This document shows, piece by piece, positions 1 to 64,000 of a stretch of 64,000 bases of DNA. The position numbers were made by a program, and so were the translations under genes. The stretch comes from Loktanella sp. Lineage in GTDB: Bacteria; Pseudomonadota; Alphaproteobacteria; Rhodobacterales; Rhodobacteraceae. Each line of letters begins with the position of its first letter. Position 1 is the stretch's first letter. The notes beneath the pieces are model-generated. The model saw nothing but the letters and a program-made list of their open reading frames with translations. It did not search any database and was not told the origin of the DNA. The stretch lies in the NCBI GenBank assembly GCA_024635625.1, contig JAGXIQ010000025.1, positions 1 through 64,000 of the forward strand. The letters are read 5' to 3'.

Positions 1-1
1 C

Positions 2-901
2 GCGCTCGACGACCTGCGCTGGCACCGGATGATCCGCGACAGCGGCTGGCAGGGTAAGGTCGTTACGGCTTATCGGCCCGATGCCGTCGTCGATCCTGAT
101 TTTGCAGGCTTCGCAGATAACGTGGCTAAGATGGGCGAAATGGCGGGGGGAGATACGTCCACTTGGACCGGCTACCTTGCGGCCCACCGAAACCGCCGAG
201 ACTATTTCAAATCCTTCGGTGCGACATCTAGTGACCATGGCCATCCAAGTGCCCGGACAGAGGATCTGCCGCAAGACGTGGCTGCCAAACTGTTCGATAA
301 GGCGCTGCAAGGCACATGCACTAACGAGGAGGCCGACGCATTTCGCGGGCATATGCTGACGGAAATGGCTCGGATGTCTCTGGACGACGGCCTTGTCCTG
401 CAAATCCATCCCGGTGCGTTTCGGAACCATTCTGATCTGATTGCCGCGCGGTTTGGTCGCGACAAGGGCTATGACATCCCGATGCGTACGGACTACGTCC
501 ACGCGCTCAAACCGCTGCTGGATGCTGTGGGGCATCGCCATGACCTGACCGTTATTTTGTTCACGCTGGACGAATCCACTTACGCGCGTGAACTGGCCCC
601 CTTGGCTGGGGTTTATCCTTGCCTGCGCCTTGGCCCGCCATGGTGGTTCCACGACAGTCCCGAAGGCATGCTGCGGTTCCGCCAGATGGCGACGGAAACC
701 GCCGGATTTTATAACACCGTGGGCTTCAACGACGACACCCGCGCCTTCTGCTCGATCCCGGCACGGCATGACGTTGCCCGCCGCGTTGACTGCGCCTTCC
801 TCGCCACGTTGATCGCCTCTGGGCGGCTCGACGCGGACGAGGCACCTCAGGTCGCTTATGACCTGGCTTACCGGCTTGCCAAGCAAGCTTACCGGCTTTG
901 A
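2..901 (+). CDS. uxaC: Glucuronate isomerase UxaC, 5'-truncated by window edge
   Basis: Uronate isomerase, which interconverts D-glucuronate and D-fructuronate (and D-galacturonate and D-tagaturonate) as the first cytosolic step of hexuronate breakdown. The open frame runs from base 2 without a start; about 299 C-terminal residues are visible, against about 470 in the family, so the N-terminal third lies outside the window. The family-typical LGPPWWFHDSPEGMLRF segment and the FNDDTRAFCSIPARHDVARR segment are both present. It is followed after 28 bases by the TRAP transporter genes, with GGGGAGGA at 916-923 serving the next gene. The assignment is supported by the adjacent uxuB, uxuA and uxaA. 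Confidence 0.93.
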   Translation, partial: ALDDLRWHRMIRDSGWQGKVVTAYRPDAVVDPDFAGFADNVAKMGEMAGGDTSTWTGYLAAHRNRRDYFKSFGATSSDHGHPSARTEDLPQDVAAKLFDKALQGTCTNEEADAFRGHMLTEMARMSLDDGLVLQIHPGAFRNHSDLIAARFGRDKGYDIPMRTDYVHALKPLLDAVGHRHDLTVILFTLDESTYARELAPLAGVYPCLRLGPPWWFHDSPEGMLRFRQMATETAGFYNTVGFNDDTRAFCSIPARHDVARRVDCAFLATLIASGRLDADEAPQVAYDLAYRLAKQAYRL

Positions 902-929
902 ATAGCCACTTTTCTGGGGAGGAAAGACT

Positions 930-1913
930 ATGAAACTAAGGACTACTCTGATCACCGCGCTGCTGGGCAGCGTCGCCATGGCCAGTGCTGCCAGCGCCGC
1001 CTGCGAGACGACCCTGCGGTCGTCCGACACCCATCCCGAAGGTTACCCCACCGTAGTGGCCGTGCAGGAGATGGGTAAGCTGCTGGAAGAGCGTACTGAC
1101 GGGCGGTTATGCATCGAAGTTTTCGCCTCTGCCCAATTAGGAGAGGAAAAAGACACGATCGAGCAGACCCAGTTTGGGGTCATCGACATGAACCGCGTCT
1201 CGCTTGGGCCGTTCAACAACATCATCGAAGAAACGCAGATCCCGTCGCTGCCCTATATCTTCCGGTCCGTCGATCACATGCACAAGGTTATGGATGGCCC
1301 TGTAGGTCAGCAGATACTTGATGCTTTCTCTGACCACGACCTTGTCGGACTGGCATTCTTCGACGGCGGCTCGCGCAGCTTTTACAACTCTGAAAAGCCG
1401 ATTAACAGCATGGAAGACCTTGCGGGAATGAAATTCCGCGTGATGCAGTCCGATATGTTTGTCGATATGGTCGGTGCGCTGGGCGCAAACGCGACCCCGA
1501 TGCCGTATGGAGAGGTGTATTCCTCGATCCAGACAGGCGTGATCGACGGCGCGGAAAACAACTGGCCGTCTTACGACAGCTCGGGCCACTTCGAAGTCGC
1601 AAAGTACTATACCTTGGACGAACACCTGATCGTTCCCGAAGTGCTGATGATGTCGAAAACATCATTCGAAAAGCTAAGCGCCGAAGATCAGGAGATTGTG
1701 CGCCAATCCGCCAAGGACGTCGTGCCTATGATGCGTGAACTTTGGGCCGCCAGCGAAAAGGAATCCGAAGACAAGGTTCGTGCCGCCGGTGCCGAAATTG
1801 TCAAGGATATCGACAAGCAGCCGTTCATCGACGCGATGGTTCCGGTCTACGAAAAGTATGTCACCTCGGACAAGCTTAAGCAGATGGTCGCCGATATTCA
1901 GGCGACAGAATAA
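930..1913 (+). CDS. dctP: TRAP transporter substrate-binding protein (DctP family), probable uronate binder
   Basis: Periplasmic solute receptor of a tripartite ATP-independent transporter, 327 residues, the usual length. Residues 1-23 form a Sec signal peptide ending near ASA-A, and a Cys follows shortly after. The family core is seen in the [15 protein letters not shown] and [15 protein letters not shown] segments; the conserved Arg of the first binds the substrate carboxylate in characterised DctP proteins. It sits between uxaC and the two permease genes in a uronate operon, so glucuronate or galacturonate is the inferred ligand. GGGGAGGA lies 6 bases upstream of the ATG. Confidence 0.93.
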
Positions 1914-1920
1914 GATCTGA

Positions 1921-1950
1921 ACCCCCGCCCGGAACTGTCCGGGCGGGGGT
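1921..1950 (+). terminator. Perfect hairpin between dctP and dctQ (attenuator or mRNA stabiliser)
   Basis: A 13-bp perfect stem, ACCCCCGCCCGGA paired with its complement, closes a 4-base loop (ACTG). No T-tract follows, so full termination is unlikely. Stable hairpins after binding-protein genes commonly protect the upstream message and raise receptor levels above permease levels; that role is inferred here. Confidence 0.75.
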
Positions 1951-1973
1951 GACATGTTGTCGGGGGACACATC

Positions 1974-2498
1974 TTGAAAAGCTTAATGTTGCGGGTGGCG
2001 CAACTGACCGGCGCTCTGGCGCGTCTGGCATTGTGGATCGCAGGTATCGGTCTGGTCATGATGACCGCCTTTATCGCCGCACAGGTATTCTGGCGCTATG
2101 TGTTGAACGATAGTATCATCTGGACCGAACCTGCGTCCGTGATGATCATGGGGTGGTTCATCTTTCTGGGGGCCGCCGTCGGCATTCGTGAAGGCTATCA
2201 CCTTTCGTTTGACGTGTTGCTTTACATGATCCCGCACCGAGGCAAGATGGTGCTGTATTCCATTTCCGATACTGCTGTGGCCGCTTTTGGGGGTGGCATG
2301 GCTTGGTTCGGTTGGTCGCTGGCCGCAAAGGCCGCAAGCAACATCATGCCATCGCTCGGCATTTCCGATGCCTGGAGCTTTATTCCCCTCATTATTGGCG
2401 GCGTCCTCGTCGTCCTTTTCTCGATAGAGCGGATTGCTCGCCGGGCTGCCGGACTACCCACCGCCCGTTTTGGCGAAGACACAGAAGAGGCTGCATAA
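1974..2498 (+). CDS. dctQ: TRAP transporter small permease (DctQ family)
   Basis: Small membrane subunit of the TRAP importer, 174 residues with about four transmembrane helices. The SIIWTEPASVMIMGWFIFLGAA segment contains the WTEP-type motif typical of DctQ. The start is taken as TTG at 1974 (product MKSLMLRV); an ATG four codons later is the alternative. It follows the strong hairpin after dctP and ends directly against the GTG start of dctM, so the two membrane subunits are probably translated together. Confidence 0.9.
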   Translation: MKSLMLRVAQLTGALARLALWIAGIGLVMMTAFIAAQVFWRYVLNDSIIWTEPASVMIMGWFIFLGAAVGIREGYHLSFDVLLYMIPHRGKMVLYSISDTAVAAFGGGMAWFGWSLAAKAASNIMPSLGISDAWSFIPLIIGGVLVVLFSIERIARRAAGLPTARFGEDTEEAA

Positions 2499-3779
2499 GT
2501 GGAACTTTACGTCCTGTTCGGCACCTTCGTGGTGCTGCTACTGATTGGCACGCCGGTCGCCTTTTGTCTTGGTGTGTCCAGTTTTGCGACGATCGCCTAC
2601 CTCGGCCTGCCGCCTGTTGTGGTCTTCCAGCGCCTGAACTCCGGTGTGTCGGTCTTTGCTCTAATGGCGATCCCGTTCTTTATCTTTGCCGGCGATCTGA
2701 TGGTGCGTGGCGATATCGCCCGCAGGCTCGTTGCCCTCGCAGGGGCCTTCGTTGGCCATTTCCGTGGCGGACTTGGTCAGGTGAATGTGCTGTCATCTGT
2801 TATGTTCGGTGGTGTCTCTGGCTCTGCCGCGGCAGACGCCAGCGCGGTTGGTGGCCTGATGGTGCCGCAGATGAAAGAACGCGGATACGACGTTGATTAT
2901 GCCGTTAATATCACCGTTGTCAGTTCGATCATCGCGTTACTGCTGCCGCCGTCGCACAATATGATCATCTACTCGATCTCTGCGGGGGGTCGGATTTCTA
3001 TCGCGGACCTTTTCACGGCAGGCATCCTGCCGGGCTTTTTGCTGGCAATGTCGCTGATGATTGCCGCTTGGTGGGTCGCGGTGAAAAAAGGCTACCCTGT
3101 CCAGCCTTTCCAAGGCTTCCGTATGATGGGCACGCTCTTTGTCTCTGCAGCACCCGGTCTGATCCTTGTGGTGATCATCTTTGGCGGTGTCCGGTCGGGT
3201 ATCTTTACCGCGTCTGAATCGTCAAATATCGCAGTAGTTTACGCGATGTTGGTAACCTTCTTTGTTTACCGGACCTTGTCGTTCCATGACTTTGCAGAGG
3301 CGACGATGGCCGCCGTCCGCACCACTGCGATGGTGCTGTTGGTGATTGGCTGTGCCGCCTCCTTTGGGTGGCTGCTGGCTTATACCAAGGTTCCCACGAT
3401 GATGATCGAGGCGATGCAGGACGTCAGCGACAATCCCATTGTGATCCTGCTGTTGCTGAACGTGATCTTGCTGGTTCTGGGCACATTCATGGATATGTCA
3501 CCGCTGATCGTCATTACCACACCGATCTTTCTGCCAGTCGCGACGGCATTCGGCGTCGATCCGGTCCACTTTGGCGTGATCCTGATCCTCAACCTTGGTA
3601 TCGGGTTGTGTACACCACCGGTAGGGGCGGTTCTGTTCGTTGGCTGTGCCGTAGGGCGTATACCGGTCTGGACCGCAGTGCGTTCGATCTGGCCTTTCTA
3701 CGGCGCAGCCTTTGCTACGCTGATGCTCGTAACTTACATCCCCGGCCTGTCGCTTTGGCTGCCATCGTTGTTCCACTGA
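2499..3779 (+). CDS. dctM: TRAP transporter large permease (DctM family)
   Basis: Large membrane subunit of the sodium-coupled TRAP importer, 426 residues, full length and strongly hydrophobic, about 12 helices. The family segments GGVSGSAAADASAVG, PPSHNMIIYS and GLCTPPVGAVLFVG are present. It starts with GTG immediately after the dctQ stop codon. Together with DctP and DctQ it should import uronates or unsaturated oligo-uronate products; the substrate is inferred from the operon. Confidence 0.94.
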   Translation: MELYVLFGTFVVLLLIGTPVAFCLGVSSFATIAYLGLPPVVVFQRLNSGVSVFALMAIPFFIFAGDLMVRGDIARRLVALAGAFVGHFRGGLGQVNVLSSVMFGGVSGSAAADASAVGGLMVPQMKERGYDVDYAVNITVVSSIIALLLPPSHNMIIYSISAGGRISIADLFTAGILPGFLLAMSLMIAAWWVAVKKGYPVQPFQGFRMMGTLFVSAAPGLILVVIIFGGVRSGIFTASESSNIAVVYAMLVTFFVYRTLSFHDFAEATMAAVRTTAMVLLVIGCAASFGWLLAYTKVPTMMIEAMQDVSDNPIVILLLLNVILLVLGTFMDMSPLIVITTPIFLPVATAFGVDPVHFGVILILNLGIGLCTPPVGAVLFVGCAVGRIPVWTAVRSIWPFYGAAFATLMLVTYIPGLSLWLPSLFH

Positions 3780-3789
3780 AGGAGGTCCC

Positions 3790-4095
3790 ATGCCCTATCC
3801 TGTCGTTGCCCCCGATCCCGGCGTTACCCGTCAAGTCTTGTCTGAAACCCCAGAGATGATGTTGGTGGCCGTTGGTTTTGCCGCCGGGGCTTGCGGCAAA
3901 CCACACAGCCATCATCATGTGCAGGCCACCTATGTGAAGTCCGGGCGCTTTACCTTTACACTTGACGGCGTCGACCACGACCTTGGCCCAGGCGACAGCC
4001 TTGTGATCCCATCCAACGTCACCCACGGCTGCATGTGTGTTGAAGACGGCGAACTGATCGACGCCTTCACGCCGCGCCGCGACGATTTCCTTTAA
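3790..4095 (+). CDS. kdgF: KdgF-like cupin, unsaturated uronate ring-opening
   Basis: A single-domain cupin of 101 residues. The metal site follows the cupin pattern G33-x5-H39-x-H41-x3-Q45-x6-G52 with a later His79; Gln in place of the usual Glu is as in KdgF. Characterised KdgF proteins convert 4,5-unsaturated uronates, released by pectate or alginate lyases, into the linear keto form used by KduI or DehR. The gene has a strong AGGAGG ribosome site at 3780-3785 and lies directly before kduI and kduD, which fits this role. A generic cupin function cannot be excluded from sequence alone. Confidence 0.8.
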   Translation: MPYPVVAPDPGVTRQVLSETPEMMLVAVGFAAGACGKPHSHHHVQATYVKSGRFTFTLDGVDHDLGPGDSLVIPSNVTHGCMCVEDGELIDAFTPRRDDFL

Positions 4096-4110
4096 ACTGA
4101 AAGAAGACCC

Positions 4111-4935
4111 ATGCTGCAGACCCAGACCCGCTATGCCATTGATCCTGCCACTGCCAAGGTGCTGGATACCGACCAACTGCGCGATCATTTCCACGTTACC
4201 GGCCTGTTCGCGGATGGCGAGATCAAGCTGATCTACAGTCACTATGATCGTCTGATCCTCGGCTCTGCTGTGCCCGGAACGGGTACGCTGACATTGGACA
4301 AGGTCGCCGAAACTGGCACGGCCACGTTCCTTGAACGACGCGAAATGGCCGTCCTGAATGTGGGGGATACTGGTACCGTAGGCGTTGCCGGTGAAACGCA
4401 TTCGCTGGACAAAGGAGAGGTGCTTTATATTGGTATGGGCGCTGGCCCCGTCGATTTTGCAGGCGCTGGTCGATTCTATATCCTGTCAGCCCCCGCCCAC
4501 CGGACTTGCCCGACGAAGCTGATTAAACTCTCTGATGCGCGCCGCGTCGAAATGGGCGCGTCCGAGACGTCCAACAAGCGGGTCATCCTGCAATTTCTGC
4601 ATCCAGAGGTCGCAGAGTCTTGCCAATTGCTGATGGGTTATACGCAATTCTCTGAAGGCTCCGTTTGGAACACGATGCCTGCGCACACCCACGACCGCCG
4701 AATGGAGGCGTACTTGTATTTCGACATGCCAGCCGACCGCCGCGTGTTCCACATCATGGGAGAGCCGACCCAGACCCGTCACATTGTCATGGCGAATGAA
4801 GAGGCCGTCATTTCCCCGCCATGGTCCGTCCACGCGGGCGCAGGCACCGGATCCTACACCTTCTGCTGGGCAATGGCGGGCGACAACGTCGACTTTACCG
4901 ATATGGACATGATCCCGATGGAGGGCCTCCGGTGA
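4111..4935 (+). CDS. kduI: 5-dehydro-4-deoxy-D-glucuronate isomerase
   Basis: KduI isomerises 5-keto-4-deoxyuronate (DKI) to 2,5-diketo-3-deoxygluconate (DKII) in the cytosol. The protein is 274 residues, close to the 278 of the E. coli enzyme. The zinc ligands are visible as His192, His194, Glu199 and His241 in PAHTHDRRMEAYLYF and PPWSVHAGAG. It lies between the KdgF-like cupin and kduD, its immediate pathway partners, and its stop overlaps the GTG start of kduD. Confidence 0.96.
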   Translation: MLQTQTRYAIDPATAKVLDTDQLRDHFHVTGLFADGEIKLIYSHYDRLILGSAVPGTGTLTLDKVAETGTATFLERREMAVLNVGDTGTVGVAGETHSLDKGEVLYIGMGAGPVDFAGAGRFYILSAPAHRTCPTKLIKLSDARRVEMGASETSNKRVILQFLHPEVAESCQLLMGYTQFSEGSVWNTMPAHTHDRRMEAYLYFDMPADRRVFHIMGEPTQTRHIVMANEEAVISPPWSVHAGAGTGSYTFCWAMAGDNVDFTDMDMIPMEGLR

Positions 4936-5672
4936 GCATGTTTTCTTTACAAGGCAAGCGCGCGCTGGTGACCGGTGCCAACACCGGTATCGGCCAAGCG
5001 ATTGCTGTCGGTCTGGCACAGGCGGGGGCGCAGGTCATTTGCGCGGGCAGGCGCGCTTGCGACGAAACCGTTGCAATGATCACTGACGCGGGCGGCACTG
5101 CGTCCGCGGTGCTGGTCGATTTCGCCGATCCGATGGCGGGCCAGGGACTATTCGCAGGTCAGCCTATCGACATCCTTGTCAACAACGCTGGCATCATCCG
5201 CCGTAACGATGCCCTCGACTTTACTGAAGAGGATTGGGACGCCGTGATGGACGTGAACCTCAAGGCTTTGTTTTTCACCACGCAAGCTTTTGCCAAGGCG
5301 GTTCTGGCGCGGGGCGCACAAGGCCGGGTCGTCAATATCGCATCCCTGCTATCGTTCCAAGGCGGCATTCGCGTGCCCAGTTACACCGCATCCAAACACG
5401 GTGTCGCGGGCTTGACCAAGCTGCTCGCGAATGAGTGGGCTGCCAAGGGCATCAATGTAAATGCCGTCGCCCCCGGCTATATTGAAACCAACAATACCGA
5501 GGCTTTGCGCGCCGATGTTGAACGCAATGCAGCGATCCTTGATCGCATCCCCGCGGGCCGCTGGGGCGAGGCTTCTGATATCGCCGGGGCTGCCGTCTAC
5601 CTTTGTACGCCAGCTGCAAATTATGTCCACGGTACAATCCTCAACGTGGATGGAGGCTGGCTTGCCCGCTGA
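4932..5672 (+). CDS. kduD: 2-deoxy-D-gluconate 3-dehydrogenase / DKII reductase
   Basis: Short-chain dehydrogenase that reduces 2,5-diketo-3-deoxygluconate to 2-keto-3-deoxygluconate. The NAD(P)-binding TGANTGIG motif is at residues 14-21, followed by NNAG and the catalytic YTASK. About 246 residues, standard for KduD. The start is set at GTG 4932 because GGAGG at 4920-4924 lies 7 bases before it and it overlaps the kduI stop as GTGA; ATG 4938 is the alternative. Its 3' end overlaps the start of uxuB. Confidence 0.94.
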   Translation: MSMFSLQGKRALVTGANTGIGQAIAVGLAQAGAQVICAGRRACDETVAMITDAGGTASAVLVDFADPMAGQGLFAGQPIDILVNNAGIIRRNDALDFTEEDWDAVMDVNLKALFFTTQAFAKAVLARGAQGRVVNIASLLSFQGGIRVPSYTASKHGVAGLTKLLANEWAAKGINVNAVAPGYIETNNTEALRADVERNAAILDRIPAGRWGEASDIAGAAVYLCTPAANYVHGTILNVDGGWLAR

Positions 5673-7083
5673 ACGCCTGACCCGCGGGGTTACCACCGCG
5701 CCCTCTACCGGTATCGTCCACCTCGGCCTTGGTGCATTCTTCCGTGCCTTTGGCTGCGTTTATGTCGCCGATGCCATGCAGGCGTCTGGTGGCAACTGGG
5801 GCATCGTGGGCGTCAGTCTGCGCAACCCAAATACGCGCGACGCGCTGCGTCCGCAGCAATGGGCCTATACATCGGTCACGCTTGCGCCCGACGGGCCGCA
5901 GACCCGCACGATTAATGTTTTGAATAACGTGCTGGTCGCCCCCGAAGACCCAGAGGCCGTACTGGCCACAATGGCTGATCCTGCTGTGAAAGTCGTATCA
6001 CTGACTGTGACCGAAAAGGGCTATTGCCACAATCCGGCGACTGGCGCGCTGAATTTTGATCATCCGGACATCGTACACGACCTGTCCCACGACCTGCCGC
6101 GTTCGGCGCCCGGTTACATCGTCCGTGCTTTGCAGCGACGGCGTGTGGCGGGAGTCGCGCCCTTTACCGTCCTGACCTGCGACAACCTACCGAACAACGG
6201 CCCGCTGGTCCGCAATATTGTGCTTGATCTTGCCCGTCGGATCGACCCCCAACTTGCCGATTGGATCGCCGCAGAGGGGCGTTTTCCCGCGACGATGGTG
6301 GACCGGATCACGCCTGCCACTACCGACGCCGATATCGCATCGGTCGAACGACTGACCGGCTCCTATGACGCCGCCCCTGTGATGCATGAACCGTTCCGTC
6401 AATGGGCGGTGCAGGACGATTTTGTGAATGGGGATCGCCCTGATCTTGCCGCCGCTGGCGCACAACTCGTCGACAACGTCACTGCATTCGAGGACATGAA
6501 GCTGCGGATGCTGAATGGGACGCATTCGGCGCTTGCTTACCTAGGTTACCTTTCGGGGCACGAGACGATTTCAGATACAGTTGCCGATCCTGTTTTTGCG
6601 GCCTACGTCCGCCAGTGTTGGTCCGAAATCATCCCAGCCGTGGACGCGCCTGACGGCGTCAGCCTGTCGGCCTACGCCGACGCGTTGTTTGATCGATATT
6701 CCAACCCCGCCATTCGACACCGCACTTGGCAAATTGCGATGGATGGCAGTCAAAAACTGCCGCAGCGCTTGCTGGGCACCCTGCGCGAAAACCTTGCAGC
6801 AGGCCGCGACAGCCCGGCACTGTGCCTCGCCGTGGCGGGCTGGATGCGCTACGTTGCTGGCACGGACGAGGCAGGCGCGCCCATTGACGTGCGCGATCCC
6901 TTGGCCGATTTGTTGCGCGACCGCGCCACAGATACACCTGCCCGCACCGTTGCCGCCCTTCTGGCCGTGCCGCAGGTTTTTCCCGCCGATCTGGCCACCC
7001 ACCTTGCGGGACCCGTGACCGATGCCGCAGCATTGCTATGGTCAAAGGGGGCCCGCGTCGCAGCACATCAGGTGACGTCATGA
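5650..7083 (+). CDS. uxuB: Mannitol dehydrogenase-family fructuronate reductase (D-mannonate oxidoreductase)
   Basis: NAD-dependent reductase of the long-chain mannitol dehydrogenase family, about 477 residues. The N-terminal Rossmann segment GIVHLGLGAFFRAF and the catalytic K-x-R-x-L-N-x-x-H motif (KLRMLNGTHSALAYLG) are seen. It should turn D-fructuronate into D-mannonate for UxuA. ATG 5650 lies inside kduD; TTG 5662 with GGAGG 5 bases upstream is a plausible alternative start. No separate UxaB is seen, although altronate dehydratase is present, so this enzyme may also reduce tagaturonate. Confidence 0.9.
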   Translation: MEAGLPAERLTRGVTTAPSTGIVHLGLGAFFRAFGCVYVADAMQASGGNWGIVGVSLRNPNTRDALRPQQWAYTSVTLAPDGPQTRTINVLNNVLVAPEDPEAVLATMADPAVKVVSLTVTEKGYCHNPATGALNFDHPDIVHDLSHDLPRSAPGYIVRALQRRRVAGVAPFTVLTCDNLPNNGPLVRNIVLDLARRIDPQLADWIAAEGRFPATMVDRITPATTDADIASVERLTGSYDAAPVMHEPFRQWAVQDDFVNGDRPDLAAAGAQLVDNVTAFEDMKLRMLNGTHSALAYLGYLSGHETISDTVADPVFAAYVRQCWSEIIPAVDAPDGVSLSAYADALFDRYSNPAIRHRTWQIAMDGSQKLPQRLLGTLRENLAAGRDSPALCLAVAGWMRYVAGTDEAGAPIDVRDPLADLLRDRATDTPARTVAALLAVPQVFPADLATHLAGPVTDAAALLWSKGARVAAHQVTS

Positions 7084-8264
7084 TCGAAAGCTGGCGTTGG
7101 TACGGCGATCTTGACGCGATCACCTTGCCAGAGGTCGCCCAGACAGGTGCTTCTGGCATCGTCACGGCCCTGCACGAAATCCCTTATGGACAGGTCTGGG
7201 ACGTTGACGCCATCGCCACCCGCAAGGCTCGCGTCGCGCAGGGGGGCTTTGATTGGGTTGTTGTCGAAAGCTTACCCATTCATGAAAGTATCAAACGCGG
7301 CGAAGGCGATCTGACCACGCTTTTCGCCAACTACCGCCAGTCCATGGCAAACCTCGCGGCCAATGGCATCAAGACGATCTGCTACAACTTCATGCCACTC
7401 CTCGATTGGACCCGCACCGATCTTACAGCACCCGTGACAGGCGGTGGGACTTGCCTTCGGTTTGAGGCCACCCGCATGGCTGCCTTTGAGGTACACATGC
7501 TTGGCCGCCGCGACGCAGAGGCCGATTACTCGCCCGATGTCCTGAACAAAGCTGCCGCGTGGTTCCAGCAGGCGACGCAGGCTGATCGCGACGCACTGTT
7601 GGCGTCGATCATGGCAGGCTTGCCGGGCGCGTTTGACCGCTACGACATTCCGGGCTTGCGCAATGCCCTGCAATCCTATGACTGCATCGACCGTGAAGCC
7701 CTTCGTGCGCATTATAAACGGTTTCTGGAAGAGGTCGTTCCCACCGCGACCGACCTTGGCATGCGCCTTTGCGTTCATCCCGACGATCCACCCCGCGACA
7801 TCCTAGGTTTGCCGCGTATTGTGTCGGATGCGGACGACATCGCGTGGATTATGGGTGCAGTTGATGCCCCTGCGAACGGTCTGACGCTTTGCTCTGGTTC
7901 CCTTGGCGCGAACCCGGCCAACGACGTGCCCGCCATTGCGAAACACTTTGCAGATCGCATCCACTTTGCCCATCTGCGTAACGTGGCCAAAGACCCCGAT
8001 GGATCATTCGAAGAAGCCGCCCATCTTGATGGCGATACCGACATGGTGGCACTGGTCCAAGTGCTGTTGGACGAGGAATCCCGCCGCCGCGACGTAGGCC
8101 GTGCTGATCACGCGATCCCATTCCGCCCCGATCACGGCCATCACATCTTGTCAGACCTCGACCGCGCTCTTATCCTCGGATACCCTTTGATCGGTCGCCT
8201 ACGCGGGTTAGCCGAATTGCGCGGCGTCATCCGTGCCTTAAGCCACGAAAGTAAATATGCCTGA
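7080..8264 (+). CDS. uxuA: Mannonate dehydratase
   Basis: UxuA dehydrates D-mannonate to 2-keto-3-deoxygluconate. The protein is 394 residues, the length of the E. coli enzyme, with the conserved N-terminal WRWYGDLDAITLPEVAQTGA, the metal-site segment MRLCVHPDDPPRDILGLPRI and a C-terminal FRPDHGHHI. The ATG overlaps the uxuB stop as ATGA, so translational coupling is likely. The longer frame beginning at 7038 lacks any homology before this ATG. Confidence 0.96.
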   Translation: MIESWRWYGDLDAITLPEVAQTGASGIVTALHEIPYGQVWDVDAIATRKARVAQGGFDWVVVESLPIHESIKRGEGDLTTLFANYRQSMANLAANGIKTICYNFMPLLDWTRTDLTAPVTGGGTCLRFEATRMAAFEVHMLGRRDAEADYSPDVLNKAAAWFQQATQADRDALLASIMAGLPGAFDRYDIPGLRNALQSYDCIDREALRAHYKRFLEEVVPTATDLGMRLCVHPDDPPRDILGLPRIVSDADDIAWIMGAVDAPANGLTLCSGSLGANPANDVPAIAKHFADRIHFAHLRNVAKDPDGSFEEAAHLDGDTDMVALVQVLLDEESRRRDVGRADHAIPFRPDHGHHILSDLDRALILGYPLIGRLRGLAELRGVIRALSHESKYA

Positions 8265-9780
8265 TCCATTGATACTGCACCCTGCCGATACCGTCGCTGT
8301 CCTGACGGAACGTGCCCCTGCTGGAAGCGATCCGCTGAGACTTGGCGCGCCGCTGGAAAAGCCCGTAGCGCCCGGTCACAAGATCGCCCTGACGGTGATG
8401 ACGACGGGGCAGGCGGTGCTGAAGTTCGGCCAGATCATCGGCACTGCCACAGCGGACATAGCACCGGGCGAACACGTCCACACCCACAACTGCGCCTTTT
8501 CTGACCACGATCAGGATTACGCTGTTGGCGTTGATCTAGTCGCTGCGCAGGCCGCGATTCCGCAAAGCGCAGCCTTGACGTTCCAAGGTTACGCCCGCGC
8601 CGATGGCCGCGTGGGCACCCGCAATTATATCGCCCTTGTGGCGACGGTGAATTGCTCTGCTACTGTGATCCGCAAAGCCGCTACTGAAATAGAGGCGGCA
8701 GGCCTGTTGGCCGACTATCCCAACATCGACGGTATTGTCGCACTGGCCCACGGCACTGGGTGTGGAATGGATCAGGACGGACCGGGATTTGTGATCCTCG
8801 ACCGCGTGCTATGGGGCCATGCCACTCATCCAAATGTCGGTGCGACGGTCTTTGTGGGGTTAGGCTGCGAGGCGATGCAGATCGCCCGGATGCAATCGCA
8901 TTTTGGTGACGCTGGCACTGATCGGTTCCACGCCCTGACGATCCAAGGGACCGGTGGTACCCGCGCCACGATCGAGGCGATCAAGGCGCATGTCACCTCT
9001 ATTCTGTCGCACGTCAACGCCGTCACCCGTACGCCTCAACCGATGAGCGCGCTGCGCATCGCCCTGCAATGCGGCGGGTCCGACGGGTTTTCATCTATCA
9101 CCGCCAACCCAGCGCTTGGCGTTGCCTCTGACCTGCTGGTCGCACAAGGGGCGACGGCGATCCTTGCGGAAACGCCGGAAATTTACGGCGCCGAACAACT
9201 ACTTCTTCGGCGTGCTGCGAACGCTGCCGTTGGCGATAAGCTGATCGCCCAAATTCGCTGGTGGGAAAACTACACCGCGATGAACGGCGGTTCTATGGAT
9301 AATAACCCCAGCCCCGGCAACAAGCAGGGCGGGATCACGACAATCCTTGAAAAGTCCCTAGGGGCGGCGGCCAAGGGCGGGTCGACCCCGCTGACGGCTG
9401 TTTACGACTATGCTGAACAGGTGACGGAACCGGGCTTTGTCTTTATGGATACCCCCGGCTACGATCCGGTATCCGCCACGGGGCAGATTGCGGGCGGGGC
9501 ACAACTGGTTGTCTTCACGACCGGGCGCGGATCGGCCTTTGGGTCGAAACCTGCACCGACGATCAAGCTGGCGACATCCGACGCGCTTTACGCCCAAATG
9601 CCAGACGACATGGATATGACCACAGGCGACATTGTGACGACGGGCGTCAGCATCGCCGCCAAAGGGCAAGAGATTTTCGACATGATCCGCGCCGCAGCTT
9701 CGGGTCAAATCACAAAATCCGAGGCTTTGGGACTGGGCGACAACGAATTCGTGCCGTGGCAGGTCGGTTGCGTGATGTAA
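8257..9780 (+). CDS. uxaA: Altronate dehydratase
   Basis: UxaA converts D-altronate to 2-keto-3-deoxygluconate, the galacturonate branch. At 507 residues it contains both parts of the family: an N-terminal SAF-type domain (about 1-100, with GEHVHTHNC) and the large catalytic domain with GRVGTRNYIALVATVNCSATV and MDNNPSPGNKQGGITTI. The start lies 8 bases inside uxuA. Its presence next to uxaC shows that the operon covers galacturonate as well as glucuronate, provided tagaturonate can be reduced. Confidence 0.95.
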   Translation: MPDPLILHPADTVAVLTERAPAGSDPLRLGAPLEKPVAPGHKIALTVMTTGQAVLKFGQIIGTATADIAPGEHVHTHNCAFSDHDQDYAVGVDLVAAQAAIPQSAALTFQGYARADGRVGTRNYIALVATVNCSATVIRKAATEIEAAGLLADYPNIDGIVALAHGTGCGMDQDGPGFVILDRVLWGHATHPNVGATVFVGLGCEAMQIARMQSHFGDAGTDRFHALTIQGTGGTRATIEAIKAHVTSILSHVNAVTRTPQPMSALRIALQCGGSDGFSSITANPALGVASDLLVAQGATAILAETPEIYGAEQLLLRRAANAAVGDKLIAQIRWWENYTAMNGGSMDNNPSPGNKQGGITTILEKSLGAAAKGGSTPLTAVYDYAEQVTEPGFVFMDTPGYDPVSATGQIAGGAQLVVFTTGRGSAFGSKPAPTIKLATSDALYAQMPDDMDMTTGDIVTTGVSIAAKGQEIFDMIRAAASGQITKSEALGLGDNEFVPWQVGCVM

Positions 9781-9843
9781 GACAGGCGATGGACCTTACG
9801 ACAACCACCGCCTAGCCTGACCGCACTTAGCCGGAGCCGTCCC

Positions 9844-11073
9844 ATGACCCCTAATGATCTGTTGCGCGCGATGTTCACCGCCGGTGTCGCCGCAGCACAG
9901 CCCGCGTTGTGCGTGCCGCCACATCTGCCGCGGCCACCTAAGGGGCGCACGATCGTCATTGGCGCCGGCAAGGCCGCCGCTGCGATGGCCCGCGCGGTAG
10001 AAGATCACTGGGACGGCGACTTTTCTGGCCTTGTCATCACGCGCTACGGCCATACCGTTCCCTGCGTGCGGATTGAAGTCGTAGAGGCCTCTCATCCTGT
10101 GCCGGACGCTGCTGGGCAGGCGGCCACACGGCGGGTGTGGAATCTTTGCGCGAACCTAACGTCAGACGATCTTGTGATTTGTCTATTTTCTGGTGGGGGA
10201 TCTGCATTGCTGGTCGATCCTGCGCCGGGGGTGACCTTGGCTGATAAGCAGGCGGTAAACGCTGCATTGCTCGCCTCCGGGGCGGATATTACCGAAATGA
10301 ACACTGTCCGCCGTCATTTATCGGGGATCAAAGGTGGGCGGCTCGCGGCCCATTGTTATCCCGCACGGGTTGTCACACTTGCGATATCGGATGTGCCGAG
10401 GGACGCGGCATCGGTCATCGCATCAGGCCCTACAGTCGCTGATGCGACCACATCAGCAGAGGCACTTGCGATCTTGAGCCGCTACCGCATCACGGCGCCG
10501 CCGTTATCGGAAACCGTGAAACCAGACGATCCACGGCTTGTTACCGCCAGTTTCACCCTAATCTCATCGCCGCTGATCGCATTGCAGGCTGCTGCCGACG
10601 TGGCCACCGCGCAGGGCATCCCCTGTCACATTCTTGGTGATGCGCTAGAGGGCGAATCCCGTGACGTCGCCCGCACCCTTGGCGGCATCGCTGCCAGTGT
10701 GGCGGCACACGGATTGCCCTTTGCGGCCCCCTGCATCTTGCTGTCGGGTGGCGAAACAACAGTCACTGTGCGCGGTAGCGGGCGGGGCGGTCGCAATGTG
10801 GAATTCCTTTTGGCCCTCGCCGTCGCCCTGAACGGACACCCAGGCATTCACGCACTCGCGGGCGACACCGACGGTATTGACGGGATCGAAGAAGTGGCAG
10901 GGGCCTTAATCACACCAGACACCTTGTCACGGGCGCGGGGACACGGCCTGGACCCTCGCGCGGAACTAGATGCAAATAACGCACACGCTTTGTTCGAGAT
11001 TTTGGGCGATCAGGTCATCACCGGCCCGACGCTGACCAACGTGAACGACTTGCGAGCGATCTTGATTACCTAA
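9844..11073 (+). CDS. Glycerate 2-kinase, MOFRL family (GckA/TtuD type)
   Basis: A 409-residue protein of the type-2 glycerate kinase family, often labelled hydroxypyruvate reductase TtuD. The N-terminal GAGKAAAAMARAVE, the middle FSGGGSALL and PRDAASVIASGPTVAD segments and the C-terminal MOFRL signature AGDTDGIDG are present. The usual reaction is ATP-dependent phosphorylation of D-glycerate to 2-phosphoglycerate. It closes the uronate operon 63 bases after uxaA; its role there is unclear. Its stop overlaps by 4 bases the stop of the convergent kinase gene. Confidence 0.87.
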   Translation: MTPNDLLRAMFTAGVAAAQPALCVPPHLPRPPKGRTIVIGAGKAAAAMARAVEDHWDGDFSGLVITRYGHTVPCVRIEVVEASHPVPDAAGQAATRRVWNLCANLTSDDLVICLFSGGGSALLVDPAPGVTLADKQAVNAALLASGADITEMNTVRRHLSGIKGGRLAAHCYPARVVTLAISDVPRDAASVIASGPTVADATTSAEALAILSRYRITAPPLSETVKPDDPRLVTASFTLISSPLIALQAAADVATAQGIPCHILGDALEGESRDVARTLGGIAASVAAHGLPFAAPCILLSGGETTVTVRGSGRGGRNVEFLLALAVALNGHPGIHALAGDTDGIDGIEEVAGALITPDTLSRARGHGLDPRAELDANNAHALFEILGDQVITGPTLTNVNDLRAILIT

Positions 11074-13283
11074 TCCGACACCCGTGCCGTCGTTAGAAAA
11101 AATTGTAGTGCCACGGGGTCGATGGGTTTGTGCAACAGGCTGACGTCGGCCTGCGCACAGGCGGCCCCCAACCCCGGCGCGCGGTCAGTGGCGATCAGGC
11201 GGCAGGGGATTGGGCCGTGCCTGCCGCGTAGCTGCGCAATGAGTGCTATACCAGCCTGACTGTCGCCCATGGGATCGTCAATCAGCATTGCATCCGGCGT
11301 CAACTCGATCTCGGCCAGCAAGGCCTTGGCTTCGGCGCCGCTTGCGACGTCAAGCACCTGAACGCCCCAGCGTTCCATCAGCGTGCAAAGCGCGCGACGC
11401 ATGCCAGTGTCATGTTCCACCAGCAATACGATCATCCCGTTCATATCGATGGCATGATCCAGCCGCCGGACCGGCATCGTGTCCGCCACCGTCAACGGTG
11501 GCGCCGCGCGGGGGACCGTCAGATGAAAGCAGGTTCCGCGCCCCAGTGTCGTCCGCATTCCGTGGTGATGATCCAACAACGCGCAGGCCCGTTCGACGAT
11601 GGCTAGCCCTAGGCCCAGACCGTTGCCCGTGTTGGCGACTGGGTCGATGCGGTGGAATTCCTTGTAGATGTTTTCTTCTTCTGCCTGCGGAATACCGGGG
11701 CCGGTGTCCCAAACCTCTATCCGCACAGCGTCGCCGCGCCTGCGGGTGCCGACCAGCACCCGACCGCGCGGCGTGTAGCGGATAGCATTCCCTATCAGGT
11801 TTTGCAGAATGCGTCGTAGATAACTCGCGTCGGTCTGCACAAGCGCGGGACAGGGCATGATCCGCAGATCAAGACCCTTTGCCGCCGCCAACGGGCGTAA
11901 TTCGTCGTCCAACTGCCGTAATAAGCGCCCTAGATCGACTGCACTTAATCGTACCGGGGCGGTGCCGGATTCTAGTTGGCTGATATCCAGCAGCGCCCCG
12001 ATGATATCCTCGACGCTTGTCAGGGCGTTCAATGCTTTTGACAAGATTTCATGCTGCCCCGGCGCCAACGTATCGTCGGCGACAGACGCACAGTACAGCT
12101 TGGCCGCCGATAGGGGTTGCAGCAGGTCGTGGCTGGCGGCAGCGACGAAGCGCGATTTGCTGGCATTTGCTTTTTCGGCATTGGCCAGCGCGACGGCGAT
12201 TTCTGCGGTGCGCGCCTCGACACGCGCCTCTAGCAAGTCGTTGGCCGCGCGTAATTCCGCCGCAGCCCGCCGTTCAGCAGTCACGTCGGTAAAGCTGATC
12301 ACAAAGCCACGGTCCGGCATCTCTTGTGCAAAGATGTCAAATACTTTGCCTTGGCGCTGGCGCACCTCGAACCGCAAGGGTGGCCGGGAACCCGCATGCT
12401 GCACCCAGCCTAGGACATGATCCGGACGCACATCGCCCTGCATCCGTAGATCGTCCTGCAACCGTCGGAACAGGAAATCAAAGTCCGCGCCGACCCGAAA
12501 TTGCGTCAGCTTGATCGACAGCATGTTAGCGACCTGCCGGTTCCAACCGACTAGGCGGTTATCACCGTTAAAGATGCAGACACCTTGATGAATATGATCC
12601 AGCGTCGCGCGGATCAACGCCGTGTGGTCGTCCATCAGACGGGACCGTTCTTCACGCTCTAGCCGGATTATGTCCGTCACGTCGGTCTGCATGATGACGG
12701 TTTGGCGATCTGGCGTGCGCTGTTCGCTGACCTGCAGCCAGCGGTCGCCCGCCATGCGGACGTTAAAGGCAACGGAATCGTCGCCGTGTTGGGCCATGCG
12801 CTGACGCACCCAATCGTCAGGGGTCACATCCTGTGGCAGGCGAAGACTGGGGCTGCGCGACACTAGATGAACGTATTGATCGAAGGTCAGGCCCGGCTTG
12901 AGTTGATGTACCACTCCGTTCATGGCACTGGCAAACCTGCTATTGCACAAAACCATAACGTCGCCCCGGTCAAACAGGGCAAAACCTTCGCCGATGGTTT
13001 CGATCGCGTTGGCAAGGTCGGATCGGGCGGCCTCTGTCGTCTTCTTCGCCTTGGCGAGTTCGGTGTTCGACTGGTTCAGCAGGTCCAGCGCGTGTTCCAG
13101 CTCTCGGGTGCGGGCGCGGACTGTATCTTCAAGCAGGACTGCGCGCTGGAACTGGGCATAGGCCGCGTCGGAGTCATTGTTCATCTGTTCCACCCGCTTG
13201 ATTAGGGCGGCAGAAATGCTAAGCAGTTTTTCGTTTTGACGCGTCAGGCTGTCGGCTGGATTGATCAGCGACTGAGAGTTCAT
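11070..13283 (-). CDS. Cytosolic hybrid sensor histidine kinase (NahK/ErcS'-like)
   Basis: A 737-residue kinase without transmembrane segments. In order: a coiled coil (about 60-105), two PAS domains (about 95-205 and 225-340), a second short coiled coil, a HisKA domain with the phospho-acceptor His385 in SHDLLQPLS, an HATPase domain (about 480-595, N box NLIGNAIRYTPRG and GNGLGLGLAIVERA), and a C-terminal receiver domain (about 613-737) with Asp669 at the acceptor site. The upstream FIST gene overlaps it as ATGA. This FIST plus kinase pair matches the NosP-NahK pair of Pseudomonas, where the kinase (ErcS') also belongs to the exaA regulatory set; here it stands beside a PQQ dehydrogenase. 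Confidence 0.88.
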   Translation of the reverse strand: MNSQSLINPADSLTRQNEKLLSISAALIKRVEQMNNDSDAAYAQFQRAVLLEDTVRARTRELEHALDLLNQSNTELAKAKKTTEAARSDLANAIETIGEGFALFDRGDVMVLCNSRFASAMNGVVHQLKPGLTFDQYVHLVSRSPSLRLPQDVTPDDWVRQRMAQHGDDSVAFNVRMAGDRWLQVSEQRTPDRQTVIMQTDVTDIIRLEREERSRLMDDHTALIRATLDHIHQGVCIFNGDNRLVGWNRQVANMLSIKLTQFRVGADFDFLFRRLQDDLRMQGDVRPDHVLGWVQHAGSRPPLRFEVRQRQGKVFDIFAQEMPDRGFVISFTDVTAERRAAAELRAANDLLEARVEARTAEIAVALANAEKANASKSRFVAAASHDLLQPLSAAKLYCASVADDTLAPGQHEILSKALNALTSVEDIIGALLDISQLESGTAPVRLSAVDLGRLLRQLDDELRPLAAAKGLDLRIMPCPALVQTDASYLRRILQNLIGNAIRYTPRGRVLVGTRRRGDAVRIEVWDTGPGIPQAEEENIYKEFHRIDPVANTGNGLGLGLAIVERACALLDHHHGMRTTLGRGTCFHLTVPRAAPPLTVADTMPVRRLDHAIDMNGMIVLLVEHDTGMRRALCTLMERWGVQVLDVASGAEAKALLAEIELTPDAMLIDDPMGDSQAGIALIAQLRGRHGPIPCRLIATDRAPGLGAACAQADVSLLHKPIDPVALQFFLTTARVSD

Positions 13284-14434
13284 GGGAGTACCACACCGGG
13301 CGGGTAGATCGCGACGCCGGTCATCGTTTGGTTGATATGCAAGCCGTTGTGCTGTTCGCCATAGGTCGAAAAACCAACAACATTATAATCCGCGAGGACC
13401 TGACTCACGGCGCCGGACTGCTGCTTTTGCTCTGCCTCAATCCGGCGCAGGATGCAGTCAAAGGCGATGATCGTGTCCGGTGTGCCGATATCAGACAGTG
13501 CCCCTAATTCACGCTCTAGATGAGCGGACATATTTTCTGAATCCGCCAACGTCAGCACCATGCCTTCGTCGATGGCCGAAAAGAACACCAGCGCACCGTC
13601 CTTGGTCACCTGTTGGATTGCACGAACGTGGTGCCGTCCGCCAAAGCGCACAACGACCGGGTAGGCGGCGAAAGTGAAGGGGTCCAGCTGCGCCGGGTCT
13701 TTGCCTAGCAAGCGGGCATATTCGCTTGCCGCATTTTCGGCGTTGATCTCGTGGACGATGCGCGCCTCGGGGTCGGCGCGGGTCACGACCATGCGGCGAT
13801 CTGTCGGCGTCAGGTGGTCAAGGCTGAAAACCTTGACCGGGCAGCAGGTCCGGACGCAGGTCAGCACGGCAATGTCATGCATCACTTGGCCACCATATGC
13901 GACTGCTGTCGCGGCAAAGCGGGTACCGTCACCGGACGATCCGCCGAATAGCTGGACTTGGCCTAACCCGTGCATGACCATGGCCACCACGGCGTCCTCT
14001 CGGCGCGACAGGCCGTCCACCAACAGAATTGCAAATTCGTTCTGCCAGTGGGGGGCCGTAGCCGTCAGCGCCGAGCGTTTACGGATAATGTCGCGCACCG
14101 TCGTGTCAGGGTCCAGCGCGTTCAAATCGGGGATAAGAATGGTTTCCGTTTCGAAATGGCTGACGGGCAGGCCAATCGCGACGATCCCGCCCTCGCGGTA
14201 CCCGTCCGAGATTTCGCCAGCTGTCACGCAGCCTATAACGCTGGTGCCCACTAACGCATCCGAAAGAGCCGCGATGAGGGTCGCAAAGTCCACATCGGGC
14301 GCAGCAAAGACCGCCAACAATGATAAAGGGACGTCGCCGAGTTGCGCCAAAACTTGTGCCACCGCATCTGCACTTGGATGGGCCACGTGCGCGCGTCGCA
14401 CCAGTGACGCAGGCAGACCCGCATTGCCGATCAT
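13280..14434 (-). CDS. FIST-domain sensory protein (NosP-like)
   Basis: A 384-residue soluble protein with FIST_N (roughly 35-225) followed by FIST_C (roughly 230-365, ending near VGFSTYGEQHNG). FIST proteins are input modules for signalling partners; the Pseudomonas NosP is a haem-containing FIST protein that controls NahK. The gene is immediately upstream of, and overlaps, the hybrid kinase, so it is the probable sensory partner. Whether this protein binds haem or a small ligand cannot be read from sequence. Confidence 0.85.
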   Translation of the reverse strand: MIGNAGLPASLVRRAHVAHPSADAVAQVLAQLGDVPLSLLAVFAAPDVDFATLIAALSDALVGTSVIGCVTAGEISDGYREGGIVAIGLPVSHFETETILIPDLNALDPDTTVRDIIRKRSALTATAPHWQNEFAILLVDGLSRREDAVVAMVMHGLGQVQLFGGSSGDGTRFAATAVAYGGQVMHDIAVLTCVRTCCPVKVFSLDHLTPTDRRMVVTRADPEARIVHEINAENAASEYARLLGKDPAQLDPFTFAAYPVVVRFGGRHHVRAIQQVTKDGALVFFSAIDEGMVLTLADSENMSAHLERELGALSDIGTPDTIIAFDCILRRIEAEQKQQSGAVSQVLADYNVVGFSTYGEQHNGLHINQTMTGVAIYPPGVVLP

Positions 14435-14474
14435 GTTTGTGGTCCCCTCCCAAGGATGGGATCAGAGTGCCGCG

Positions 14475-15170
14475 TCAGGGGGTCTTTTGCAACAGGCTGG
14501 AATAGCTGGCTTCTTGAGCGATCAATACAGCCTGTGTGCGGCTTTGGACGCCCAGCTTGCGCATGATAGCGGTAACATGGGCCTTGACCGTCGTTTCGGC
14601 GATGGTCAGATCATAGGCAATCTGCTTGTTCAGCTTACCTTCGCAGATCAATTGTAGAATCGTACCTTGCTGGCGGGTCAATTGACCCAAGCGGGCAAGC
14701 GCATCCTCGCGGTCGGTCACCGGCATCTCTGCGCCTTCGGTGATGTCGATGTCGTCGGGCAGATAAGTCTTACCCTGTGCAATTGTCTGAAATGCCGTTC
14801 GGAAGGTATCGCGTTGGGAATGCTTGGGCACAAAGCCAGCAGCGCCTGCCCGGATCGCGGCACAGATGATCCTGTGATCCGCCATAGAGGATACCACGAC
14901 CAGCGGCACCAGCGGCACCGATCGGTGCAGCCGTATCAGACCGTCTAGGCCGGTCACGTCCGGCAAATTCAGGTCCAGCACGATAACATCAGGGGCGGGG
15001 CCTTCTTGCACTGCGGCCAGCGCTGGCTCCAGACGCTCAAATGCGGTGATTTGTTCGATCCCCGTCACCGCCCGCAAGGTCAAGCGCAGCGCGTCACAAA
15101 ACAGTGGATGATCGTCGATGATCATCGCACGGGCGTCGGGGCCGAAGGGATGCTGGTCAACGGATGTCAT
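14475..15170 (-). CDS. LuxR-family response regulator (AgmR/ErbR/ExaE-like)
   Basis: Two-component regulator of 231 residues. The receiver domain carries the acidic pair in IIDDHPLF, the phospho-acceptor Asp66 in VIVLDLNLPD and the Lys in FVPKHS. The C-terminal HTH (about 160-222) has the LuxR pattern GKLNKQIAYDLTIAETTVKAHV. It is the first gene of the set regulator-FIST-kinase, 40 bases before the FIST gene. Regulators of this type activate PQQ-alcohol dehydrogenase genes in Pseudomonas; the adjacent quinoprotein gene is the inferred target. Confidence 0.88.
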   Translation of the reverse strand: MTSVDQHPFGPDARAMIIDDHPLFCDALRLTLRAVTGIEQITAFERLEPALAAVQEGPAPDVIVLDLNLPDVTGLDGLIRLHRSVPLVPLVVVSSMADHRIICAAIRAGAAGFVPKHSQRDTFRTAFQTIAQGKTYLPDDIDITEGAEMPVTDREDALARLGQLTRQQGTILQLICEGKLNKQIAYDLTIAETTVKAHVTAIMRKLGVQSRTQAVLIAQEASYSSLLQKTP

Positions 15171-15231
15171 GGTCTACCTCTGACGTTAGACTGACGTGTC
15201 ACGCCTTGCAAAACAAGGCCGCAAACGGAAT

Positions 15232-15257
15232 GGGGGCGCACCTTACGGTGCACCCCC
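15232..15257 (-). terminator. Hairpin after PQQ alcohol dehydrogenase
   Basis: An 11-bp stem with one mismatch (GGGGGCGCACC against GGTGCACCCCC, loop TTAC) lies 8 bases beyond the stop of the dehydrogenase gene. There is no clear T-tract on the minus strand, so it may limit readthrough into the regulator genes or simply protect the 3' end. Confidence 0.55.
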
Positions 15258-15265
15258 ACAGGCAT

Positions 15266-17032
15266 TTAGTTAGCTTCAGCGAATTGGCGCGGCAGTTTGA
15301 ACGTCCACAGCATCCCGCCTTGGTTCAGGTAGCTGACGGTCTGCGCGACTTCGCCACCCCAAAGAGGAACGGCGCCACCCCAACCCGACATGATGGACAC
15401 ATACTGTTCGCCATCCTGTTCCCACGTGATCGGCTGACCGACAACGCCGGAACCGGTCTGGAACGACCACAGCTTTTCACCAGTCTCGTCGTCAAAGGCG
15501 ATGAACTCGCCCTCTGGCGTGCCGGTGAAAACCAGACCGCCAGCGGTGGACATGACGCCACCCCACAGCGGCGCGGGGTTTTTGAATTCCCACTTGATGT
15601 CGCCGGTATCTGGGTCAATCGCCTTCAACGAACCGATGTAGTCTTCGTACAGCGGCTTGATGGTGAAACCGGACCCAAGGTAGGCGGCACCCTGCTTGTA
15701 GGTCACAGGCTCGTTCCAGATATCCATGCCCCATTCGTTGGACGGCACATAGAAGTTACCGGTGTGCTGGCTATAGCTGACTGGCATCCAGTTCTTGCCA
15801 CCAAGGAACGACGGTACGGCAAAGACGGTTTCTCCCTTAGCGCCATCTGCGGCGGCAGACGGATCGCCCGGACGGTTCTCTTCGTTGTAGATCGGGCGAC
15901 CATTTTCATCGATGCCCGAGGCCCAGCTGATCTGGGTTACAAACGGATGGGCGCTGACGAACGCGCCGTCTTCGCGGTTCAGAACGTAGAAAAACCCGTT
16001 CCGGTCGGCAGTGCCAAAGCGCTTGTTGCCCTCTCGGTCGGTATAGGCGACCACTTCGTTGACGCCGTCATAATCCCATCCCTCGCGCGGGGTGGTCTGG
16101 AAATGCCACTTGATCTCGCCTGTGGCAGGATCGATGCCGACGCGGGATGCGGCGTACAGGTTATCACCCGCGTTGCCTTCTACCGGTGTGCCTGCATTGC
16201 GCAGGTGGCTGTTCCAAGGCGAAGGGTTGCCCGCACCGAACACCAGCGTGTCTGTGTCGGCGTCGTACGAACCACCCAGCCACGTCGCGCCGCCGCCAGT
16301 TTTCCACATGTCGCCCGGCCAAGTCGCGTTCAGCGTGCCGGTCATGGTGCTTTCTTCGCCGTTCAGCGTGCCCATGTGACCTTCGATCATCGGACGGGTC
16401 CAGACGATTTCGCCAGTCTCGGCGTTGCGGGCCTGCACTTCGCCGACGATGCCAAATTCCCCGCCAGAGTTGCCGGTGATGACTAAGCCGTTCACGATGA
16501 TCGGGGCGGCGGTATAGGAATAGCCCGCCTTATAATCCGCGATCTTCTGGTTCCAGACCACGTCGCCGGTCTTGCGGTTCAGTGCGACCATGCGCGCGTC
16601 CAGCGTGCCAAAGTAAATGTTGTCGCTATAGATCGCAGCGCCGCGGTTTACGACGTCACAGCATGGCAGGATACCTTCGGGCAGACGGGCGTCATACTGC
16701 CAAGCCTCTTTGCCGGTAGCGAGGTCGATTGCGTAGATTCGCGAATAAGACCCGGTGATATACATCATGCCGTCATAAACGATTGGCTGGGTTTCCTGAC
16801 CGCGTTGCTTCTCTCCTCCCAAAGAGAATGCCCAAGCAGGGACTAGGTTCGCCACGTTTTCTTTGTTGAGCGTCTCAAGCGGGGAATAGCGCTGAAGCGT
16901 GCGCCCCATCCCGTTGGTCACGACTTGTGTGGTGATCGTCGCGTCGTTCGCGATATCGTCTTCGGTCACCTGCGCTTGCGCCATGCTGCCGGCCAGCATC
17001 ATCGCCGTCACTGCTGTAATGAACCTGTTCAT
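15266..17032 (-). CDS. PQQ-dependent alcohol dehydrogenase, predicted lanthanide type (PedH/ExaA-like)
   Basis: Periplasmic eight-bladed quinoprotein of 588 residues with a Sec signal peptide (1-20, ending AQA). The adjacent disulfide cysteines are Cys124-Cys125 in PCCDVVNRG. The catalytic Asp320 is followed two residues later by Asp322 in GWDYDGVNE; an Asp at the second position is the hallmark of rare-earth-dependent PQQ dehydrogenases such as XoxF and PedH, whereas calcium enzymes carry Ala or Ser. The surrounding GAGNPSPWN and [23 protein letters not shown] segments resemble ExaA/PedH ethanol-type enzymes more than XoxF methanol dehydrogenases. GGAGGAGA precedes the ATG. Alcohol specificity is inferred. 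Confidence 0.9.
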
Positions 17033-17142
17033 CCGCGTTCTCCTCCCAGTTGGTGTTGTCTCACTCCCGGGCCAGCGCGGCGCCTGCGCGCACGGTCCGG
17101 CCTTGCGTCACTATCGGGGCGAACCGATCACGGGGAAATGAC

Positions 17143-17152
17143 ACCATGGTCG
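17143..17152. promoter_or_regulatory. ACCATGGTCG element in the divergent dehydrogenase/ABC promoter region
   Basis: The 233-base region between the dehydrogenase start (17032, minus) and the binding-protein start (17266, plus) holds ACCATGGTCG. The same ten bases, extended to a perfect 12-base palindrome, occur in the other divergent region of this locus at 21629-21640. A shared operator, perhaps for the LuxR-type regulator, is possible but untested. Confidence 0.3.
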
Positions 17153-17265
17153 TAAGGGCAGGGTGCACTCACCGCCTTGCATCGACATGATGGGCCTGCG
17201 CCTTTAGTCTAACTGTCTGACAACCCGTGCCCCTGTAGGCTGCGGAAATTCGAGGGAGGACGATC

Positions 17266-18237
17266 ATGACATTTCTGAAATCCGCAACGCTGGCGGCCCT
17301 GCTGCTGTCGGCAACCGCCGTCACGGCGCAGGAAACCACCCTGCGTGCTGCCGTGCAGGAATCTGGCACCGTGAACTGGGAACTGGACACGATCAGCCAT
17401 TACGGGTTCGACACGGACAACGGCTTTACCCTTGACGTGCAGGGCATGGCAGGTGGCGATGCGGCGCAGATCGCGTTTCAGGGCGGTGCGGTTGATATGA
17501 TCGTCAGCGACTGGATCTGGGTCGCGCGCCAGCGTGCTGCCGGGGCTGATTATGTATTTATTCCATACAGTCGCGCCGTGGGTGGATTGCTGGTGCCAGA
17601 AGGGTCTGAGGCGCAGACGCTGGCGGACCTTAAGGGTGGCAAGATCGGCATCGCGGGTGGCCAGTTGGACAAAAGCTGGATTATCCTGCGGGCCTACGCG
17701 AAACAGGAATACGATATGGACCTCGCCGCTGAGACGGAACAGGTCTTTGGCGCACCACCCTTGATCATGAACGCAGGCACCACCGGCGAAGTCGATGGCG
17801 CGATCAACTTCTGGCACTTTCTAGCCAAGATGAAGGCCGCAGGCATGCGCGAATTGATCTCTGTGGATACCGCAGCCGCCGCCCTTGGCCTTGACCCAGC
17901 GACGCCGCTTCTGGGCTACGTCGTGCGCGGAGAGATGCTGCGTGACCACCCGGACGTTGTGGCCGGTATGGCGAAGGCCAGCGCCGCTGCGAAAGAGAAG
18001 CTCGCGACTGATCCCGAAGCATGGGACCGCCTTCGCGACCGGATGCGCGTCGATGACGATGCGCAGTTCGTAGCCCTGCAAGAAGGCTTTAACGCGGGCA
18101 CCCCGGCAATGGGAGCGGTGAATATCGAAGCTGCCGACAAGATGCTGACGCTGATGGCCGAACTGGGTGGCAAGGAGTTGGTCGGCGATGTCACATCCAT
18201 GCCAGATGGATTGTTCTACACGCCGCCCGCAGAATGA
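17266..18237 (+). CDS. ABC transporter substrate-binding protein (SsuA/TauA/NMT1-like)
   Basis: Periplasmic binding protein of 323 residues with a signal peptide (1-21, ending VTA-Q). The fold family is that of nitrate, sulfonate and taurine receptors, seen in AAQIAFQGGAVDMIVSDWIWVARQRAAG and the ADLKGGKIGIAGGQLDKSW segment. GGGAGGA lies upstream of the ATG. The gene is divergent from the PQQ dehydrogenase and overlaps the ATPase gene as ATGA, but no permease follows; the only permease of this type in the window is at 30844. The ligand is unknown; an alcohol, an acid product or a metal carrier could all be proposed. Confidence 0.85.
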   Translation: MTFLKSATLAALLLSATAVTAQETTLRAAVQESGTVNWELDTISHYGFDTDNGFTLDVQGMAGGDAAQIAFQGGAVDMIVSDWIWVARQRAAGADYVFIPYSRAVGGLLVPEGSEAQTLADLKGGKIGIAGGQLDKSWIILRAYAKQEYDMDLAAETEQVFGAPPLIMNAGTTGEVDGAINFWHFLAKMKAAGMRELISVDTAAAALGLDPATPLLGYVVRGEMLRDHPDVVAGMAKASAAAKEKLATDPEAWDRLRDRMRVDDDAQFVALQEGFNAGTPAMGAVNIEAADKMLTLMAELGGKELVGDVTSMPDGLFYTPPAE

Positions 18238-18857
18238 CAGCGCCCGTTGCGCACCTTGACCTGCCGGGGTTTTCCTTTGGGGCGACCCCGGTCCTTGGTC
18301 CTCTGTCATTGACGGTGGAACGGGGGGAAACACTGGCGCTCACCGGCCCCTCCGGCATAGGTAAATCTACCTTGCTACGCATCCTCGCAGGGCTCTATCC
18401 CGCGAAAGGCAAGCGCGATGTCATCGGTCGCATCGCCTTTGTTTTTCAGGAGCCTACCCTGCTGCGTTGGCGTAGCGCACAGCGCAACATAGAGATTGTG
18501 TCAAAGGTCACCTCCACGAAGGCCATCGCCGCACTAGAAGAAGTGGGTCTTGCTGCCTACGCAAATCGCTTTCCTGACCAGCTTAGCCTTGGACAGCAAC
18601 GCCGTTTGGCGCTTGCGCGGGCCTTTGCCTGCGACCCTGATTTGATGCTACTTGATGAACCCTTCGTGTCGCTTGACGCAACAGCCGCAGACGAGATGAT
18701 GACATTGTTCGCCGCCCTGCGCGCCCGTCGTGATATGGCCAGTGTCCTCGTCACTCACGCCCCCGAAGAGGCTCGCCGCCTTTCGACCCGCATCCTGACG
18801 CTTTCTGGCAGACCCGCACGCATCACCGCCGACGTCCCGGTGCATGCCGAGGCCTGA
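18234..18857 (+). CDS. ABC transporter ATP-binding protein (TauB/SsuB-like)
   Basis: ATPase subunit of 207 residues, short for the family. Walker A is GPSGIGKST (38-46), the Q-loop is in FQEPTLLRW, the signature is LSLGQ (117-121), Walker B is LMLLDEP (137-143) and the H-loop His follows in VTHAPEEA. It overlaps the binding-protein gene by 4 bases. The matching membrane subunit is not adjacent. Confidence 0.88.
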   Translation: MTAPVAHLDLPGFSFGATPVLGPLSLTVERGETLALTGPSGIGKSTLLRILAGLYPAKGKRDVIGRIAFVFQEPTLLRWRSAQRNIEIVSKVTSTKAIAALEEVGLAAYANRFPDQLSLGQQRRLALARAFACDPDLMLLDEPFVSLDATAADEMMTLFAALRARRDMASVLVTHAPEEARRLSTRILTLSGRPARITADVPVHAEA

Positions 18858-18916
18858 CGCGGACCGGTCTTTTGCTTCTTAAACGCCAAAGCCTTGGGGC
18901 GCGCCTTGCGGTAGCC

Positions 18917-19465
18917 TTAGTTCATCGGGGCGTAGCGCCAGTTGTCCGCATCTGGCGTGACCTCTTCGGGATCATACCCCGCAGCCTGCAATCGCCGCGC
19001 GATCGGCAGTCCGGTGCCGGCCGCTTGATCAATCAAAGCCCGGCCAGCGGCCTCGTCCTGTGCGACGCCATAGCCGCGCAACAATGACAGGCCATAGTTG
19101 AATTGCCCGACTGGGTCGCCCGCATCTGCTGCTTTGCGGTCCCAATCGGCGGCGGCATCGGGGTTGTACGTGCCCCCAAAACCGTTGTTGTCCAGATAGC
19201 CCATCCAGGTCATCGCCCCGGTGTAACCTTGGTCGGCGCAGGTCTGGAATGTTTCGCGCGCGGCGCCGTGCCGCCCGGATTTCGTCATCAGGTACCCTGC
19301 TGCGCAATTGGTGATGCTGGTACGGCCTGCTGCGATATCCTCTAGTACCTTGTTCATTGTCAGTTCTTCGGGGTTGGTCGTGCCGTATTCATCAGCCAAC
19401 GCAGCACTGCTCCACAGTGCTGTGACGAGGGCGAAGATATTCGCCGTTTTAGTGTACCGGATCAT
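18917..19465 (-). CDS. Periplasmic Sel1-like repeat protein of the PQQ locus
   Basis: A 182-residue protein with a signal peptide (about 1-24, ending ALA-D). At least two Sel1-like repeats are seen: SGRHGAARETFQTCADQGYTGAMTWMGYLDN and DAAADWDRKAADAGDPVGQFNYGLSLLRGYGV, written here only as landmarks of about 85-150. Two cysteines, one in ITNCAAGYL and one in QTCADQ, could form a disulfide. The ATG at 19465 overlaps the stop of the beta-propeller gene as ATGA, so the three minus-strand genes form one operon. Sel1 repeats mediate protein contacts; the specific function is unknown. Confidence 0.7.
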   Translation of the reverse strand: MIRYTKTANIFALVTALWSSAALADEYGTTNPEELTMNKVLEDIAAGRTSITNCAAGYLMTKSGRHGAARETFQTCADQGYTGAMTWMGYLDNNGFGGTYNPDAAADWDRKAADAGDPVGQFNYGLSLLRGYGVAQDEAAGRALIDQAAGTGLPIARRLQAAGYDPEEVTPDADNWRYAPMN

Positions 19466-20424
19466 GGCATTACCCGCAGCGCGGCCCCCCAAGGAAAACG
19501 TCCCACGGCGATCGAGGTTTCTGCCACCTGATCCGCCACGTCAATTACGGTGACATCACTGCTGACGCCGTTCGTGGTGAACAACTTTGTTTCGTCGGCA
19601 TTAAAGGCCAAATGCCAAACCCGGCGCCCCGTCAGGATATAGCGTTCCACCTCATAGGTTTCAGCATTCACGACAGCGACATGGTTTGCTGGTCCAAGAG
19701 CGACAAAAGCAGTCTTCTCGTCCTCTGTCAGCGCAAAGCCTACGGGCTGGATCAGTTCCGGCAAGACACCGGGGATCGCGAAACGAATTTTGGCGATTTC
19801 TTTCTGGTCGGCTGTGTCAAAGACCGTCACCGTGCCGCCGATTTCTGCGCTGACCCAGAGCTCTGTGCCATCCTTGACGAAATTCGCATCGCGCGGGCGG
19901 TTGTCTACCAGCGTATTTGCATAGATCGTCTGGGTCGTCGTATCAATCCAATGCGCCATATTTGTCGTTTCCGACGTCGTGATGACCGTCTTGCCGTCGG
20001 GCGATACCGCCATCCCCTCGGGCTCTATGCCGACGCTTATCTGCGCGACAACCGTGCGGCTTTCGACATCCACCACGGTGGTGATCGCGTCGTCTTCGTT
20101 CGCGATATAAAGATGCTTTCCATCGGGATGGAGCACGAATTGTTCAGGGTCTTCGCCAGAGGGCAGGTTGTGCAGGACTTCGCCCGACGCGGGGTCGATG
20201 ACCTGCACGGTATTACTGGCCGAGGCGCAGACATAGACGACAGAGAAATCATGCGCAAAGGTGATGCCCCTTGGCCGTTCTCCGACGGGAATCGTGCGGG
20301 TGACTTCCAGCGTCTCTGCGTCGATCACGCTGATTGTATCGTCGCGTTCGTTGGTGACCCAGATTTCATCGGCAAGGACCGGGGCAGGGATTGTCAGCAG
20401 GGCAGCAAGGGCGAGGGGTCTCAT
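19462..20424 (-). CDS. PQQ-associated YVTN beta-propeller protein
   Basis: A 320-residue periplasmic protein with a signal peptide (1-18, ending VLA-D) and repeated YVTN/NHL-like blades such as SVIDAETLEVTRTIPVGERP and HVAVVNAETYEVERYILTGRR. It matches the beta-propeller family that regularly accompanies PQQ-dependent alcohol dehydrogenases. The start is ATG 20424, one base after the stop of the upstream binding-protein gene; the longer frame adds residues before the signal peptide. Its biochemical role is not established. Confidence 0.83.
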   Translation of the reverse strand: MRPLALAALLTIPAPVLADEIWVTNERDDTISVIDAETLEVTRTIPVGERPRGITFAHDFSVVYVCASASNTVQVIDPASGEVLHNLPSGEDPEQFVLHPDGKHLYIANEDDAITTVVDVESRTVVAQISVGIEPEGMAVSPDGKTVITTSETTNMAHWIDTTTQTIYANTLVDNRPRDANFVKDGTELWVSAEIGGTVTVFDTADQKEIAKIRFAIPGVLPELIQPVGFALTEDEKTAFVALGPANHVAVVNAETYEVERYILTGRRVWHLAFNADETKLFTTNGVSSDVTVIDVADQVAETSIAVGRFPWGAALRVMP

Positions 20425-20425
20425 G

Positions 20426-21574
20426 TCAGTCTCCAAACGCGGTGCAAGTGGATTCAGGGCGGTCACCGCCAAGGGTGTCGAGTTCCGTCACCGGATGCAG
20501 AAATCCTTCTAACGGTGCTGTCGCCACTACGGCGCGGGCGTCCACCAGCGGGATCGGCTGGCGCAATTGACCGTTCCATGTCCGGAACGAAAGGGGCCGC
20601 CCTTTAAAACCGGCCAGCGTAAAGACATCGCCCAGCATGTAATCGCGCAGGATGCTAAGGTCGGCACTGTCGGTGCGCGTCACCGCCTCTCCGATGGCGC
20701 GTATTGCTGCCCACGCACTATAGTCGATGGGCCGCATCCCGCGACCCGCAGAATCGCGGAAGCGGGATTGCAATTGTTCCGCGCCCCATTGTTCCACTGC
20801 GGGCGACCACGCGACGGGAGTCAGCCCTTCGGATCCGCCCACGGGCCGCGGCTCCCATGTGTTGTAATTCAGGTAGCGCCCGAAATCATGAATCTCGTCC
20901 GCGACAAGCAACATGTCAAAATCACCAAGTCGCTGGGTAAAACTCGGCACCTCATCCGTAGTGGACCGGCGGATGTCACCGGTAAATCCCCACGGCGCGT
21001 CGCCACGCATCTTTAGTCCGAATTTGTTGGCACTGGCCCGCAATGCATCAGCAAACGCAAGATCACTGTCCGCAGCGCCGCTGACCAAAGCCACATCAGT
21101 CCATCGTTTTGTCATCAGGAATTGCGCCAGCGCATCTGCACGCATGGCAAAGCTGGGGGCCGTATGCAGCAGGTTCGCGCGGCAGTCGTCATTGCGCAGG
21201 CGGTCTTCGGCGGCGGACACGTTAAAGACCAGCGCGTCCGGCAAGGCGTCTGCGATTGCCAGAACCGCGTCAGCCGACCCCTCGACCAGAACAAGTCCGG
21301 TGGTTCCTACGGCTGCTGCCAGCAAGGTTTCTGGTGTCGCAGCGTCAATTTCGATCAGCTTATAGTTATGGTTAAGGAACTGCCCAGTCGTCTGGTTGTC
21401 CGTCAGTCCCAGCCGCGCCCCGGCGATACCAAGGTCAGCCGGATCGGGATCGATATCGGACAAGGTCGGGGGTGCGCGATCGTCCAGCCGCAGGTAGGTC
21501 ATAGAAACCTCGACCTGTGCCGCAGCCACACCAGCCCAACTGACCACGCAGGCCGCAAGGCACCATTTCAGCAT
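20426..21574 (-). CDS. ABC-type substrate-binding protein of PQQ alcohol dehydrogenase systems
   Basis: A 382-residue periplasmic protein with a signal peptide (1-19, ending AAA-Q). It resembles branched-chain amino acid receptor folds and in particular the subgroup linked to PQQ alcohol dehydrogenases, with MTYLRLDDRAPPTL near the mature N-terminus, GFTGDIRRSTTDEVPSF in the middle and SFRTWNGQLRQPIPLV near the end. It heads the operon with the beta-propeller and Sel1 proteins. A run of ten C (G on this strand) stands directly before the start codon and merges with the ribosome-binding region. Its ligand is unknown. Confidence 0.82.
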   Translation of the reverse strand: MLKWCLAACVVSWAGVAAAQVEVSMTYLRLDDRAPPTLSDIDPDPADLGIAGARLGLTDNQTTGQFLNHNYKLIEIDAATPETLLAAAVGTTGLVLVEGSADAVLAIADALPDALVFNVSAAEDRLRNDDCRANLLHTAPSFAMRADALAQFLMTKRWTDVALVSGAADSDLAFADALRASANKFGLKMRGDAPWGFTGDIRRSTTDEVPSFTQRLGDFDMLLVADEIHDFGRYLNYNTWEPRPVGGSEGLTPVAWSPAVEQWGAEQLQSRFRDSAGRGMRPIDYSAWAAIRAIGEAVTRTDSADLSILRDYMLGDVFTLAGFKGRPLSFRTWNGQLRQPIPLVDARAVVATAPLEGFLHPVTELDTLGGDRPESTCTAFGD

Positions 21575-21579
21575 AAGGA

Positions 21580-21589
21580 CCCCCCCCCC
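21580..21589 (-). repeat. Ten-base C/G homopolymer at a ribosome-binding site
   Basis: Ten consecutive C on the plus strand (G on the coding strand) lie 5 bases before the ATG at 21574. The tract occupies the position expected for the Shine-Dalgarno sequence, so slippage would change spacing. The tract itself is plain in the sequence; phase variation is inference. Confidence 0.5.
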
Positions 21590-21628
21590 TTCAGTTGACC
21601 TTACCGTGGCCCTGCGTCCAGTGGCATA

Positions 21629-21640
21629 CGACCATGGTCG
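21629..21640. promoter_or_regulatory. 12-base palindrome CGACCATGGTCG in divergent promoter region
   Basis: Perfect palindrome in the 157-base region between the minus-strand binding-protein operon and the plus-strand cytochrome operon. Ten of its bases recur at 17143-17152 in the other divergent region of the locus, and TGCAC follows both copies within 20 bases. Candidate operator, not known to match a published consensus. Confidence 0.33.
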
Positions 21641-21731
21641 CCCTCCCCAAATGCATTGCACAAAGGTCCAATACCGATAAGGCAATGCTCCGGTCTAAGA
21701 CTTGTAGCAACGCATCTGGGAGGAGACGATT

Positions 21732-22427
21732 ATGACACTGCGCACCCCGCGACTGGCCCTACAGGCCACGGCCTTTGCACTGATGGCAGGTACTGCATTT
21801 GCCGCCGGCCTGCCGCTTGGCATCACAGAGGTCGACAACGCAGGCTTGCCCGACGTGGGCGAAGAGTGGCTGACAGAGAACCCCTACCGCGATGGAGGGG
21901 CAGAGGTCTGGACCCGCGCCATCGAAGTAGGCGAAAGCGCCTTTACCCAAAACTGCGCCCGTTGCCACGGTTTGGGCGCCATTTCCGGTGGTCTTGCCCC
22001 GGACCTGCGGATGCTAGAGGCGTCGGATTACGATGATGAATGGTTCACCGAACGCTTTATCAACGGCGCTACGCAGGACGGCATTACAAAGATGCCCGCC
22101 TTCGGTGACGTCCTAAGCCAAAAAACAGCATGGGCAATCCGCACCTACATAGAGACGCGGCCTGATGACAAAGCTGTTACAGCCGAGAGCCACGCCCTGA
22201 AGGAACTGCGGGATGAATTAACGCAATGGTCCAAGGGCGAAGGCACCCCGGACGAGGCCGTTATGAAGGCGAAACTGGACGAAATCGCGGCGCGGATCCC
22301 AACCCTGTCGGGTGCCCCCATCGCGGACTCTGTCGCGTTTCATGCAGCCGAACAATTGAATGGCACGCCCGAATCTTATGCAAGCGCAGCAGAGACCCTG
22401 ACCGTCGGTCTGTCGGTTCACGAGTAA
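21732..22427 (+). CDS. Cytochrome c550, PedF-like
   Basis: A 231-residue periplasmic monohaem cytochrome c with a signal peptide (about 1-25, ending AFA-A). The haem site is Cys75-x-x-Cys78-His79 in NCARCHGLGA, with a Met candidate for the sixth ligand in ITKMPAFGD. It resembles the PedF family that takes electrons from PQQ alcohol dehydrogenases. It starts an apparently single operon reaching through coxM. GGGAGGAG precedes the ATG. The C-terminal 100 residues carry no haem and are typical of the family. Confidence 0.86.
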   Translation: MTLRTPRLALQATAFALMAGTAFAAGLPLGITEVDNAGLPDVGEEWLTENPYRDGGAEVWTRAIEVGESAFTQNCARCHGLGAISGGLAPDLRMLEASDYDDEWFTERFINGATQDGITKMPAFGDVLSQKTAWAIRTYIETRPDDKAVTAESHALKELRDELTQWSKGEGTPDEAVMKAKLDEIAARIPTLSGAPIADSVAFHAAEQLNGTPESYASAAETLTVGLSVHE

Positions 22428-23329
22428 TGACCCTGCGGTTGCCTTTGACTATGACAGTGTTGACCTGCTTTGCGCTGGGTGTGGCGGCACCGGCCTTTGC
22501 GGCATGTGAAGGTTATGTTCCACCACCCAAATTGCAGAACCCGAACCGCGACATCGTGGGGCAGGACCTAGACACTATTCAGGCGCAGGGGTTCATTACA
22601 TTTGCCGCTTACGAAAACTTTCCGCCGTGGTCTTATGACGACGGCGGGAAACCTGCAGGCGTGGATATCGAGATTGGCGCATTGATTGCCGAAGAACTCG
22701 GGATCGATGCGCGCTTTGATCTGATTCCTGCTGCTGAAACCGTAGAGTCCGATTTGCGCAACTGGATCTGGCAAGGACCGCCGACCGGAGGCACCGTCAA
22801 CAACGTGATGTTGCACGTCCCCTATGACGTGAATTTCGCCTGTCGCGTTGATCAGGTGGTGTTTACCGGACAATACGCGAAGGAAAGCGTCGCCATCGCC
22901 TATAATCTGGCCGACTATCCGGATGATCCACCGGTCCCAGCCTACTTTCGGTATGACACCGTTGGCGTCGAAAACGACACCATCGCTGACTTCTACCTTG
23001 CCAGCATTGGCAACGGAATGCTGATCCCTAAAATAAAGCATTATCAGACTGTTGGCTTGGCGATGGATGCAATGGAAGATGGCGAGGTCATGGCCGTCGC
23101 CGGTCCACGTGCCCAGTTGGAAGCCGGGCTGACTGACAAAGGTGGTGTGCACCAACCACCTCTGCCGGGTCTTGCTGTCGGCACATGGACGATCGGTCTG
23201 GCGGTGCACACGCGCTACCGCTACCTTAGCTATGCGGTGGACGACGCGATCCGTGCTGCCCTAGACGACGGGCGCATCGCGGCCATCTTCGCCGCCCACG
23301 GCCTCACCTATGACGCGCCCCAGCGCTAA
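22427..23329 (+). CDS. Quinoprotein-associated periplasmic binding protein (MxaJ/XoxJ-like)
   Basis: A 300-residue protein with a signal peptide (about 1-25, ending AFA-A) and the fold of amino-acid-type solute receptors, with GFITFAAYENFPPWSYDDGGKPAGVDIEIG landmarks around residues 45-75 and LIAEELGIDARFDLI next. This family accompanies PQQ dehydrogenases; XoxJ and MxaJ are thought to help activate the quinoprotein rather than to feed a transporter. The ATG shares a base with the PedF-like stop codon, and coxG begins 18 bases downstream. Confidence 0.82.
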   Translation: MTLRLPLTMTVLTCFALGVAAPAFAACEGYVPPPKLQNPNRDIVGQDLDTIQAQGFITFAAYENFPPWSYDDGGKPAGVDIEIGALIAEELGIDARFDLIPAAETVESDLRNWIWQGPPTGGTVNNVMLHVPYDVNFACRVDQVVFTGQYAKESVAIAYNLADYPDDPPVPAYFRYDTVGVENDTIADFYLASIGNGMLIPKIKHYQTVGLAMDAMEDGEVMAVAGPRAQLEAGLTDKGGVHQPPLPGLAVGTWTIGLAVHTRYRYLSYAVDDAIRAALDDGRIAAIFAAHGLTYDAPQR

Positions 23330-23347
23330 ACCGGAGTAAGAAACGAC

Positions 23348-23872
23348 ATGGAACTTAAGGACGAACGCGACATCGCGGCCCCACCCGAGGTGGTCTGGGC
23401 TGCACTGCTCGACGCCGACGTGCTACGCCAGTGCGTGCCCGGCTGCACAGAGATGGAAGGCAACCCCGAGGATGGATTTACCGCCACCGTAGTGCAAAAG
23501 GTCGGTCCGGTGAAGGCGACCTTTAAGGGCGAGGTGACGCTGTCTGAAATGAAAGCGCCACACAGTCTGACGATTGCTGGCCAAGGCAAGGGTGGGCCTG
23601 CGGGTTTTGCATCTGGCGGGGCCGACGTGGTGTTGACAGCGTCCGAGCTCGGCACGAAGCTAAGTTATGACGTGAACGCCAAGGTCGGCGGCAAAATGGC
23701 CCAACTGGGCAGCCGGATCATTGACGGTTTTGCGCGAAAGATGGCGGATCAGTTTTTTGACGACTTCAAAAAAGTGGTCGAAGGCGACGGTGCAGAAGAG
23801 GCGCCAGCTGAAGACGCTCCGGTGGCCGAGAAAAAAGGTTGGGTCAAGCGCCTGATCGGAAACAAAGACTAA
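23348..23872 (+). CDS. coxG: CoxG-like SRPBCC protein
   Basis: A 174-residue protein of the CO dehydrogenase subunit G family: N-terminal [22 protein letters not shown], then [16 protein letters not shown] and [34 protein letters not shown] landmarks over about 55-125. CoxG helps attach CO-dehydrogenase-like enzymes to the membrane and the quinone pool. The acidic linker ([12 protein letters not shown]) ends in a basic amphipathic tail, [10 protein letters not shown], consistent with membrane contact. It lies between the MxaJ-like gene and coxS in one transcription unit. Confidence 0.88.
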
Positions 23873-23895
23873 CAAGAATTCAGGGAGGAGATGTC

Positions 23896-24378
23896 ATGAA
23901 AGTGACGATGAAGGTTAACGGGCGTGCGGTGTCTGGCGAAGTTGAGGGGCGGACACTGCTCGTTGATTTCCTGCGCAACGATTTGCGCCTGACTGGTACG
24001 CACGTAGGTTGTGACACGTCCCAGTGCGGGGCCTGCACGGTGCATGTGGATGGCAAACAGGTCAAATCCTGCACGATGTTCGCCGCAGAGGCCGACGGCG
24101 CAGAAGTCGCAACAATCGAGGGTGTCGCGGCACCGGACGGCACATTGTCGTCGATCCAGCAGGCATTTCAGGATCACCACGGCCTGCAGTGCGGTTTTTG
24201 CACCCCGGGCATGGTTATGGCGGCGGCGTCACTGCTGAAAGACAATCCTAAGCCCACAGAGGCCGAAGTGCGTCACCATCTGGACGGCAACATTTGCCGC
24301 TGCACCGGTTACCACAACATCGTCAAGGCGATCATGGCGGCATCCGGGCAAGAGATGCCAGCGATGGCGGCGGAGTAA
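23896..24378 (+). CDS. coxS: Molybdenum hydroxylase small subunit, 2x[2Fe-2S] (CoxS-like)
   Basis: A 160-residue iron-sulfur subunit. The plant-type 2Fe-2S cluster is bound by the cysteines in [10 protein letters not shown] and KSC; the second, alpha-helical cluster by CGFC and CRCTGY. The start is ATG 23896, with GGGAGGAG at 23883-23890. It passes electrons from the molybdenum site to the flavin subunit. A perfect 11-bp hairpin separates it from coxL. Confidence 0.93.
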
Positions 24379-24433
24379 TTCGAATTTTCGCAATAATTCG
24401 GACACAAGTTTTGAGCTAAAAATTTGGTGTCGA

Positions 24434-24458
24434 GAAAAGTCTTCGGCGAAGACTTTTC
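24434..24458 (+). terminator. Perfect hairpin between coxS and coxL
   Basis: GAAAAGTCTTC and its exact complement GAAGACTTTTC close a 3-base loop (GGC). It lies in the 108-base gap within the cox operon and has no T-tract, so it may act in mRNA processing or as a partial terminator. It may also belong to a dispersed repeat family. Confidence 0.6.
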
Positions 24459-24486
24459 GGGCACCACACTCTGGGAGGAGAGATCA

Positions 24487-26850
24487 ATGCCCAAGGATAG
24501 CGGTATCGGCGCCAGCAGCAAGCGGCGCGAAGACGTCCGGTTTCTGACCGGTTCGGGAAACTACACCGACGACATCAACATTTACGGCCAGCTTTACGTG
24601 CATTTCCTGCGCGCTGACGTGGCACACGCCAAACTAAATGGTGTGGATACTAAGGACGCCGAAGCCATGCCCGGCGTCGTACGCATCTTTACTGGTGCCG
24701 ACTTCGAGGCTGTGGGCTCTATCCCATGTGGCTGGCTGATCACCGACCGCCACGGCGATCCGATGCAGGAACCGCGTCACCCTGTTCTGGCGCACGGCAA
24801 AATCCGTCACGTGGGCGAACCAATCTGCGCCGTCGTTGCCGAAACGCGAGAGCAGGCCCGTGACGCTGCAGAGGCCATCGTACTTGACTACGAAACACTT
24901 CCTGCCGTCATCAACATGAAGGACGCGGTCAAGGCCGATGCGCCAAAGGTACATGACGAGCTGACCGGAAACCTTTGCTATGACTGGGGTTTTGTCGAGG
25001 ACAACAAGGGTGCTGTGGACGAGGCCATCAAGGGTGCCGCGCATGTCACGACGCTGGAACTGGTAAATAACCGTCTGGTCGCAAACCCGATGGAACCGCG
25101 CGTCGCGGTCGGTGAATACAACCGGTCTGACGACATGCACACGCTGCACACAACGTCGCAGAACCCCCACGTCATCCGTCTTTTGATGGGCGCATTCGTG
25201 CTGGGTATCCCAGAACACAAGCTGCGGGTTGTGGCCCCTGATGTTGGCGGCGGCTTTGGCACCAAAATCTTCCACTATCAGGAAGAGGCTTTTGTGACTT
25301 TCGCTGCCAAAGCGTTGAACCGCCCGGTCAAGTGGACCTCTACCCGGTCTGAGGCATTCATGTCGGACGCCCACGGCCGCGATCACGTGACCAAGATCGA
25401 ACTGGCGCTGGATGCAGAGAATAACTTTGTCGCTGTCCGCACCGAAACCTATGCGAATATGGGCGCCTACCTATCCACATTCGCACCCTCGGTTCCGACA
25501 TGGCTGCACGGCACGCTGATGGCTGGTAACTATAAGACGCCGCATATCTACGTAAACGTCAAAGCCGTCTTTACCAACACCGTGCCGGTCGATGCCTATC
25601 GCGGTGCAGGTCGGCCAGAGGCGACTTTCCAGCTAGAGCGGGTCATCGACATGGCCGCGCGCGAACTGGGCGTTGATCCGGTGGCCCTGCGTCGGCAAAA
25701 CTTTATCACCGAATTCCCTTATGCGACCCCGGTCGCCGTGGAATACGACACCGGTGACTATACTGCCACGATGGACAAGCTGATCGACATTGCCGATTTC
25801 GCAGGGTTCGAGGCACGTCGTAAGGAAAGCGAAGCCAAAGGCAAGCTGCGCGGTCTTGGTGTGAACTGCTATATCGAGGCTTGTGGCATCGCGCCGTCGA
25901 ACCTCGTCGGGCAGTTGGGCGCGCGGGCAGGTCTTTATGACGCTGCCACCGTGCGGGTCAATGCGACGGGATCAATCTCTGTCATGGTTGGCGCACACAG
26001 CCACGGGCAGGGGCACGAGACATCGTTCCCGCAGGTCATCAGCGAGATGATCGGCATCCCTGAGGATCAGATCGACATCGTCCACGGCGATACGTCAAAG
26101 ATCCCCTTTGGGATGGGTACATATGGATCGCGGTCGCTCGCTGTTTGCGGTTCGGCCATGGTACGTGCTGCCGAAAAGGTCATCAATAAGGCCAAGAAAA
26201 TTGCGGCCCATCTGATGGAAGCTTCCGAAGGCGACATCGAGCTGAAAGATGGTCGGTTCAGCGTTGCTGGCACTGACAAATCTGTAGCTTGGGGTGACGT
26301 GACCTTGGCGGCCTACGTGCCGCACAACTACCCACTGAAGGACATAGAGCCGGGGCTGGAAGAGACTGCGTTCTACGATCCGGCGAACTTCACCTACCCC
26401 TCGGGCGCCTACGCCTGCGAGGTCGAGCTTGACCCGGAAACGGGTCATGTAAAGGTCGAACGTTTCAGTGCTGCTGACGACTTTGGCAATATCATCAACC
26501 CGATGATCGTGTCTGGTCAGGTCCACGGGGGAATCGCGCAGGGCATCGGCCAGGCCATGCTGGAAGGCTGCGTCTATGATGCGGACGGCCAGCTGATTTC
26601 GGCGTCTTACATGGACTATGCGATGCCGCGGGCAGAGGACGTGCCGTTCTACACGGTCGACCATTCTTGCCAGACGCCCTGCACCCACAACCCACTGGGC
26701 GTAAAGGGCTGCGGCGAGGCCGGTGCGATCGGTTCACCGCCAAGCCTTGTCAATGCGGTGTTGGATGCGATCAACTCGGGCGCGGGCAAGAAGGTGGCGC
26801 ACATCGACATGCCGCTGACGCCAAGCCGTGTTTGGGCCGCAATGCAGTAA
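24487..26850 (+). CDS. Form II molybdenum hydroxylase large subunit (CoxL-like)
   Basis: A 787-residue molybdenum cofactor subunit of the xanthine oxidase family. The active-site loop reads AYRGAGR (residues 370-376), the form II signature; true aerobic CO dehydrogenases (form I) have AYxCSFR with a Cys for the copper ligand, which is missing here. Cofactor segments PDVGGGFGTK and the catalytic Glu744 in GCGEAGAIGSPPS are present. The start is ATG 24487 with GGGAGGAGA upstream. The substrate of form II enzymes is generally unknown; an aldehyde or N-heterocycle is more likely than CO. Confidence 0.9.
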   Translation: MPKDSGIGASSKRREDVRFLTGSGNYTDDINIYGQLYVHFLRADVAHAKLNGVDTKDAEAMPGVVRIFTGADFEAVGSIPCGWLITDRHGDPMQEPRHPVLAHGKIRHVGEPICAVVAETREQARDAAEAIVLDYETLPAVINMKDAVKADAPKVHDELTGNLCYDWGFVEDNKGAVDEAIKGAAHVTTLELVNNRLVANPMEPRVAVGEYNRSDDMHTLHTTSQNPHVIRLLMGAFVLGIPEHKLRVVAPDVGGGFGTKIFHYQEEAFVTFAAKALNRPVKWTSTRSEAFMSDAHGRDHVTKIELALDAENNFVAVRTETYANMGAYLSTFAPSVPTWLHGTLMAGNYKTPHIYVNVKAVFTNTVPVDAYRGAGRPEATFQLERVIDMAARELGVDPVALRRQNFITEFPYATPVAVEYDTGDYTATMDKLIDIADFAGFEARRKESEAKGKLRGLGVNCYIEACGIAPSNLVGQLGARAGLYDAATVRVNATGSISVMVGAHSHGQGHETSFPQVISEMIGIPEDQIDIVHGDTSKIPFGMGTYGSRSLAVCGSAMVRAAEKVINKAKKIAAHLMEASEGDIELKDGRFSVAGTDKSVAWGDVTLAAYVPHNYPLKDIEPGLEETAFYDPANFTYPSGAYACEVELDPETGHVKVERFSAADDFGNIINPMIVSGQVHGGIAQGIGQAMLEGCVYDADGQLISASYMDYAMPRAEDVPFYTVDHSCQTPCTHNPLGVKGCGEAGAIGSPPSLVNAVLDAINSGAGKKVAHIDMPLTPSRVWAAMQ

Positions 26851-26864
26851 GGGTAAAACGGCGG

Positions 26865-26912
26865 GTCCGGGGCGCAGCCCTCGGACTCCCGATGTATTTT
26901 TGACCAAAAGAC
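26865..26912 (+). repeat. Dispersed hairpin/GATATTTT repeat, copy 1
   Basis: An imperfect hairpin (GTCCGGGG...CCCTCGGAC) followed by CCCGATGTATTTTTGACCAAAAGA, in the gap between coxL and coxM. The same design (G/C-rich hairpin, then CCGGGATATTTT..G.CGAGAAGAAG) recurs at 34109 and 40291. Confidence 0.55.
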
Positions 26913-26954
26913 GGGGTGACCCGGCGATTTGGTCACAGGAAAGGAAACGACATC

Positions 26955-27740
26955 ATGTATGCATTCGAAATCGAACGGCCCACCACGCTGGATGCGGCCA
27001 AGGCAGCGATTGCCGACGGCGGGCAGGCCCTGAGTGGCGGGCAGACACTGATCCCGACGCTAAAAGCGCGTCTGGCCATGCCTGAAAAGCTTGTCAGCCT
27101 GCATTCTATCGCTGAATTAAAAGGTGTGAGCACTGACGGCGAAGGCCGGATTTGTATCAAAGGCGCGACTGTTCATCGCACAGTGGGTGACGAGGCTGGT
27201 GCTTATCCGGCATTGGCGTCGGTTGCAGCGCGGATCGGTGATCCAGCGGTGCGTAACCGCGGGACGATTGGCGGTAGTCTTGCTAATAACGACCCATCTG
27301 CCTGCTATCCGGCGGCTGCACTGGGGTCGGGCGCCACAATCTGCACGGACCGGCGCGAAATTGCAGCGGACGACTACTTTAAGGGTATGTTCACCACGGC
27401 GCTTGCCGAGGGTGAAATCGTGACCGAGGTAAAGTTCCCCGTGCCAGAGGTCGCTGCCTACGAGAAGTTCATCCAGCCGGCTTCTCGCTTTCCGCTTGTG
27501 GCGGTCTTTGTTGCAAAATTCGCGGATGGTGTGCGTGTGGCCATCACGGGTGCGTCTGAAACTGGTGTGTTCCGCTGGGCAGAGGCCGAGAAGGCCCTGA
27601 GCGACAACTTCACGCCAGAGGCGCTTGAGGGTTTAAAGATGGACCCGGACCACATGATCGCCGACTTGCACGGCGACAAGGCTTACCGGGCACATCTGTG
27701 CGCGGTCATGACAAAGCGGGCGGTCAAGAACGCGAAGTAA
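26955..27740 (+). CDS. coxM: Molybdenum hydroxylase FAD subunit (CoxM-like)
   Basis: A 261-residue flavin subunit of the CO dehydrogenase/xanthine oxidase family. The FAD contacts are SGGQTLIPTLKARL near residue 30 and NRGTIGGSLANNDPSA near residue 105. The start is ATG 26955, chosen because the family begins with MYAFEIERP-like sequence. It is the last gene of the pedF-like to coxM unit and is followed by a hairpin terminator. Confidence 0.92.
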   Translation: MYAFEIERPTTLDAAKAAIADGGQALSGGQTLIPTLKARLAMPEKLVSLHSIAELKGVSTDGEGRICIKGATVHRTVGDEAGAYPALASVAARIGDPAVRNRGTIGGSLANNDPSACYPAAALGSGATICTDRREIAADDYFKGMFTTALAEGEIVTEVKFPVPEVAAYEKFIQPASRFPLVAVFVAKFADGVRVAITGASETGVFRWAEAEKALSDNFTPEALEGLKMDPDHMIADLHGDKAYRAHLCAVMTKRAVKNAK

Positions 27741-27759
27741 ATTCACGTCCGACAAGTTG

Positions 27760-27790
27760 CCCCCGTCGCAGCGATGCGGCGGGGGTCTTC
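27760..27790 (+). terminator. Terminator after coxM
   Basis: An 11-bp stem with one mismatch (CCCCCGTCGCA, loop GCGA, TGCGGCGGGGG) followed by TCTTCT. It separates the plus-strand cox unit from the convergent apbE gene. Confidence 0.65.
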
Positions 27791-28650
27791 TATGCGGTAA
27801 AAAGGTTTCCGTCGGTATCTATCAGCCGGGCTGTCGTGTCCGTCACATGGCCAAGCGTGGCGGTAATCGCCGCGTGATCCATCAAGCAGAACGCGGTCGA
27901 TAGCGCATCAGCAACGGCCGCCGTGGGGGCCATGACGCTAACTGTTGACCAACATGGTGCCTGACCGTCACGAGATAGAATATGTGACTGACCCCCGACA
28001 GCAAGTGCCGCAGGGCTGGATGTTGCCATGGCGCGGCCCTGAAGGGTCGCCTGCGCCAATTCGCCAAAGACCGGATCAGCGATACCGATCCGCCACGGGC
28101 CGCCAAGCGCACGGTATTCCCCGATATTTATCAGCGCGTGGCTGAACCCTGCTGCGGCAAGTTCCGCAGCGATAACGTCGGTCGCAAAGCCTTGCGCGAT
28201 TCCGTTGAAGGTCAGGGCCTGATCACGGGCAAGGGTGATGCTGTCTGGTGAAAACGATACGCAATCCCAGTCGATCAGTGCGCGGGCGGCGGCGGTATCC
28301 CCACCTGTTGCCAGTGCGGTCCAAAGCGGCTGGACAGTCGGGTCGAAATAACCATTTGTCAGGCGCACCATGTCGTCAGCGGTCTGGCACAGTGCCGTGA
28401 ATTCCGCGTCGGGGGTAATCTGACCCGTCGCGTTGAGAGTTACGAGCGTCGATGGCACGTAGAGGCTGAACAAAGCCTCAATCCGGGTCAGAGTCTGGCG
28501 GACAGAAGTCAAAGCTGCCTGTGCCCCCGGTCCGGTCAAGGTGACAGAAACGTCTGCCCCAAGTGCTGTACCCTGCCAGACAGATGCTTGTGCCATCCGT
28601 GGCAGTGCAAGGGCGGCGGCAGTCAGGGATAGAAAGCGGCGGCGCTTCAT
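27790..28650 (-). CDS. apbE: FAD:protein FMN transferase ApbE
   Basis: A 286-residue ApbE-family protein that attaches FMN to a Thr/Ser of target flavoproteins in the periplasm. The N-terminus MKRRRFLSLTAAALALP fits a twin-arginine export signal. Family segments are GTALGADVSVTL, FDPTVQPLW and LTFNGIAQGFATDVIA, with INIGEYRALGG in the binding region. The start at 28650 overlaps the stop of the NosR-like gene as ATGA. The adjacent NosR-like protein, with a flavinylation motif, is the obvious substrate. Confidence 0.9.
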   Translation of the reverse strand: MKRRRFLSLTAAALALPRMAQASVWQGTALGADVSVTLTGPGAQAALTSVRQTLTRIEALFSLYVPSTLVTLNATGQITPDAEFTALCQTADDMVRLTNGYFDPTVQPLWTALATGGDTAAARALIDWDCVSFSPDSITLARDQALTFNGIAQGFATDVIAAELAAAGFSHALINIGEYRALGGPWRIGIADPVFGELAQATLQGRAMATSSPAALAVGGQSHILSRDGQAPCWSTVSVMAPTAAVADALSTAFCLMDHAAITATLGHVTDTTARLIDTDGNLFTA

Positions 28651-30728
28651 GCGGCGGCCTTTCGAGTTGCGCTGCGGGCTGCGAGGATCAGGGGGACGCA
28701 TTGTGTTGGATCGTCGTGGATCGTGACGCAGTCTAGGCACTGGAAGCATTCGTCGTACTGGATCTCTCCCGTTTTTTTGATCGCGCCGTATTTGCATTTC
28801 ACTTTGCAAAGCTGGCAGGGTGATCCGCAGTCCGCGCGGCGTGGAATCCAACTGCGAGTGCGGATCATGCCGCCAATTGCCATGACCGCGCCAAGGGGGC
28901 AAACATAGCGGCAGAAGCCCTTGAACGTCACCATGCCAAGCACAAGCCAAAAGCCTGCGTAAACCACGTAGTACCAATCGCGGACGAAAAAGACGGTGAT
29001 GGCGGTCTTGAACGGTTCGATCTCTGCCGCCTTGTCAACGTGATCGGGTGCGATAAAAACCGTGGCTACAAGACCCGCGAGGGCTGCGTATTTGATCCAC
29101 TTCAGGCGCTGGTCCCATGCGCGCGACACCTCCCACTGGGGTAGGCGCAAAAGGCGGCCTAGGTGATGGGCGAATTCCTGTAATGCGCCAAAGGGGCAAA
29201 GCCAGCCGCAGAACAAACCGCGGCCCCAAAGGACAAAGCCCAGGATGGCGACGGCCCAAATCAGCGTTCCAAAAGGGTCGTAAAGCAGGAAGTTAAATGA
29301 TCCTCCAAAGACGCTCGTGCGGATTACGCCCAGTACAGTCACGATGGACAACTGCCCTTGCCCCCACCATCCGACAAAGCCCAAAACGAAAGCAAGGATG
29401 CCAAGGCGAACAGGGGTGAAAACTGTCAACGCTGCGATCCGCTTCTGACCGGGTCCTAAGACAACCAGCAGGCCGACCAGGAACACTCCCAACACAATCA
29501 AGTCGGTCTGGCGGTTGCGGATCGCGCCAGCAAAAGCGCTTTCCTGCACCTCTTCGACTGGACGCAGGTAGAAGCGGTCGGGGGTAACGTGAGTGGTGGT
29601 TAATGTCGTCTGGCCGACCTGCGGCATAAACTGCCCGTGTTCGCGGATTGCCTGAACGTTCAGTGTCCACTCTCTGGTGGGGTCAAAGCCAAGGCGGCGG
29701 TCGGTGCGCAGAATGATCGCTGTGCCTTGCGGGGCCTGCGGCGACAGGGTTACGAACAAATCCGCATCGCGCAGTGCGATAGGTAGTCCGTCCTGTTCCG
29801 CCGACAGCCAGTCGGGAGAGGTGTTGCGGACAAAATCCGGCGATACAAGGCCGTGTCGGCCTGCGTCTATCAGCAGGATAGGCTCGTCAGTCTTCGAAAT
29901 GCGCTGAAAGGCCTGCAGTTCGCGCAGCGTCTGGTCGCCTAAGGCCGCTTTGGCAATGGACGGCGCACCGATGTCGATAATGTAAAGATCAAGGTACACG
30001 CCTTTTGGGTCCGCTTGTGCGACGGGGTCGTCATTCACGAAGACGGTGCCATCAAAGGCCGCGCTGACCTCTTTATTCAATACAGTTTTTCGGCTGACGA
30101 GGCCCTGAGCGACGAGCGCGTTCCAATCCAAGTCCTCAGTATAATCAGGATTTGGATACGCCGGAGGGGCAGAGGCCACGCCTTGCATCTTTTCACGGGC
30201 GACGGCACGGGTTGCCGCTAGGATGCTTTCATGCGCGATACGAATGCTGGCGGTGGCCTTGGTCACGCCGTCTAGATAAACCAATGCCGACCCGTCACCT
30301 GCACCGCCATAAGGTGTGCCGACAACAAGGCTTTGATTGATCGACAGGCCACGATATTGTTCAAAAAACTTGCGTAAAGGCGCCTCGCCCAGTCCTGACA
30401 CGAAGATCGGTTCGTTGTGGGAAATCAGGCGGACGTCCATGAACGTGCCGTTCAGGTCCAGCATGACAAAGATGTTGATGGGGGCACCTGAAAAACCGGG
30501 TAGGGGCGCCATCTCTTCGGTCTCGAAAACGTATCCGGCAAGTGCCCCACCGGAGTTTAGAAGTTCCCATACGCCTTTGTCGTTGACCTGTTCGCCAATA
30601 CTGAACGGGGGCATGACAAAGGGTTGCAGTGCTTCTTTAGCCAGTTGCGCGAGGGCGCTTTGCGGGCTGGCGAAGAACGCCAGACAGATTGTCAGACACA
30701 AGACAAGAAAACGAATAGATCCACCCAT
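28647..30728 (-). CDS. NosR/NirI-like FMN-binding, 4Fe-4S membrane protein
   Basis: A 693-residue protein: signal peptide (1-27), periplasmic FMN-binding domain with the flavinylation site DGVTKATAS (153-161, predicted FMN on Thr159), a beta-rich segment, about five or six membrane helices from about 415 to 640 with CGWLCP and CRYVCP motifs, and a C-terminal cytosolic ferredoxin-like part with CGSPCQLCKVKC and CFQCLDC. This is NosR architecture, which moves electrons across the membrane for N2O reductase. No nosZ or other nos gene is nearby, apart from ApbE (NosX-like). Here it may serve the quinoprotein or molybdoenzyme system. Lys157 replaces the more usual Gly in the motif. Confidence 0.85.
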   Translation of the reverse strand: MGGSIRFLVLCLTICLAFFASPQSALAQLAKEALQPFVMPPFSIGEQVNDKGVWELLNSGGALAGYVFETEEMAPLPGFSGAPINIFVMLDLNGTFMDVRLISHNEPIFVSGLGEAPLRKFFEQYRGLSINQSLVVGTPYGGAGDGSALVYLDGVTKATASIRIAHESILAATRAVAREKMQGVASAPPAYPNPDYTEDLDWNALVAQGLVSRKTVLNKEVSAAFDGTVFVNDDPVAQADPKGVYLDLYIIDIGAPSIAKAALGDQTLRELQAFQRISKTDEPILLIDAGRHGLVSPDFVRNTSPDWLSAEQDGLPIALRDADLFVTLSPQAPQGTAIILRTDRRLGFDPTREWTLNVQAIREHGQFMPQVGQTTLTTTHVTPDRFYLRPVEEVQESAFAGAIRNRQTDLIVLGVFLVGLLVVLGPGQKRIAALTVFTPVRLGILAFVLGFVGWWGQGQLSIVTVLGVIRTSVFGGSFNFLLYDPFGTLIWAVAILGFVLWGRGLFCGWLCPFGALQEFAHHLGRLLRLPQWEVSRAWDQRLKWIKYAALAGLVATVFIAPDHVDKAAEIEPFKTAITVFFVRDWYYVVYAGFWLVLGMVTFKGFCRYVCPLGAVMAIGGMIRTRSWIPRRADCGSPCQLCKVKCKYGAIKKTGEIQYDECFQCLDCVTIHDDPTQCVPLILAARSATRKAAA

Positions 30729-30843
30729 CCCCGGACACTAGAAAGAAGCAGTAGGGTGCAACATAGGACCAAAGTCGCGGGGCCTGTGGGGGGCGTTGAC
30801 GTCCCCCGTAACAGACCGCACGATGCAGGGCGGAGGAGAGCGA

Positions 30844-31626
30844 TTGCACCGAAGACTGACCACGACGGCGATCACGCTGACGTCGCTTGCGGCGCTTGTC
30901 CTGTTCTGGTGGGCTGCGGCTTGGTGGATTGATACGCCTCGTACATTTCCGGGACCGGGGCGTGTCGGGGCCATCATGCTGGCAGAGGCCCTAAGCGGCA
31001 AACTGCTAGAGCATTTGATACCAACACTAATCCGCGTTGTACTGGCTTTCGGCATCGCAATGGGGCTGGGGGTTGTCATAGGTGTCATGCTTGGGACGAT
31101 GCCTTGGCTGAACCGTTGGTTGGACCCTTGGGTCGTCGTCGCGCTGAACATTCCGGCGCTCGTCGTGATCGTCATGTGTTATCTGTGGATCGGTCTGAAC
31201 GAGACGGCGGCGATCGTGGCGGTCAGTTTTAACAAAACCGCGACGGTGATCGTGACGGTGCGTGAAGGCGCCCGGGCATTGGACCGGCCCCTCAAAGAGA
31301 TGGCGCAGGTCTTTGGCTTATCGCGGCTTGACCGGGTCAGGCATGTCGTCGTTCCGCAACTTGCGCCTTATCTGTCAGCGGCGGCGCGTAACGGTTTAGC
31401 TATTATCTGGAAGCTGGTGCTGGTGGTCGAGTTTCTGGGACGTCCCGACGGGATCGGGTTTCAGATTCATCTGTATTTTCAGTTATTCGAAGTTGCTTAT
31501 GTCATGGCATATGCGCTTGCGTTTATTGTCGTGATGCTGGGCATTGAATACGGCCTTATGCAGCGCATAGAGGCGCGTGCAACGCGCTGGCGCCGGACTG
31601 TGGCGCTTGACCGCACCGTTGTCTGA
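30844..31626 (+). CDS. ABC transporter permease (TauC/SsuC-like)
   Basis: Membrane subunit of 260 residues with about six helices and the permease EAA loop near KEMAQVFGLSRLDRVRHVVVPQ. The start is set at TTG 30844 because GGAGGAGAG at 30832-30840 is correctly spaced; ATG 30823 and 30796 are in frame but overlap or precede that site. It is divergent from the NosR-like gene and has no binding protein or ATPase beside it. The incomplete importer at 17266-18857 is of the matching family, so it may be the missing part. Confidence 0.85.
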   Translation: MHRRLTTTAITLTSLAALVLFWWAAAWWIDTPRTFPGPGRVGAIMLAEALSGKLLEHLIPTLIRVVLAFGIAMGLGVVIGVMLGTMPWLNRWLDPWVVVALNIPALVVIVMCYLWIGLNETAAIVAVSFNKTATVIVTVREGARALDRPLKEMAQVFGLSRLDRVRHVVVPQLAPYLSAAARNGLAIIWKLVLVVEFLGRPDGIGFQIHLYFQLFEVAYVMAYALAFIVVMLGIEYGLMQRIEARATRWRRTVALDRTVV

Positions 31627-31700
31627 CAGACGTCTATTTTACATAATATGTATCGCGTGCGAAACTTTGTGACCGAAATCTTCACATCTGTCAGACATAA

Positions 31701-31733
31701 AATGGCCCGCGCGGGGGCATCCGGCGGGCCATT
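31701..31733 (-). terminator. Terminator of the 31754-32104 gene
   Basis: A perfect 10-bp stem (AATGGCCCGC and GCGGGCCATT, 13-base loop) followed on the minus strand by TTTTATG. It lies between convergent genes and can stop the minus-strand transcript. Confidence 0.7.
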
Positions 31734-31753
31734 CGTAGAATAATCAATGTCGT

Positions 31754-32104
31754 TCAGATGCGGCGAAAAGAGACCGAGTAGATCAGTGTCGCCACGAAAG
31801 CGTAGATGAAGTTTACGGTCAGCACGAATTGCCATGGGGCCTGTGCGCCGAACACATACACCGCAAGAAGCGACGGGATCACAGTCAGCGCAACCAGCGC
31901 GATAATCCACGATACCAATCCCGCGCTACGCGCAAAAATCGGAATTAGCAGCAGTGCTACGATGATCGCTACCGCGTTGCGACCGAAGGACAGGATCAAC
32001 GGCATCACTTCTGCTCCGGCCATAATGTTTATGGCGATGGAGTTGAAGATTGTACCGATGATCCCAGCGATGATCACGATGATGATGTTGCGGACGGTGA
32101 ACAT
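31754..32104 (-). CDS. Small membrane protein, four predicted helices
   Basis: A 116-residue hydrophobic protein. Predicted helices lie at about 5-27, 35-58, 63-87 and 92-112; the C-terminus is SVSFRRI. No family recognised with certainty. It stands between the ABC permease and an entericidin-like gene, about 25 bases downstream of the latter's stop on the same strand, so the two may be co-transcribed. Confidence 0.6.
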   Translation of the reverse strand: MFTVRNIIIVIIAGIIGTIFNSIAINIMAGAEVMPLILSFGRNAVAIIVALLLIPIFARSAGLVSWIIALVALTVIPSLLAVYVFGAQAPWQFVLTVNFIYAFVATLIYSVSFRRI

Positions 32105-32129
32105 GAAAAGTCTACTTTCTAAATAGGAC

Positions 32130-32267
32130 TTAAAGGTCCGACTGGACTTCGCGAGTTTGGGTTGTGATCGCGTTGCCCGTGGCAGTCAGGTCTTGCCCGG
32201 CACCAGCGATAGTGTTGCAGGCGGACAGGGTCACGAGGGCAGCGACGGTTAGGAAAATACGTGTCAT
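32130..32267 (-). CDS. Entericidin-like small lipoprotein
   Basis: A 45-residue ORF: a hydrophobic signal with the lipobox LSAC (Cys17), then NTIAGAGQDLTATGNAIT and a short polar tail. This is the pattern of entericidin EcnA/EcnB lipoproteins (CNTxxGxGxD...G.AI). Entericidins are small envelope lipoproteins linked to stress or programmed lysis in enterobacteria; in alphaproteobacteria the role is uncertain. GGAG lies 8 bases before the ATG. Confidence 0.8.
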   Translation of the reverse strand: MTRIFLTVAALVTLSACNTIAGAGQDLTATGNAITTQTREVQSDL

Positions 32268-32392
32268 CAGGAGGTCTCCGACAGCTGATATGGGTTTCAA
32301 CGCAAGTCATACGCCATGCGTTCCGCTGGCGCGACGGAAACCGACGCGGCGTACGTTGAATGTTGCAGATACGACATCAAGAGGTATTTGCA

Positions 32393-32473
32393 ATGCAATC
32401 GATCCCCTATATCTTCATCAGCCTGATCGGCGGACTTTGCATCGCGGCATTTCTGACGTCTGCGGTCATCTAG
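32393..32473 (+). CDS. Possible 26-residue single-helix membrane peptide
   Basis: ATG to TAG ORF of 26 residues, MQSIPYIFISLIGG then a hydrophobic end, forming one transmembrane helix. GAGG at 32381-32384 lies 8 bases before the ATG. It is in the gap between the entericidin-like gene and rbsD-like gene, where no other gene is seen. No homologue is recalled; it could be spurious. Confidence 0.4.
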   Translation: MQSIPYIFISLIGGLCIAAFLTSAVI

Positions 32474-32479
32474 CGCTGC

Positions 32480-32851
32480 TTAGAACGTCACCCCCGCGAA
32501 CAGCGCGATATTGGCATAGGGCGTGACCTCTCCGGTGCGCAGAATGGCACGGGCGCTACGGGACAGGGTCTTAAACGCGTCGTGCGGCACAAGGTCCGGC
32601 GCTAGGGGGGCGAGGGCCAGTATTGTGGTGCTGGCCTCTGAGGCCACGGTGCATCGTTCGACTTGCATCTCTGTCAGGACGGCGGCCAGCACCTGCTGAA
32701 ATGTCGGCACGCCGTGAGTCAAAGCCAGATCAATGCAGGGTACGCCCGGCGGCACAGGTAAGCCTGCGTCGCCGATGACAAGCAGATCGCCATGACCCAA
32801 GGTCGCAATCAATCGTGACAATTCAGCGTGAAGGATGCCTGATTTTTTCAC
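32480..32851 (-). CDS. rbsD: RbsD/FucU-family sugar pyranase
   Basis: A 123-residue protein starting MKKSGILHAELSRLIATLGHGD, the RbsD signature with the catalytic His20, and GDAGLPVPPGVPCIDLAL next. RbsD converts beta-pyranose to beta-furanose ribose. The C-terminal TPYANIALFAGVTF matches the family end. No ribose kinase or transporter is present; instead its ATG overlaps the stop of the upstream hydrolase gene, so substrate and pathway are open. Confidence 0.85.
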   Translation of the reverse strand: MKKSGILHAELSRLIATLGHGDLLVIGDAGLPVPPGVPCIDLALTHGVPTFQQVLAAVLTEMQVERCTVASEASTTILALAPLAPDLVPHDAFKTLSRSARAILRTGEVTPYANIALFAGVTF

Positions 32852-33630
32852 GATGCGTTTTCCAAAAACAGTCGGACGGCAGCCTCAACCGCGCGGGGTT
32901 GTTCGGCGTGCAGCCAGTGTCCTGCGTCGGGAATGGTCTGAAGCGTTGCATTGGGAAAGTGGGCGTGGATTTGCGGTTCTGCTTTGGCGGGAACGTATGC
33001 TGAATTCGCCCCACACAGGAACAAAGCCGGGCCTGTAAAGGTGCCGGGTGTGTCCGGCCAGCCGACGATCTTATCCATATCGCGGCCGAGTACATCGAGG
33101 TTTAGCACCCAGCGCTTCTGCGCCAGATCAAGGCTCTGCAGTAGAAATGTCGCTGTAGGGGCATCAATGTTCATCTGCGCTTGCGCGTCCTTGCGTGACC
33201 CGATGCTGCTGAGGTCGACGCCGCGCATGGCATTCAACGGGCCGTCCTGGGTATGGTCGTAGGCGATGGGGGCGATGTCTGCCACGATGAGTCGGCGGAT
33301 GAGATCAGGATGCGTCAGGGCCAGCACCATCGCAGCCTTGCCGCCCATGGAATGTCCCATCAGGTCGACCGGAACGGCAATTTCTTCGATGACCTCTGCC
33401 AGATCCTCGGCCATGCCGGGATAGGTGTGGCTGTCCATCCATGGGCTGTCCCCGTGGTTGCGCATATCGATCGCAATCACCTGCCGGGTGTCCGACAGGC
33501 GTTTCGCAATCACGCCCCAGTTCCGGGCTGACCCGAACAGGCCGTGGACGATCAAGAGAGGCGGAAGGGCAGTCGGTTCGCCGTGGATAACCGTGTTCAG
33601 CATGTCGCAGGCCTGTATTTTGAGTGTCAT
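32848..33630 (-). CDS. Alpha/beta hydrolase (YbfF-like esterase)
   Basis: A 260-residue alpha/beta hydrolase. The oxyanion-hole segment is IVHGLFGSARNWG, the nucleophile elbow is GHSMGGKAA with the catalytic Ser, and the catalytic His is in PDAGHWLHAEQP. The N-terminal ERP-like DMRNHGDSPW is typical of YbfF esterases. The substrate is unknown. It is divergent from the gene at 33683. Confidence 0.85.
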   Translation of the reverse strand: MTLKIQACDMLNTVIHGEPTALPPLLIVHGLFGSARNWGVIAKRLSDTRQVIAIDMRNHGDSPWMDSHTYPGMAEDLAEVIEEIAVPVDLMGHSMGGKAAMVLALTHPDLIRRLIVADIAPIAYDHTQDGPLNAMRGVDLSSIGSRKDAQAQMNIDAPTATFLLQSLDLAQKRWVLNLDVLGRDMDKIVGWPDTPGTFTGPALFLCGANSAYVPAKAEPQIHAHFPNATLQTIPDAGHWLHAEQPRAVEAAVRLFLENAS

Positions 33631-33682
33631 TGGCCGCGTCTACGGGCTTGAGGGCGCGACGCTGTCCGGCTACCACATCACG

Positions 33683-34054
33683 ATGACCGCTGACACCCTT
33701 TCACGCAAGACCCACCGTATTCGCACCTTGCTAGAGGCGCGGCTTAAACTACGCGGTGCGACGCTGGAACAGCAGGCCTACAAAGTGGGCCGCAGTTTGC
33801 CACGCGGTGTCCGACGCGATCTATTGCAGGTCGTGCGCGCTGACATCGCACAAGGGCATCCGCGGCTGGGGCGGATGGTAGACACCGCCCGCGTCAGTCT
33901 GGCTGCTGATCGGGTCGAGGCGCATTTGAAGGCCATCGACCCGTGGGAACGTCGCAAGTCCAGTATCCTGCGCAAGTTGGCGACAGTTTCGGCGGTTGGG
34001 ATCGCTGTGTTCATTGGCGTCGTCTGGTGGATGTGGGCGCAGGGGCGCATCTAG
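33683..34054 (+). CDS. Conserved hypothetical protein with C-terminal membrane anchor
   Basis: A 123-residue protein, basic in its first 95 residues (KTHRIRTLLEARLKLRG, LPRGVRRDLLQVVRAD) with one C-terminal helix (about 100-119, IAVFIGVVWWMWAQ). ATG 33683 is preferred; the frame stays open far upstream but that part overlaps the divergent hydrolase gene. It looks like a cytosolic helical domain tethered to the membrane. Function not recognised. Confidence 0.6.
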   Translation: MTADTLSRKTHRIRTLLEARLKLRGATLEQQAYKVGRSLPRGVRRDLLQVVRADIAQGHPRLGRMVDTARVSLAADRVEAHLKAIDPWERRKSSILRKLATVSAVGIAVFIGVVWWMWAQGRI

Positions 34055-34108
34055 GCAGGCTTGCCAGTTTCGCGAAGTGGGATCGACTTGCCTTGCAAGC
34101 CGATCCAT

Positions 34109-34153
34109 GGGGGCCAGCCCCCGCACCCCCGGGATATTTTCGCCGAGAAGAAG
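34109..34153 (+). repeat. Dispersed hairpin/GATATTTT repeat, copy 2
   Basis: A G/C-rich inverted sequence (GGGGGC...GCCCCC) then CCCGGGATATTTTCGCCGAGAAGAAG, between convergent genes. Same design as the copies at 26865 and 40291. Confidence 0.6.
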
Positions 34154-34164
34154 GGACGGCCGAT

Positions 34165-34830
34165 TTATGCGGCTGGTGTCCCAGCCATTTCTGCAAGCTG
34201 ATTCAAGATGCTGGTGTAGTTGTCGACGCCTTGAGCGCCGGTGACGAGATGCTGGCGATCAAATATCACGGCCGGAACACCGCTGATGCCTTGCTGGGTC
34301 CAGAATTGCTCTGCTTTGCGGACCTCTGTGGCATAGCGTTGGTCATCTAGGATCAGGGTCGCTTCTGCGCTATCAAAGCCCGCATCGGCTGCAGCTTTCA
34401 CCAAGGTGGCATTATCTGTCAGGTCACGGCCGTCGGTGAAGTAGGCGGCGAAGAATGCCTGTTCCAACGCCGTCGCGCGGCCCAAACTGTCGGCCCAGCG
34501 CAGCAGTTGGTGGGCGTTGAAAGTATTGGGCATTCGCATGTCTTCGTTGAAAGCGAAGGTAAAGCCAAGACTTTTGCCAAGCTCTGTTAGGCGGTCGCGG
34601 TTGGCTTGCGAATCTGCGCGGCTGCTGCCGTATTTTTCCATGATGTGTTCGGTCAGATTTTGACCTTCGACGGGCATCTGAGGGTTCAGTTCGAATGGAT
34701 GCCAGTGGATTTCGTGCGGGGTGTTGGTGTCCTTCAGTGCTTGCGTTAGCTGCCTATATCCAACGATGCACCACGGACAGACCACATCGGATACGATGTC
34801 GATACGCAGCGGGGTAGGGTGGTCGGTCAT
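34165..34830 (-). CDS. DsbA-family oxidoreductase (FrnE-like)
   Basis: A 221-residue cytosolic thioredoxin-fold protein of the FrnE/2-hydroxychromene-2-carboxylate isomerase group. The redox motif is Cys18-Pro-Trp-Cys21 in SDVVCPWCIVG, and the cis-Pro loop is in GISGVPAVIF. The start is ATG 34830, with GGAG six bases before it; an upstream ATG in frame lacks a ribosome site. Likely thiol-disulfide chemistry in the cytosol; the partner is unknown. Confidence 0.87.
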   Translation of the reverse strand: MTDHPTPLRIDIVSDVVCPWCIVGYRQLTQALKDTNTPHEIHWHPFELNPQMPVEGQNLTEHIMEKYGSSRADSQANRDRLTELGKSLGFTFAFNEDMRMPNTFNAHQLLRWADSLGRATALEQAFFAAYFTDGRDLTDNATLVKAAADAGFDSAEATLILDDQRYATEVRKAEQFWTQQGISGVPAVIFDRQHLVTGAQGVDNYTSILNQLAEMAGTPAA

Positions 34831-34999
34831 GGCATTCTCCAGTCTTGTCATTGCCCTGCAGGTGGGATGATCCGACGCTGGATACAAGGGTCAAGTGTCG
34901 CGTCGGCGCGTAGACGGGGGTGCGTTTGCGGTCACGACAGACTTGAGAATATCGCTCGCAAGGTGGCCATTCAGGGGAAATAATGCCGCCTGCCAACGA

Positions 35000-35029
35000 A
35001 AAAGGCCGCTGCGACGGCAGCGGTCTTTT
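35000..35029 (-). terminator. Terminator after glyA
   Basis: A 7-bp core stem CCGCTGC-GACG-GCAGCGG flanked by AAAAGG and TCTTTT, so it can form a T-tailed terminator on either strand. It lies just beyond the glyA stop. Confidence 0.75.
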
Positions 35030-35047
35030 GTCTGTTTGGGGCGAAGC

Positions 35048-36343
35048 TTACAGGTTGGGATAGATCGGGAAGGTGTCGCACAGCGCCTCAACCTCGGCGC
35101 GGACACGGGCTTCGACCTCGGCGTTGCCGTCTTCACCGTTTTCGGCCAAGCCATCGACGACTTCGACGATCCAGCGACCGATCTGGCGGAATTCAGTCTC
35201 TGTAAATCCGCGAGTCGTGCCTGCAGGAGAGCCAAGGCGCACGCCAGACGTTATAGTGGGCTTTTCCGGATCGAAAGGAATGCCATTCTTGTTGCAGGTG
35301 ATGTGCGCGCGGCCCAAGGCGGATTCTGTCGCATTGCCTTTAACGTGCTTGGGCCGCAGATCGACCAGCATCAGGTGGGTGTCTGTTCCGCCGGTCACAA
35401 TGTCCAAGCCACCTTTCATCAGTTCGTCAGCCAGTGCTTGCGCGTTCGCTATGACCTGCTTTTGGTAGGATTTGAATTCGGGGCGCAGCGCCTCGCCGAA
35501 GGCCACAGCCTTGGCGGCGATGACATGCATCAGTGGGCCACCCTGAATGCCCGGGAAAATGGCCGAGTTCACCTTTTTAGCGATGCCTTCGTCGTTTGTC
35601 AGGATCATGCCACCGCGAGGGCCACGCAGTGTTTTATGCGTCGTCGTTGTGGCGATATGGGCGTGCGGGAAGGGCGAAGGATAAAGGCCTGCGGCCACGA
35701 GGCCAGCAAAGTGGGCCATGTCGACCAGAAGATAGGCGCCAACGCTGTCAGCGATGCTGCGCATCTTTTCGAAGTCGATGATGCGAGGGATAGCGGAACC
35801 ACCGGCGATGATCATCTTTGGCTGATGTTCTGCCGCCAATTCGGCAACCTGATCGTAGTCGAGTTCAAGATCCTGTTCGCGCACGCCATACTGGATCGCG
35901 TTGAACCACTTGCCGGACTGGTTTGGGCGTGCACCGTGTGTCAGGTGACCACCGGCGTCGAGCGACATGCCAAGGATCGTGTCGCCGGGTGACAGCAGCG
36001 CCTGAAACACGCCTTGGTTGGCCTGAGAACCGGAGTTCGGCTGCACGTTCACGAAGCCGCAGCCGAAAAGCTGCTTGGCGCGGTCGATGGCCAAATTCTC
36101 TGCCACGTCGACATGCTCGCAGCCACCGTAGTAGCGGCGGCCCGGATAGCCTTCGGCGTATTTGTTCGTCATGACGCCACCCTGCGCTTCCATGACTGCG
36201 GCAGAGACGATGTTTTCTGATGCGATTAGTTCAATCTCTTTGCGCTGGCGGCCGAGTTCGGCGGTCATTGCTGCGGAGATTTCGGGATCGCGGGTGGCGA
36301 GTGTTTCCGTGAAGAAGCCGTCGTCGCGGGTAGAGGCATTCAT
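35048..36343 (-). CDS. glyA: Serine hydroxymethyltransferase
   Basis: PLP enzyme converting serine and tetrahydrofolate to glycine and 5,10-methylene-tetrahydrofolate. It is 431 residues, full length. The PLP lysine is in [23 protein letters not shown] near the N-terminus and [12 protein letters not shown] are family hallmarks. It is divergent from the NAD kinase gene and followed by a terminator. Confidence 0.97.
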
Positions 36344-36525
36344 AGCGTGTCCTTTGCGGAGGATGACGTGGGTTGGGGCCCTTCTACGCGAAATGGCGCG
36401 AGGTCAAAAGCGACAAAACGACCCTTTTATGGGGGCGAGCGGTGGCGAAGGGTGCCGATGGTGCGCTTGCGTTTCGGATGCGAACCGTGGACAAATCCCA
36501 GCAACGTCCAAAGGATACGCCCTAT

Positions 36526-37290
36526 ATGCCCCGTTTGCGGATTGCTTTTCTGGCCAGCCATGCCCCCAGCGCAGAGGAGGCACTGGCAGAACTGTCAGCG
36601 CGACACGGTAATGTGCCGCCAGAAGACGCGCAATTTATCGTGGCTTTGGGCGGCGACGGTTTCATGTTGCAGACCTTGCATGCGACTGAACGGCTGGACG
36701 CGCCCGTCTATGGTATGAACCGCGGCACAGTCGGATTTCTGATGAATGAATATGATGCCGAGGGGCTGGTCCAGCGTCTGCAGGCTGCCGAGGAAGAAAT
36801 CATCAATCCACTAAGCATGACCGCCTTGGCCGCCGACGGATCAATGCATTCAGCCCTTGCAATCAACGAGGTATCTTTGTTGCGGGCGGGACCGCAGGCG
36901 GCGAAACTGCGGATTACTGTGGATGGCAAATTGCGGATGCCGGAATTGGTTTGTGATGGCGCATTGGTCTGCACGCCTGCTGGATCGACGGCCTATAACT
37001 ACAGCGCACACGGGCCGATCTTGCCGATCGGGTCAGACGTTTTGGCACTGACGGCAATGGCGGCGTTCCGACCCCGGCGCTGGCGTGGGGCTTTGCTGCC
37101 GAAAAAGGCTGTTGTGAGGATTGACGTATTGAACCCAGAAAAGCGGCCAGTGATGGCTGATGCGGATGGCAAGGCGGTACGCAATGTTGTAAGTGTGGAG
37201 GTACGCTCTGACCCGAGTATCCGGCACCGTATCTTGTTCGATCCCGGTCACGGATTGGAAGAGCGACTTTTCCAAGAACAATTTACGTAA
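36526..37290 (+). CDS. nadK: NAD kinase
   Basis: ATP-NAD kinase, 254 residues, the usual alphaproteobacterial length. The GGDG motif is in [13 protein letters not shown] in AINEVSLLR, and the substrate loop is [17 protein letters not shown]. The start is ATG 36526 ([11 protein letters not shown]); the frame is open upstream but shows no family similarity there. Makes NADP from NAD. Confidence 0.94.
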
Positions 37291-37406
37291 GCTTTGCGTC
37301 ATCGCGCCTGCCTGATGGAACACATGTTCCGATTCCGTGTTGTTCTGGCAGACGCGAGAGACGGCGATATCCGCCGCCCCTGACGCGACAAACAGGAGAT
37401 TCTCCA

Positions 37407-37589
37407 ATGGGTGAACTGACTGACAAAGTGAAAGCCGCTGGCAACAAAGCTGCTGGTGCCGTCAAAGAAGCTGTCGGCAAAGGTACGGACAACGAGCGTC
37501 TAGAAGCTGAAGGCAAAGTACAGCAAGCGAAGGGCGATGTGCAGGACGTGACTGGTTCTGTCAAAGGCGCACTTGGTAACGATATCTGA
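37407..37589 (+). CDS. CsbD-family stress protein
   Basis: A 60-residue, highly charged helical protein: MGELTDKVKAAGNKAAGAVKEAVG then a repeat-like EAEGKVQQAKGDVQDV. This is the CsbD pattern; members are stress-induced and of unknown molecular function. AGGAG precedes the ATG and a strong terminator follows, so it is probably a single-gene transcript. Confidence 0.9.
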   Translation: MGELTDKVKAAGNKAAGAVKEAVGKGTDNERLEAEGKVQQAKGDVQDVTGSVKGALGNDI

Positions 37590-37615
37590 ATTTAGGCTTA
37601 TCGTTTAAAGCCTTC

Positions 37616-37645
37616 GCCCCGTCTGTTTTGCAGGCGGGGCTTTTT
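37616..37645 (+). terminator. Rho-independent terminator after the CsbD gene
   Basis: GCCCCGTCTG, 5-base loop, CAGGCGGGGC (one mismatch) followed by TTTTT. Confidence 0.85.
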
Positions 37646-37778
37646 CTTGTCGGGGCAATGAGCTTTTGAAAGAGCGTTCCTCGTGCATCCCAATCCTCTA
37701 AAAAGGCCGACATTTGACGCGCGCGCGGTGTGACGTCGTGCTATCTGCCGCGAATGCACACAAGGTTGTCCTTAATCT

Positions 37779-38207
37779 ATGCTCTCTTACCTCTTACTTT
37801 TCAGCTCAGCGCTGATCGCTGCGACGATCTTGCCACTACAATCGGAAGCGGTCCTTGTTGGGCTTTTGGTGCAAGGCGGTCATCCCGTCATGACCTTGCT
37901 TTTCGTCGCGACTGTTGGAAACGTGCTAGGTGCCGTGATTAACTGGTGGCTTGGGCGATCGTTGCTTTTATTCCAAGAAAAGCGGTGGTTTCCAGCGTCG
38001 GAGCAGCAGCTTTCGCGGGCGCGGACCTGGTATCACCGCTATGGGCGATGGTCGCTGTTAGGAAGCTGGTTGCCGATCGTCGGCGATCCGCTGACCGTGG
38101 TGGCGGGCGTTATGAAAGAGCCGATCGTGCCATTCGTTGTGCTGGTCACAATCGCCAAGGCGACGCGGTATTTTGCGCTAACGGCCCTGACGCTGGCGTG
38201 GCTGTGA
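37779..38207 (+). CDS. YqaA-like small membrane protein
   Basis: A 142-residue protein of the DedA/SNARE-associated superfamily, YqaA subgroup: about four helices, with TVGNVLGAVINWWLGR and the loop GRWSLLGSWLPIVGDPLTVVAGVM as family landmarks. Likely an inner-membrane protein; related DedA proteins move lipids or ions. No operon partner. Confidence 0.85.
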   Translation: MLSYLLLFSSALIAATILPLQSEAVLVGLLVQGGHPVMTLLFVATVGNVLGAVINWWLGRSLLLFQEKRWFPASEQQLSRARTWYHRYGRWSLLGSWLPIVGDPLTVVAGVMKEPIVPFVVLVTIAKATRYFALTALTLAWL

Positions 38208-38222
38208 TTGCTTGATAGCTGT

Positions 38223-38247
38223 GCGCCAGCACTGCAGGTGCTGGCGC
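38223..38247. terminator. Hairpin between convergent yqaA-like gene and prpE
   Basis: Perfect 10-bp stem GCGCCAGCAC / GTGCTGGCGC with a TGCAG loop, no T-tract. Probably ends transcription from both sides. Confidence 0.55.
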
Positions 38248-38255
38248 TGGATCAA

Positions 38256-40148
38256 TCAATTGCCGCCATAACCTAACGGTTTCAATGCGGCGCGAATCTC
38301 GTCAAGAATTGCTGGATCGTCGATTGTGGCAGGCATTTTAAAGTCGGCGTTGTCGGCGATGCTGACCATCGTGCGCCGCAGGATTTTGCCAGACCGGGTC
38401 TTGGGCAGGCGGTCCACCACGGCGACCAGCTTGAATGCCGCAACGGGGCCGATTTCTTCGCGGACCATGCGGATGCAGTCCTTTACGATGTCGGCGTCGG
38501 TGCGGCTGGTCCCCTTGTTGGTGCACACGAACCCCATGGGTAGCTGGCCCTTCAGCTCGTCCGTGACACCGATGACGGCGCATTCGGCGACGTCCGGGTG
38601 GTTGGCTAGGATTTCTTCCATCGCACCCGTGGACAGGCGGTGGCCAGCCACGTTGATGACGTCGTCAGTGCGGGCCATGACATAAAGATATCCGTCCTCG
38701 TCCACACGGCCTGCGTCCCCGGTTTCATAATATCCGGGGAAGGTCGTGAGGTAGGCTTTGATAAAGCGGTCTTCTGCGTTCCACAGGGTTGGCAAGGTGC
38801 CGGGGGGCAGTGGCAGCTTGATGGCGATGGCGCCCAGTTCGCCGACTGGCATCTCGTGTCCGCCTTCGTCGAGGATGCGAATATCGTAGCCGGGCATGGC
38901 GACGGTGGGGCTGCCGATTTTGACGGGCAGTTCCTCTATTCCGGTGGGGTTGGCGACCATGGGGTAGCCGGATTCGGTCTGCCACCAGTGATCGTAAATC
39001 GGAACCTTCATCACACGCTGCGCCCAAAGGATCGTGTCCGGGTCGGCGCGTTCACCCGCAAGATAAAGCGCGCGCAAGCTGCTGATATCGTAGTCTTTGA
39101 TCAGTTCTCCGGTGGGGTCGTCGCGTTTGATCGCGCGAAAGGCGGTGGGCGCGGTGAAGAAGCTGCGGACCTTGTGGTCCTGAATGACGCGCCAGAAGGT
39201 ACCCGCGTCGGGGGTGCCGACAGGTTTGCCTTCGAAGACGACAGTCGTGTTGCCCGCGATCAGCGGCCCGTAGCAGATATAGCTGTGCCCCACGACCCAG
39301 CCTACATCGGAGGCGGCCCAGAATACTTCGCCCGGGTTGACGTTATAGACGTTCTTCATCGTCCAGTTCAGCGCGACAAGGTGGCCAGCGGTGGGACGCA
39401 CGACACCTTTGGGCGCGCCGGTCGTGCCAGAGGTATATAGGATATAGGCGGGGTGATCGCCCGCGACAGGGACACAATCGGCTGGTGTGACGCCCTGTTG
39501 AACGGCGTGCCAGTCGTAGTCGAAATCCGGTGTCATCTCTGCCTGCAATTGATCGCGTTGCAGGATGATGGTGAAGTCGACCTTGTGCTTTGCGTGGGCG
39601 ATAGCCCCGTCAATCAGAGGTTTGTAGGCGACGGTACGGTTCGGTTCTAACCCGCAGGACGCGCCGATGATCGCCTTCGGCGTTGCGTCGTCGATGCGAA
39701 CAGCCAACTCGTGGGCAGCAAATCCGCCGAAGACGACAGAGTGGATGGCACCGATGCGTGCACAGGCCAGCATGGCCACGATCGCCTCTGACACCATCGG
39801 CATGTAAATGATGACCCGGTCGCCCTTTGTGATGCCTTTGTCGCGCAAGGCACCAGCAAGGCTTGCCGTAGCGGTCTGCAATTCGGCAAAGGTCATGCGG
39901 CTGACTGTGCCCGTCATCGGGCTGTCATAGATGATAGCAACCTGATCCGCGCGCCCACTGGCCACATGCCGGTCCACGGCATTGTAACAAGTGTTCACTT
40001 GGGCATCCGCAAACCAGCTATATAGTGGGGCCTTGCTGTCGTCGAGCGCGCGGGACGGTGGCTTAATCCAGTCGATCTTGTCTGCTGCCTGCATCCAGAA
40101 TGCCTCTGGGTCTTGCTGCCAGCTTGCGTAAACCTCTGCGTAGCTCAT
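38256..40148 (-). CDS. prpE: Propionyl-CoA synthetase
   Basis: AMP-forming acyl-CoA synthetase of 630 residues. The ATP motif is YTSGTTGAPKGVVR, followed by WWQTESGYP and the C-terminal acylation lysine region KTRSGKILRRTM. The N-terminus (MSYAEVYASWQQDPEAFW) and the short form fit PrpE rather than acetyl-CoA synthetase, which begins differently and is longer. It activates propionate for the methylmalonyl-CoA or methylcitrate route. Monocistronic by context. Confidence 0.88.
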   Translation of the reverse strand: MSYAEVYASWQQDPEAFWMQAADKIDWIKPPSRALDDSKAPLYSWFADAQVNTCYNAVDRHVASGRADQVAIIYDSPMTGTVSRMTFAELQTATASLAGALRDKGITKGDRVIIYMPMVSEAIVAMLACARIGAIHSVVFGGFAAHELAVRIDDATPKAIIGASCGLEPNRTVAYKPLIDGAIAHAKHKVDFTIILQRDQLQAEMTPDFDYDWHAVQQGVTPADCVPVAGDHPAYILYTSGTTGAPKGVVRPTAGHLVALNWTMKNVYNVNPGEVFWAASDVGWVVGHSYICYGPLIAGNTTVVFEGKPVGTPDAGTFWRVIQDHKVRSFFTAPTAFRAIKRDDPTGELIKDYDISSLRALYLAGERADPDTILWAQRVMKVPIYDHWWQTESGYPMVANPTGIEELPVKIGSPTVAMPGYDIRILDEGGHEMPVGELGAIAIKLPLPPGTLPTLWNAEDRFIKAYLTTFPGYYETGDAGRVDEDGYLYVMARTDDVINVAGHRLSTGAMEEILANHPDVAECAVIGVTDELKGQLPMGFVCTNKGTSRTDADIVKDCIRMVREEIGPVAAFKLVAVVDRLPKTRSGKILRRTMVSIADNADFKMPATIDDPAILDEIRAALKPLGYGGN

Positions 40149-40290
40149 CCTTGCGTCCTCCCAAACGTCGTAAGCTAGGGATAGAAGGCTCGGAATTGCC
40201 GGGCAAGGGGCGCGTGCGGAGAACCGCTTTCGGTTGTGAATTTATTGACAGGGCGAGGGGGATTGGCGCGGGATTGGCCCGATGGGCCAT

Positions 40291-40342
40291 CTGGAGGCGC
40301 TGCCTCCGGATCTCCGGGATATTTTTGACGAGAAGAAGAAAT
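40291..40342 (+). repeat. Dispersed hairpin/GATATTTT repeat, copy 3
   Basis: CTGGAGGCGCTGCCTCCGG hairpin followed by TCTCCGGGATATTTTTGACG and AGAAGAAGAA, between prpE and the gene at 40349. Best match to the consensus shared with copies 1 and 2. Confidence 0.65.
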
Positions 40343-40348
40343 TGGGCG

Positions 40349-40732
40349 TCAGCGCGGGTTGCGGCGTAGCCAGAGCCAGCCGCGCAGGCCGGAAATACAG
40401 AGCAGCAGGGCCAGCAGCGGGACAATAACTAGGATTGTGGGATTCAGGACGATGCTGACGGCCAGCACGAGTGCGCTGAGGCCAGTTTCCACTGGCACCA
40501 GCCCCGCGCGGCCACCGCGGATCGCGAAAGCGATGGTGATGATGACGAGGCCCGCCAAGGAAAGGCCGGCAGCACTGCCTGCAAATGTGGCCCCTGATTG
40601 GGAGGCCACCAGCGCGTTCAGCAAGAATGACGCCCCAATCAGTAGAACGGGCAAGCCAGCCATGCGCACCGCCTCTGTCGCAGAGGCACGGTCGGTCACG
40701 TCAATCCAGTATCCAAAACGATTTGTCGCCAT
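40349..40732 (-). CDS. Small membrane protein of unknown function
   Basis: A 127-residue protein with about four helices, starting MATNRFGYWIDVTDRASATEAVRMAGLPV and ending RGWLWLRRNPR. ATG 40732 lies 4 bases after the maeB stop, so it is probably co-transcribed with maeB. No family recognised. Confidence 0.6.
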   Translation of the reverse strand: MATNRFGYWIDVTDRASATEAVRMAGLPVLLIGASFLLNALVASQSGATFAGSAAGLSLAGLVIITIAFAIRGGRAGLVPVETGLSALVLAVSIVLNPTILVIVPLLALLLCISGLRGWLWLRRNPR

Positions 40733-40736
40733 GGGA

Positions 40737-43019
40737 TTATTCGTAATGGGACACAGGCGTGCCGGCAATGGCGGACATGTTCAGCAGGCCCCGCGCTGTA
40801 ATTGACGGCGTCACGATATGCGCCCGGTTACCCATGCCCATCAGGATCGGTCCGACTTCGAGCGCGTTGCCCTTCATTTTCAGAATGTTGCGCACGCCGG
40901 ACGCCGCGTCTGCGTTGGCAAAAACAAGGCAATTCGCCGCGCCATCCAGATGTGCGCCGGGGAAAATCCGGTTGCGCAGGTCGACGTCGAGGGCGCTGTC
41001 GATGTGCATCTCGCCCTCAAAGCTGAAGTCGCGCGGCTCGCTATGAAGGATATCCATTGCGGCGCGCATACGACGACCAGAGTTGCTGTCCATGTTGCCG
41101 AATTGGGAATGCGAACACAGTGCGATCTTGGGTTCGACGCCAAAGCGTCGAATGTGGCGGGCGGCACCAATTACGGTTTCGGCGATCTGTTCCGGCGTGG
41201 GTTCTTCGTGAACCTGCGTGTCAGCAATAAACAGAGAGCCGTCTTCAAGGATCATTAGTGATAGGGCTGCAACCGGGTGAAGTTGAGCATCGCCAAGGAT
41301 TTGTTGGATATAGTTCAAGTGCCACAAGTATTGGCCGAAGGTGCCACAGATCAGGGAATCCGCTTCGCCACGGTGTACCATGACGGCACCGATGGCGGTG
41401 GTGTTTGTGCGCATTATTGCGCGGGCAAGGTCTGGCGTTACACCCTGACGCGCCATGATTTGGTGGTAGGTGCCCCAGTAATCCCTGTATCGGGGATCGT
41501 TTTCGGGGTTCACGATCTTAAAGTCGACATCGGGCCGAATATCCAGACCCGCGCGTTCACAGCGCGCCGCGATGACGTCGGGACGGCCGATCAGGATAGG
41601 CTCTTCGGTCGTTTCCTCCATGATCGCCTGTGCGGCCCGCAGGACGCGCTCATCCTCGCCTTCGGCAAATACGATCCGCCGGGATGCGGTGCGTGCCGCC
41701 TCAAACACCGGACGCATGATAAATGCTGATTTGAAGACAGATGCGTCCAGCTGGCGCTTGTACGCGTCCATGTCTGCGATGGGGCGGGTTGCGACGCCAG
41801 TGTCGCAGGCGGCCTGTGCTACGGCACTGGCGACGACGCCCATCAGACGCGGGTCGAAGGGTTTTGGGATCAGGTATTCAGTGCCAAATGTCAGTTGCTC
41901 GCCTTGATAGGCCGCGGCTGCCTCTGCGCTGGTGGTGGCGCGTGCCATGGCGGCGATGCCTTCGATGCAGGCAATTTTCATCTCGTCGTTGATCGTGGTG
42001 GCACCTGCGTCGAGGGCCCCGCGAAAAATGAAAGGAAAGCACAACACATTGTTGACCTGATTGGGGAAATCAGACCGGCCCGTGGCGATGATAGCGCGCG
42101 GGTTTACGGCCCGGGCGGCGGCGGGATCGATTTCTGGATTCGGGTTGGCCAGCGCAAAAATGATCGGCACGTCCGACATTTTCGCAACCATGTCGGGCGT
42201 CAACACGCCGGGGCCAGAGAGGCCGAGAAAGACGTCGGCGCCGTCGATGACATCCATCAGGCTGCGCGGCTGATCGCCTTGCGCGTATTCTGCCTTTTGT
42301 TCGGTCATGTCGGCTTCGCGGCCCTTGTAGACAAGGCCTTGCAGGTCGCAGAGAAAGACGTTTTCGCGCTTCACACCAAGCTTTAGCAGCATGTTCAGGC
42401 AGGCGATCCCTGCGGCACCGCCGCCCGTGGAAACGACCTTGATTTGGGAAAAATCCTTACCGGCAATACGCAAGGCGTTGGTGATACCTGCGCCGACAAC
42501 AATGGCTGTACCATGTTGATCGTCGTGAAAGACGGGAATGTTCATCCGCTCGCGACATATTCTTTCCACGATGAAGCAATCGGGCGCTTTAATATCTTCA
42601 AGGTTGATCGCGCCAAACGTGGGTTCCAGCGCGCAGACAATTTCAGCCAGTTTCACCGGATCGGGTTCGTTCAGTTCAATGTCGAAACAATCGATATTCG
42701 CGAACTTTTTGAAGAGGACCGCCTTGCCTTCCATCACCGGTTTCGAGGCGAGTGCGCCGATATTGCCAAGGCCCAAAACAGCGGTGCCGTTAGTGACGAC
42801 ACCCACCAGATTACCACGCGTGGTATAGTTGCGCGCGGTTGCGGGATCGCGTTTGATTTCCAAGCAGGCCTCTGCCACACCGGGAGAGTAGGCGCGAGAC
42901 AGGTCGCGGCCATTTGCTAGCGGCTTGGTGGCGCGAATCTCTAGTTTGCCGGGGCGCGGGAATTCATGGTAGTCGAGCGCCGCCTTGCGCAGGCTGTCAG
43001 AAGGTGTGTCATCGGTCAT
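40737..43019 (-). CDS. maeB: NADP-dependent malic enzyme with phosphotransacetylase-like domain
   Basis: Converts malate to pyruvate and CO2 with NADP. It is 760 residues: the malic enzyme part (about 1-425) with [12 protein letters not shown], the [11 protein letters not shown] segment and the NAD(P) site [12 protein letters not shown], and a phosphotransacetylase-like part (about 430-760) with [13 protein letters not shown] and [14 protein letters not shown]. This fusion is the standard MaeB form; the second domain is regulatory in studied members and binds acetyl-CoA. Confidence 0.95.
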
Positions 43020-43508
43020 GGCAGGGCGGTCCTTTGGTGAAACTGGTTCACCCCTAAACCATCCCGGTCGACGCGCCTAGGGCGTGTTATGCGCCCCGGC
43101 ATGACTTTTCCTGCAAAGCATCATTCCTGTTGGATGCTTCCGACTTGGTCAGGTCAGAAACAAGATGCTCGCTGGCTACCACTGACGGGGTTTGCAAGTC
43201 TCTGGTTTGGGCGCTGTCATCTTTTCTTCGGTGGTGACCCGGTCGTCGATGGATGTTTCATTATGACCGACGGGCCTGGGACTTTGAATGGCCTAACCAG
43301 GCGGTCATCCGGCGCCATTCGTGTCGTGTTTTCGAATAATTATCAGGCCTTTTAGCCGTTCCGGGTATTTGCAGCCCGGCGGTGGGTCTGCTGCGTTCAA
43401 ACCGGGAAGGGGCGGCCTGATAGCTGGGACGCATAGCAGTATTTACCAACGAATTATCAATCTCTGTGATGGAAGTTGCACCCTATCCTAAGGACAGAAT
43501 GGATAAGG
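43020..43508. other. Intergenic region of 489 bases without a supported gene
   Basis: Divergent region between maeB and the lysozyme-like gene. An 88-codon open frame at 43089-43355 has no ribosome site and no recognisable family. A 7-bp inverted repeat (AAGCATC/GATGCTT) lies at 43116-43139. No tRNA or known riboswitch was seen. Confidence 0.5.
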
Positions 43509-44291
43509 ATGCTGATCAGACACATTTCACTGGTGCTATTCATATTGGGATTGTTGATCGCGACGCCGGACGAGGCACCTGCGGACGCGCTATCAATGGC
43601 CGGGCGAGGGTCGATCCTGACCGGTCGGGTAGCGATGGTGGAGCTTAACCCAAAGGCCGATGTGTCGGTCGACACGACGGTCGCCAGTCTTTTCAGCGGT
43701 GACAGCGGTCGAAGTTTCTTTGCACCTTATCCGGCGCGGTTTCGTTCGAAGACGGGCGGTGACGAGATGGTGACCGCGGCCATGGCCGCTGGGCCGCTTT
43801 TTATGCAAGGTGGCGCGCCTGCTGAACGGATCAGGCATCTGATCGCTGCGGCAGAGGCGGGGCGTCAAGGCTATGATGCAGTGCAATATGGGGCCTTGCG
43901 AAAACCATCTAAGCGCCCGACGGAAATGACGCTTGCAGAGGTATATGCTTGGATCCAGCAAACACCCAGCCAGCCTCATGCTATTGGGCGTTATCAGTTT
44001 ATTCCATCAACGCTGCGCCGACTTGTCGACATTGTCGGCATCGATACCCGGGCTCGTTTCTCGCCTCAGGTGCAAGACACGCTAGCAGATGTTTTGTTAG
44101 CAGAGGCAGGGTTTGATGAGGTAAGCGCAGGGCGGATCAATCGACAAACCTTCATGAATAATTTGGCGAAGATATGGGCAGGGTTGCCGACATCGAACGG
44201 GCAAAGCCACTACCACGGCTATGCTGGAAACCGCGCCACAATGACTTGGGCGCGGTTCGATGAGGAAATGAGTGCGATCTTTCCCCGGTAG
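43509..44291 (+). CDS. Secreted lysozyme-like muramidase
   Basis: A 260-residue protein with an N-terminal signal or anchor (MLIRHISLVLFILGLLIATP). The C-terminal domain (from about 110) resembles phage-type muramidases: IAAAEAGRQGYDAVQYG with a candidate catalytic Glu, AYAWIQQTP-like spacing, and AIGRYQFIPSTL, the hallmark AxGRYQ motif. ATG 43509 is preferred over TTG 43476. It would cut peptidoglycan in the periplasm; no phage genes are nearby. Confidence 0.75.
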   Translation: MLIRHISLVLFILGLLIATPDEAPADALSMAGRGSILTGRVAMVELNPKADVSVDTTVASLFSGDSGRSFFAPYPARFRSKTGGDEMVTAAMAAGPLFMQGGAPAERIRHLIAAAEAGRQGYDAVQYGALRKPSKRPTEMTLAEVYAWIQQTPSQPHAIGRYQFIPSTLRRLVDIVGIDTRARFSPQVQDTLADVLLAEAGFDEVSAGRINRQTFMNNLAKIWAGLPTSNGQSHYHGYAGNRATMTWARFDEEMSAIFPR

Positions 44292-44300
44292 GGATGCGAC

Positions 44301-44489
44301 CTACGACGTCTGGGACGCTTCGAGTTGGGCCTCCAGGCGGTTTATCATCTCGTCAGCATGGTCGGATGTCATTTGGTCACTGAACGGATGACCGGTTTTT
44401 TCGCAAAGCTCCTGCAAGATGGCGGCCTGTTCGCCGTTCATCATGTGGTGGTCCTCGGTCATGTTGGGGCCTTCTTCTTCCATAGTCAT
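44301..44489 (-). CDS. DUF3072-family small protein A
   Basis: A 62-residue acidic protein. The domain is GEQAAILQELCEKTGHPFSDQMTSDHADEMINRL (about 19-52, landmark only), the DUF3072 pattern. It lies 17 bases downstream of a paralogue on the same strand. The function of DUF3072 is unknown. Confidence 0.8.
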   Translation of the reverse strand: MTMEEEGPNMTEDHHMMNGEQAAILQELCEKTGHPFSDQMTSDHADEMINRLEAQLEASQTS

Positions 44490-44506
44490 TGTCCCTTTCG
44501 ATGGTG

Positions 44507-44719
44507 TCAGAGGTTTTGGTCGGTGTTGAGGCTTTCGGTCAATTCGGCAATGCGCCGCATCGCTTCACCTTCGGTCAAGCTTGCATTGAAAGGTTCACTG
44601 GCCTCTTCACACAGATTGCGTAGCAGGTCCGCCTGATCGCCCGTCATCGGGCGGTCGGCCTCGTTCGGAGCGCGCGGATCTGTGTCATCCGTGGCGGGTG
44701 TGGCGGTTGGTGGGATCAT
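44507..44719 (-). CDS. DUF3072-family small protein B
   Basis: A 70-residue protein whose C-terminal half repeats the DUF3072 pattern, TGDQADLLRNLCEEASEPFN then LTEGEAMRRIAEL. The start is ATG 44719 with AGGAGG seven bases upstream; the N-terminal 24 residues are Pro/Thr/Asp-rich. With the adjacent paralogue it forms a two-gene operon divergent from cdd. Confidence 0.8.
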   Translation of the reverse strand: MIPPTATPATDDTDPRAPNEADRPMTGDQADLLRNLCEEASEPFNASLTEGEAMRRIAELTESLNTDQNL

Positions 44720-44836
44720 CGGTGCCTCCTGATCTGTAAGGGGGCAACGCGGGGTCATGCGGCACGGTTCCCCTGCGCGGGCTTGCATCCCGCGCGGCCC
44801 GCCTTCACTGTTATGCGAAATGCCGGAGAATCCCCC

Positions 44837-45253
44837 ATGCCCCATCCTAATCCCGACACCGCTGACCTGATCGCGGCCGCTACATCCGTGCGTGAAAATG
44901 CACATGCGCCCTATTCGAAATTCAAAGTCGGGGCGGCAATCCGTACGGCGGACGGGTCCGTCTATGTTGGATGTAACGTGGAAAACGTGGCCTATCCGGA
45001 AGGCACTTGCGCCGAGGCTGGCGCAATCGCTGCCATGTGCGCAGCTGGCGCGCGGGACATCGCAGCGGTTGCTGTCATTGCTGACAGCCCGCTACCTGTC
45101 AGCCCGTGTGGCGGATGCCGCCAAAAGCTTGCTGAATTCAGCAAGGGCGACGTCCCAGTCACCCTGACGACGACGGATGGGGCGGTCCAAGAGACGACGG
45201 TGGCGGCATTGTTGCCGGGCGCCTTCGACCAGGACTACATGAGCCGGGTCTGA
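44837..45253 (+). CDS. cdd: Cytidine deaminase
   Basis: Zinc-dependent deaminase of cytidine and deoxycytidine, 138 residues (tetrameric type). The active-site motif is TCAEAGAI with the catalytic Glu, and the zinc cysteines are in SPCGGC. The start is ATG 44837. It is the first gene of cdd-deoA-deoB-add-upp, followed by deoA after 4 bases. Confidence 0.95.
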   Translation: MPHPNPDTADLIAAATSVRENAHAPYSKFKVGAAIRTADGSVYVGCNVENVAYPEGTCAEAGAIAAMCAAGARDIAAVAVIADSPLPVSPCGGCRQKLAEFSKGDVPVTLTTTDGAVQETTVAALLPGAFDQDYMSRV

Positions 45254-45257
45254 GGGG

Positions 45258-46559
45258 ATGGATGCGCGTGGATTGATCGCTGCGGTTCGTCGGGGCCAGA
45301 CCCCGGATGCCGCAGCCTTGCTGGATTTTGCAAATGGATTGGCGACTGGTGCCGTTACTGACGCGCAGGCCGGGGCCTTTGCCATGGCCGTCTGCCTGAA
45401 GGGGCTGGATGACACAGGACGCGTGGCCCTGACAGAGGCGATGCGCGACAGCGGTGACGTGTTGTGCTGGGATATGCCGGGTCCAGTCGTCGACAAACAT
45501 TCGACAGGTGGTGTTGGTGACTGCGTGTCGCTGATCCTGGCTCCGATGCTGGCGGCGTGTGGCGTGTACGTTCCTATGATTTCCGGTCGCGGCCTGGGAC
45601 ACACGGGCGGGACGCTGGACAAGTTAGAGGCCGTGCCGGGCGTTTGCGTCGATGTGTCCGAGGCGCGGCTGCGCACAATCGTGGCCGAAATCGGCTGTGC
45701 CATCGTGGGGGCTACGACACGGATCGCGCCCGCCGACCGCAGGCTTTACGCGGTGCGGGACGTCACGGCCACAGTGGATTCCATTGATTTGATTACGGCG
45801 TCGATTTTGTCAAAAAAATTGGCGGCTGGATTGGACACTTTGGTGTTGGACGTCAAGGTCGGCAGTGGCGCGTTCATGAAAACCGAAGCCGATGCGAGGG
45901 CCTTGGCACGCGCATTGGTGGACACTGCCAAGGGTGCGGGTTGCCCCACGGTCGCCGTTCTGTCGGACATGAGCCAACCCCTAGCGCCAAGCCTTGGAAA
46001 TGCCACAGAGCTTGCCGTGTGCATGGAAGTCTTATCTGGCCAGCCAGAGGCCGCGCCGCGCCTTGTGACGCTTGCGCTGGCACTAGGGTGCGAAGCCTTG
46101 GCGCTAGCGGGCTGGCCTGCTGAAAAAGCGCGCGCTGCGCTGGAACGCACCTTGGCTGACGGCAGCGCGCTGGACCGTTTCGCGCGCATGGTTGCCGCGT
46201 TGGGCGGGCCACCAGACATGGACAAGGACTGGCGAACACATTTGCCGAAAGCACCCGTGACGCTGGCAGTTTCGGCAACGCAGGCCGGTCATCTGGCTGC
46301 CATTGACGGAGAGGCTTTAGGCTTGGCGGTCGTCGCACTTGGCGGTGGTCGGTCGCGCGAAGGGGACAAGATCGATCCGGCAGTTGGTTTGACGGACGTC
46401 TGCGATCTGGGCACGCGGGTCGAACGCGGCGATACCTTGGCTGTTATTCACGCCCGCTCGCAAGACAAGGCCGAGGCGGCGCTAGATGCTGTGCGCGCGG
46501 CTTTCACCATCGGTGCCGCCCCTGCTGCGGCCCCCCTGATATTGGACAGGATCACCTGA
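45258..46559 (+). CDS. deoA: Thymidine phosphorylase
   Basis: Phosphorolysis of thymidine to thymine and deoxyribose 1-phosphate. It is 433 residues, with the phosphate-binding DKHSTGGVGD and the family segment SGRGLGHTGGTLDKLEA. Its sugar phosphate product is the substrate of DeoB, encoded one base downstream. Confidence 0.96.
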   Translation: MDARGLIAAVRRGQTPDAAALLDFANGLATGAVTDAQAGAFAMAVCLKGLDDTGRVALTEAMRDSGDVLCWDMPGPVVDKHSTGGVGDCVSLILAPMLAACGVYVPMISGRGLGHTGGTLDKLEAVPGVCVDVSEARLRTIVAEIGCAIVGATTRIAPADRRLYAVRDVTATVDSIDLITASILSKKLAAGLDTLVLDVKVGSGAFMKTEADARALARALVDTAKGAGCPTVAVLSDMSQPLAPSLGNATELAVCMEVLSGQPEAAPRLVTLALALGCEALALAGWPAEKARAALERTLADGSALDRFARMVAALGGPPDMDKDWRTHLPKAPVTLAVSATQAGHLAAIDGEALGLAVVALGGGRSREGDKIDPAVGLTDVCDLGTRVERGDTLAVIHARSQDKAEAALDAVRAAFTIGAAPAAAPLILDRIT

Positions 46560-46560
46560 T

Positions 46561-47736
46561 ATGACACGTGCTTTTCTGGTCGTCATTGACTCGGTCGGCA
46601 TCGGCGGCGCTACGGATGCGGACGCATTTTACAATGGTACACGCCCTGACACAGGGGCCAATACGGTCGCACATATCGCGCAGGCACAGGCGTTGAATCT
46701 GCCCGTGCTGGACGCGTTGGGATTGGGGGCCGCGGTAAAGTTGGCCAGCGGCGAGGACGCACCGGGGCTGGGTGTCGCGCCGACAGGTGCGTGGGGCGCC
46801 GCAAGTGAGGTCAGCCCCGGCAAGGACACGCCGTCTGGCCACTGGGAGTTGGCGGGTGTGCCTGTGCCTTGGGATTGGACCTATTTCCCAAACACCGACC
46901 CCGCGTTTCCCGAGGATCTGACGGCCTTGATCTGCAAGATTGCAGGCACCGATGGCATACTTGGCAATTGCCACGCCAGCGGCACTGCGATTATTGATGA
47001 ACTTGGGGCCGAGCACGTGCGGAGCGGGTGGCCCATCGTCTATACCTCTGCTGACTCGGTATTGCAGATCGCCGCACACGAGGGCACGTTCGGGCTGGAA
47101 CGGCTGTTAAAGCTGTGCAAAGACCTCGCGCCGCATCTTCACGCAATGAAAGTCGGGCGGGTGATCGCGCGGCCATTTGTCGGGACAGAAGGCAATTATA
47201 CCCGGACAGCGAACCGCAAAGATTTTGCGATTGCACCGCCAAGCCCCACGATTTGCGACGACGCGCAAGCGGCGGGGCGCAAGGTTAATGCTGTGGGTAA
47301 AATCGGTGACATCTTCTCTATGATCGGCATCGATGAAAACCGCAAGGGCGAGGATCGCGCGCTGATGGGTCATCTGACCGATCTGGTCGCAGAAGCAGAG
47401 GACGGGTCGTTCACATTCGCCAATTTTGTAGAATTTGACAGCCTTTATGGGCACCGGAGGGATATCCCGGGCTACGCGGGACATTTGGAATGGTTTGATG
47501 CCGCCTTGGGTGAGTTGTTGCCAAAACTGCGCGAAGGCGATCTGTTGATCGTAACTGCAGATCATGGCAACGATCCCAGCTGGTCAGGTACCGACCACAC
47601 CCGTGAACGGGTGCCTGTGCTGGTGCATGGCATCGGGCCCAAGGCACTCGGGCAGGTGGCTTTTGTCGACGTGGCTGCCAGTGTAGCAGCGCATCTGAAC
47701 ATTCAACATTCCGGACCGGGAAGGTCGTTTCTATGA
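46561..47736 (+). CDS. deoB: Phosphopentomutase
   Basis: Converts (deoxy)ribose 1-phosphate to the 5-phosphate. It is 391 residues of the alkaline-phosphatase superfamily: metal-site IDSVGIGGATDAD at the N-terminus, DTPSGHWELAG, and VTADHGNDPSWSGTDHTRE near the C-terminus. The ATG lies one base after the deoA stop, and the 3' end overlaps add. Confidence 0.96.
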   Translation: MTRAFLVVIDSVGIGGATDADAFYNGTRPDTGANTVAHIAQAQALNLPVLDALGLGAAVKLASGEDAPGLGVAPTGAWGAASEVSPGKDTPSGHWELAGVPVPWDWTYFPNTDPAFPEDLTALICKIAGTDGILGNCHASGTAIIDELGAEHVRSGWPIVYTSADSVLQIAAHEGTFGLERLLKLCKDLAPHLHAMKVGRVIARPFVGTEGNYTRTANRKDFAIAPPSPTICDDAQAAGRKVNAVGKIGDIFSMIGIDENRKGEDRALMGHLTDLVAEAEDGSFTFANFVEFDSLYGHRRDIPGYAGHLEWFDAALGELLPKLREGDLLIVTADHGNDPSWSGTDHTRERVPVLVHGIGPKALGQVAFVDVAASVAAHLNIQHSGPGRSFL

Positions 47737-48719
47737 GCTTGCGTGACATTCCAAAGGTCGAACTGCACCTGCATCTGGAAGGCGCGGCGCCGCCTGATTT
47801 TATCAAAGGGTTGGCTGCTGAAAAGCGGATGAAGCTGGACGGTATATTTGACGCCGACGGTGGCTATATCTTTCGCGACTTCGCGCATTTTCTAAGTGTT
47901 TATGACGAAGCCTGTACCGTGTTGACCGGACCGGAAGAATTCTATCGCCTGACCCGCGCCGTGCTGGCCGAAAGTGCCTTTCACGGCGTAATCTATACAG
48001 AGGCTTTTCTGTCGCCGGATTTCTGCGGTGGCGGGGATCTGCACGCGTGGCGCGATTATCTGGCGGCGATCGCGCAGGCAGCCAGTGACGCAGAACGCGA
48101 CGATGGCATTGTGCTGCGCGGCATCGCCACAGCAGTCCGGCACCATGGGCGCGATGCCTGCCGCAAGGCGGCCAAAGTCGCAGCCGAGACGGCGGGAAAT
48201 TTCCTGACAGGCTTTGGCATGGCTGGTGCAGAGCTAGAGGGGCGGCCCGGCGATTTTGCATATAGCTTTGATCTGGCGAAAGAAGCTGGATTGCGCCTGA
48301 CCGCTCATGCTGGCGAATGGGGCGATCCGCAGCGTATCCGCGAAACGCTGGATTTGGGCGTCGAACGGTTAGGCCACGGCATCCGCGCGTTCGAAGATCC
48401 GCGTCTGGTGGATGATCTGGCAGAGCGGCAAATCACGCTAGAGGTCTGTCCTGGCTCAAACGTCGTGTTGCAGGCAGTGGACGGCTGGGACGTCCACCCA
48501 ATTGAAAAATTGCGCGATGCTGGCGTGCCGGTCACTGTCTCTACCGATGACCCGCCATTTTTTCACACGACAATGACAGCGGAATACGAGGAACTGCAAA
48601 AGACCTTTGGTTGGCAAGAGGCCGATTTCCGCGACATGAATATCACGGCCGCCAAGGCTGCTTTTTGCGACGCGGCTACCCGCGACGCGATCCTTAAGAA
48701 ACTGGAGCCCTCCGCATGA
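47733..48719 (+). CDS. add: Adenosine deaminase
   Basis: Deaminates adenosine and deoxyadenosine to inosine forms. It is 328 residues with the zinc motif HLHLEGA, the HAGEWGDP segment with the catalytic Glu nearby, and VSTDDPPFF carrying the catalytic Asp. It overlaps deoB and upp by 4 bases each, so the operon is translationally coupled. Relatives that act on adenine exist, but the nucleoside context favours adenosine. Confidence 0.92.
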
Positions 48720-49348
48720 CCGAGCATCTGACCCACGTCACTCACCCACTTGTGCAGCATAAGCTGACGTTGATGCGGCGGAAAGAAACCTCGACTGCAG
48801 GATTTCGGCAGTTGCTACGCGAGATCAGTCAATTGCTGGCCTACGAGGTGACACGCAACCTGCCGATGACGACGGAGCGGATTGAGACGCCACTGCAGCC
48901 GATGGATGCGCCAGTGCTGGACGGCAAGAAACTGGTACTGGTATCGATCTTGCGGGCGGGTAACGGCCTGCTGGATGGAATTCTGGAATTGATACCATCA
49001 GCGCGCGTCGGTTTTGTCGGGCTATACCGCGACGAAGAAACGCTGCAGCCGGTGCAGTATTACTTTAAGGTCCCGCAAGCCTTAGAAGATCGTATGGTTA
49101 TTGCCGTCGATCCTATGTTGGCGACGGGCAATTCGTCAGTCGCAGCAATCGACCTTTTGAAAAAAGCTGGCGCCACAAATATCCGGTTTTTGTGCCTGCT
49201 TGCAGCACCCGAGGGGATCGCTCGCATGAAAGAAGCGCACCCGGATGTGCCAATCGTGACGGCGGCGATAGACGAGCGTTTGAACGAACAAGGTTACATT
49301 GTGCCGGGCCTTGGTGACGCGGGGGACCGCATGTTTGGCACCAAATAA
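48716..49348 (+). CDS. upp: Uracil phosphoribosyltransferase
   Basis: Salvages uracil with PRPP to give UMP. It is 210 residues, with [16 protein letters not shown] at the N-terminus, the PRPP motif [14 protein letters not shown] and the uracil-binding end [13 protein letters not shown]. Last gene of the salvage operon, using uracil released by nucleoside breakdown. Confidence 0.97.
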
Positions 49349-49362
49349 GGCTAGATTGAGGC

Positions 49363-49368
49363 TATAAT
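49363..49368 (+). promoter_or_regulatory. Candidate -10 box upstream of the SPOR gene
   Basis: A perfect TATAAT lies 57 bases before the ATG at 49426, in the gap after upp. A TTGGCA sits 22 bases before it, too far for a normal -35 element, so support is weak. Confidence 0.3.
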
Positions 49369-49425
49369 ACCTTTACTTCGTAGGCTTTGTTTGCGATCTT
49401 TCCACAACATCTTGTGGGGGTTTCT

Positions 49426-50793
49426 ATGTCGGCGACCAGTTTTGTCAGTGCGATTGCTTTAGCTGCGACAATGGCGGCGGGTGTCGGCGTGACGTCGGCC
49501 GCGGCGCAGACCGCAGCAATGCCGGCCGAATTTCCGCCGTCCAGCTATCAGGGGACGCAATACGTCGATAGCAAAGGCTGCGCATTTGTCCGGGCTGGCA
49601 TGGACGGGGCCGTGAATTGGGTGCCTCGCGTTGATCGTTTCCGGCAGCAGTTGTGTAACTTCAAGCCAACCACTGGTCTTACGGCCGCCGCACCTTTGCC
49701 AGATCCACTGCCGAACGTGCCGATCATTACCGTGACTGCGCAGCCCGCACCGGTGGCACCGCAGGTCGAAAGCATCCCGCAACGTCGCCCTGTCGCACAA
49801 CCTGTTCCACAGCAGGCCCGCAACGTTCCTGCACGCGTTGCCGCAGCCCAAGCGCCCAAGCCGTTGTCGAGCAAGGTCATTTCGGCACAAGTTGTCGCAG
49901 CGCCAGCCCCGGCCCGCGTCACGTTAGCCCAAGCTTGTGAAGGACGTTTCGGTGTCCAGCCCGGCTTTGTTAGTGCCAGTACGCGTCAGCCGATCGATTG
50001 TGGCCCCAACCCGCGTATGGCCGCGGCCCCTGCGAGCGGCCCTGCGCCACTGCGTCTGACACTTGCGGATGCCTGTGCGAAACAGGCTGCTACTGGTCGA
50101 ACGCTGATCAATGCGGCAACACGTCAGCCTATTGTCTGTACCGCACCGGTACAGATCGCAATGGCGCCGCAAATACGCGGCACAATGCCTTCCACAACCG
50201 CTGCAGCGGCCTGTGGCATCGATGGGATGATGACAGACGGTCGTTATCCGGTACGCTGTGGTCCTCAAGTCCTTTCGCCGTCGGGTCAATCTAACAGGCA
50301 GCGCATTGTAACGATGCACCACGGTACCATCGTGGTGAAGGGGATTATGCCGTCTGCCACGGTCTCTACCAGTCCGACCCAGCCGCTTTTTGGGGCCGGT
50401 CCGGTCCCTGCTTCGAACGCAGCGTCGTCGGTCCCGCAGGTGCCGCAAGGCTATGCGCGGGTCTGGGATGACGGTCGTATCAATCCGCAGCGAGGCTTGC
50501 CTAAAACACAAGTGGTTGCGCGGGTCAGCAGCCGCGCGGCCGTGCCAGTGGCTGTTCAAGCACCTGCGGCCGCAAGTGGCCATCGTTACGTGCAGGTCGG
50601 CAGCTTTGGCGATCCTGCGAATGCGGCGAGACTGATCGCGCGGTTGCAGGCAGCGGGTCTACCGGTCGCGTCTGCCAAGTCGGAAAGCCTGAAAGTTATC
50701 GCTGCTGGCCCGTTCCGGTCTGCCGGCGATCTGAACCGTGCGTTAGGGATTGTCCGCGGCATGGGGTTCTCTGACGCTTACTTGCGCAGCTAG
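49426..50793 (+). CDS. SPOR-domain envelope protein with Cys-containing repeats
   Basis: A 455-residue exported protein: signal peptide (about 1-27, ending AAA-Q), a Pro/Ala-rich middle, and a C-terminal SPOR domain (about 383-455: HRYVQVGSFGDPANAARLIARL as landmark) which binds denuded glycan strands at division sites. Between them are three related modules of about 35 residues beginning near 163, 209 and 257, each with an AC and a later TRQPI-x-C or YPVRC. The start is ATG 49426. It stands alone between upp and a strong terminator. Confidence 0.85.
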   Translation: MSATSFVSAIALAATMAAGVGVTSAAAQTAAMPAEFPPSSYQGTQYVDSKGCAFVRAGMDGAVNWVPRVDRFRQQLCNFKPTTGLTAAAPLPDPLPNVPIITVTAQPAPVAPQVESIPQRRPVAQPVPQQARNVPARVAAAQAPKPLSSKVISAQVVAAPAPARVTLAQACEGRFGVQPGFVSASTRQPIDCGPNPRMAAAPASGPAPLRLTLADACAKQAATGRTLINAATRQPIVCTAPVQIAMAPQIRGTMPSTTAAAACGIDGMMTDGRYPVRCGPQVLSPSGQSNRQRIVTMHHGTIVVKGIMPSATVSTSPTQPLFGAGPVPASNAASSVPQVPQGYARVWDDGRINPQRGLPKTQVVARVSSRAAVPVAVQAPAAASGHRYVQVGSFGDPANAARLIARLQAAGLPVASAKSESLKVIAAGPFRSAGDLNRALGIVRGMGFSDAYLRS

Positions 50794-50810
50794 TTTAAGA
50801 CAAACAGACA

Positions 50811-50847
50811 AAAAGAGGCGCGTCGCAACGGCGGCGCGCCTTTTTTT
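50811..50847. terminator. Bidirectional terminator between convergent genes
   Basis: AGGCGCG...CGCGCCT stem with AAAA before and TTTTTTT after. The T-tract overlaps the stop codon of the minus-strand gene at 50846. Confidence 0.85.
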
Positions 50848-51859
50848 ATGAATCGCAGATGCCTTGCAGTTGGATCCATTCTGCGTCGGTCAAAACTGGT
50901 TCCATCGTCTGGCCCTGCATTGGGTCAGAGGTGATCAGCGATGCGCCGTTCTGGTCGCGGGCTGTCCGCAAGGCCGCGTAAGGCGCACTAGATAGCTTGG
51001 CTTTGGCAAACGCAGGTAGCAGCGTTGATTCTGATGGCGGCGCCTCGTCACGCGCCAGCAAGGATGTTGCGTAGTCCGCCATGGCTTCATCGGGCAACTC
51101 TCCCGAGGTGATCAGCTGGATCGTGGCCCCAAGCCCGACGTGGCGCAGCAGATCTTCTAGTGGGTCAGTCGTCCGGGCACTGGCGGCGACGATGTCGCCC
51201 GCGGTCACAAGGGGGTCGTCGTAGCGGGCTAGGATCGCACGGTCGATCACGATTAGCCCACCGGGCAGAAAGATTGGGCCGGGTAGGGCGGCGGGCAAAA
51301 CTGCAATTTGGCCGGGACCCTGCTGTCCGAACAAGCGCGTGCGTAAACGCTGCAACGCAACGCGTCCGCGTGCGCCACGGCAAACCGGACCGGTACGAGC
51401 TTGAAGATGACCCAGTACGGTCGCCCCTATCTCTGCCCTACGCAGAGCGGGCACGGCGTCGGCTGTTTGATGACGCAAGGCATCCGGTCCCCATAGCGCC
51501 GTTCCCCCGAACACCACCAGTAGGATAGCGGCTGTCAGAACCTGACGCACGCGACCGCGTTTAGGCTTTGCCTTGATCAGCTGGCCACGCACCGCATCGA
51601 TGGCCGCAATCATGTCTGTGTCGTCGATTTCTAATGTCTCGGTCGCGTCAGCGTCTGGGGCAAACAGCGCAGGCATGTCATGGGGGTTCAACCGCGCAAC
51701 GGCGGGCAGGGACCAGTGCGACAAGGGCCGCCCGGCACTGTCGGATACCACAAGGGTCGCGTTGCCGAAGGACACAATGACCTCTCGGCGTTGGTCCGTT
51801 CGATTGGGCCGCCACAGGCCAAGGCTTTCCAGCCGGTCGTATTGGGGTAATGCGGTCAT
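50846..51859 (-). CDS. Membrane-anchored protein resembling a catalytically dead M48 peptidase
   Basis: A 337-residue protein with a cytosolic N-terminal part (1-105), one transmembrane helix (about 106-124) and a periplasmic C-terminal domain. There, FLPGGLIVIDRAILARYDDP (197-216) resembles the M48 stretch that precedes the zinc motif, but the following AGDIVAAS has no HExxH. So a former protease fold, now a scaffold or binding protein, is inferred. Close families known to me are unnamed Rhodobacterales proteins. Confidence 0.6.
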   Translation of the reverse strand: MTALPQYDRLESLGLWRPNRTDQRREVIVSFGNATLVVSDSAGRPLSHWSLPAVARLNPHDMPALFAPDADATETLEIDDTDMIAAIDAVRGQLIKAKPKRGRVRQVLTAAILLVVFGGTALWGPDALRHQTADAVPALRRAEIGATVLGHLQARTGPVCRGARGRVALQRLRTRLFGQQGPGQIAVLPAALPGPIFLPGGLIVIDRAILARYDDPLVTAGDIVAASARTTDPLEDLLRHVGLGATIQLITSGELPDEAMADYATSLLARDEAPPSESTLLPAFAKAKLSSAPYAALRTARDQNGASLITSDPMQGQTMEPVLTDAEWIQLQGICDS

Positions 51860-51908
51860 GTTGCCTGTCTATGCTTTACAGCACTCTAGTGCAGGTAGGT
51901 CCGCACGC

Positions 51909-53534
51909 CTAGGGGGTGGCCGCCAGCTTACGCAATTCAAACTTTTGGATTTTTCCGGTCGACGTCTTGGGCAATTCGCAGAAGACCACGCGCTTTGGGG
52001 CCTTGAAGCCTGCAATCCGGGTGCGGGCAAACGCAATCAACTCTGCCTCTGTCACGTCGCGCCCGGTCTTCAATTCCACAAACGCGCAGGGCACTTCTCC
52101 CCATTTTCCGTCAGGAGCGGCCACCACTGCACATAAGCTGACCGCAGGGTGGTGCATCAGTGCGCCTTCGACTTCGACGGAAGAGATGTTTTCGCCGCCA
52201 GAGATGATGATGTCCTTCGCGCGGTCTGTGATTTGGATGTAGCCGTCAGAGTGCTGCACGGCGAGGTCTTCGGTATGGAAATAGCCGCCTGCAAATGCTT
52301 TTTCGGTCTCAGCGGCGTTTTTGTAGTAGCCTTTCATGACCGCATTGCCGCGCATTCCAATCTCTCCTTGGGTGGTTCCATCGCGGGGCACGGGTTGCAT
52401 CGTATCATCCAGCACAACGATATCGTCCATCATCGGCATCAGAACGCCTTGGCGTGCCTTTATCGCGGCGCGTTCGTCCTCTGGCAGGTCGTCCCATGCA
52501 GCGTTCCAGATGCATTCTGTCGCCGGACCATAAGTTTCGGTCAAGCCGTAGACCTGTGTAATATTGAAACCCAACTTGGCGACGGCTGCCAGCGTTGCAG
52601 CGGCCGGCGGTGCGCCTGCGGTGAAAACCTCGACTGTGTGGTCAAAGGTACGGCGGTCGGCGTCGTTAGCATTGACGATCATGTTCAACACGATGGGCGC
52701 GCCGCCAAAGTGGGTGACGCGATGGTCGTCAATGGCCGCATATATTGCGGCGGCGGTGATGTCGCGGCAGCAGACGGCAGTGCCGCCCAACAGCGGCATC
52801 ATCCAAGTATGGGTCCAGCCGTTGCAATGAAACAGTGGCACGATCTGCAACATCACCGGATGAAGCGTCATGCGCCACGCGATTTGGTTGCCGACCGTGG
52901 CAAGGTAAGCACCGCGATGATGGTAGACGACGCCCTTTGGCCGTCCAGTGGTGCCAGAGGTGTAGTTCAGCGCAAGGCTTTCCCATTCGTCCTGTGGCAT
53001 GATCCAATCAAAAGAGGCATCGCCAGTTGCGACAAGATCTTCGTATAGGTGGTGACGGCCTGTGGCGGGGATACCTGCCACGATATCTGGCACCTCTATC
53101 AGGATCGGTGGGGCCACGTTCATCAGGGCAATGGCAGCCTCTGCGAGCGGGATGAACTGGCTATCGACAAGCGCCACCTTCGCGCCGCCATGACCAAAGA
53201 TGTAGCCGATTGTGTCCGCATCAAGCCGTGTGTTTACCGTGTTCAAGACGGCCCCGCAGGCAGGGATCGCAAACGAGGATTCGGCCTGCGCAGGGATGTT
53301 GGGCAGGATCGTGGCAACGACGTCACCGGGGGCCACTCCAAGCTGCACAAGTGCGCTGGCAAGCTTGCTGACGCGCGCAGTGTAAGTGGCATAGGTCAGA
53401 ATGCTGTCGCCGTAAGCAATTGCCGGCCTATTTGCAAAGATATCGGCTGCCCGCCGAAGGTGGCTGAGCGGTGTCAGCGGCACATAGTTAGCCGCGGTTT
53501 TCCCAAGCCCCGTCTCGTCGATCATCCAGCCCAT
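51909..53534 (-). CDS. AMP-forming acyl-CoA synthetase (FadD/DmdB-like)
   Basis: A 541-residue ligase that activates a carboxylic acid to its CoA thioester. The ATP motif is NYTSGTTGRPKGVVYHHRG, followed by GLTETYGP and the acyl-adenylate hinge DRAKDIIISGGENIS, and the C-terminal lysine is in PKTSTGKIQKFEL. The start is ATG 53534; the longer frame adds an unrelated leader. Members of this group act on medium-chain fatty acids or on 3-methylmercaptopropionate (DmdB). A beta-oxidation cluster lies 2 kb downstream. Confidence 0.88.
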   Translation of the reverse strand: MGWMIDETGLGKTAANYVPLTPLSHLRRAADIFANRPAIAYGDSILTYATYTARVSKLASALVQLGVAPGDVVATILPNIPAQAESSFAIPACGAVLNTVNTRLDADTIGYIFGHGGAKVALVDSQFIPLAEAAIALMNVAPPILIEVPDIVAGIPATGRHHLYEDLVATGDASFDWIMPQDEWESLALNYTSGTTGRPKGVVYHHRGAYLATVGNQIAWRMTLHPVMLQIVPLFHCNGWTHTWMMPLLGGTAVCCRDITAAAIYAAIDDHRVTHFGGAPIVLNMIVNANDADRRTFDHTVEVFTAGAPPAAATLAAVAKLGFNITQVYGLTETYGPATECIWNAAWDDLPEDERAAIKARQGVLMPMMDDIVVLDDTMQPVPRDGTTQGEIGMRGNAVMKGYYKNAAETEKAFAGGYFHTEDLAVQHSDGYIQITDRAKDIIISGGENISSVEVEGALMHHPAVSLCAVVAAPDGKWGEVPCAFVELKTGRDVTEAELIAFARTRIAGFKAPKRVVFCELPKTSTGKIQKFELRKLAATP

Positions 53535-53611
53535 GTCAGTGCCCCCTTCACGTTCACGCCTATTAGCGAAATAGTGCGGCAGCGCCGCAGACAGTTCAAT
53601 GGGGAGCCTGC

Positions 53612-53656
53612 ATGTCAAAGACCTTCGGCGCATTTTGTGTGGTCGGGCCGCGATGA
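53612..53656 (+). CDS. Possible 14-codon leader ORF coupled to the sulfotransferase
   Basis: ATG TCA AAG ... CGA TGA, 14 codons, with GGGGAG 5 bases before the ATG. Its TGA overlaps the ATG at 53653 as ATGA, the same coupling seen at many gene joints here. The downstream gene itself has no good ribosome site. Confidence 0.35.
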   Translation: MSKTFGAFCVVGPR

Positions 53657-54303
53657 TTTTGTCGCCGGGCCGCCGCTATGTCTTTGTCCATATTCCCAAA
53701 ACAGGCGGCACCGCCATGGCGCTCGCGCTAGAGGCGCGGGCAATGAAGGATGATATCCTGATCGGTGACACGCCTAAGGCCAAAAGGCGCAGGGGGCGTC
53801 TGGCCGATTTAACCGCGACGGGGCGCGTGTGGAAGCACAGCCGTATTTGCGACATCGAAGGCGTGGTGGACATGACCGACTGGCGCATTTTCACTTTGGT
53901 GCGAAACCCTTGGGACAGGATGGTCAGTTATTATCACTGGCTTCGCGTGCAACACTTCAGCCATCCGGCGGTATCGCTATCTAAAGGCCTGTCGTTCAGC
54001 GCATTTCTGAACCATCCGGCCACCGTCGCAAGCCTGATTGCGAATCCTTATAATAGCTACCTGACGGATTGGGCGGGTCGAGATATCGCAACGGACTATG
54101 TCCGGCTGGAACACGCAGGGCAGGATATGGAACAAATCTTTGCCCATTTGGGGTTTCGTTTCGATTTACCGATGGCGAACACCAGCGCCCGAGACCGCGA
54201 TTGGCGGGGCTATTTCACCGATGCGGATGCGGCGCTGATTGCCAAGGTTTGTGCCGCGGATATTTCACGATCCGGCTATCAATTTGATCCGGACAGGAGT
54301 TAG
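53653..54303 (+). CDS. Sulfotransferase-family protein
   Basis: A 216-residue protein. The 5'-phosphosulfate-binding motif is VFVHIPKTGGTAMALAL near the N-terminus and the 3'-phosphate motif is FTLVRNPWDRMVSYYHW. These bind PAPS in sulfotransferases that modify glycans or lipids. ATG 53653 is chosen because family members begin with a similar MILSPGRRYVFVHIPK-like start; in-frame ATG 53599 is an alternative. The acceptor is unknown; no polysaccharide genes are adjacent. Confidence 0.82.
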   Translation: MILSPGRRYVFVHIPKTGGTAMALALEARAMKDDILIGDTPKAKRRRGRLADLTATGRVWKHSRICDIEGVVDMTDWRIFTLVRNPWDRMVSYYHWLRVQHFSHPAVSLSKGLSFSAFLNHPATVASLIANPYNSYLTDWAGRDIATDYVRLEHAGQDMEQIFAHLGFRFDLPMANTSARDRDWRGYFTDADAALIAKVCAADISRSGYQFDPDRS

Positions 54304-54475
54304 TAAGCCATACTGACACAATGGGCTAATACGACTGAAATTGGGTGCGTTTGCCGCATCAGTGACACAATCCTGCCCAAATGCGGGCAAATCTATGCCC
54401 TGCGAATCTATCCCGATGAGGACATCAACACGAGGTCCGGCCTGCCATCAAGGACCCAGCCTGAGGGATATCAAT

Positions 54476-55105
54476 ATGTTCGATTTTGCCACAGATTCAT
54501 GTGCCCCATCCGATCCAGACCTATCGCAGGTTGCGACTGGCCTTGTTGCCGGAACTAAGGTCGCGACCCAGATCGGCTGGCGCGGAGTAGAAGCAGTTAG
54601 CGCAGGTGACTTGGTGCTGACATTTGATGGAGGGTTTCAAATCGTCACCGCCGTCACCCGCCAATATGTTCGGACCGCAGGTGCCGGGGACAATTATGCC
54701 ACGTGGCCGATGGTTGTGCCTGCAGATGCCCTTGGCAACCGCGAGGCAATGACATTGCTGCCGCAACAAGCCGTGCTGGTGGAAAGCGATACCGCTGAGG
54801 CCATCTTTGGCGATCCTTTCGCAATGATCCCTGCCAGCGCGCTGGACGGATTTCGGGGTATTTATCGCGCGATACCTGCTGACCGGATGGAGGTGATAAC
54901 CCTTCACTTTGCGCAGGATGAAGTCGTCTTTGCCAATATCGGCGCGCTGTTTCATTGTCCTGCGACCACTGATTTGCTGAACCGACCAGTCGGGAATGAA
55001 TATCATGTCCTTGGTGCGTCCGAGGCTGACCTGCTGGTGCAACATCTTGTCCATGAGGATAGCGACATGCCGTTTGTGCCACAGGCGCCTTACGTCGCCG
55101 CCTGA
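54476..55105 (+). CDS. Hint-domain protein lacking the nucleophile
   Basis: A 209-residue protein with a Hedgehog/intein-like domain: GLVAGTKVATQIGWRGVEAVSAGDLVLTF (about 22-50, landmark) and a C-terminal region up to HVLGASEADLLVQ. In active Hint domains a Cys stands four residues before the GT; here it is Gly, so self-splicing or cleavage is unlikely. GAGG precedes the ATG 54476. Many such stand-alone proteins occur in roseobacters, with no known role. Confidence 0.7.
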   Translation: MFDFATDSCAPSDPDLSQVATGLVAGTKVATQIGWRGVEAVSAGDLVLTFDGGFQIVTAVTRQYVRTAGAGDNYATWPMVVPADALGNREAMTLLPQQAVLVESDTAEAIFGDPFAMIPASALDGFRGIYRAIPADRMEVITLHFAQDEVVFANIGALFHCPATTDLLNRPVGNEYHVLGASEADLLVQHLVHEDSDMPFVPQAPYVAA

Positions 55106-55111
55106 ACGACG

Positions 55112-55148
55112 AAAGGACTGCGCCATGCGATGCAGTCCTTTGTATTTT
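55112..55148 (+). terminator. Terminator after the Hint-domain gene
   Basis: Perfect 10-bp stem AAAGGACTGC / GCAGTCCTTT followed by GTATTTTT. Confidence 0.85.
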
Positions 55149-55241
55149 TGATCAGCATCAGTTTGGGTGGCTTTAAAACGTTTGGTGGGCAAAGCCCCCC
55201 TTGCTGATGAGGCGGCGCGTTGACCGAGCCGCTTCCCTTCT

Positions 55242-57446
55242 TCAGGCAGCTTTTTCAGACTGACCAGCGAAGCGGCCATAAAAGCTTTGGCCCTTATCGG
55301 CCATTTCGCGCAGCAGATCGGGGCAGGCGAAGCGGTCACCAAATTCTTCTGTCAGTTGGTCACAACGTTCGGCCGCATAGGGGCTGCCCATGATATCCAG
55401 CCAGCTAAACGGTCCACCGGACCACGGCGCAAAGCCCCAACCAAGGATTGCACCGACGTCGCCTTCACGGATGTCGGTCAAAACGCCTTCCTCTAGTGCG
55501 CGGACCGCTTCCAGAACCTGCGCGAACAGCAGGCGGTGCTGTACGGTGATCAAGTCAGGCTGGTCATCGGCCACGGGATATTGCGCTGCAAGTTCCGTCC
55601 ATAGGCCCTGACGCTTTCCTTTGTCATCATAGGCATAGAAGCCAGAGTTTGACTTGCGCCCCATGCGGCCCTTATCGGCCATCCAGAACAGCACTTCGTC
55701 AACCTCGCCATCGGGATAGGCGTTGCCCATTGCAAGCTTTGTTGCCTTGGCGATCTTGACGCCAAGGTCGATAGAGGTTTCGTCCACCAGTTGCAGCGGG
55801 CCAAGCGGCATACCGACCAACTTGGCGGCGTTTTCGATCAAGGCGGGGGCGACCCCTTCCTTCACCATGCGGATGCCTTCGTTGATGTAGGGAATGATGC
55901 AGCGGTTCGCATAAAAGAAGCGGGCATCGTTCACGACAATCGGGGTTTTGCGGATCTGGCGTACGAAATCCAACGCTTTGGCCACAGCCACATCGCCTGT
56001 TTTGTCGCCACGGATAATCTCGACAAGGTTCATCTTGTCGACAGGGCTGAAAAAGTGAATTCCGATAAACTTTTCAGCATCGTTCGCCGCCTGCGCCAGT
56101 TCGGTGATCGGCAGGGTCGAGGTGTTGGTCGCAAAGATACAGTCAGGGCCTGTGACAGCCTGCACCTTCTTGGTCACGTCGGCTTTGACGGACATATCCT
56201 CGAACACCGCCTCGACAATAAGGTCGCAGTCTTTCAGGGCAGCGTAATCCGTCGTGGCGTTGATCAGGCCAAGAACCTGTTCCTTTTTTTCGACAGTGGC
56301 TTTCTTGCGGGAAATGCCCTTGTCCATGTAGTCGGCGGTGTAGGATTTGCCTTTGTCTGCCGCCTCTTGTTTGGCGTCGATCAGTACTACCTTGATGCCT
56401 GCCAAAGCAGAAACCAATGCGATGCCTGCACCCATCATGCCAGCGCCAATGACGCCGACCTGTGCGACTTTTTGATCGGCGACATCGGGACGGTTGGCGC
56501 CTTTTTCCAGTGCTTCTTTGTTGATGAACAAGCTGCGGATCATGGCAGAGGAGGACGGGTTCAGCAGGACATTTGTGAACCAGCGCGCCTCGATCTTGAG
56601 GGCGGTGTCGAAGGGTACCATCGCGCCTTCATAGACGGCTGACAGCAGCGCCTTGGCTGCCGGATACACACCTTGGGTGTTGCCGTTCACCATCGCCGAC
56701 GCACCGACGAAGGTCATAAAGCCGGCAGGATGATAAGGGGCGCCGCCGGGCATTTTGTAACCTTTTTGGTCCCAAGGCTTTACGATGTCGGCATCTTTGG
56801 CTTGCAGAACCCAAGCCTTTGCGGCCGATAACAGATCGTCCGCAGCAACGACTTCATCCACAATTCCAGCGCGCATCGCACCTTTGGGATCGTTCATCTT
56901 GCCTTGCAATAACAGGGGGCTGGCTGCCATGGCGCCCAGCTTTCGGCTGATGCGCGTGGTGCCGCCCGCGCCGGGGAAAATACCGACCATGATTTCCGGC
57001 AGGCCGATTTTAGCCTTGGGGTTGTCAGCGGCAAATATGCGATGACAGGCCAGTGGAATTTCAAGACCGATACCAAGTGCTGTGCCGGGCAAGGCTGCAG
57101 CGATGGGTTTACCACCTTTCAGCGTCTTCAGGTCCATACCTGCCAATTCAATGCGACGCAAAACAGCATGCATCTGCATCACGCCGTCAAAGATGCCCTG
57201 GGCCGGATCGTCGCTTTCATCGCGCATCTTGGCGATGATGTTTAGGTCCATCCCACCGGCAAAAGACCCGGCCTTGCCAGAGGTGATGACGATGCCCTTC
57301 ACCGCATCGTCGGACAGTGCCTGACTGACCAATGCGTCCAGATCAGCAAAGCCTTGCTGGCTCATGACGTTCATCGACTTGCCGATGGTGTCCCAGGTGA
57401 TGACGGCGACGCCGTCGGCATCTGTGGTCATGGTGAAATCGGTCAT
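55242..57446 (-). CDS. fadJ: Fatty-acid oxidation multifunctional protein (enoyl-CoA hydratase / 3-hydroxyacyl-CoA dehydrogenase)
   Basis: A 734-residue fusion catalysing two beta-oxidation steps. The N-terminal crotonase domain (1-200) has GKAGSFAGGMDL and GLEIPLACHRIFAAD plus GLPEIMVGIFPGAGGT with the catalytic Glu region; the NAD domain starts at about 328 with VGVIGAGMMGAGIA; the dehydrogenase C-terminal domains follow, with HFFSPVDKMNLVEII. It overlaps the preceding gene as ATGA and shares its operon with fadA. Confidence 0.94.
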   Translation of the reverse strand: MTDFTMTTDADGVAVITWDTIGKSMNVMSQQGFADLDALVSQALSDDAVKGIVITSGKAGSFAGGMDLNIIAKMRDESDDPAQGIFDGVMQMHAVLRRIELAGMDLKTLKGGKPIAAALPGTALGIGLEIPLACHRIFAADNPKAKIGLPEIMVGIFPGAGGTTRISRKLGAMAASPLLLQGKMNDPKGAMRAGIVDEVVAADDLLSAAKAWVLQAKDADIVKPWDQKGYKMPGGAPYHPAGFMTFVGASAMVNGNTQGVYPAAKALLSAVYEGAMVPFDTALKIEARWFTNVLLNPSSSAMIRSLFINKEALEKGANRPDVADQKVAQVGVIGAGMMGAGIALVSALAGIKVVLIDAKQEAADKGKSYTADYMDKGISRKKATVEKKEQVLGLINATTDYAALKDCDLIVEAVFEDMSVKADVTKKVQAVTGPDCIFATNTSTLPITELAQAANDAEKFIGIHFFSPVDKMNLVEIIRGDKTGDVAVAKALDFVRQIRKTPIVVNDARFFYANRCIIPYINEGIRMVKEGVAPALIENAAKLVGMPLGPLQLVDETSIDLGVKIAKATKLAMGNAYPDGEVDEVLFWMADKGRMGRKSNSGFYAYDDKGKRQGLWTELAAQYPVADDQPDLITVQHRLLFAQVLEAVRALEEGVLTDIREGDVGAILGWGFAPWSGGPFSWLDIMGSPYAAERCDQLTEEFGDRFACPDLLREMADKGQSFYGRFAGQSEKAA

Positions 57447-57919
57447 GGGATTCTCCCTTGGATGATGTTGTGCGGCGCGGGGTCCGACGGGGTCGGCACC
57501 TCACGCGGCGTGTTGCTGTGGATCAGATGACGGTGCGGAACCGTCATGCCGCTTTTCAATTCGGTGCCGCGCCAGACGTTGTCACGGCGCGCGAGGATCA
57601 TTGTGGATTCGAACCGTGGTACGACACGCTGCCCGTGGCTTAGGATCTCGGTGGTGTAGGACCCGGTGATCATATCAGCGGTCATGAATGACACGTCGTG
57701 CGCCATGCGGATCATGTCCGTTACACGTTGAATCGCAAAGAGCGTGCGCCATTGCACAAATTTTTCGTGAAGCATTTCTTCGGACGTGATGACCGAATTC
57801 CCGCAAGGGCTGACAATCAGAAGAGGCTGCGACCACGCGCTGGCCCAGCTGGCAAAATCATCCGCAAACACGTGGTCAGCCACACGGTCGAGCCAGTTTT
57901 GAAAGATGATTTTTGCCAT
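57443..57919 (-). CDS. SnoaL-like small protein in the beta-oxidation operon
   Basis: A 158-residue protein, MAKIIFQNWLDRVADHVFADDFASWASAW at the start, with a cone-shaped NTF2/SnoaL-like pattern (long N-terminal helix, then strands such as MITGSYTTEILSHGQRVV and ESTMILARRDNVWRG). The start is ATG 57919. It lies between fadA and fadJ, with a 4-base overlap to fadJ. It could be a hydratase-like or binding protein; no catalytic residues are certain. Confidence 0.6.
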   Translation of the reverse strand: MAKIIFQNWLDRVADHVFADDFASWASAWSQPLLIVSPCGNSVITSEEMLHEKFVQWRTLFAIQRVTDMIRMAHDVSFMTADMITGSYTTEILSHGQRVVPRFESTMILARRDNVWRGTELKSGMTVPHRHLIHSNTPREVPTPSDPAPHNIIQGRIP

Positions 57920-57935
57920 GCTGAAGCCCTTGTCG

Positions 57936-59147
57936 TCAGACGCGTTCGATGATCGTCGCGGCCCCCATGCCAGAGGCAATGCAGAGTGTTGCAAGGCCTG
58001 TGGACTTGCCCGTGCGTTCTAGCTCGTCCAGCAGGGTGCCAATGATGATTGCACCTGTCGCACCAAGAGGGTGGCCCATGGCGATGGACCCGCCGTTCAC
58101 GTTCACGACGGCCGGGTCAACGTTGAAGCGTTGCATGAAACGTAAAACGACAGAGGCAAAAGCTTCGTTAACTTCAAACAAATCAATGTCGGAGATCGAC
58201 ATGCCCGAGTCCGCAAGAATCTTTTCCGTGACGGGAACCGGGCCAGTCAGCATGATCGTGGGATCGGTGCCGATCTTTGCGGTGGCGCGGATCACGGCAC
58301 GGGGCTTCAGACCCATTGCCTCGCCCCATTCTTTGGACCCGATCAAGATGCCAGCAGAACCGTCCACGATGCCGGAAGAGTTTCCCGCGTGGTGGATGTG
58401 GTTGATCCGCTCTAGGTGCGGATATTTCATCAGTGCGACCTTGTCGAATCCGGGCATCGTCTCGCCCATATCCTTGAAGGATGCCTTCAGTGCGCCAAGG
58501 CTTTGCATGTCAGTGCCGGGGCGCATGTATTCATCGTGATCCAGGATCGACAGGCCGTTCTGGTCGCGCACTGTGACAATGGATTTGGCGAAACGGTTGT
58601 CATCCCACGCGGCCTTGGCACGCTTTTGAGATTCCACAGCCAGCGCATCGGCCTGATCACGAGAAAACCCGTATTCCGTGGCGATGATATCGGCGGAAAT
58701 GCCTTGTGGTACGAAATAGGTGTCCATCGCGATCGACGGATCAACCGCGATTGCCGCGCCGTCGCTGCCCATCGCAACGCGGCCCATCATTTCGACGCCG
58801 CCAGCGATATAGGCTTGGCCGGCCCCACCACGGATCTGGTTGGCAGCAAGGTTTACAGCCTCCATGCCCGATGCGCAAAAGCGGTTGATCGCAAGACCGG
58901 GGATTGATTGGTCGAGGTCGGATGCCAATACCGCTGTCCGCGCAAGGCAACCGCCCTGTTCGCCGACTTGGGTGACATTGCCCCAGATCACGTCCTCGAC
59001 GGCGTGACCTTCAAGGTTGTTGCGCTCTTTCAGCGCATTCAGAACGCCAGCGGATAGGCGTGCGCTAGTGACCTCGTGCAGGGCGCCGTCTTTGCGGCCC
59101 TTTCCGCGTGGAGTGCGGACAGCGTCATAGATATAGGCTTCGGTCAT
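57936..59147 (-). CDS. fadA: Acetyl-CoA C-acyltransferase (3-ketoacyl-CoA thiolase)
   Basis: Thiolase of 403 residues, last step of beta-oxidation. The nucleophilic Cys is in NRFCASGMEAVNLAA, and the C-terminal catalytic His and Cys are in GSIAMGHPLGATGA and LCIASGMGAATI. It lies 15 bases after the glutathione transferase gene in one operon with fadJ. Confidence 0.95.
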   Translation of the reverse strand: MTEAYIYDAVRTPRGKGRKDGALHEVTSARLSAGVLNALKERNNLEGHAVEDVIWGNVTQVGEQGGCLARTAVLASDLDQSIPGLAINRFCASGMEAVNLAANQIRGGAGQAYIAGGVEMMGRVAMGSDGAAIAVDPSIAMDTYFVPQGISADIIATEYGFSRDQADALAVESQKRAKAAWDDNRFAKSIVTVRDQNGLSILDHDEYMRPGTDMQSLGALKASFKDMGETMPGFDKVALMKYPHLERINHIHHAGNSSGIVDGSAGILIGSKEWGEAMGLKPRAVIRATAKIGTDPTIMLTGPVPVTEKILADSGMSISDIDLFEVNEAFASVVLRFMQRFNVDPAVVNVNGGSIAMGHPLGATGAIIIGTLLDELERTGKSTGLATLCIASGMGAATIIERV

Positions 59148-59162
59148 TTTGGGTCCTTTCCG

Positions 59163-59795
59163 TCAAGCAGCAGGCAAAGAGCGCTGCATCAGATCATAGG
59201 GGTGTTTCCAGCCGGGTGTCGCCGCGATGCGGTCCAGCCAAGCGTCAACATTGGGGAATTCTTTGCGGTCGAAACCGAAGGGTTCCGTATAGAATAGGTA
59301 CCCGCAGCAGGCGATGTCTGCGATGGTCAGCTCTTCTGTGGCCAGCCAGTCGCGCCCCTCTAGGTGGGTGTCCATGACCTTCAGCGCGGACTTTAGGCGC
59401 ATCAGTAAAAAGGCGTTAACCTCTGTGCTGCGCTTTTCCTCGGGCAGAAAGTTCGTGTTGAACCGCAGGGGGCCCGCCACGCCGCTGACCTTATGGTTGT
59501 CGAAGAACATCCAGCGTAGCACTTCACGCCGTTGGTCGGCGCTTTTGCCGCCCAACTTGGACGTCTTCGATGTAATGTAATCCTGAATGACCGCCGACTG
59601 GGTAATGACCAAATCGCCATCCACCATGACAGGAATTTCGCCCATCACGTTGAGTGCGCGGAATTCAGGCGTGCGCGTTGCGCCGTGAAAGAAGTCGACG
59701 AAAACCGGCTCCCACTCGACGCCTGCCAGCGTCATCGTCAGCGCAGCCTTATAGGCGTTTCCGCTTTCGCCGAAGCAGTGCAGCTTGATCGTCAT
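59163..59795 (-). CDS. Glutathione S-transferase family protein
   Basis: A 210-residue GST: thioredoxin-fold N-domain (1-80) with GESGNAYKAALTMTL and the glutathione-binding MGEIPVMVDGDLVITQSAVI, and a helical C-domain with ELTIADIACCGYLF. The catalytic residue is likely Ser or Asn in GESGN. It heads the transcription unit with fadA and fadJ; a role in detoxifying reactive lipid products is plausible. Confidence 0.87.
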   Translation of the reverse strand: MTIKLHCFGESGNAYKAALTMTLAGVEWEPVFVDFFHGATRTPEFRALNVMGEIPVMVDGDLVITQSAVIQDYITSKTSKLGGKSADQRREVLRWMFFDNHKVSGVAGPLRFNTNFLPEEKRSTEVNAFLLMRLKSALKVMDTHLEGRDWLATEELTIADIACCGYLFYTEPFGFDRKEFPNVDAWLDRIAATPGWKHPYDLMQRSLPAA

Positions 59796-60088
59796 GTCTC
59801 GCCTCCATTGTGATGAATCGCCCGGTTGGGCTGTTGATTTTTGAGTATTTGAGGAAAAGGCGTGGGCGAACCCTGCGCCATTCCATCTGCCGTTAACCTT
59901 GAAGATCTAACCCGTCGTGGCGGTACAAGCTGGAGAGCCGATGACCGTAAAATCGAGGAACCGGTCTGTGGTGCTATGCCCCATTTAAGGTGTTGGAGAA
60001 CGCTTTGCCGATTGGGCCCGATCGCCCGATTTCCGTTCTTTAAGAAATGCTCCCGCCGGAGGATTTTAAGCCCTCTGACATCGTGCCC
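59796..60088. other. Intergenic region of 293 bases, probable promoter of GST-fadA-fadJ
   Basis: No ORF, RNA or known operator was recognised. GAGTATTTGAGGAAAAG at about 59846 weakly resembles the tail of the dispersed GATATTTT repeat. The MerR palindrome found at 62632 is not present here. Confidence 0.4.
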
Positions 60089-60301
60089 TCACTTCTTGCG
60101 CGCCTCCAGCTCGGAATTGAACAGCCGCAACCGATGCCCAAAGGTATCGTGATCCAGAATGCTGTCGAAATTTTCGAACAGGAAGGACAAAGCCTCGCCT
60201 TCGTCCAATCCGGCCTCTCGCGCGAATTTTTTTAATCTGCGGTAGCCGTCCTCGGTCATGGCGACCGGGAAACGGCGGGTCAAGCGCAGGCGTTTGGGCA
60301 T
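60089..60301 (-). CDS. Small basic protein, possibly ribbon-helix-helix
   Basis: A 70-residue protein: MPKRLRLTRRFPVAMTEDGYRRLKKFAREAGLDEGEALSFLF in the first part, a strand then two helices, reminiscent of ribbon-helix-helix DNA-binding proteins. ATG 60301 is used. It lies 52 bases after the acyl-CoA dehydrogenase gene on the same strand. DNA binding is inferred and weakly supported. Confidence 0.5.
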   Translation of the reverse strand: MPKRLRLTRRFPVAMTEDGYRRLKKFAREAGLDEGEALSFLFENFDSILDHDTFGHRLRLFNSELEARKK

Positions 60302-60353
60302 GGGGCGGTCCTCCTTGGCGGCAGGGTAGGGCGGGGCGTGCCCCGCCGCCACC

Positions 60354-62129
60354 TCAAAAGTTCGCAGCCTCCAGCGCCATGACCGTATCCGCCCCGGTGT
60401 TGATCCGGGCCAGATGTAATGCTGTCGCAGGCAATTGGCGGGCCATGTAATAGCGGCCAGTGGCGACCTTGGTTTCGTAGAACGCCGTATCGGACGCGCC
60501 GCTCTCTAATGCTTCCATCGCGGCTTTGCCCATGCGAGCCCACATGTAACCAAGGCAGACGTGACCCATCAGATGCATAAAGTCGTAGGAGCCGGACAGT
60601 GCGTTGTTCGGGTTTTTCATAGAGCCCATGAAATACATCGCTGCCGCCTGCATGTCCTTACTTGCTGCTTTCAGTGGATCAAGAAAGTCTTTCTTAAGCG
60701 CTTCATTGCCTTCGTTTTCTTTGATGAAGGTTTTCACCATCTCGAAGAAGCCCATGAGGTGCTTGCCGCCGTCAATTGCCAGCTTGCGACCCACGAGATC
60801 TAGCGCCTGCACACCATTGGCACCTTCATAGATCATAGCGATCCGGGCGTCGCGGGCGAATTGCGACATGCCCCATTCTTCAATATAGCCGTGACCGCCA
60901 TAAACCTGTTGCGCGGCGACCGCGTATTCAAACCCTTTGTCGGTCAAGAAACCTTTAATGACTGGGGTCATCAATGACACGAGGCCTTCAGCATCCTTGT
61001 CACCCGTCTTGTGGCCGCGATCCAGCAGCATGGCGCCCCAGAATGTGAATGCGCGCGCGCCTTCATTGAAGGATTTTTGATCCATCAGGTTACGGCGGAT
61101 GTCCGGGTGCACGATCAGCGGGTCTGCCGGGCCATCGGGGTTCTGCGTGCCGGTGACGGCACGACCCTGCAGGCGGTCGTTAGCATAAGCCACAGCATTT
61201 TGATAAGCGACCTCTGACTGAGAGTAGCCTTGCAGGCCAACGCCCAGTCGCGCTTCGTTCATCATGACGAACATGGCGCGCATGCCCTTGTGCTCTTCGC
61301 CGATCAGGTACCCTGTCGCCTCGTCGTAGTTCATGACGCAAGTCGAGTTGCCGTGGATACCCATCTTTTCTTCGATCTTGCCGACCGATACGCCATTGCG
61401 ATCACCCAAAGTGCCATCGTCCTTGACGATGAACTTGGGCACGATGAACAGGCTGACGCCTTTGATGCCATCGGGGCCGCCGGGAATTTTCGCCAGCACG
61501 AGGTGGATGATGTTGTCGGCCATGTCGTGGTCACCGGCCGAAATGAAGATCTTCTGGCCCGTTACCTGATAGGATCCGTCATCTTGCGGCACGGCCTTCG
61601 TCCGCATCAGGCCAAGATCGGTACCGCAATGCGGTTCGGTCAGGTTCATCGTGCCGGTCCATTCGCATGATGCGAGTTTTGGCAGGAACATGTCCTTCTG
61701 CGCCTCTGACCCGTGGGCGAGGATCGCGGAATAGGCACCGTGGGTCAGGCCCTGATACATGTTGAAGGCCATGTTGGCGCTGACCATCGGTTCGTTCGCT
61801 GCCGTGTGCATGACGTAGGGCAGGCCTTGGCCGCCATACTTTTCGTCAGCGTCCAGAGCCGTCCAGCCGCCTTCGCGGACCTGATCGAATGCTGCTTTGA
61901 ACCCGGTAGGGGTGCGAACGATACCGTTTTCCAGATGGCAACCTTCAACGTCACCTACAGCGTTGAGGGGCGAAAGCACGTTGGCCGACAGCTTGCCGAC
62001 CTCTTCCAGCACGGCCGCCGTGAAATCACGGTCGAGGTCGCTGAAGCCGGGAATGTCCTGTTCGGACACTTTCAGCAGGTCGTGTAAGACGAACTGATAA
62101 TCCTTGAGCGGTGCGGTGTAGCTCGGCAT
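60354..62129 (-). CDS. Acyl-CoA dehydrogenase, FadE/DmdC-like
   Basis: FAD-dependent dehydrogenase of 591 residues, the length of the group with a C-terminal extension that includes DmdC (3-methylmercaptopropionyl-CoA dehydrogenase). The FAD/substrate motifs are [16 protein letters not shown] and [10 protein letters not shown], and the catalytic Glu region is in [16 protein letters not shown] with [11 protein letters not shown]. Either straight-chain acyl-CoA or methylthio-acyl-CoA could be the substrate. It follows a MerR regulator gene after 33 bases. Confidence 0.9.
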
Positions 62130-62162
62130 TAGTCTCTCTCCCTCGGGTCTGTTGTGGTGGGT

Positions 62163-62564
62163 TCAGGCGGCGCTATGCGTCTGACCCGCGATCTCTTTCA
62201 GTTTGTCGGCGCCCCATTTCATCTGGGCTTTCAATTCGTTGATGGCCTCGTCGAGTTCGGCCTTCTGCGCTTCCATGTCGGCAAGGTGCTTTTCAGCCAA
62301 TGCATAGGTCTGGGACAACTGCGTCATTTGGCCGTCGCCCATGGCATACAGGTCCAGAAGTTGACGAATCTCTTCAAGGCTGAAGCCAAAGCGCTTGCCG
62401 CGCAGGATCAGCTTTAGCCGCGCCCGGTCAGACCGGGTGAATAGGCGGCGCTGACCTTCACGGATCGGGAACAGCAGTTCCTTTGCTTCGTAAAAGCGAA
62501 GGGTGCGGGGGGTAACGTCAAAGGCGTCACACATCTCGCGGATATTCTTTGTCTCAACCGGCAT
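62163..62564 (-). CDS. MerR-family transcriptional regulator 1
   Basis: A 133-residue regulator: winged HTH (about 8-75) with FDVTPRTLRFYEAKELLFP, then a dimerisation coiled coil (about 85-125). No C-terminal metal-binding cysteines, as in LiuR-type regulators of acyl-CoA catabolism. The start is ATG 62564 with GGAGA upstream. It is co-directional with the acyl-CoA dehydrogenase, and a palindrome lies 68 bases upstream. Confidence 0.88.
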   Translation of the reverse strand: MPVETKNIREMCDAFDVTPRTLRFYEAKELLFPIREGQRRLFTRSDRARLKLILRGKRFGFSLEEIRQLLDLYAMGDGQMTQLSQTYALAEKHLADMEAQKAELDEAINELKAQMKWGADKLKEIAGQTHSAA

Positions 62565-62631
62565 CAAATCTCTCCACGTCTGGCGGGTATGACCGTCAGA
62601 TCGTCGCTTCAATCGAACCTTACAATAATCG

Positions 62632-62647
62632 TTGACGTTAACGTAAA
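62632..62647. promoter_or_regulatory. Near-perfect palindromic operator for the MerR regulators
   Basis: TTGACGTTAACGTAAA: the 10-base core ACGTTAACGT is perfectly symmetric and only one outer pair is mismatched. It resembles operators described for LiuR-type MerR regulators of acyl-CoA breakdown (TTTACGT..ACGTAAA). It stands upstream of MerR 1. Confidence 0.6.
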
Positions 62648-62670
62648 CGTGACGTGGCGTCAGAATCGTC

Positions 62671-62685
62671 GTGACGAAAGGTCAC
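62671..62685. promoter_or_regulatory. Inverted repeat GTGAC-N5-GTCAC
   Basis: GTGACGAAAGGTCAC, perfect 5-base arms, 24 bases from the palindrome at 62632. A second binding site or part of the MerR 2 terminator region is possible. Confidence 0.35.
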
Positions 62686-62726
62686 GCAAGTTAACCCAGC
62701 GTAATGCGCAATTTTATGAGGCGACG

Positions 62727-63095
62727 TTAGGTGATTGAGGCGGCGGTTTCATCCCGAAGGCGTTGAAGCTCTGCCATTGTCTCGTCGAGTTGGCGACGCT
62801 GTTCGACCAATTCCAGCATCTGCCGGTCGGCGAGGGCGATCCAAGCCTGCATCTGCGGGGTGGTGCCTTCTTTTTCATAGATCAGCAACCATTGGCGGAT
62901 GTCTTCCAGCGCAAAACCAAAGCGGCGCCCCCGCATGATCAGCGTCATGCGCGCTTGTTCACGCGCGCCGTAGAATCGCGCGCGGCCTTCGCGGTCTGGC
63001 GTCAAAAGCTCAATATATTCATAATAGCGCAAGGTGCGCGGGGTCACGTCGAAACGTGCGCACATCTCTTTGAACGATAAGCGGCTATCATGCAT
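62727..63095 (-). CDS. MerR-family transcriptional regulator 2
   Basis: A 122-residue regulator, clearly paralogous to MerR 1: FDVTPRTLRYYEYIELLTP and RGRRFGFALEDIRQWL match its HTH region. The coiled coil is shorter (WIALADRQMLELVEQRRQL). The start is ATG 63095, with GGAGG seven bases upstream. No effector-binding cysteines. Probably co-regulates the beta-oxidation cluster. Confidence 0.87.
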   Translation of the reverse strand: MHDSRLSFKEMCARFDVTPRTLRYYEYIELLTPDREGRARFYGAREQARMTLIMRGRRFGFALEDIRQWLLIYEKEGTTPQMQAWIALADRQMLELVEQRRQLDETMAELQRLRDETAASIT

Positions 63096-63150
63096 CAGGC
63101 ATCCTCCATGGAGCTTATACCTAGCGCCGCTGCGCAATATGGGCAAACAA

Positions 63151-64000
63151 TCAGTTCATGAAGCCGGGAGCGAAAAAGTAGAAGCCGTAAGCCATGATCA
63201 CAGCTGGGACCGAAGAATAGAGTGTCGCGCGCACCGCAGCTTTTGGATCAAGCGCAATAGCCGGAAACAGCGCGTCCCCGTCGTTCGATATTGCATTGCC
63301 CATCAAGGTAGCGAATGGCACCAGCCCGCCGACATAAAGGGTCGCCACTAACACCTGCGGCCCGCAACCAGGGATAAGGCCAACTAAAACGCCCATCAGT
63401 GGCAAAAGCGGTCCAACGGACTTGAACATCGCCTCTAGATCGAAACCGCCAAACGCCACGACATAGTCGTATGCAAGATAGGCGCCGATCACCCAGACAG
63501 AGATAAAGGCAGTTTCCTCTGCCATGCGCGTTACGGGGCTGTCGTTGAAGTTGGTCATCGCTTGCAGGCGTGAGGTTGACCAGACGAATAGTCCGACCGC
63601 TGTGCCCCCAAGGCCGACAAAGGGTAGGATCGGGCCATAAATCGCCGCGACGTCCGCACCGGTCAGTTGCGTTACCCCGATGATCAAGCCGGGTAGAGCG
63701 AAAATCGCAAAAGCAACATCCTTAGCCCGGGTGCGTCCAATCAGCGGGGCCAGTTCGCATGATCCTGCACCGCTAGGTTTCTGCTTTTCGCCGGGCAGGG
63801 CGTCGACGATCCACCCCGACAAAATGCCAACCGCAAATGACAATGGCAGCACTACAAGCGCCGCATCTGGTCGAGTGGCGATTAAAAGGAACGCAGCGTC
63901 ACCCATTGTAGCCGTCAGGGTCGCCACAACCGCGCCGAAGCCAACATGACCCGAGCTGTAGGCAGCGACTACGACGACAGCACCACCGCAGCCGGGCGTC
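63151..64000 (-). CDS. Putative 10-TM heavy-metal exporter-like protein, truncated by window edge
   Basis: A strongly hydrophobic protein with no stop or start before base 64000, so the N-terminal part lies outside. About 283 residues are visible. The pattern PGCGGAVVVV at the upstream end and IPGCGPQVLVATLYVGG later, each followed by a similar FxxxV/LM..A segment, shows the internal duplication of the ArsP-like 10-TM family. A membrane exporter of a metal or metalloid is inferred; GTG 63927 is internal. Confidence 0.72.
   Translation of the reverse strand, partial: TPGCGGAVVVVAAYSSGHVGFGAVVATLTATMGDAAFLLIATRPDAALVVLPLSFAVGILSGWIVDALPGEKQKPSGAGSCELAPLIGRTRAKDVAFAIFALPGLIIGVTQLTGADVAAIYGPILPFVGLGGTAVGLFVWSTSRLQAMTNFNDSPVTRMAEETAFISVWVIGAYLAYDYVVAFGGFDLEAMFKSVGPLLPLMGVLVGLIPGCGPQVLVATLYVGGLVPFATLMGNAISNDGDALFPAIALDPKAAVRATLYSSVPAVIMAYGFYFFAPGFMN

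Follow-up and report, generated by a model that had tools for sequence, protein, structure and literature searches.

The window, a 64,000-nucleotide stretch of a Loktanella sp. draft genome (contig JAGXIQ010000025.1), carries genes for periplasmic PQQ accessory proteins directly followed by genes for a form II molybdenum hydroxylase, CoxGSLM, raising the question of what this enzyme oxidizes and why it is encoded there. Form II coxL occurs widely, with very little known of its function (PMC8141241); a pairing with PQQ genes would be testable in cultured strains. Within open-access titles, abstract beginnings, and passages, no report was found of form II cox genes linked to PQQ or NosP-NahK genes. 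Here we argue that the locus is an alphaproteobacterial form of the ped/exa cluster in which form II CoxGSLM takes the part of the cytosolic aldehyde dehydrogenase PedI/ExaC, a reading to which we give a probability of roughly 0.55.

Organization of the Gene Row

Six genes, all on the + strand, occupy positions 21732-27740:

21732..22427, + strand: pedF, periplasmic cytochrome c-550 with a signal-like N-terminus by eye (TIGR04494, 163 bits, cut-off 122)
22427..23329, + strand: MxaJ/PedG-like periplasmic solute-binding protein (SBP_bac_3, 32.6 bits, cut-off 26.4)
23348..23872, + strand: coxG (PF06240, 115 bits, cut-off 22.2)
23896..24378, + strand: coxS, [2Fe-2S] subunit (Fer2 and Fer2_2 over cut-off)
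24379..24486, + strand: folded coxS-coxL spacer with a palindrome at 24435-24457 (minimum free energy -35.5 kcal/mol)
24487..26850, + strand: coxL, form II molybdenum hydroxylase large subunit (MoCoBD_1, MoCoBD_2, and Ald_Xan_dh_C over cut-off)
26955..27740, + strand: coxM, FAD subunit, 261 aa (FAD_binding_5, 112 bits, cut-off 27)

The arrangement described in the earlier note can be read directly from the sequence. In both the sequence and the open reading frame list, the ATG of the MxaJ-like gene at 22427 begins on the last base of the pedF stop codon TAA (22425-22427); its own stop lies at 23327-23329, and coxG starts 18 bases later, followed by coxS, coxL, and coxM. The intergenic gaps from pedF to coxM are, in order, -1, 18, 23, 108, and 104 bases; the 23-base coxG/coxS gap contains the stretch AGGGAGGAG, while those preceding coxL and coxM are long and the first of these is strongly folded. 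Shared strand and spacing suggest that pedF-mxaJ-coxGSLM may form one operon. A simple promoter and terminator scan of 21500-28000 returned sites not above those of shuffled sequence. The palindrome at 24435-24457 was considered as a dispersed repeat, which was ruled out by its single site across the whole draft genome; as the spacer of a same-genus relative also has a different sequence, no function is claimed for it. A repeat pattern that proved rare (8 in 3.6 Mb) was likewise dropped.

The name MxaJ-like reflects only position and fold family, since no MoxJ-type NCBIfam model matched the protein at E<=1e-3 (the query used in model scans carried one additional codon at its start). CoxM matched CO_deh_flav_C at 21.4 bits, under the cut-off of 25.5.

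PQQ and Regulator Genes in the Window

The quinoprotein dehydrogenase gene lies outside the six-gene row, on the opposite strand, in the company of a regulator trio and further PQQ-related genes:

11070..13283, - strand: NahK/ErcS-like hybrid histidine kinase (NF041832, 335 bits, cut-off 400; NF041831, 381 bits, cut-off 1500)
13280..14434, - strand: NosP-like FIST sensor protein of the trio (NF041558, 368 bits, below the cut-off of 450)
14475..15170, - strand: LuxR-type response regulator of the trio (best model ErdR NF041830, 156 bits, cut-off 390)
15266..17032, - strand: PedH-like PQQ alcohol dehydrogenase (TIGR03075, 758 bits, cut-off 480)
19462..20472, - strand: PQQ-associated beta-propeller protein (TIGR03866, 502 bits, cut-off 287)
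20426..21685, - strand: PQQ-alcohol-dehydrogenase-system substrate-binding protein (TIGR03863, 458 bits, cut-off 414)

The closest solved chain to the PedH-like protein is 6zcv, which we take to be the PedH structure, with WDYDG aligned over WDFDG at the D-x-D position, a mark of lanthanide use. The best models for the trio beside this gene are NosP, NahK/ErcS, and ErdR, all under cut-off. In the source genome, the PQQ synthesis genes pqqB, pqqC, and pqqE are present over cut-off. A PedC-type permease cluster (PedBC-type ABC exporter) was not found in the window; a PedC over cut-off sits on a separate contig, C115. No match to ExaC was obtained in the source genome at E<=1e-230, and 12 matches to the aldehyde dehydrogenase family PF00171 lie elsewhere in it.

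The Pseudomonas ped/exa cluster (P. putida PP_2662-PP_2683) is described in PMC12997753 as holding nosP, pedS1/nahK, pedF, pedG, pedH, and pedI together. The window likewise has pedF, PedG-like, and PedH-like genes, along with putative counterparts of nosP, nahK/pedS1, and the LuxR-type regulator, but differs in that no NAD-linked aldehyde dehydrogenase gene (pedI/exaC) was found beside the cluster, its PedG-like gene is followed by coxGSLM, and ApbE and NosR-like genes adjoin it.

Class of CoxL and Candidate Substrates

CoxL carries the motifs AYRGAGR and GCGEAG, and its assignment to form II, made in the earlier note, was confirmed by the first of these together with a CoxL-like architecture in domain models. 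Among NCBIfam models, all three CoxSLM subunits score best with those for glyceraldehyde dehydrogenase (NF041018-NF041020, Sulfolobus-type), each under cut-off: 655 bits against 790 for CoxL, and 168 against 350 and 227 against 290 for the other two. For CoxL the glyceraldehyde dehydrogenase model (655 bits) compares with 633 bits for the CO dehydrogenase model TIGR02416 (cut-off 991), both scores falling below cut-off.

That TIGR02416 match is one of several features that would suit oxidation of carbon monoxide by CoxGSLM: the nearest solved chains to CoxL are the form I CO dehydrogenase large subunits 8uem and 1ffu, and CoxG is present as a partner. The window's enzyme also has the three-subunit architecture of form I enzymes and a GE motif that aligns in the large subunit. 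However, all 48 CoxL proteins examined, the window's included, carry AYRGAGR where form I enzymes have the Cys-bearing motif (A/S)YxCS(F/L)R, which occurs in none of the 48, and on this active-site motif we reject CO oxidation as a highly improbable reading. Published accounts hold that form II enzymes probably do not have CO as their physiological substrate (PMC6794299), or that their activity is unresolved and AYRGAGR is shared with other molybdenum hydroxylases (PMC13240472).

Recurrence of the Gene Order

The order is not confined to the window's genome. Across 198 genomes of the family, spanning 197 genera and with only the best few candidates scored per genome, coxG-coxS-coxL directly follow the MxaJ-like gene on one contig in 16 of 41 MxaJ-like loci; in 21 of the 41 no cox gene follows it. 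In Ruegeria sp. AD91A, a 743-kb plasmid carries annotated genes in the order pedF-mxaJ-coxG-coxS-coxL, and the named relatives are Rhodobacterales. Chance placement is rejected because the order recurs and because the regulator link set out below is independent of it. The figure of 27/41 among named CoxG loci is biased upward, since these 80 loci, the best 80 of 573, were picked by likeness to an alignment largely of linked copies; some are the same genomes as others in the survey.

CoxSLM Away From PQQ Genes

The coupling of PQQ accessory genes to coxGSLM claimed in the earlier note thus recurs in relatives, but most CoxSLM genes lie apart from those for PQQ functions. Among the 150 CoxL places listed, only 16 lie within 4 kb of an MxaJ-like gene, which argues against a dedicated PQQ partner; 20 are near NahK and 114 near neither. 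The distance comparison used 138 of these places, and as the 12 omitted rows (55-59% identity) come from genomes with no NahK-like or strong MxaJ-like place, the counts of 16 and 20 stand for all 150; a CoxL at 56% identity (genome G120) was kept as one of the 20 NahK-linked places. In 19 of 30 loci picked as not next to an MxaJ-like gene, coxG is missing beside coxSLM, and 18 of these 19 have an XdhC-type gene cluster, an assignment made by clustering except for the coxD, coxE, and XdhC-type genes of L114 and a SoxYZ-like gene of L135, which were scanned. On a 48-row tree, in which 27 of 45 inner branches are open, the bootstrap is not settled, and one row (L142) is long, CoxL proteins from PQQ-linked and other contexts form no separate clades. 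The PQQ-linked label changes 12 times, seven of them forced, which rules out that PQQ loci have a CoxSLM clade of their own and indicates that the enzyme is not specialized for them (L144 was dropped as the same gene as L042).

These 114 places near neither partner, the same ortholog in operons that have an XdhC-type gene but no coxG, and the mixed labels on the tree would all fit a general molybdenum hydroxylase with a non-alcohol substrate, repeatedly shuffled beside PQQ or NahK genes and kept there for a suitable promoter. We regard this as unlikely, though it is the most serious competitor of an aldehyde-oxidizing CoxGSLM. Against it, coxGSLM has ped-type neighbors of three kinds in different genomes, namely PedF-MxaJ, the NosP-NahK trio, and a PedC-type exporter. 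The last was recognized in genome G067, where exporter genes matching TIGR03861 and TIGR03864 over cut-off lie divergently upstream of coxG with one gene between; the exporter pair in L178, L191, and L132 was assigned by clustering, not by scanning.

A Regulator Trio Beside Both Dehydrogenase and cox Genes

Positions of NahK, PedH-like, MxaJ-like, CoxL, and ExaC genes from the genome searches were compared by distance. Of the 198 genomes, 66 encode the NahK-like kinase (E<=1e-140), with 67 copies in all; they include 39 of the 40 with a PedH-like gene. Within 6 kb, 28 of the 67 copies have a PedH-like gene and 20 have coxL, with 19 near neither; the 20 contrast with about 0.25 expected by position alone, kinship ignored, and weigh against shuffling of a general hydroxylase. 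The order dehydrogenase-regulator-NosP-NahK was seen in 20 of 20 loci picked for kinase-dehydrogenase nearness, and the trio adjoins coxGSLM in 16 of 16 picked for kinase-coxL nearness (seven on the same strand, nine divergent); because distance governed the choice of loci (20 close to the dehydrogenase, 16 close to coxL, and four to neither), these orders are descriptions, not rates. Cereibacter johrii (L193) is an example of a strain whose trio and coxGSLM share a strand.

In a careful tree of 48 NahK rows, made after setting aside a preset list of 12 loci, repeats, short rows, and kinases lying near neither target, the neighbor changes nine times, eight of these forced by supported branches, and the sister (100/99) of the kinase in the window is one linked to coxGSLM. 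A quick 66-row tree, lacking L197 (no stop-free translation), is also mixed, with at least 11 and at least 12 forced changes. At least eight changes between the two target kinds again speak against a general hydroxylase.

According to PMC12997753, NosP of Pseudomonas aeruginosa is a nitric oxide sensor and dispersal is under NahK control there, NosP-NahK may sense nitric oxide rather than alcohol, and pedF promoter activity without pedS1 was lower on ethanol and higher on isoprenol or isopentanol. CoxGSLM might stand under the trio for a nitric oxide or biofilm cue, with a substrate other than an aldehyde, and a PedH-like gene is indeed missing from 17 of the 20 genomes whose coxL is NahK-linked. 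The trio also adjoins the PedH-like dehydrogenase, as counted above, and ExaC in four genomes, and we consider a nitric oxide role improbable.

ExaC in the Place of coxGSLM

In genome G139, ExaC (922 bits, cut-off 900) fills the coxGSLM slot directly after pedF-mxaJ. The four genomes with ExaC beside the trio have it within 3.4 kb of NahK, and none of them has a listed coxL closer than 6 kb to NahK or 4 kb to the MxaJ-like gene. ExaC is only weakly rarer where cox is linked, in 3 of 18 PQQ-linked genomes (two of them split by contig ends) versus 9 of 22 (p=0.17), or, in a second comparison, in 4/38 versus 10/29 (p=0.03, uncorrected, kinship ignored). An aldehyde dehydrogenase would be expected in MxaJ-like loci without cox, and the data lean weakly that way: of 26 well-flanked loci that lack coxL, five gave a match and 21 none, versus 0 of 29 with coxL, the window included, some genomes being counted twice and some loci coming from other families. 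The aldehyde dehydrogenase of L037, the only match of the five that was scanned, is ExaC.

Gene order, its recurrence, and the shared regulator neighborhood with its repeated swaps are direct observations from sequence. With the trio beside either dehydrogenase or coxL, these swaps, and ExaC in the coxGSLM slot, the alcohol-oxidation regulon appears to count coxGSLM among its outputs.

A Candidate Alcohol-Aldehyde-Acid Route

In the proposed route, the PedH-like PQQ dehydrogenase would oxidize a primary alcohol in the periplasm, with PedF accepting its electrons; the aldehyde would pass into the cytosol and be converted to acid by CoxSLM, which CoxG would recruit to the membrane or whose electrons it would hand to the quinone pool. 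Activation of both halves, alcohol and aldehyde oxidation, would come from the NosP-NahK-regulator trio. Recurrence of the same pairing in many related bacteria suggests that the molybdenum enzyme burns the aldehyde made by the PQQ alcohol enzyme, and, judged from sequence, coxGSLM most probably encodes an aldehyde oxidase that is cytosolic and quinone-linked. The route is favored indirectly by the trio lying near coxGSLM (20/67) or ExaC and by ExaC occupying the coxGSLM slot; co-transcription, regulation, an aldehyde substrate, and a quinone acceptor are inferred. Counting against it are the 114 CoxL places near neither partner, the 17 genomes with NahK-linked coxL but no PedH-like gene, the near-equal CoxL score with the CO dehydrogenase model, the 12 other PF00171 matches in the source genome, the 21 MxaJ-like loci in which no cox gene follows, and the trio's under-cut-off model scores. 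A partial parallel exists in acetic acid bacteria, where a membrane molybdopterin aldehyde dehydrogenase acts downstream of PQQ alcohol dehydrogenase. That enzyme is periplasmic with cytochrome subunits, whereas no signal peptide was seen by eye in the window's CoxSLM proteins.

More tentatively, most 'form II CO dehydrogenases' of the family might belong to the alcohol-oxidation regulon as quinone-coupled aldehyde oxidases that replace ExaC/PedI without being homologous to it; aldehyde electrons would flow via CoxG to quinone and those of the PQQ dehydrogenase to cytochrome c. If so, surveys counting form II coxL as CO oxidizers would be tracking alcohol and aldehyde turnover. The repeated pairing of coxL with PQQ alcohol dehydrogenase, or the presence of ExaC instead, offers a concrete candidate substrate class. 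CoxG itself is likely a quinone carrier or a membrane recruiter of CoxSLM; it matches the solved CoxG 8uds_D at 3.4e-14, and at its C-terminus K162 is invariant and K163, G164, and W165 are conserved to 90% or more across the 32 rows aligned.

Gene arrangement in the window

Six genes form a single row in the window, as the earlier note had described, and three further sets of genes lie on the opposite strand:

21732-27740, + strand: pedF, MxaJ/PedG-like gene, coxG, coxS, coxL and coxM, six genes in that order
Opposite strand to the row: beta-propeller and binding protein of the PQQ-alcohol-dehydrogenase system
Opposite strand to the row: PedH-like dehydrogenase (best solved match 6zcv; WDYDG at the D-x-D position)
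Opposite strand to the row: trio of LuxR-type regulator, NosP-like protein and NahK/ErcS-like kinase

Base 22427 is common to the pedF stop and the MxaJ/PedG-like start, coxG lies 18 bases after the MxaJ-like gene and coxS 23 bases after coxG; the coxS-coxL and coxL-coxM gaps are 108 and 104 bases. By-eye inspection of the translations found signal-like N-termini on PedF and the MxaJ-like protein and none on CoxG, CoxS, CoxL or CoxM. Many coxS-coxL spacers, in the window (24379-24486) and in relatives, show strong folding, and a role in subunit ratio is possible; the spacer sequence differs between the window and a same-genus relative.

Recurrence of the pedF-mxaJ-cox order

A search of 198 family genomes with the MxaJ-like protein gave strong matches (>300 bits) in 41, own genome counted, the next best scoring 30 bits. 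Around these 41 genes the pedF-mxaJ order is nearly constant, and in 16 cases coxG, coxS and coxL come next without a contig break; the synteny thus reaches past this genome, and it was also found on a 743-kb plasmid of Ruegeria sp. AD91A (same order and annotation). No cox gene follows in 21 loci, and coxG without the other cox genes was found in four. Two of these four (G106, where part of coxS is also present, and G031) stop at or near a contig end, with coxL opening a different contig; in the other two (G187 and G078) the next called genes are ApbE or NosR-like. These last loci (L074 and L059), with coxL elsewhere in the assembly, look like cases of coxSLM loss with coxG retained.

In a sample drawn from across the class, the MxaJ-like protein was detected in 9 of 385 genomes, own genome counted (E<=1e-20). 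Among the eight others, coxGSLM follows it in G448 alone; in four of the seven loci without coxGSLM, cluster c44 (SoxYZ-like, as scanned in locus L135), c45 (known as a cluster alone) and a PQQ dehydrogenase come next.

A second link through the NahK-like kinase

Of 198 genomes, 66 carry the NahK-like kinase (67 copies in all), among them 39 of the 40 with a PedH-like gene. Counting coxL among the matches listed, 28 copies lie <=6 kb from a PedH-like gene, 20 <=6 kb from coxL and 19 near neither. Position alone would give about 0.25 coxL-near copies of 67 versus the 20 observed, and the binomial figure, which ignores kinship, means only that this is not chance. Trio loci were picked by distance. 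All 20 picked for kinase-dehydrogenase nearness have the order dehydrogenase, regulator, NosP, NahK; all 16 picked for kinase-coxL nearness have the trio beside coxGSLM (seven same strand, nine divergent); neither arrangement was seen in the four picked as near neither. A 48-row NahK tree (25 dehydrogenase-side, 23 cox-side) needs nine neighbour changes, eight forced by supported branches, and places the window's dehydrogenase-side kinase as sister to a cox-side kinase (support 100/99). The trio is a second, independent link to cox.

CoxG and CoxSLM outside the PQQ locus

The earlier note had read the PQQ accessory genes and CoxSLM as one operon. That coupling stands in that it recurs; a dedicated partnership is opposed by the many unlinked copies, 114 of the 150 CoxL matches listed (138 rows counted first, the other 12 separately) lying near neither an MxaJ-like nor a NahK-like gene. 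Of the rest, 16 are <=4 kb from an MxaJ-like gene and 20 <=6 kb from a NahK-like gene, in different genomes. Also against a dedicated PQQ partner, 17 of the 20 genomes with NahK-linked coxL (among the matches listed) are without a PedH-like gene. To judge from sequence, the one-operon interpretation has partial support and can be widened to a shared alcohol-oxidation regulon.

Thirty CoxL loci were fetched as not adjoining an MxaJ-like gene. coxG is absent beside coxSLM in 19, which carry XdhC-type (18), VWA (coxE; 12) and AAA (coxD; 11) gene clusters; among the 11 with coxG, these clusters occur in one (families scanned in L114 only). Contexts are mixed on a 48-row CoxL tree, poorly resolved and needing 12 changes of the PQQ-linked label (seven forced); the enzyme is thus a single ortholog moving between contexts. 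The coxL of G131 (G131:C168:12489-14846) has a reported internal stop codon.

The best 80 of 573 CoxG matches in named genomes were fetched, giving 64 loci with enough flank, of which 41 have coxL; 27 of these 41 have trio or PQQ-system genes. In G067, a single gene separates coxG from an upstream PedC permease and PQQ-system ATPase, both above cut-off. No coxL is near in 23 of the 64, and in such loci (L156, L165, L169, L183 and others) coxG sits beside other recurring gene rows.

Substrate and proposed pathway

In the proposed route, the PedH-like enzyme would oxidize alcohol in the periplasm with PedF as its electron acceptor, and the aldehyde would pass into the cytosol for oxidation to acid by CoxSLM. 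CoxG might hand electrons to quinone or anchor the enzyme, roles proposed from its match to solved chain 8uds_D and from PMC13240472 and PMC11962113; in the latter, CoxG-like proteins bring a different dehydrogenase to the membrane but are dispensable for electron transfer. With 655 bits for the glyceraldehyde dehydrogenase model and 633 bits for the CO dehydrogenase model, both below cut-off, CoxL scores alike on the two, and the models leave the substrate undecided; CO oxidation is unlikely because CoxL lacks the Cys motif.

The Pseudomonas ped cluster includes pedI/exaC, an NAD-linked aldehyde dehydrogenase, according to PMC12997753. At E<=1e-230, a search of the 198 genomes detected ExaC in 32 (31 above cut-off). 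The own genome gave no match at this threshold; it has 12 other matches to the aldehyde dehydrogenase family. In G139 ExaC directly follows pedF-mxaJ, the position of coxG in other genomes; in G005, G038, G100 and G125 it lies <=3.4 kb from the NahK-like gene, with no coxL, among the matches listed, <=6 kb from that gene. Of 18 genomes with cox at the PQQ locus, 3 have ExaC, versus 9 of 22 dehydrogenase genomes without such cox (p=0.17); for linked cox of any kind, the figures are 4 of 38 genomes with it and 10 of 29 lacking it (p=0.03, uncorrected). This is a trend rather than proof that ExaC is rarer with linked cox.

Other PQQ alcohol-oxidation genes

Genes for ApbE flavin transferase and a NosR-like membrane protein (window 27790-30728) come after coxM or the MxaJ-like gene in many loci, whether cox genes are present or not; they may be another regular component of the PQQ locus. 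Of the 41 MxaJ-like loci, 31, including that of the same-genus relative, have the PedC-type permease cluster; it was not found in the window, where Sel1 and beta-propeller genes abut (18917-20472), and PedC is above cut-off on contig C115 of the own genome. An internal stop codon is reported in the PedH-like gene of G110 (G110:C44:270365-272116). In the own genome, pqqB, pqqC and pqqE are above cut-off on contig C12, and a PqqD match falls within the pqqE reading frame (L288, G000:C12, 3884-5206); the two may be fused.
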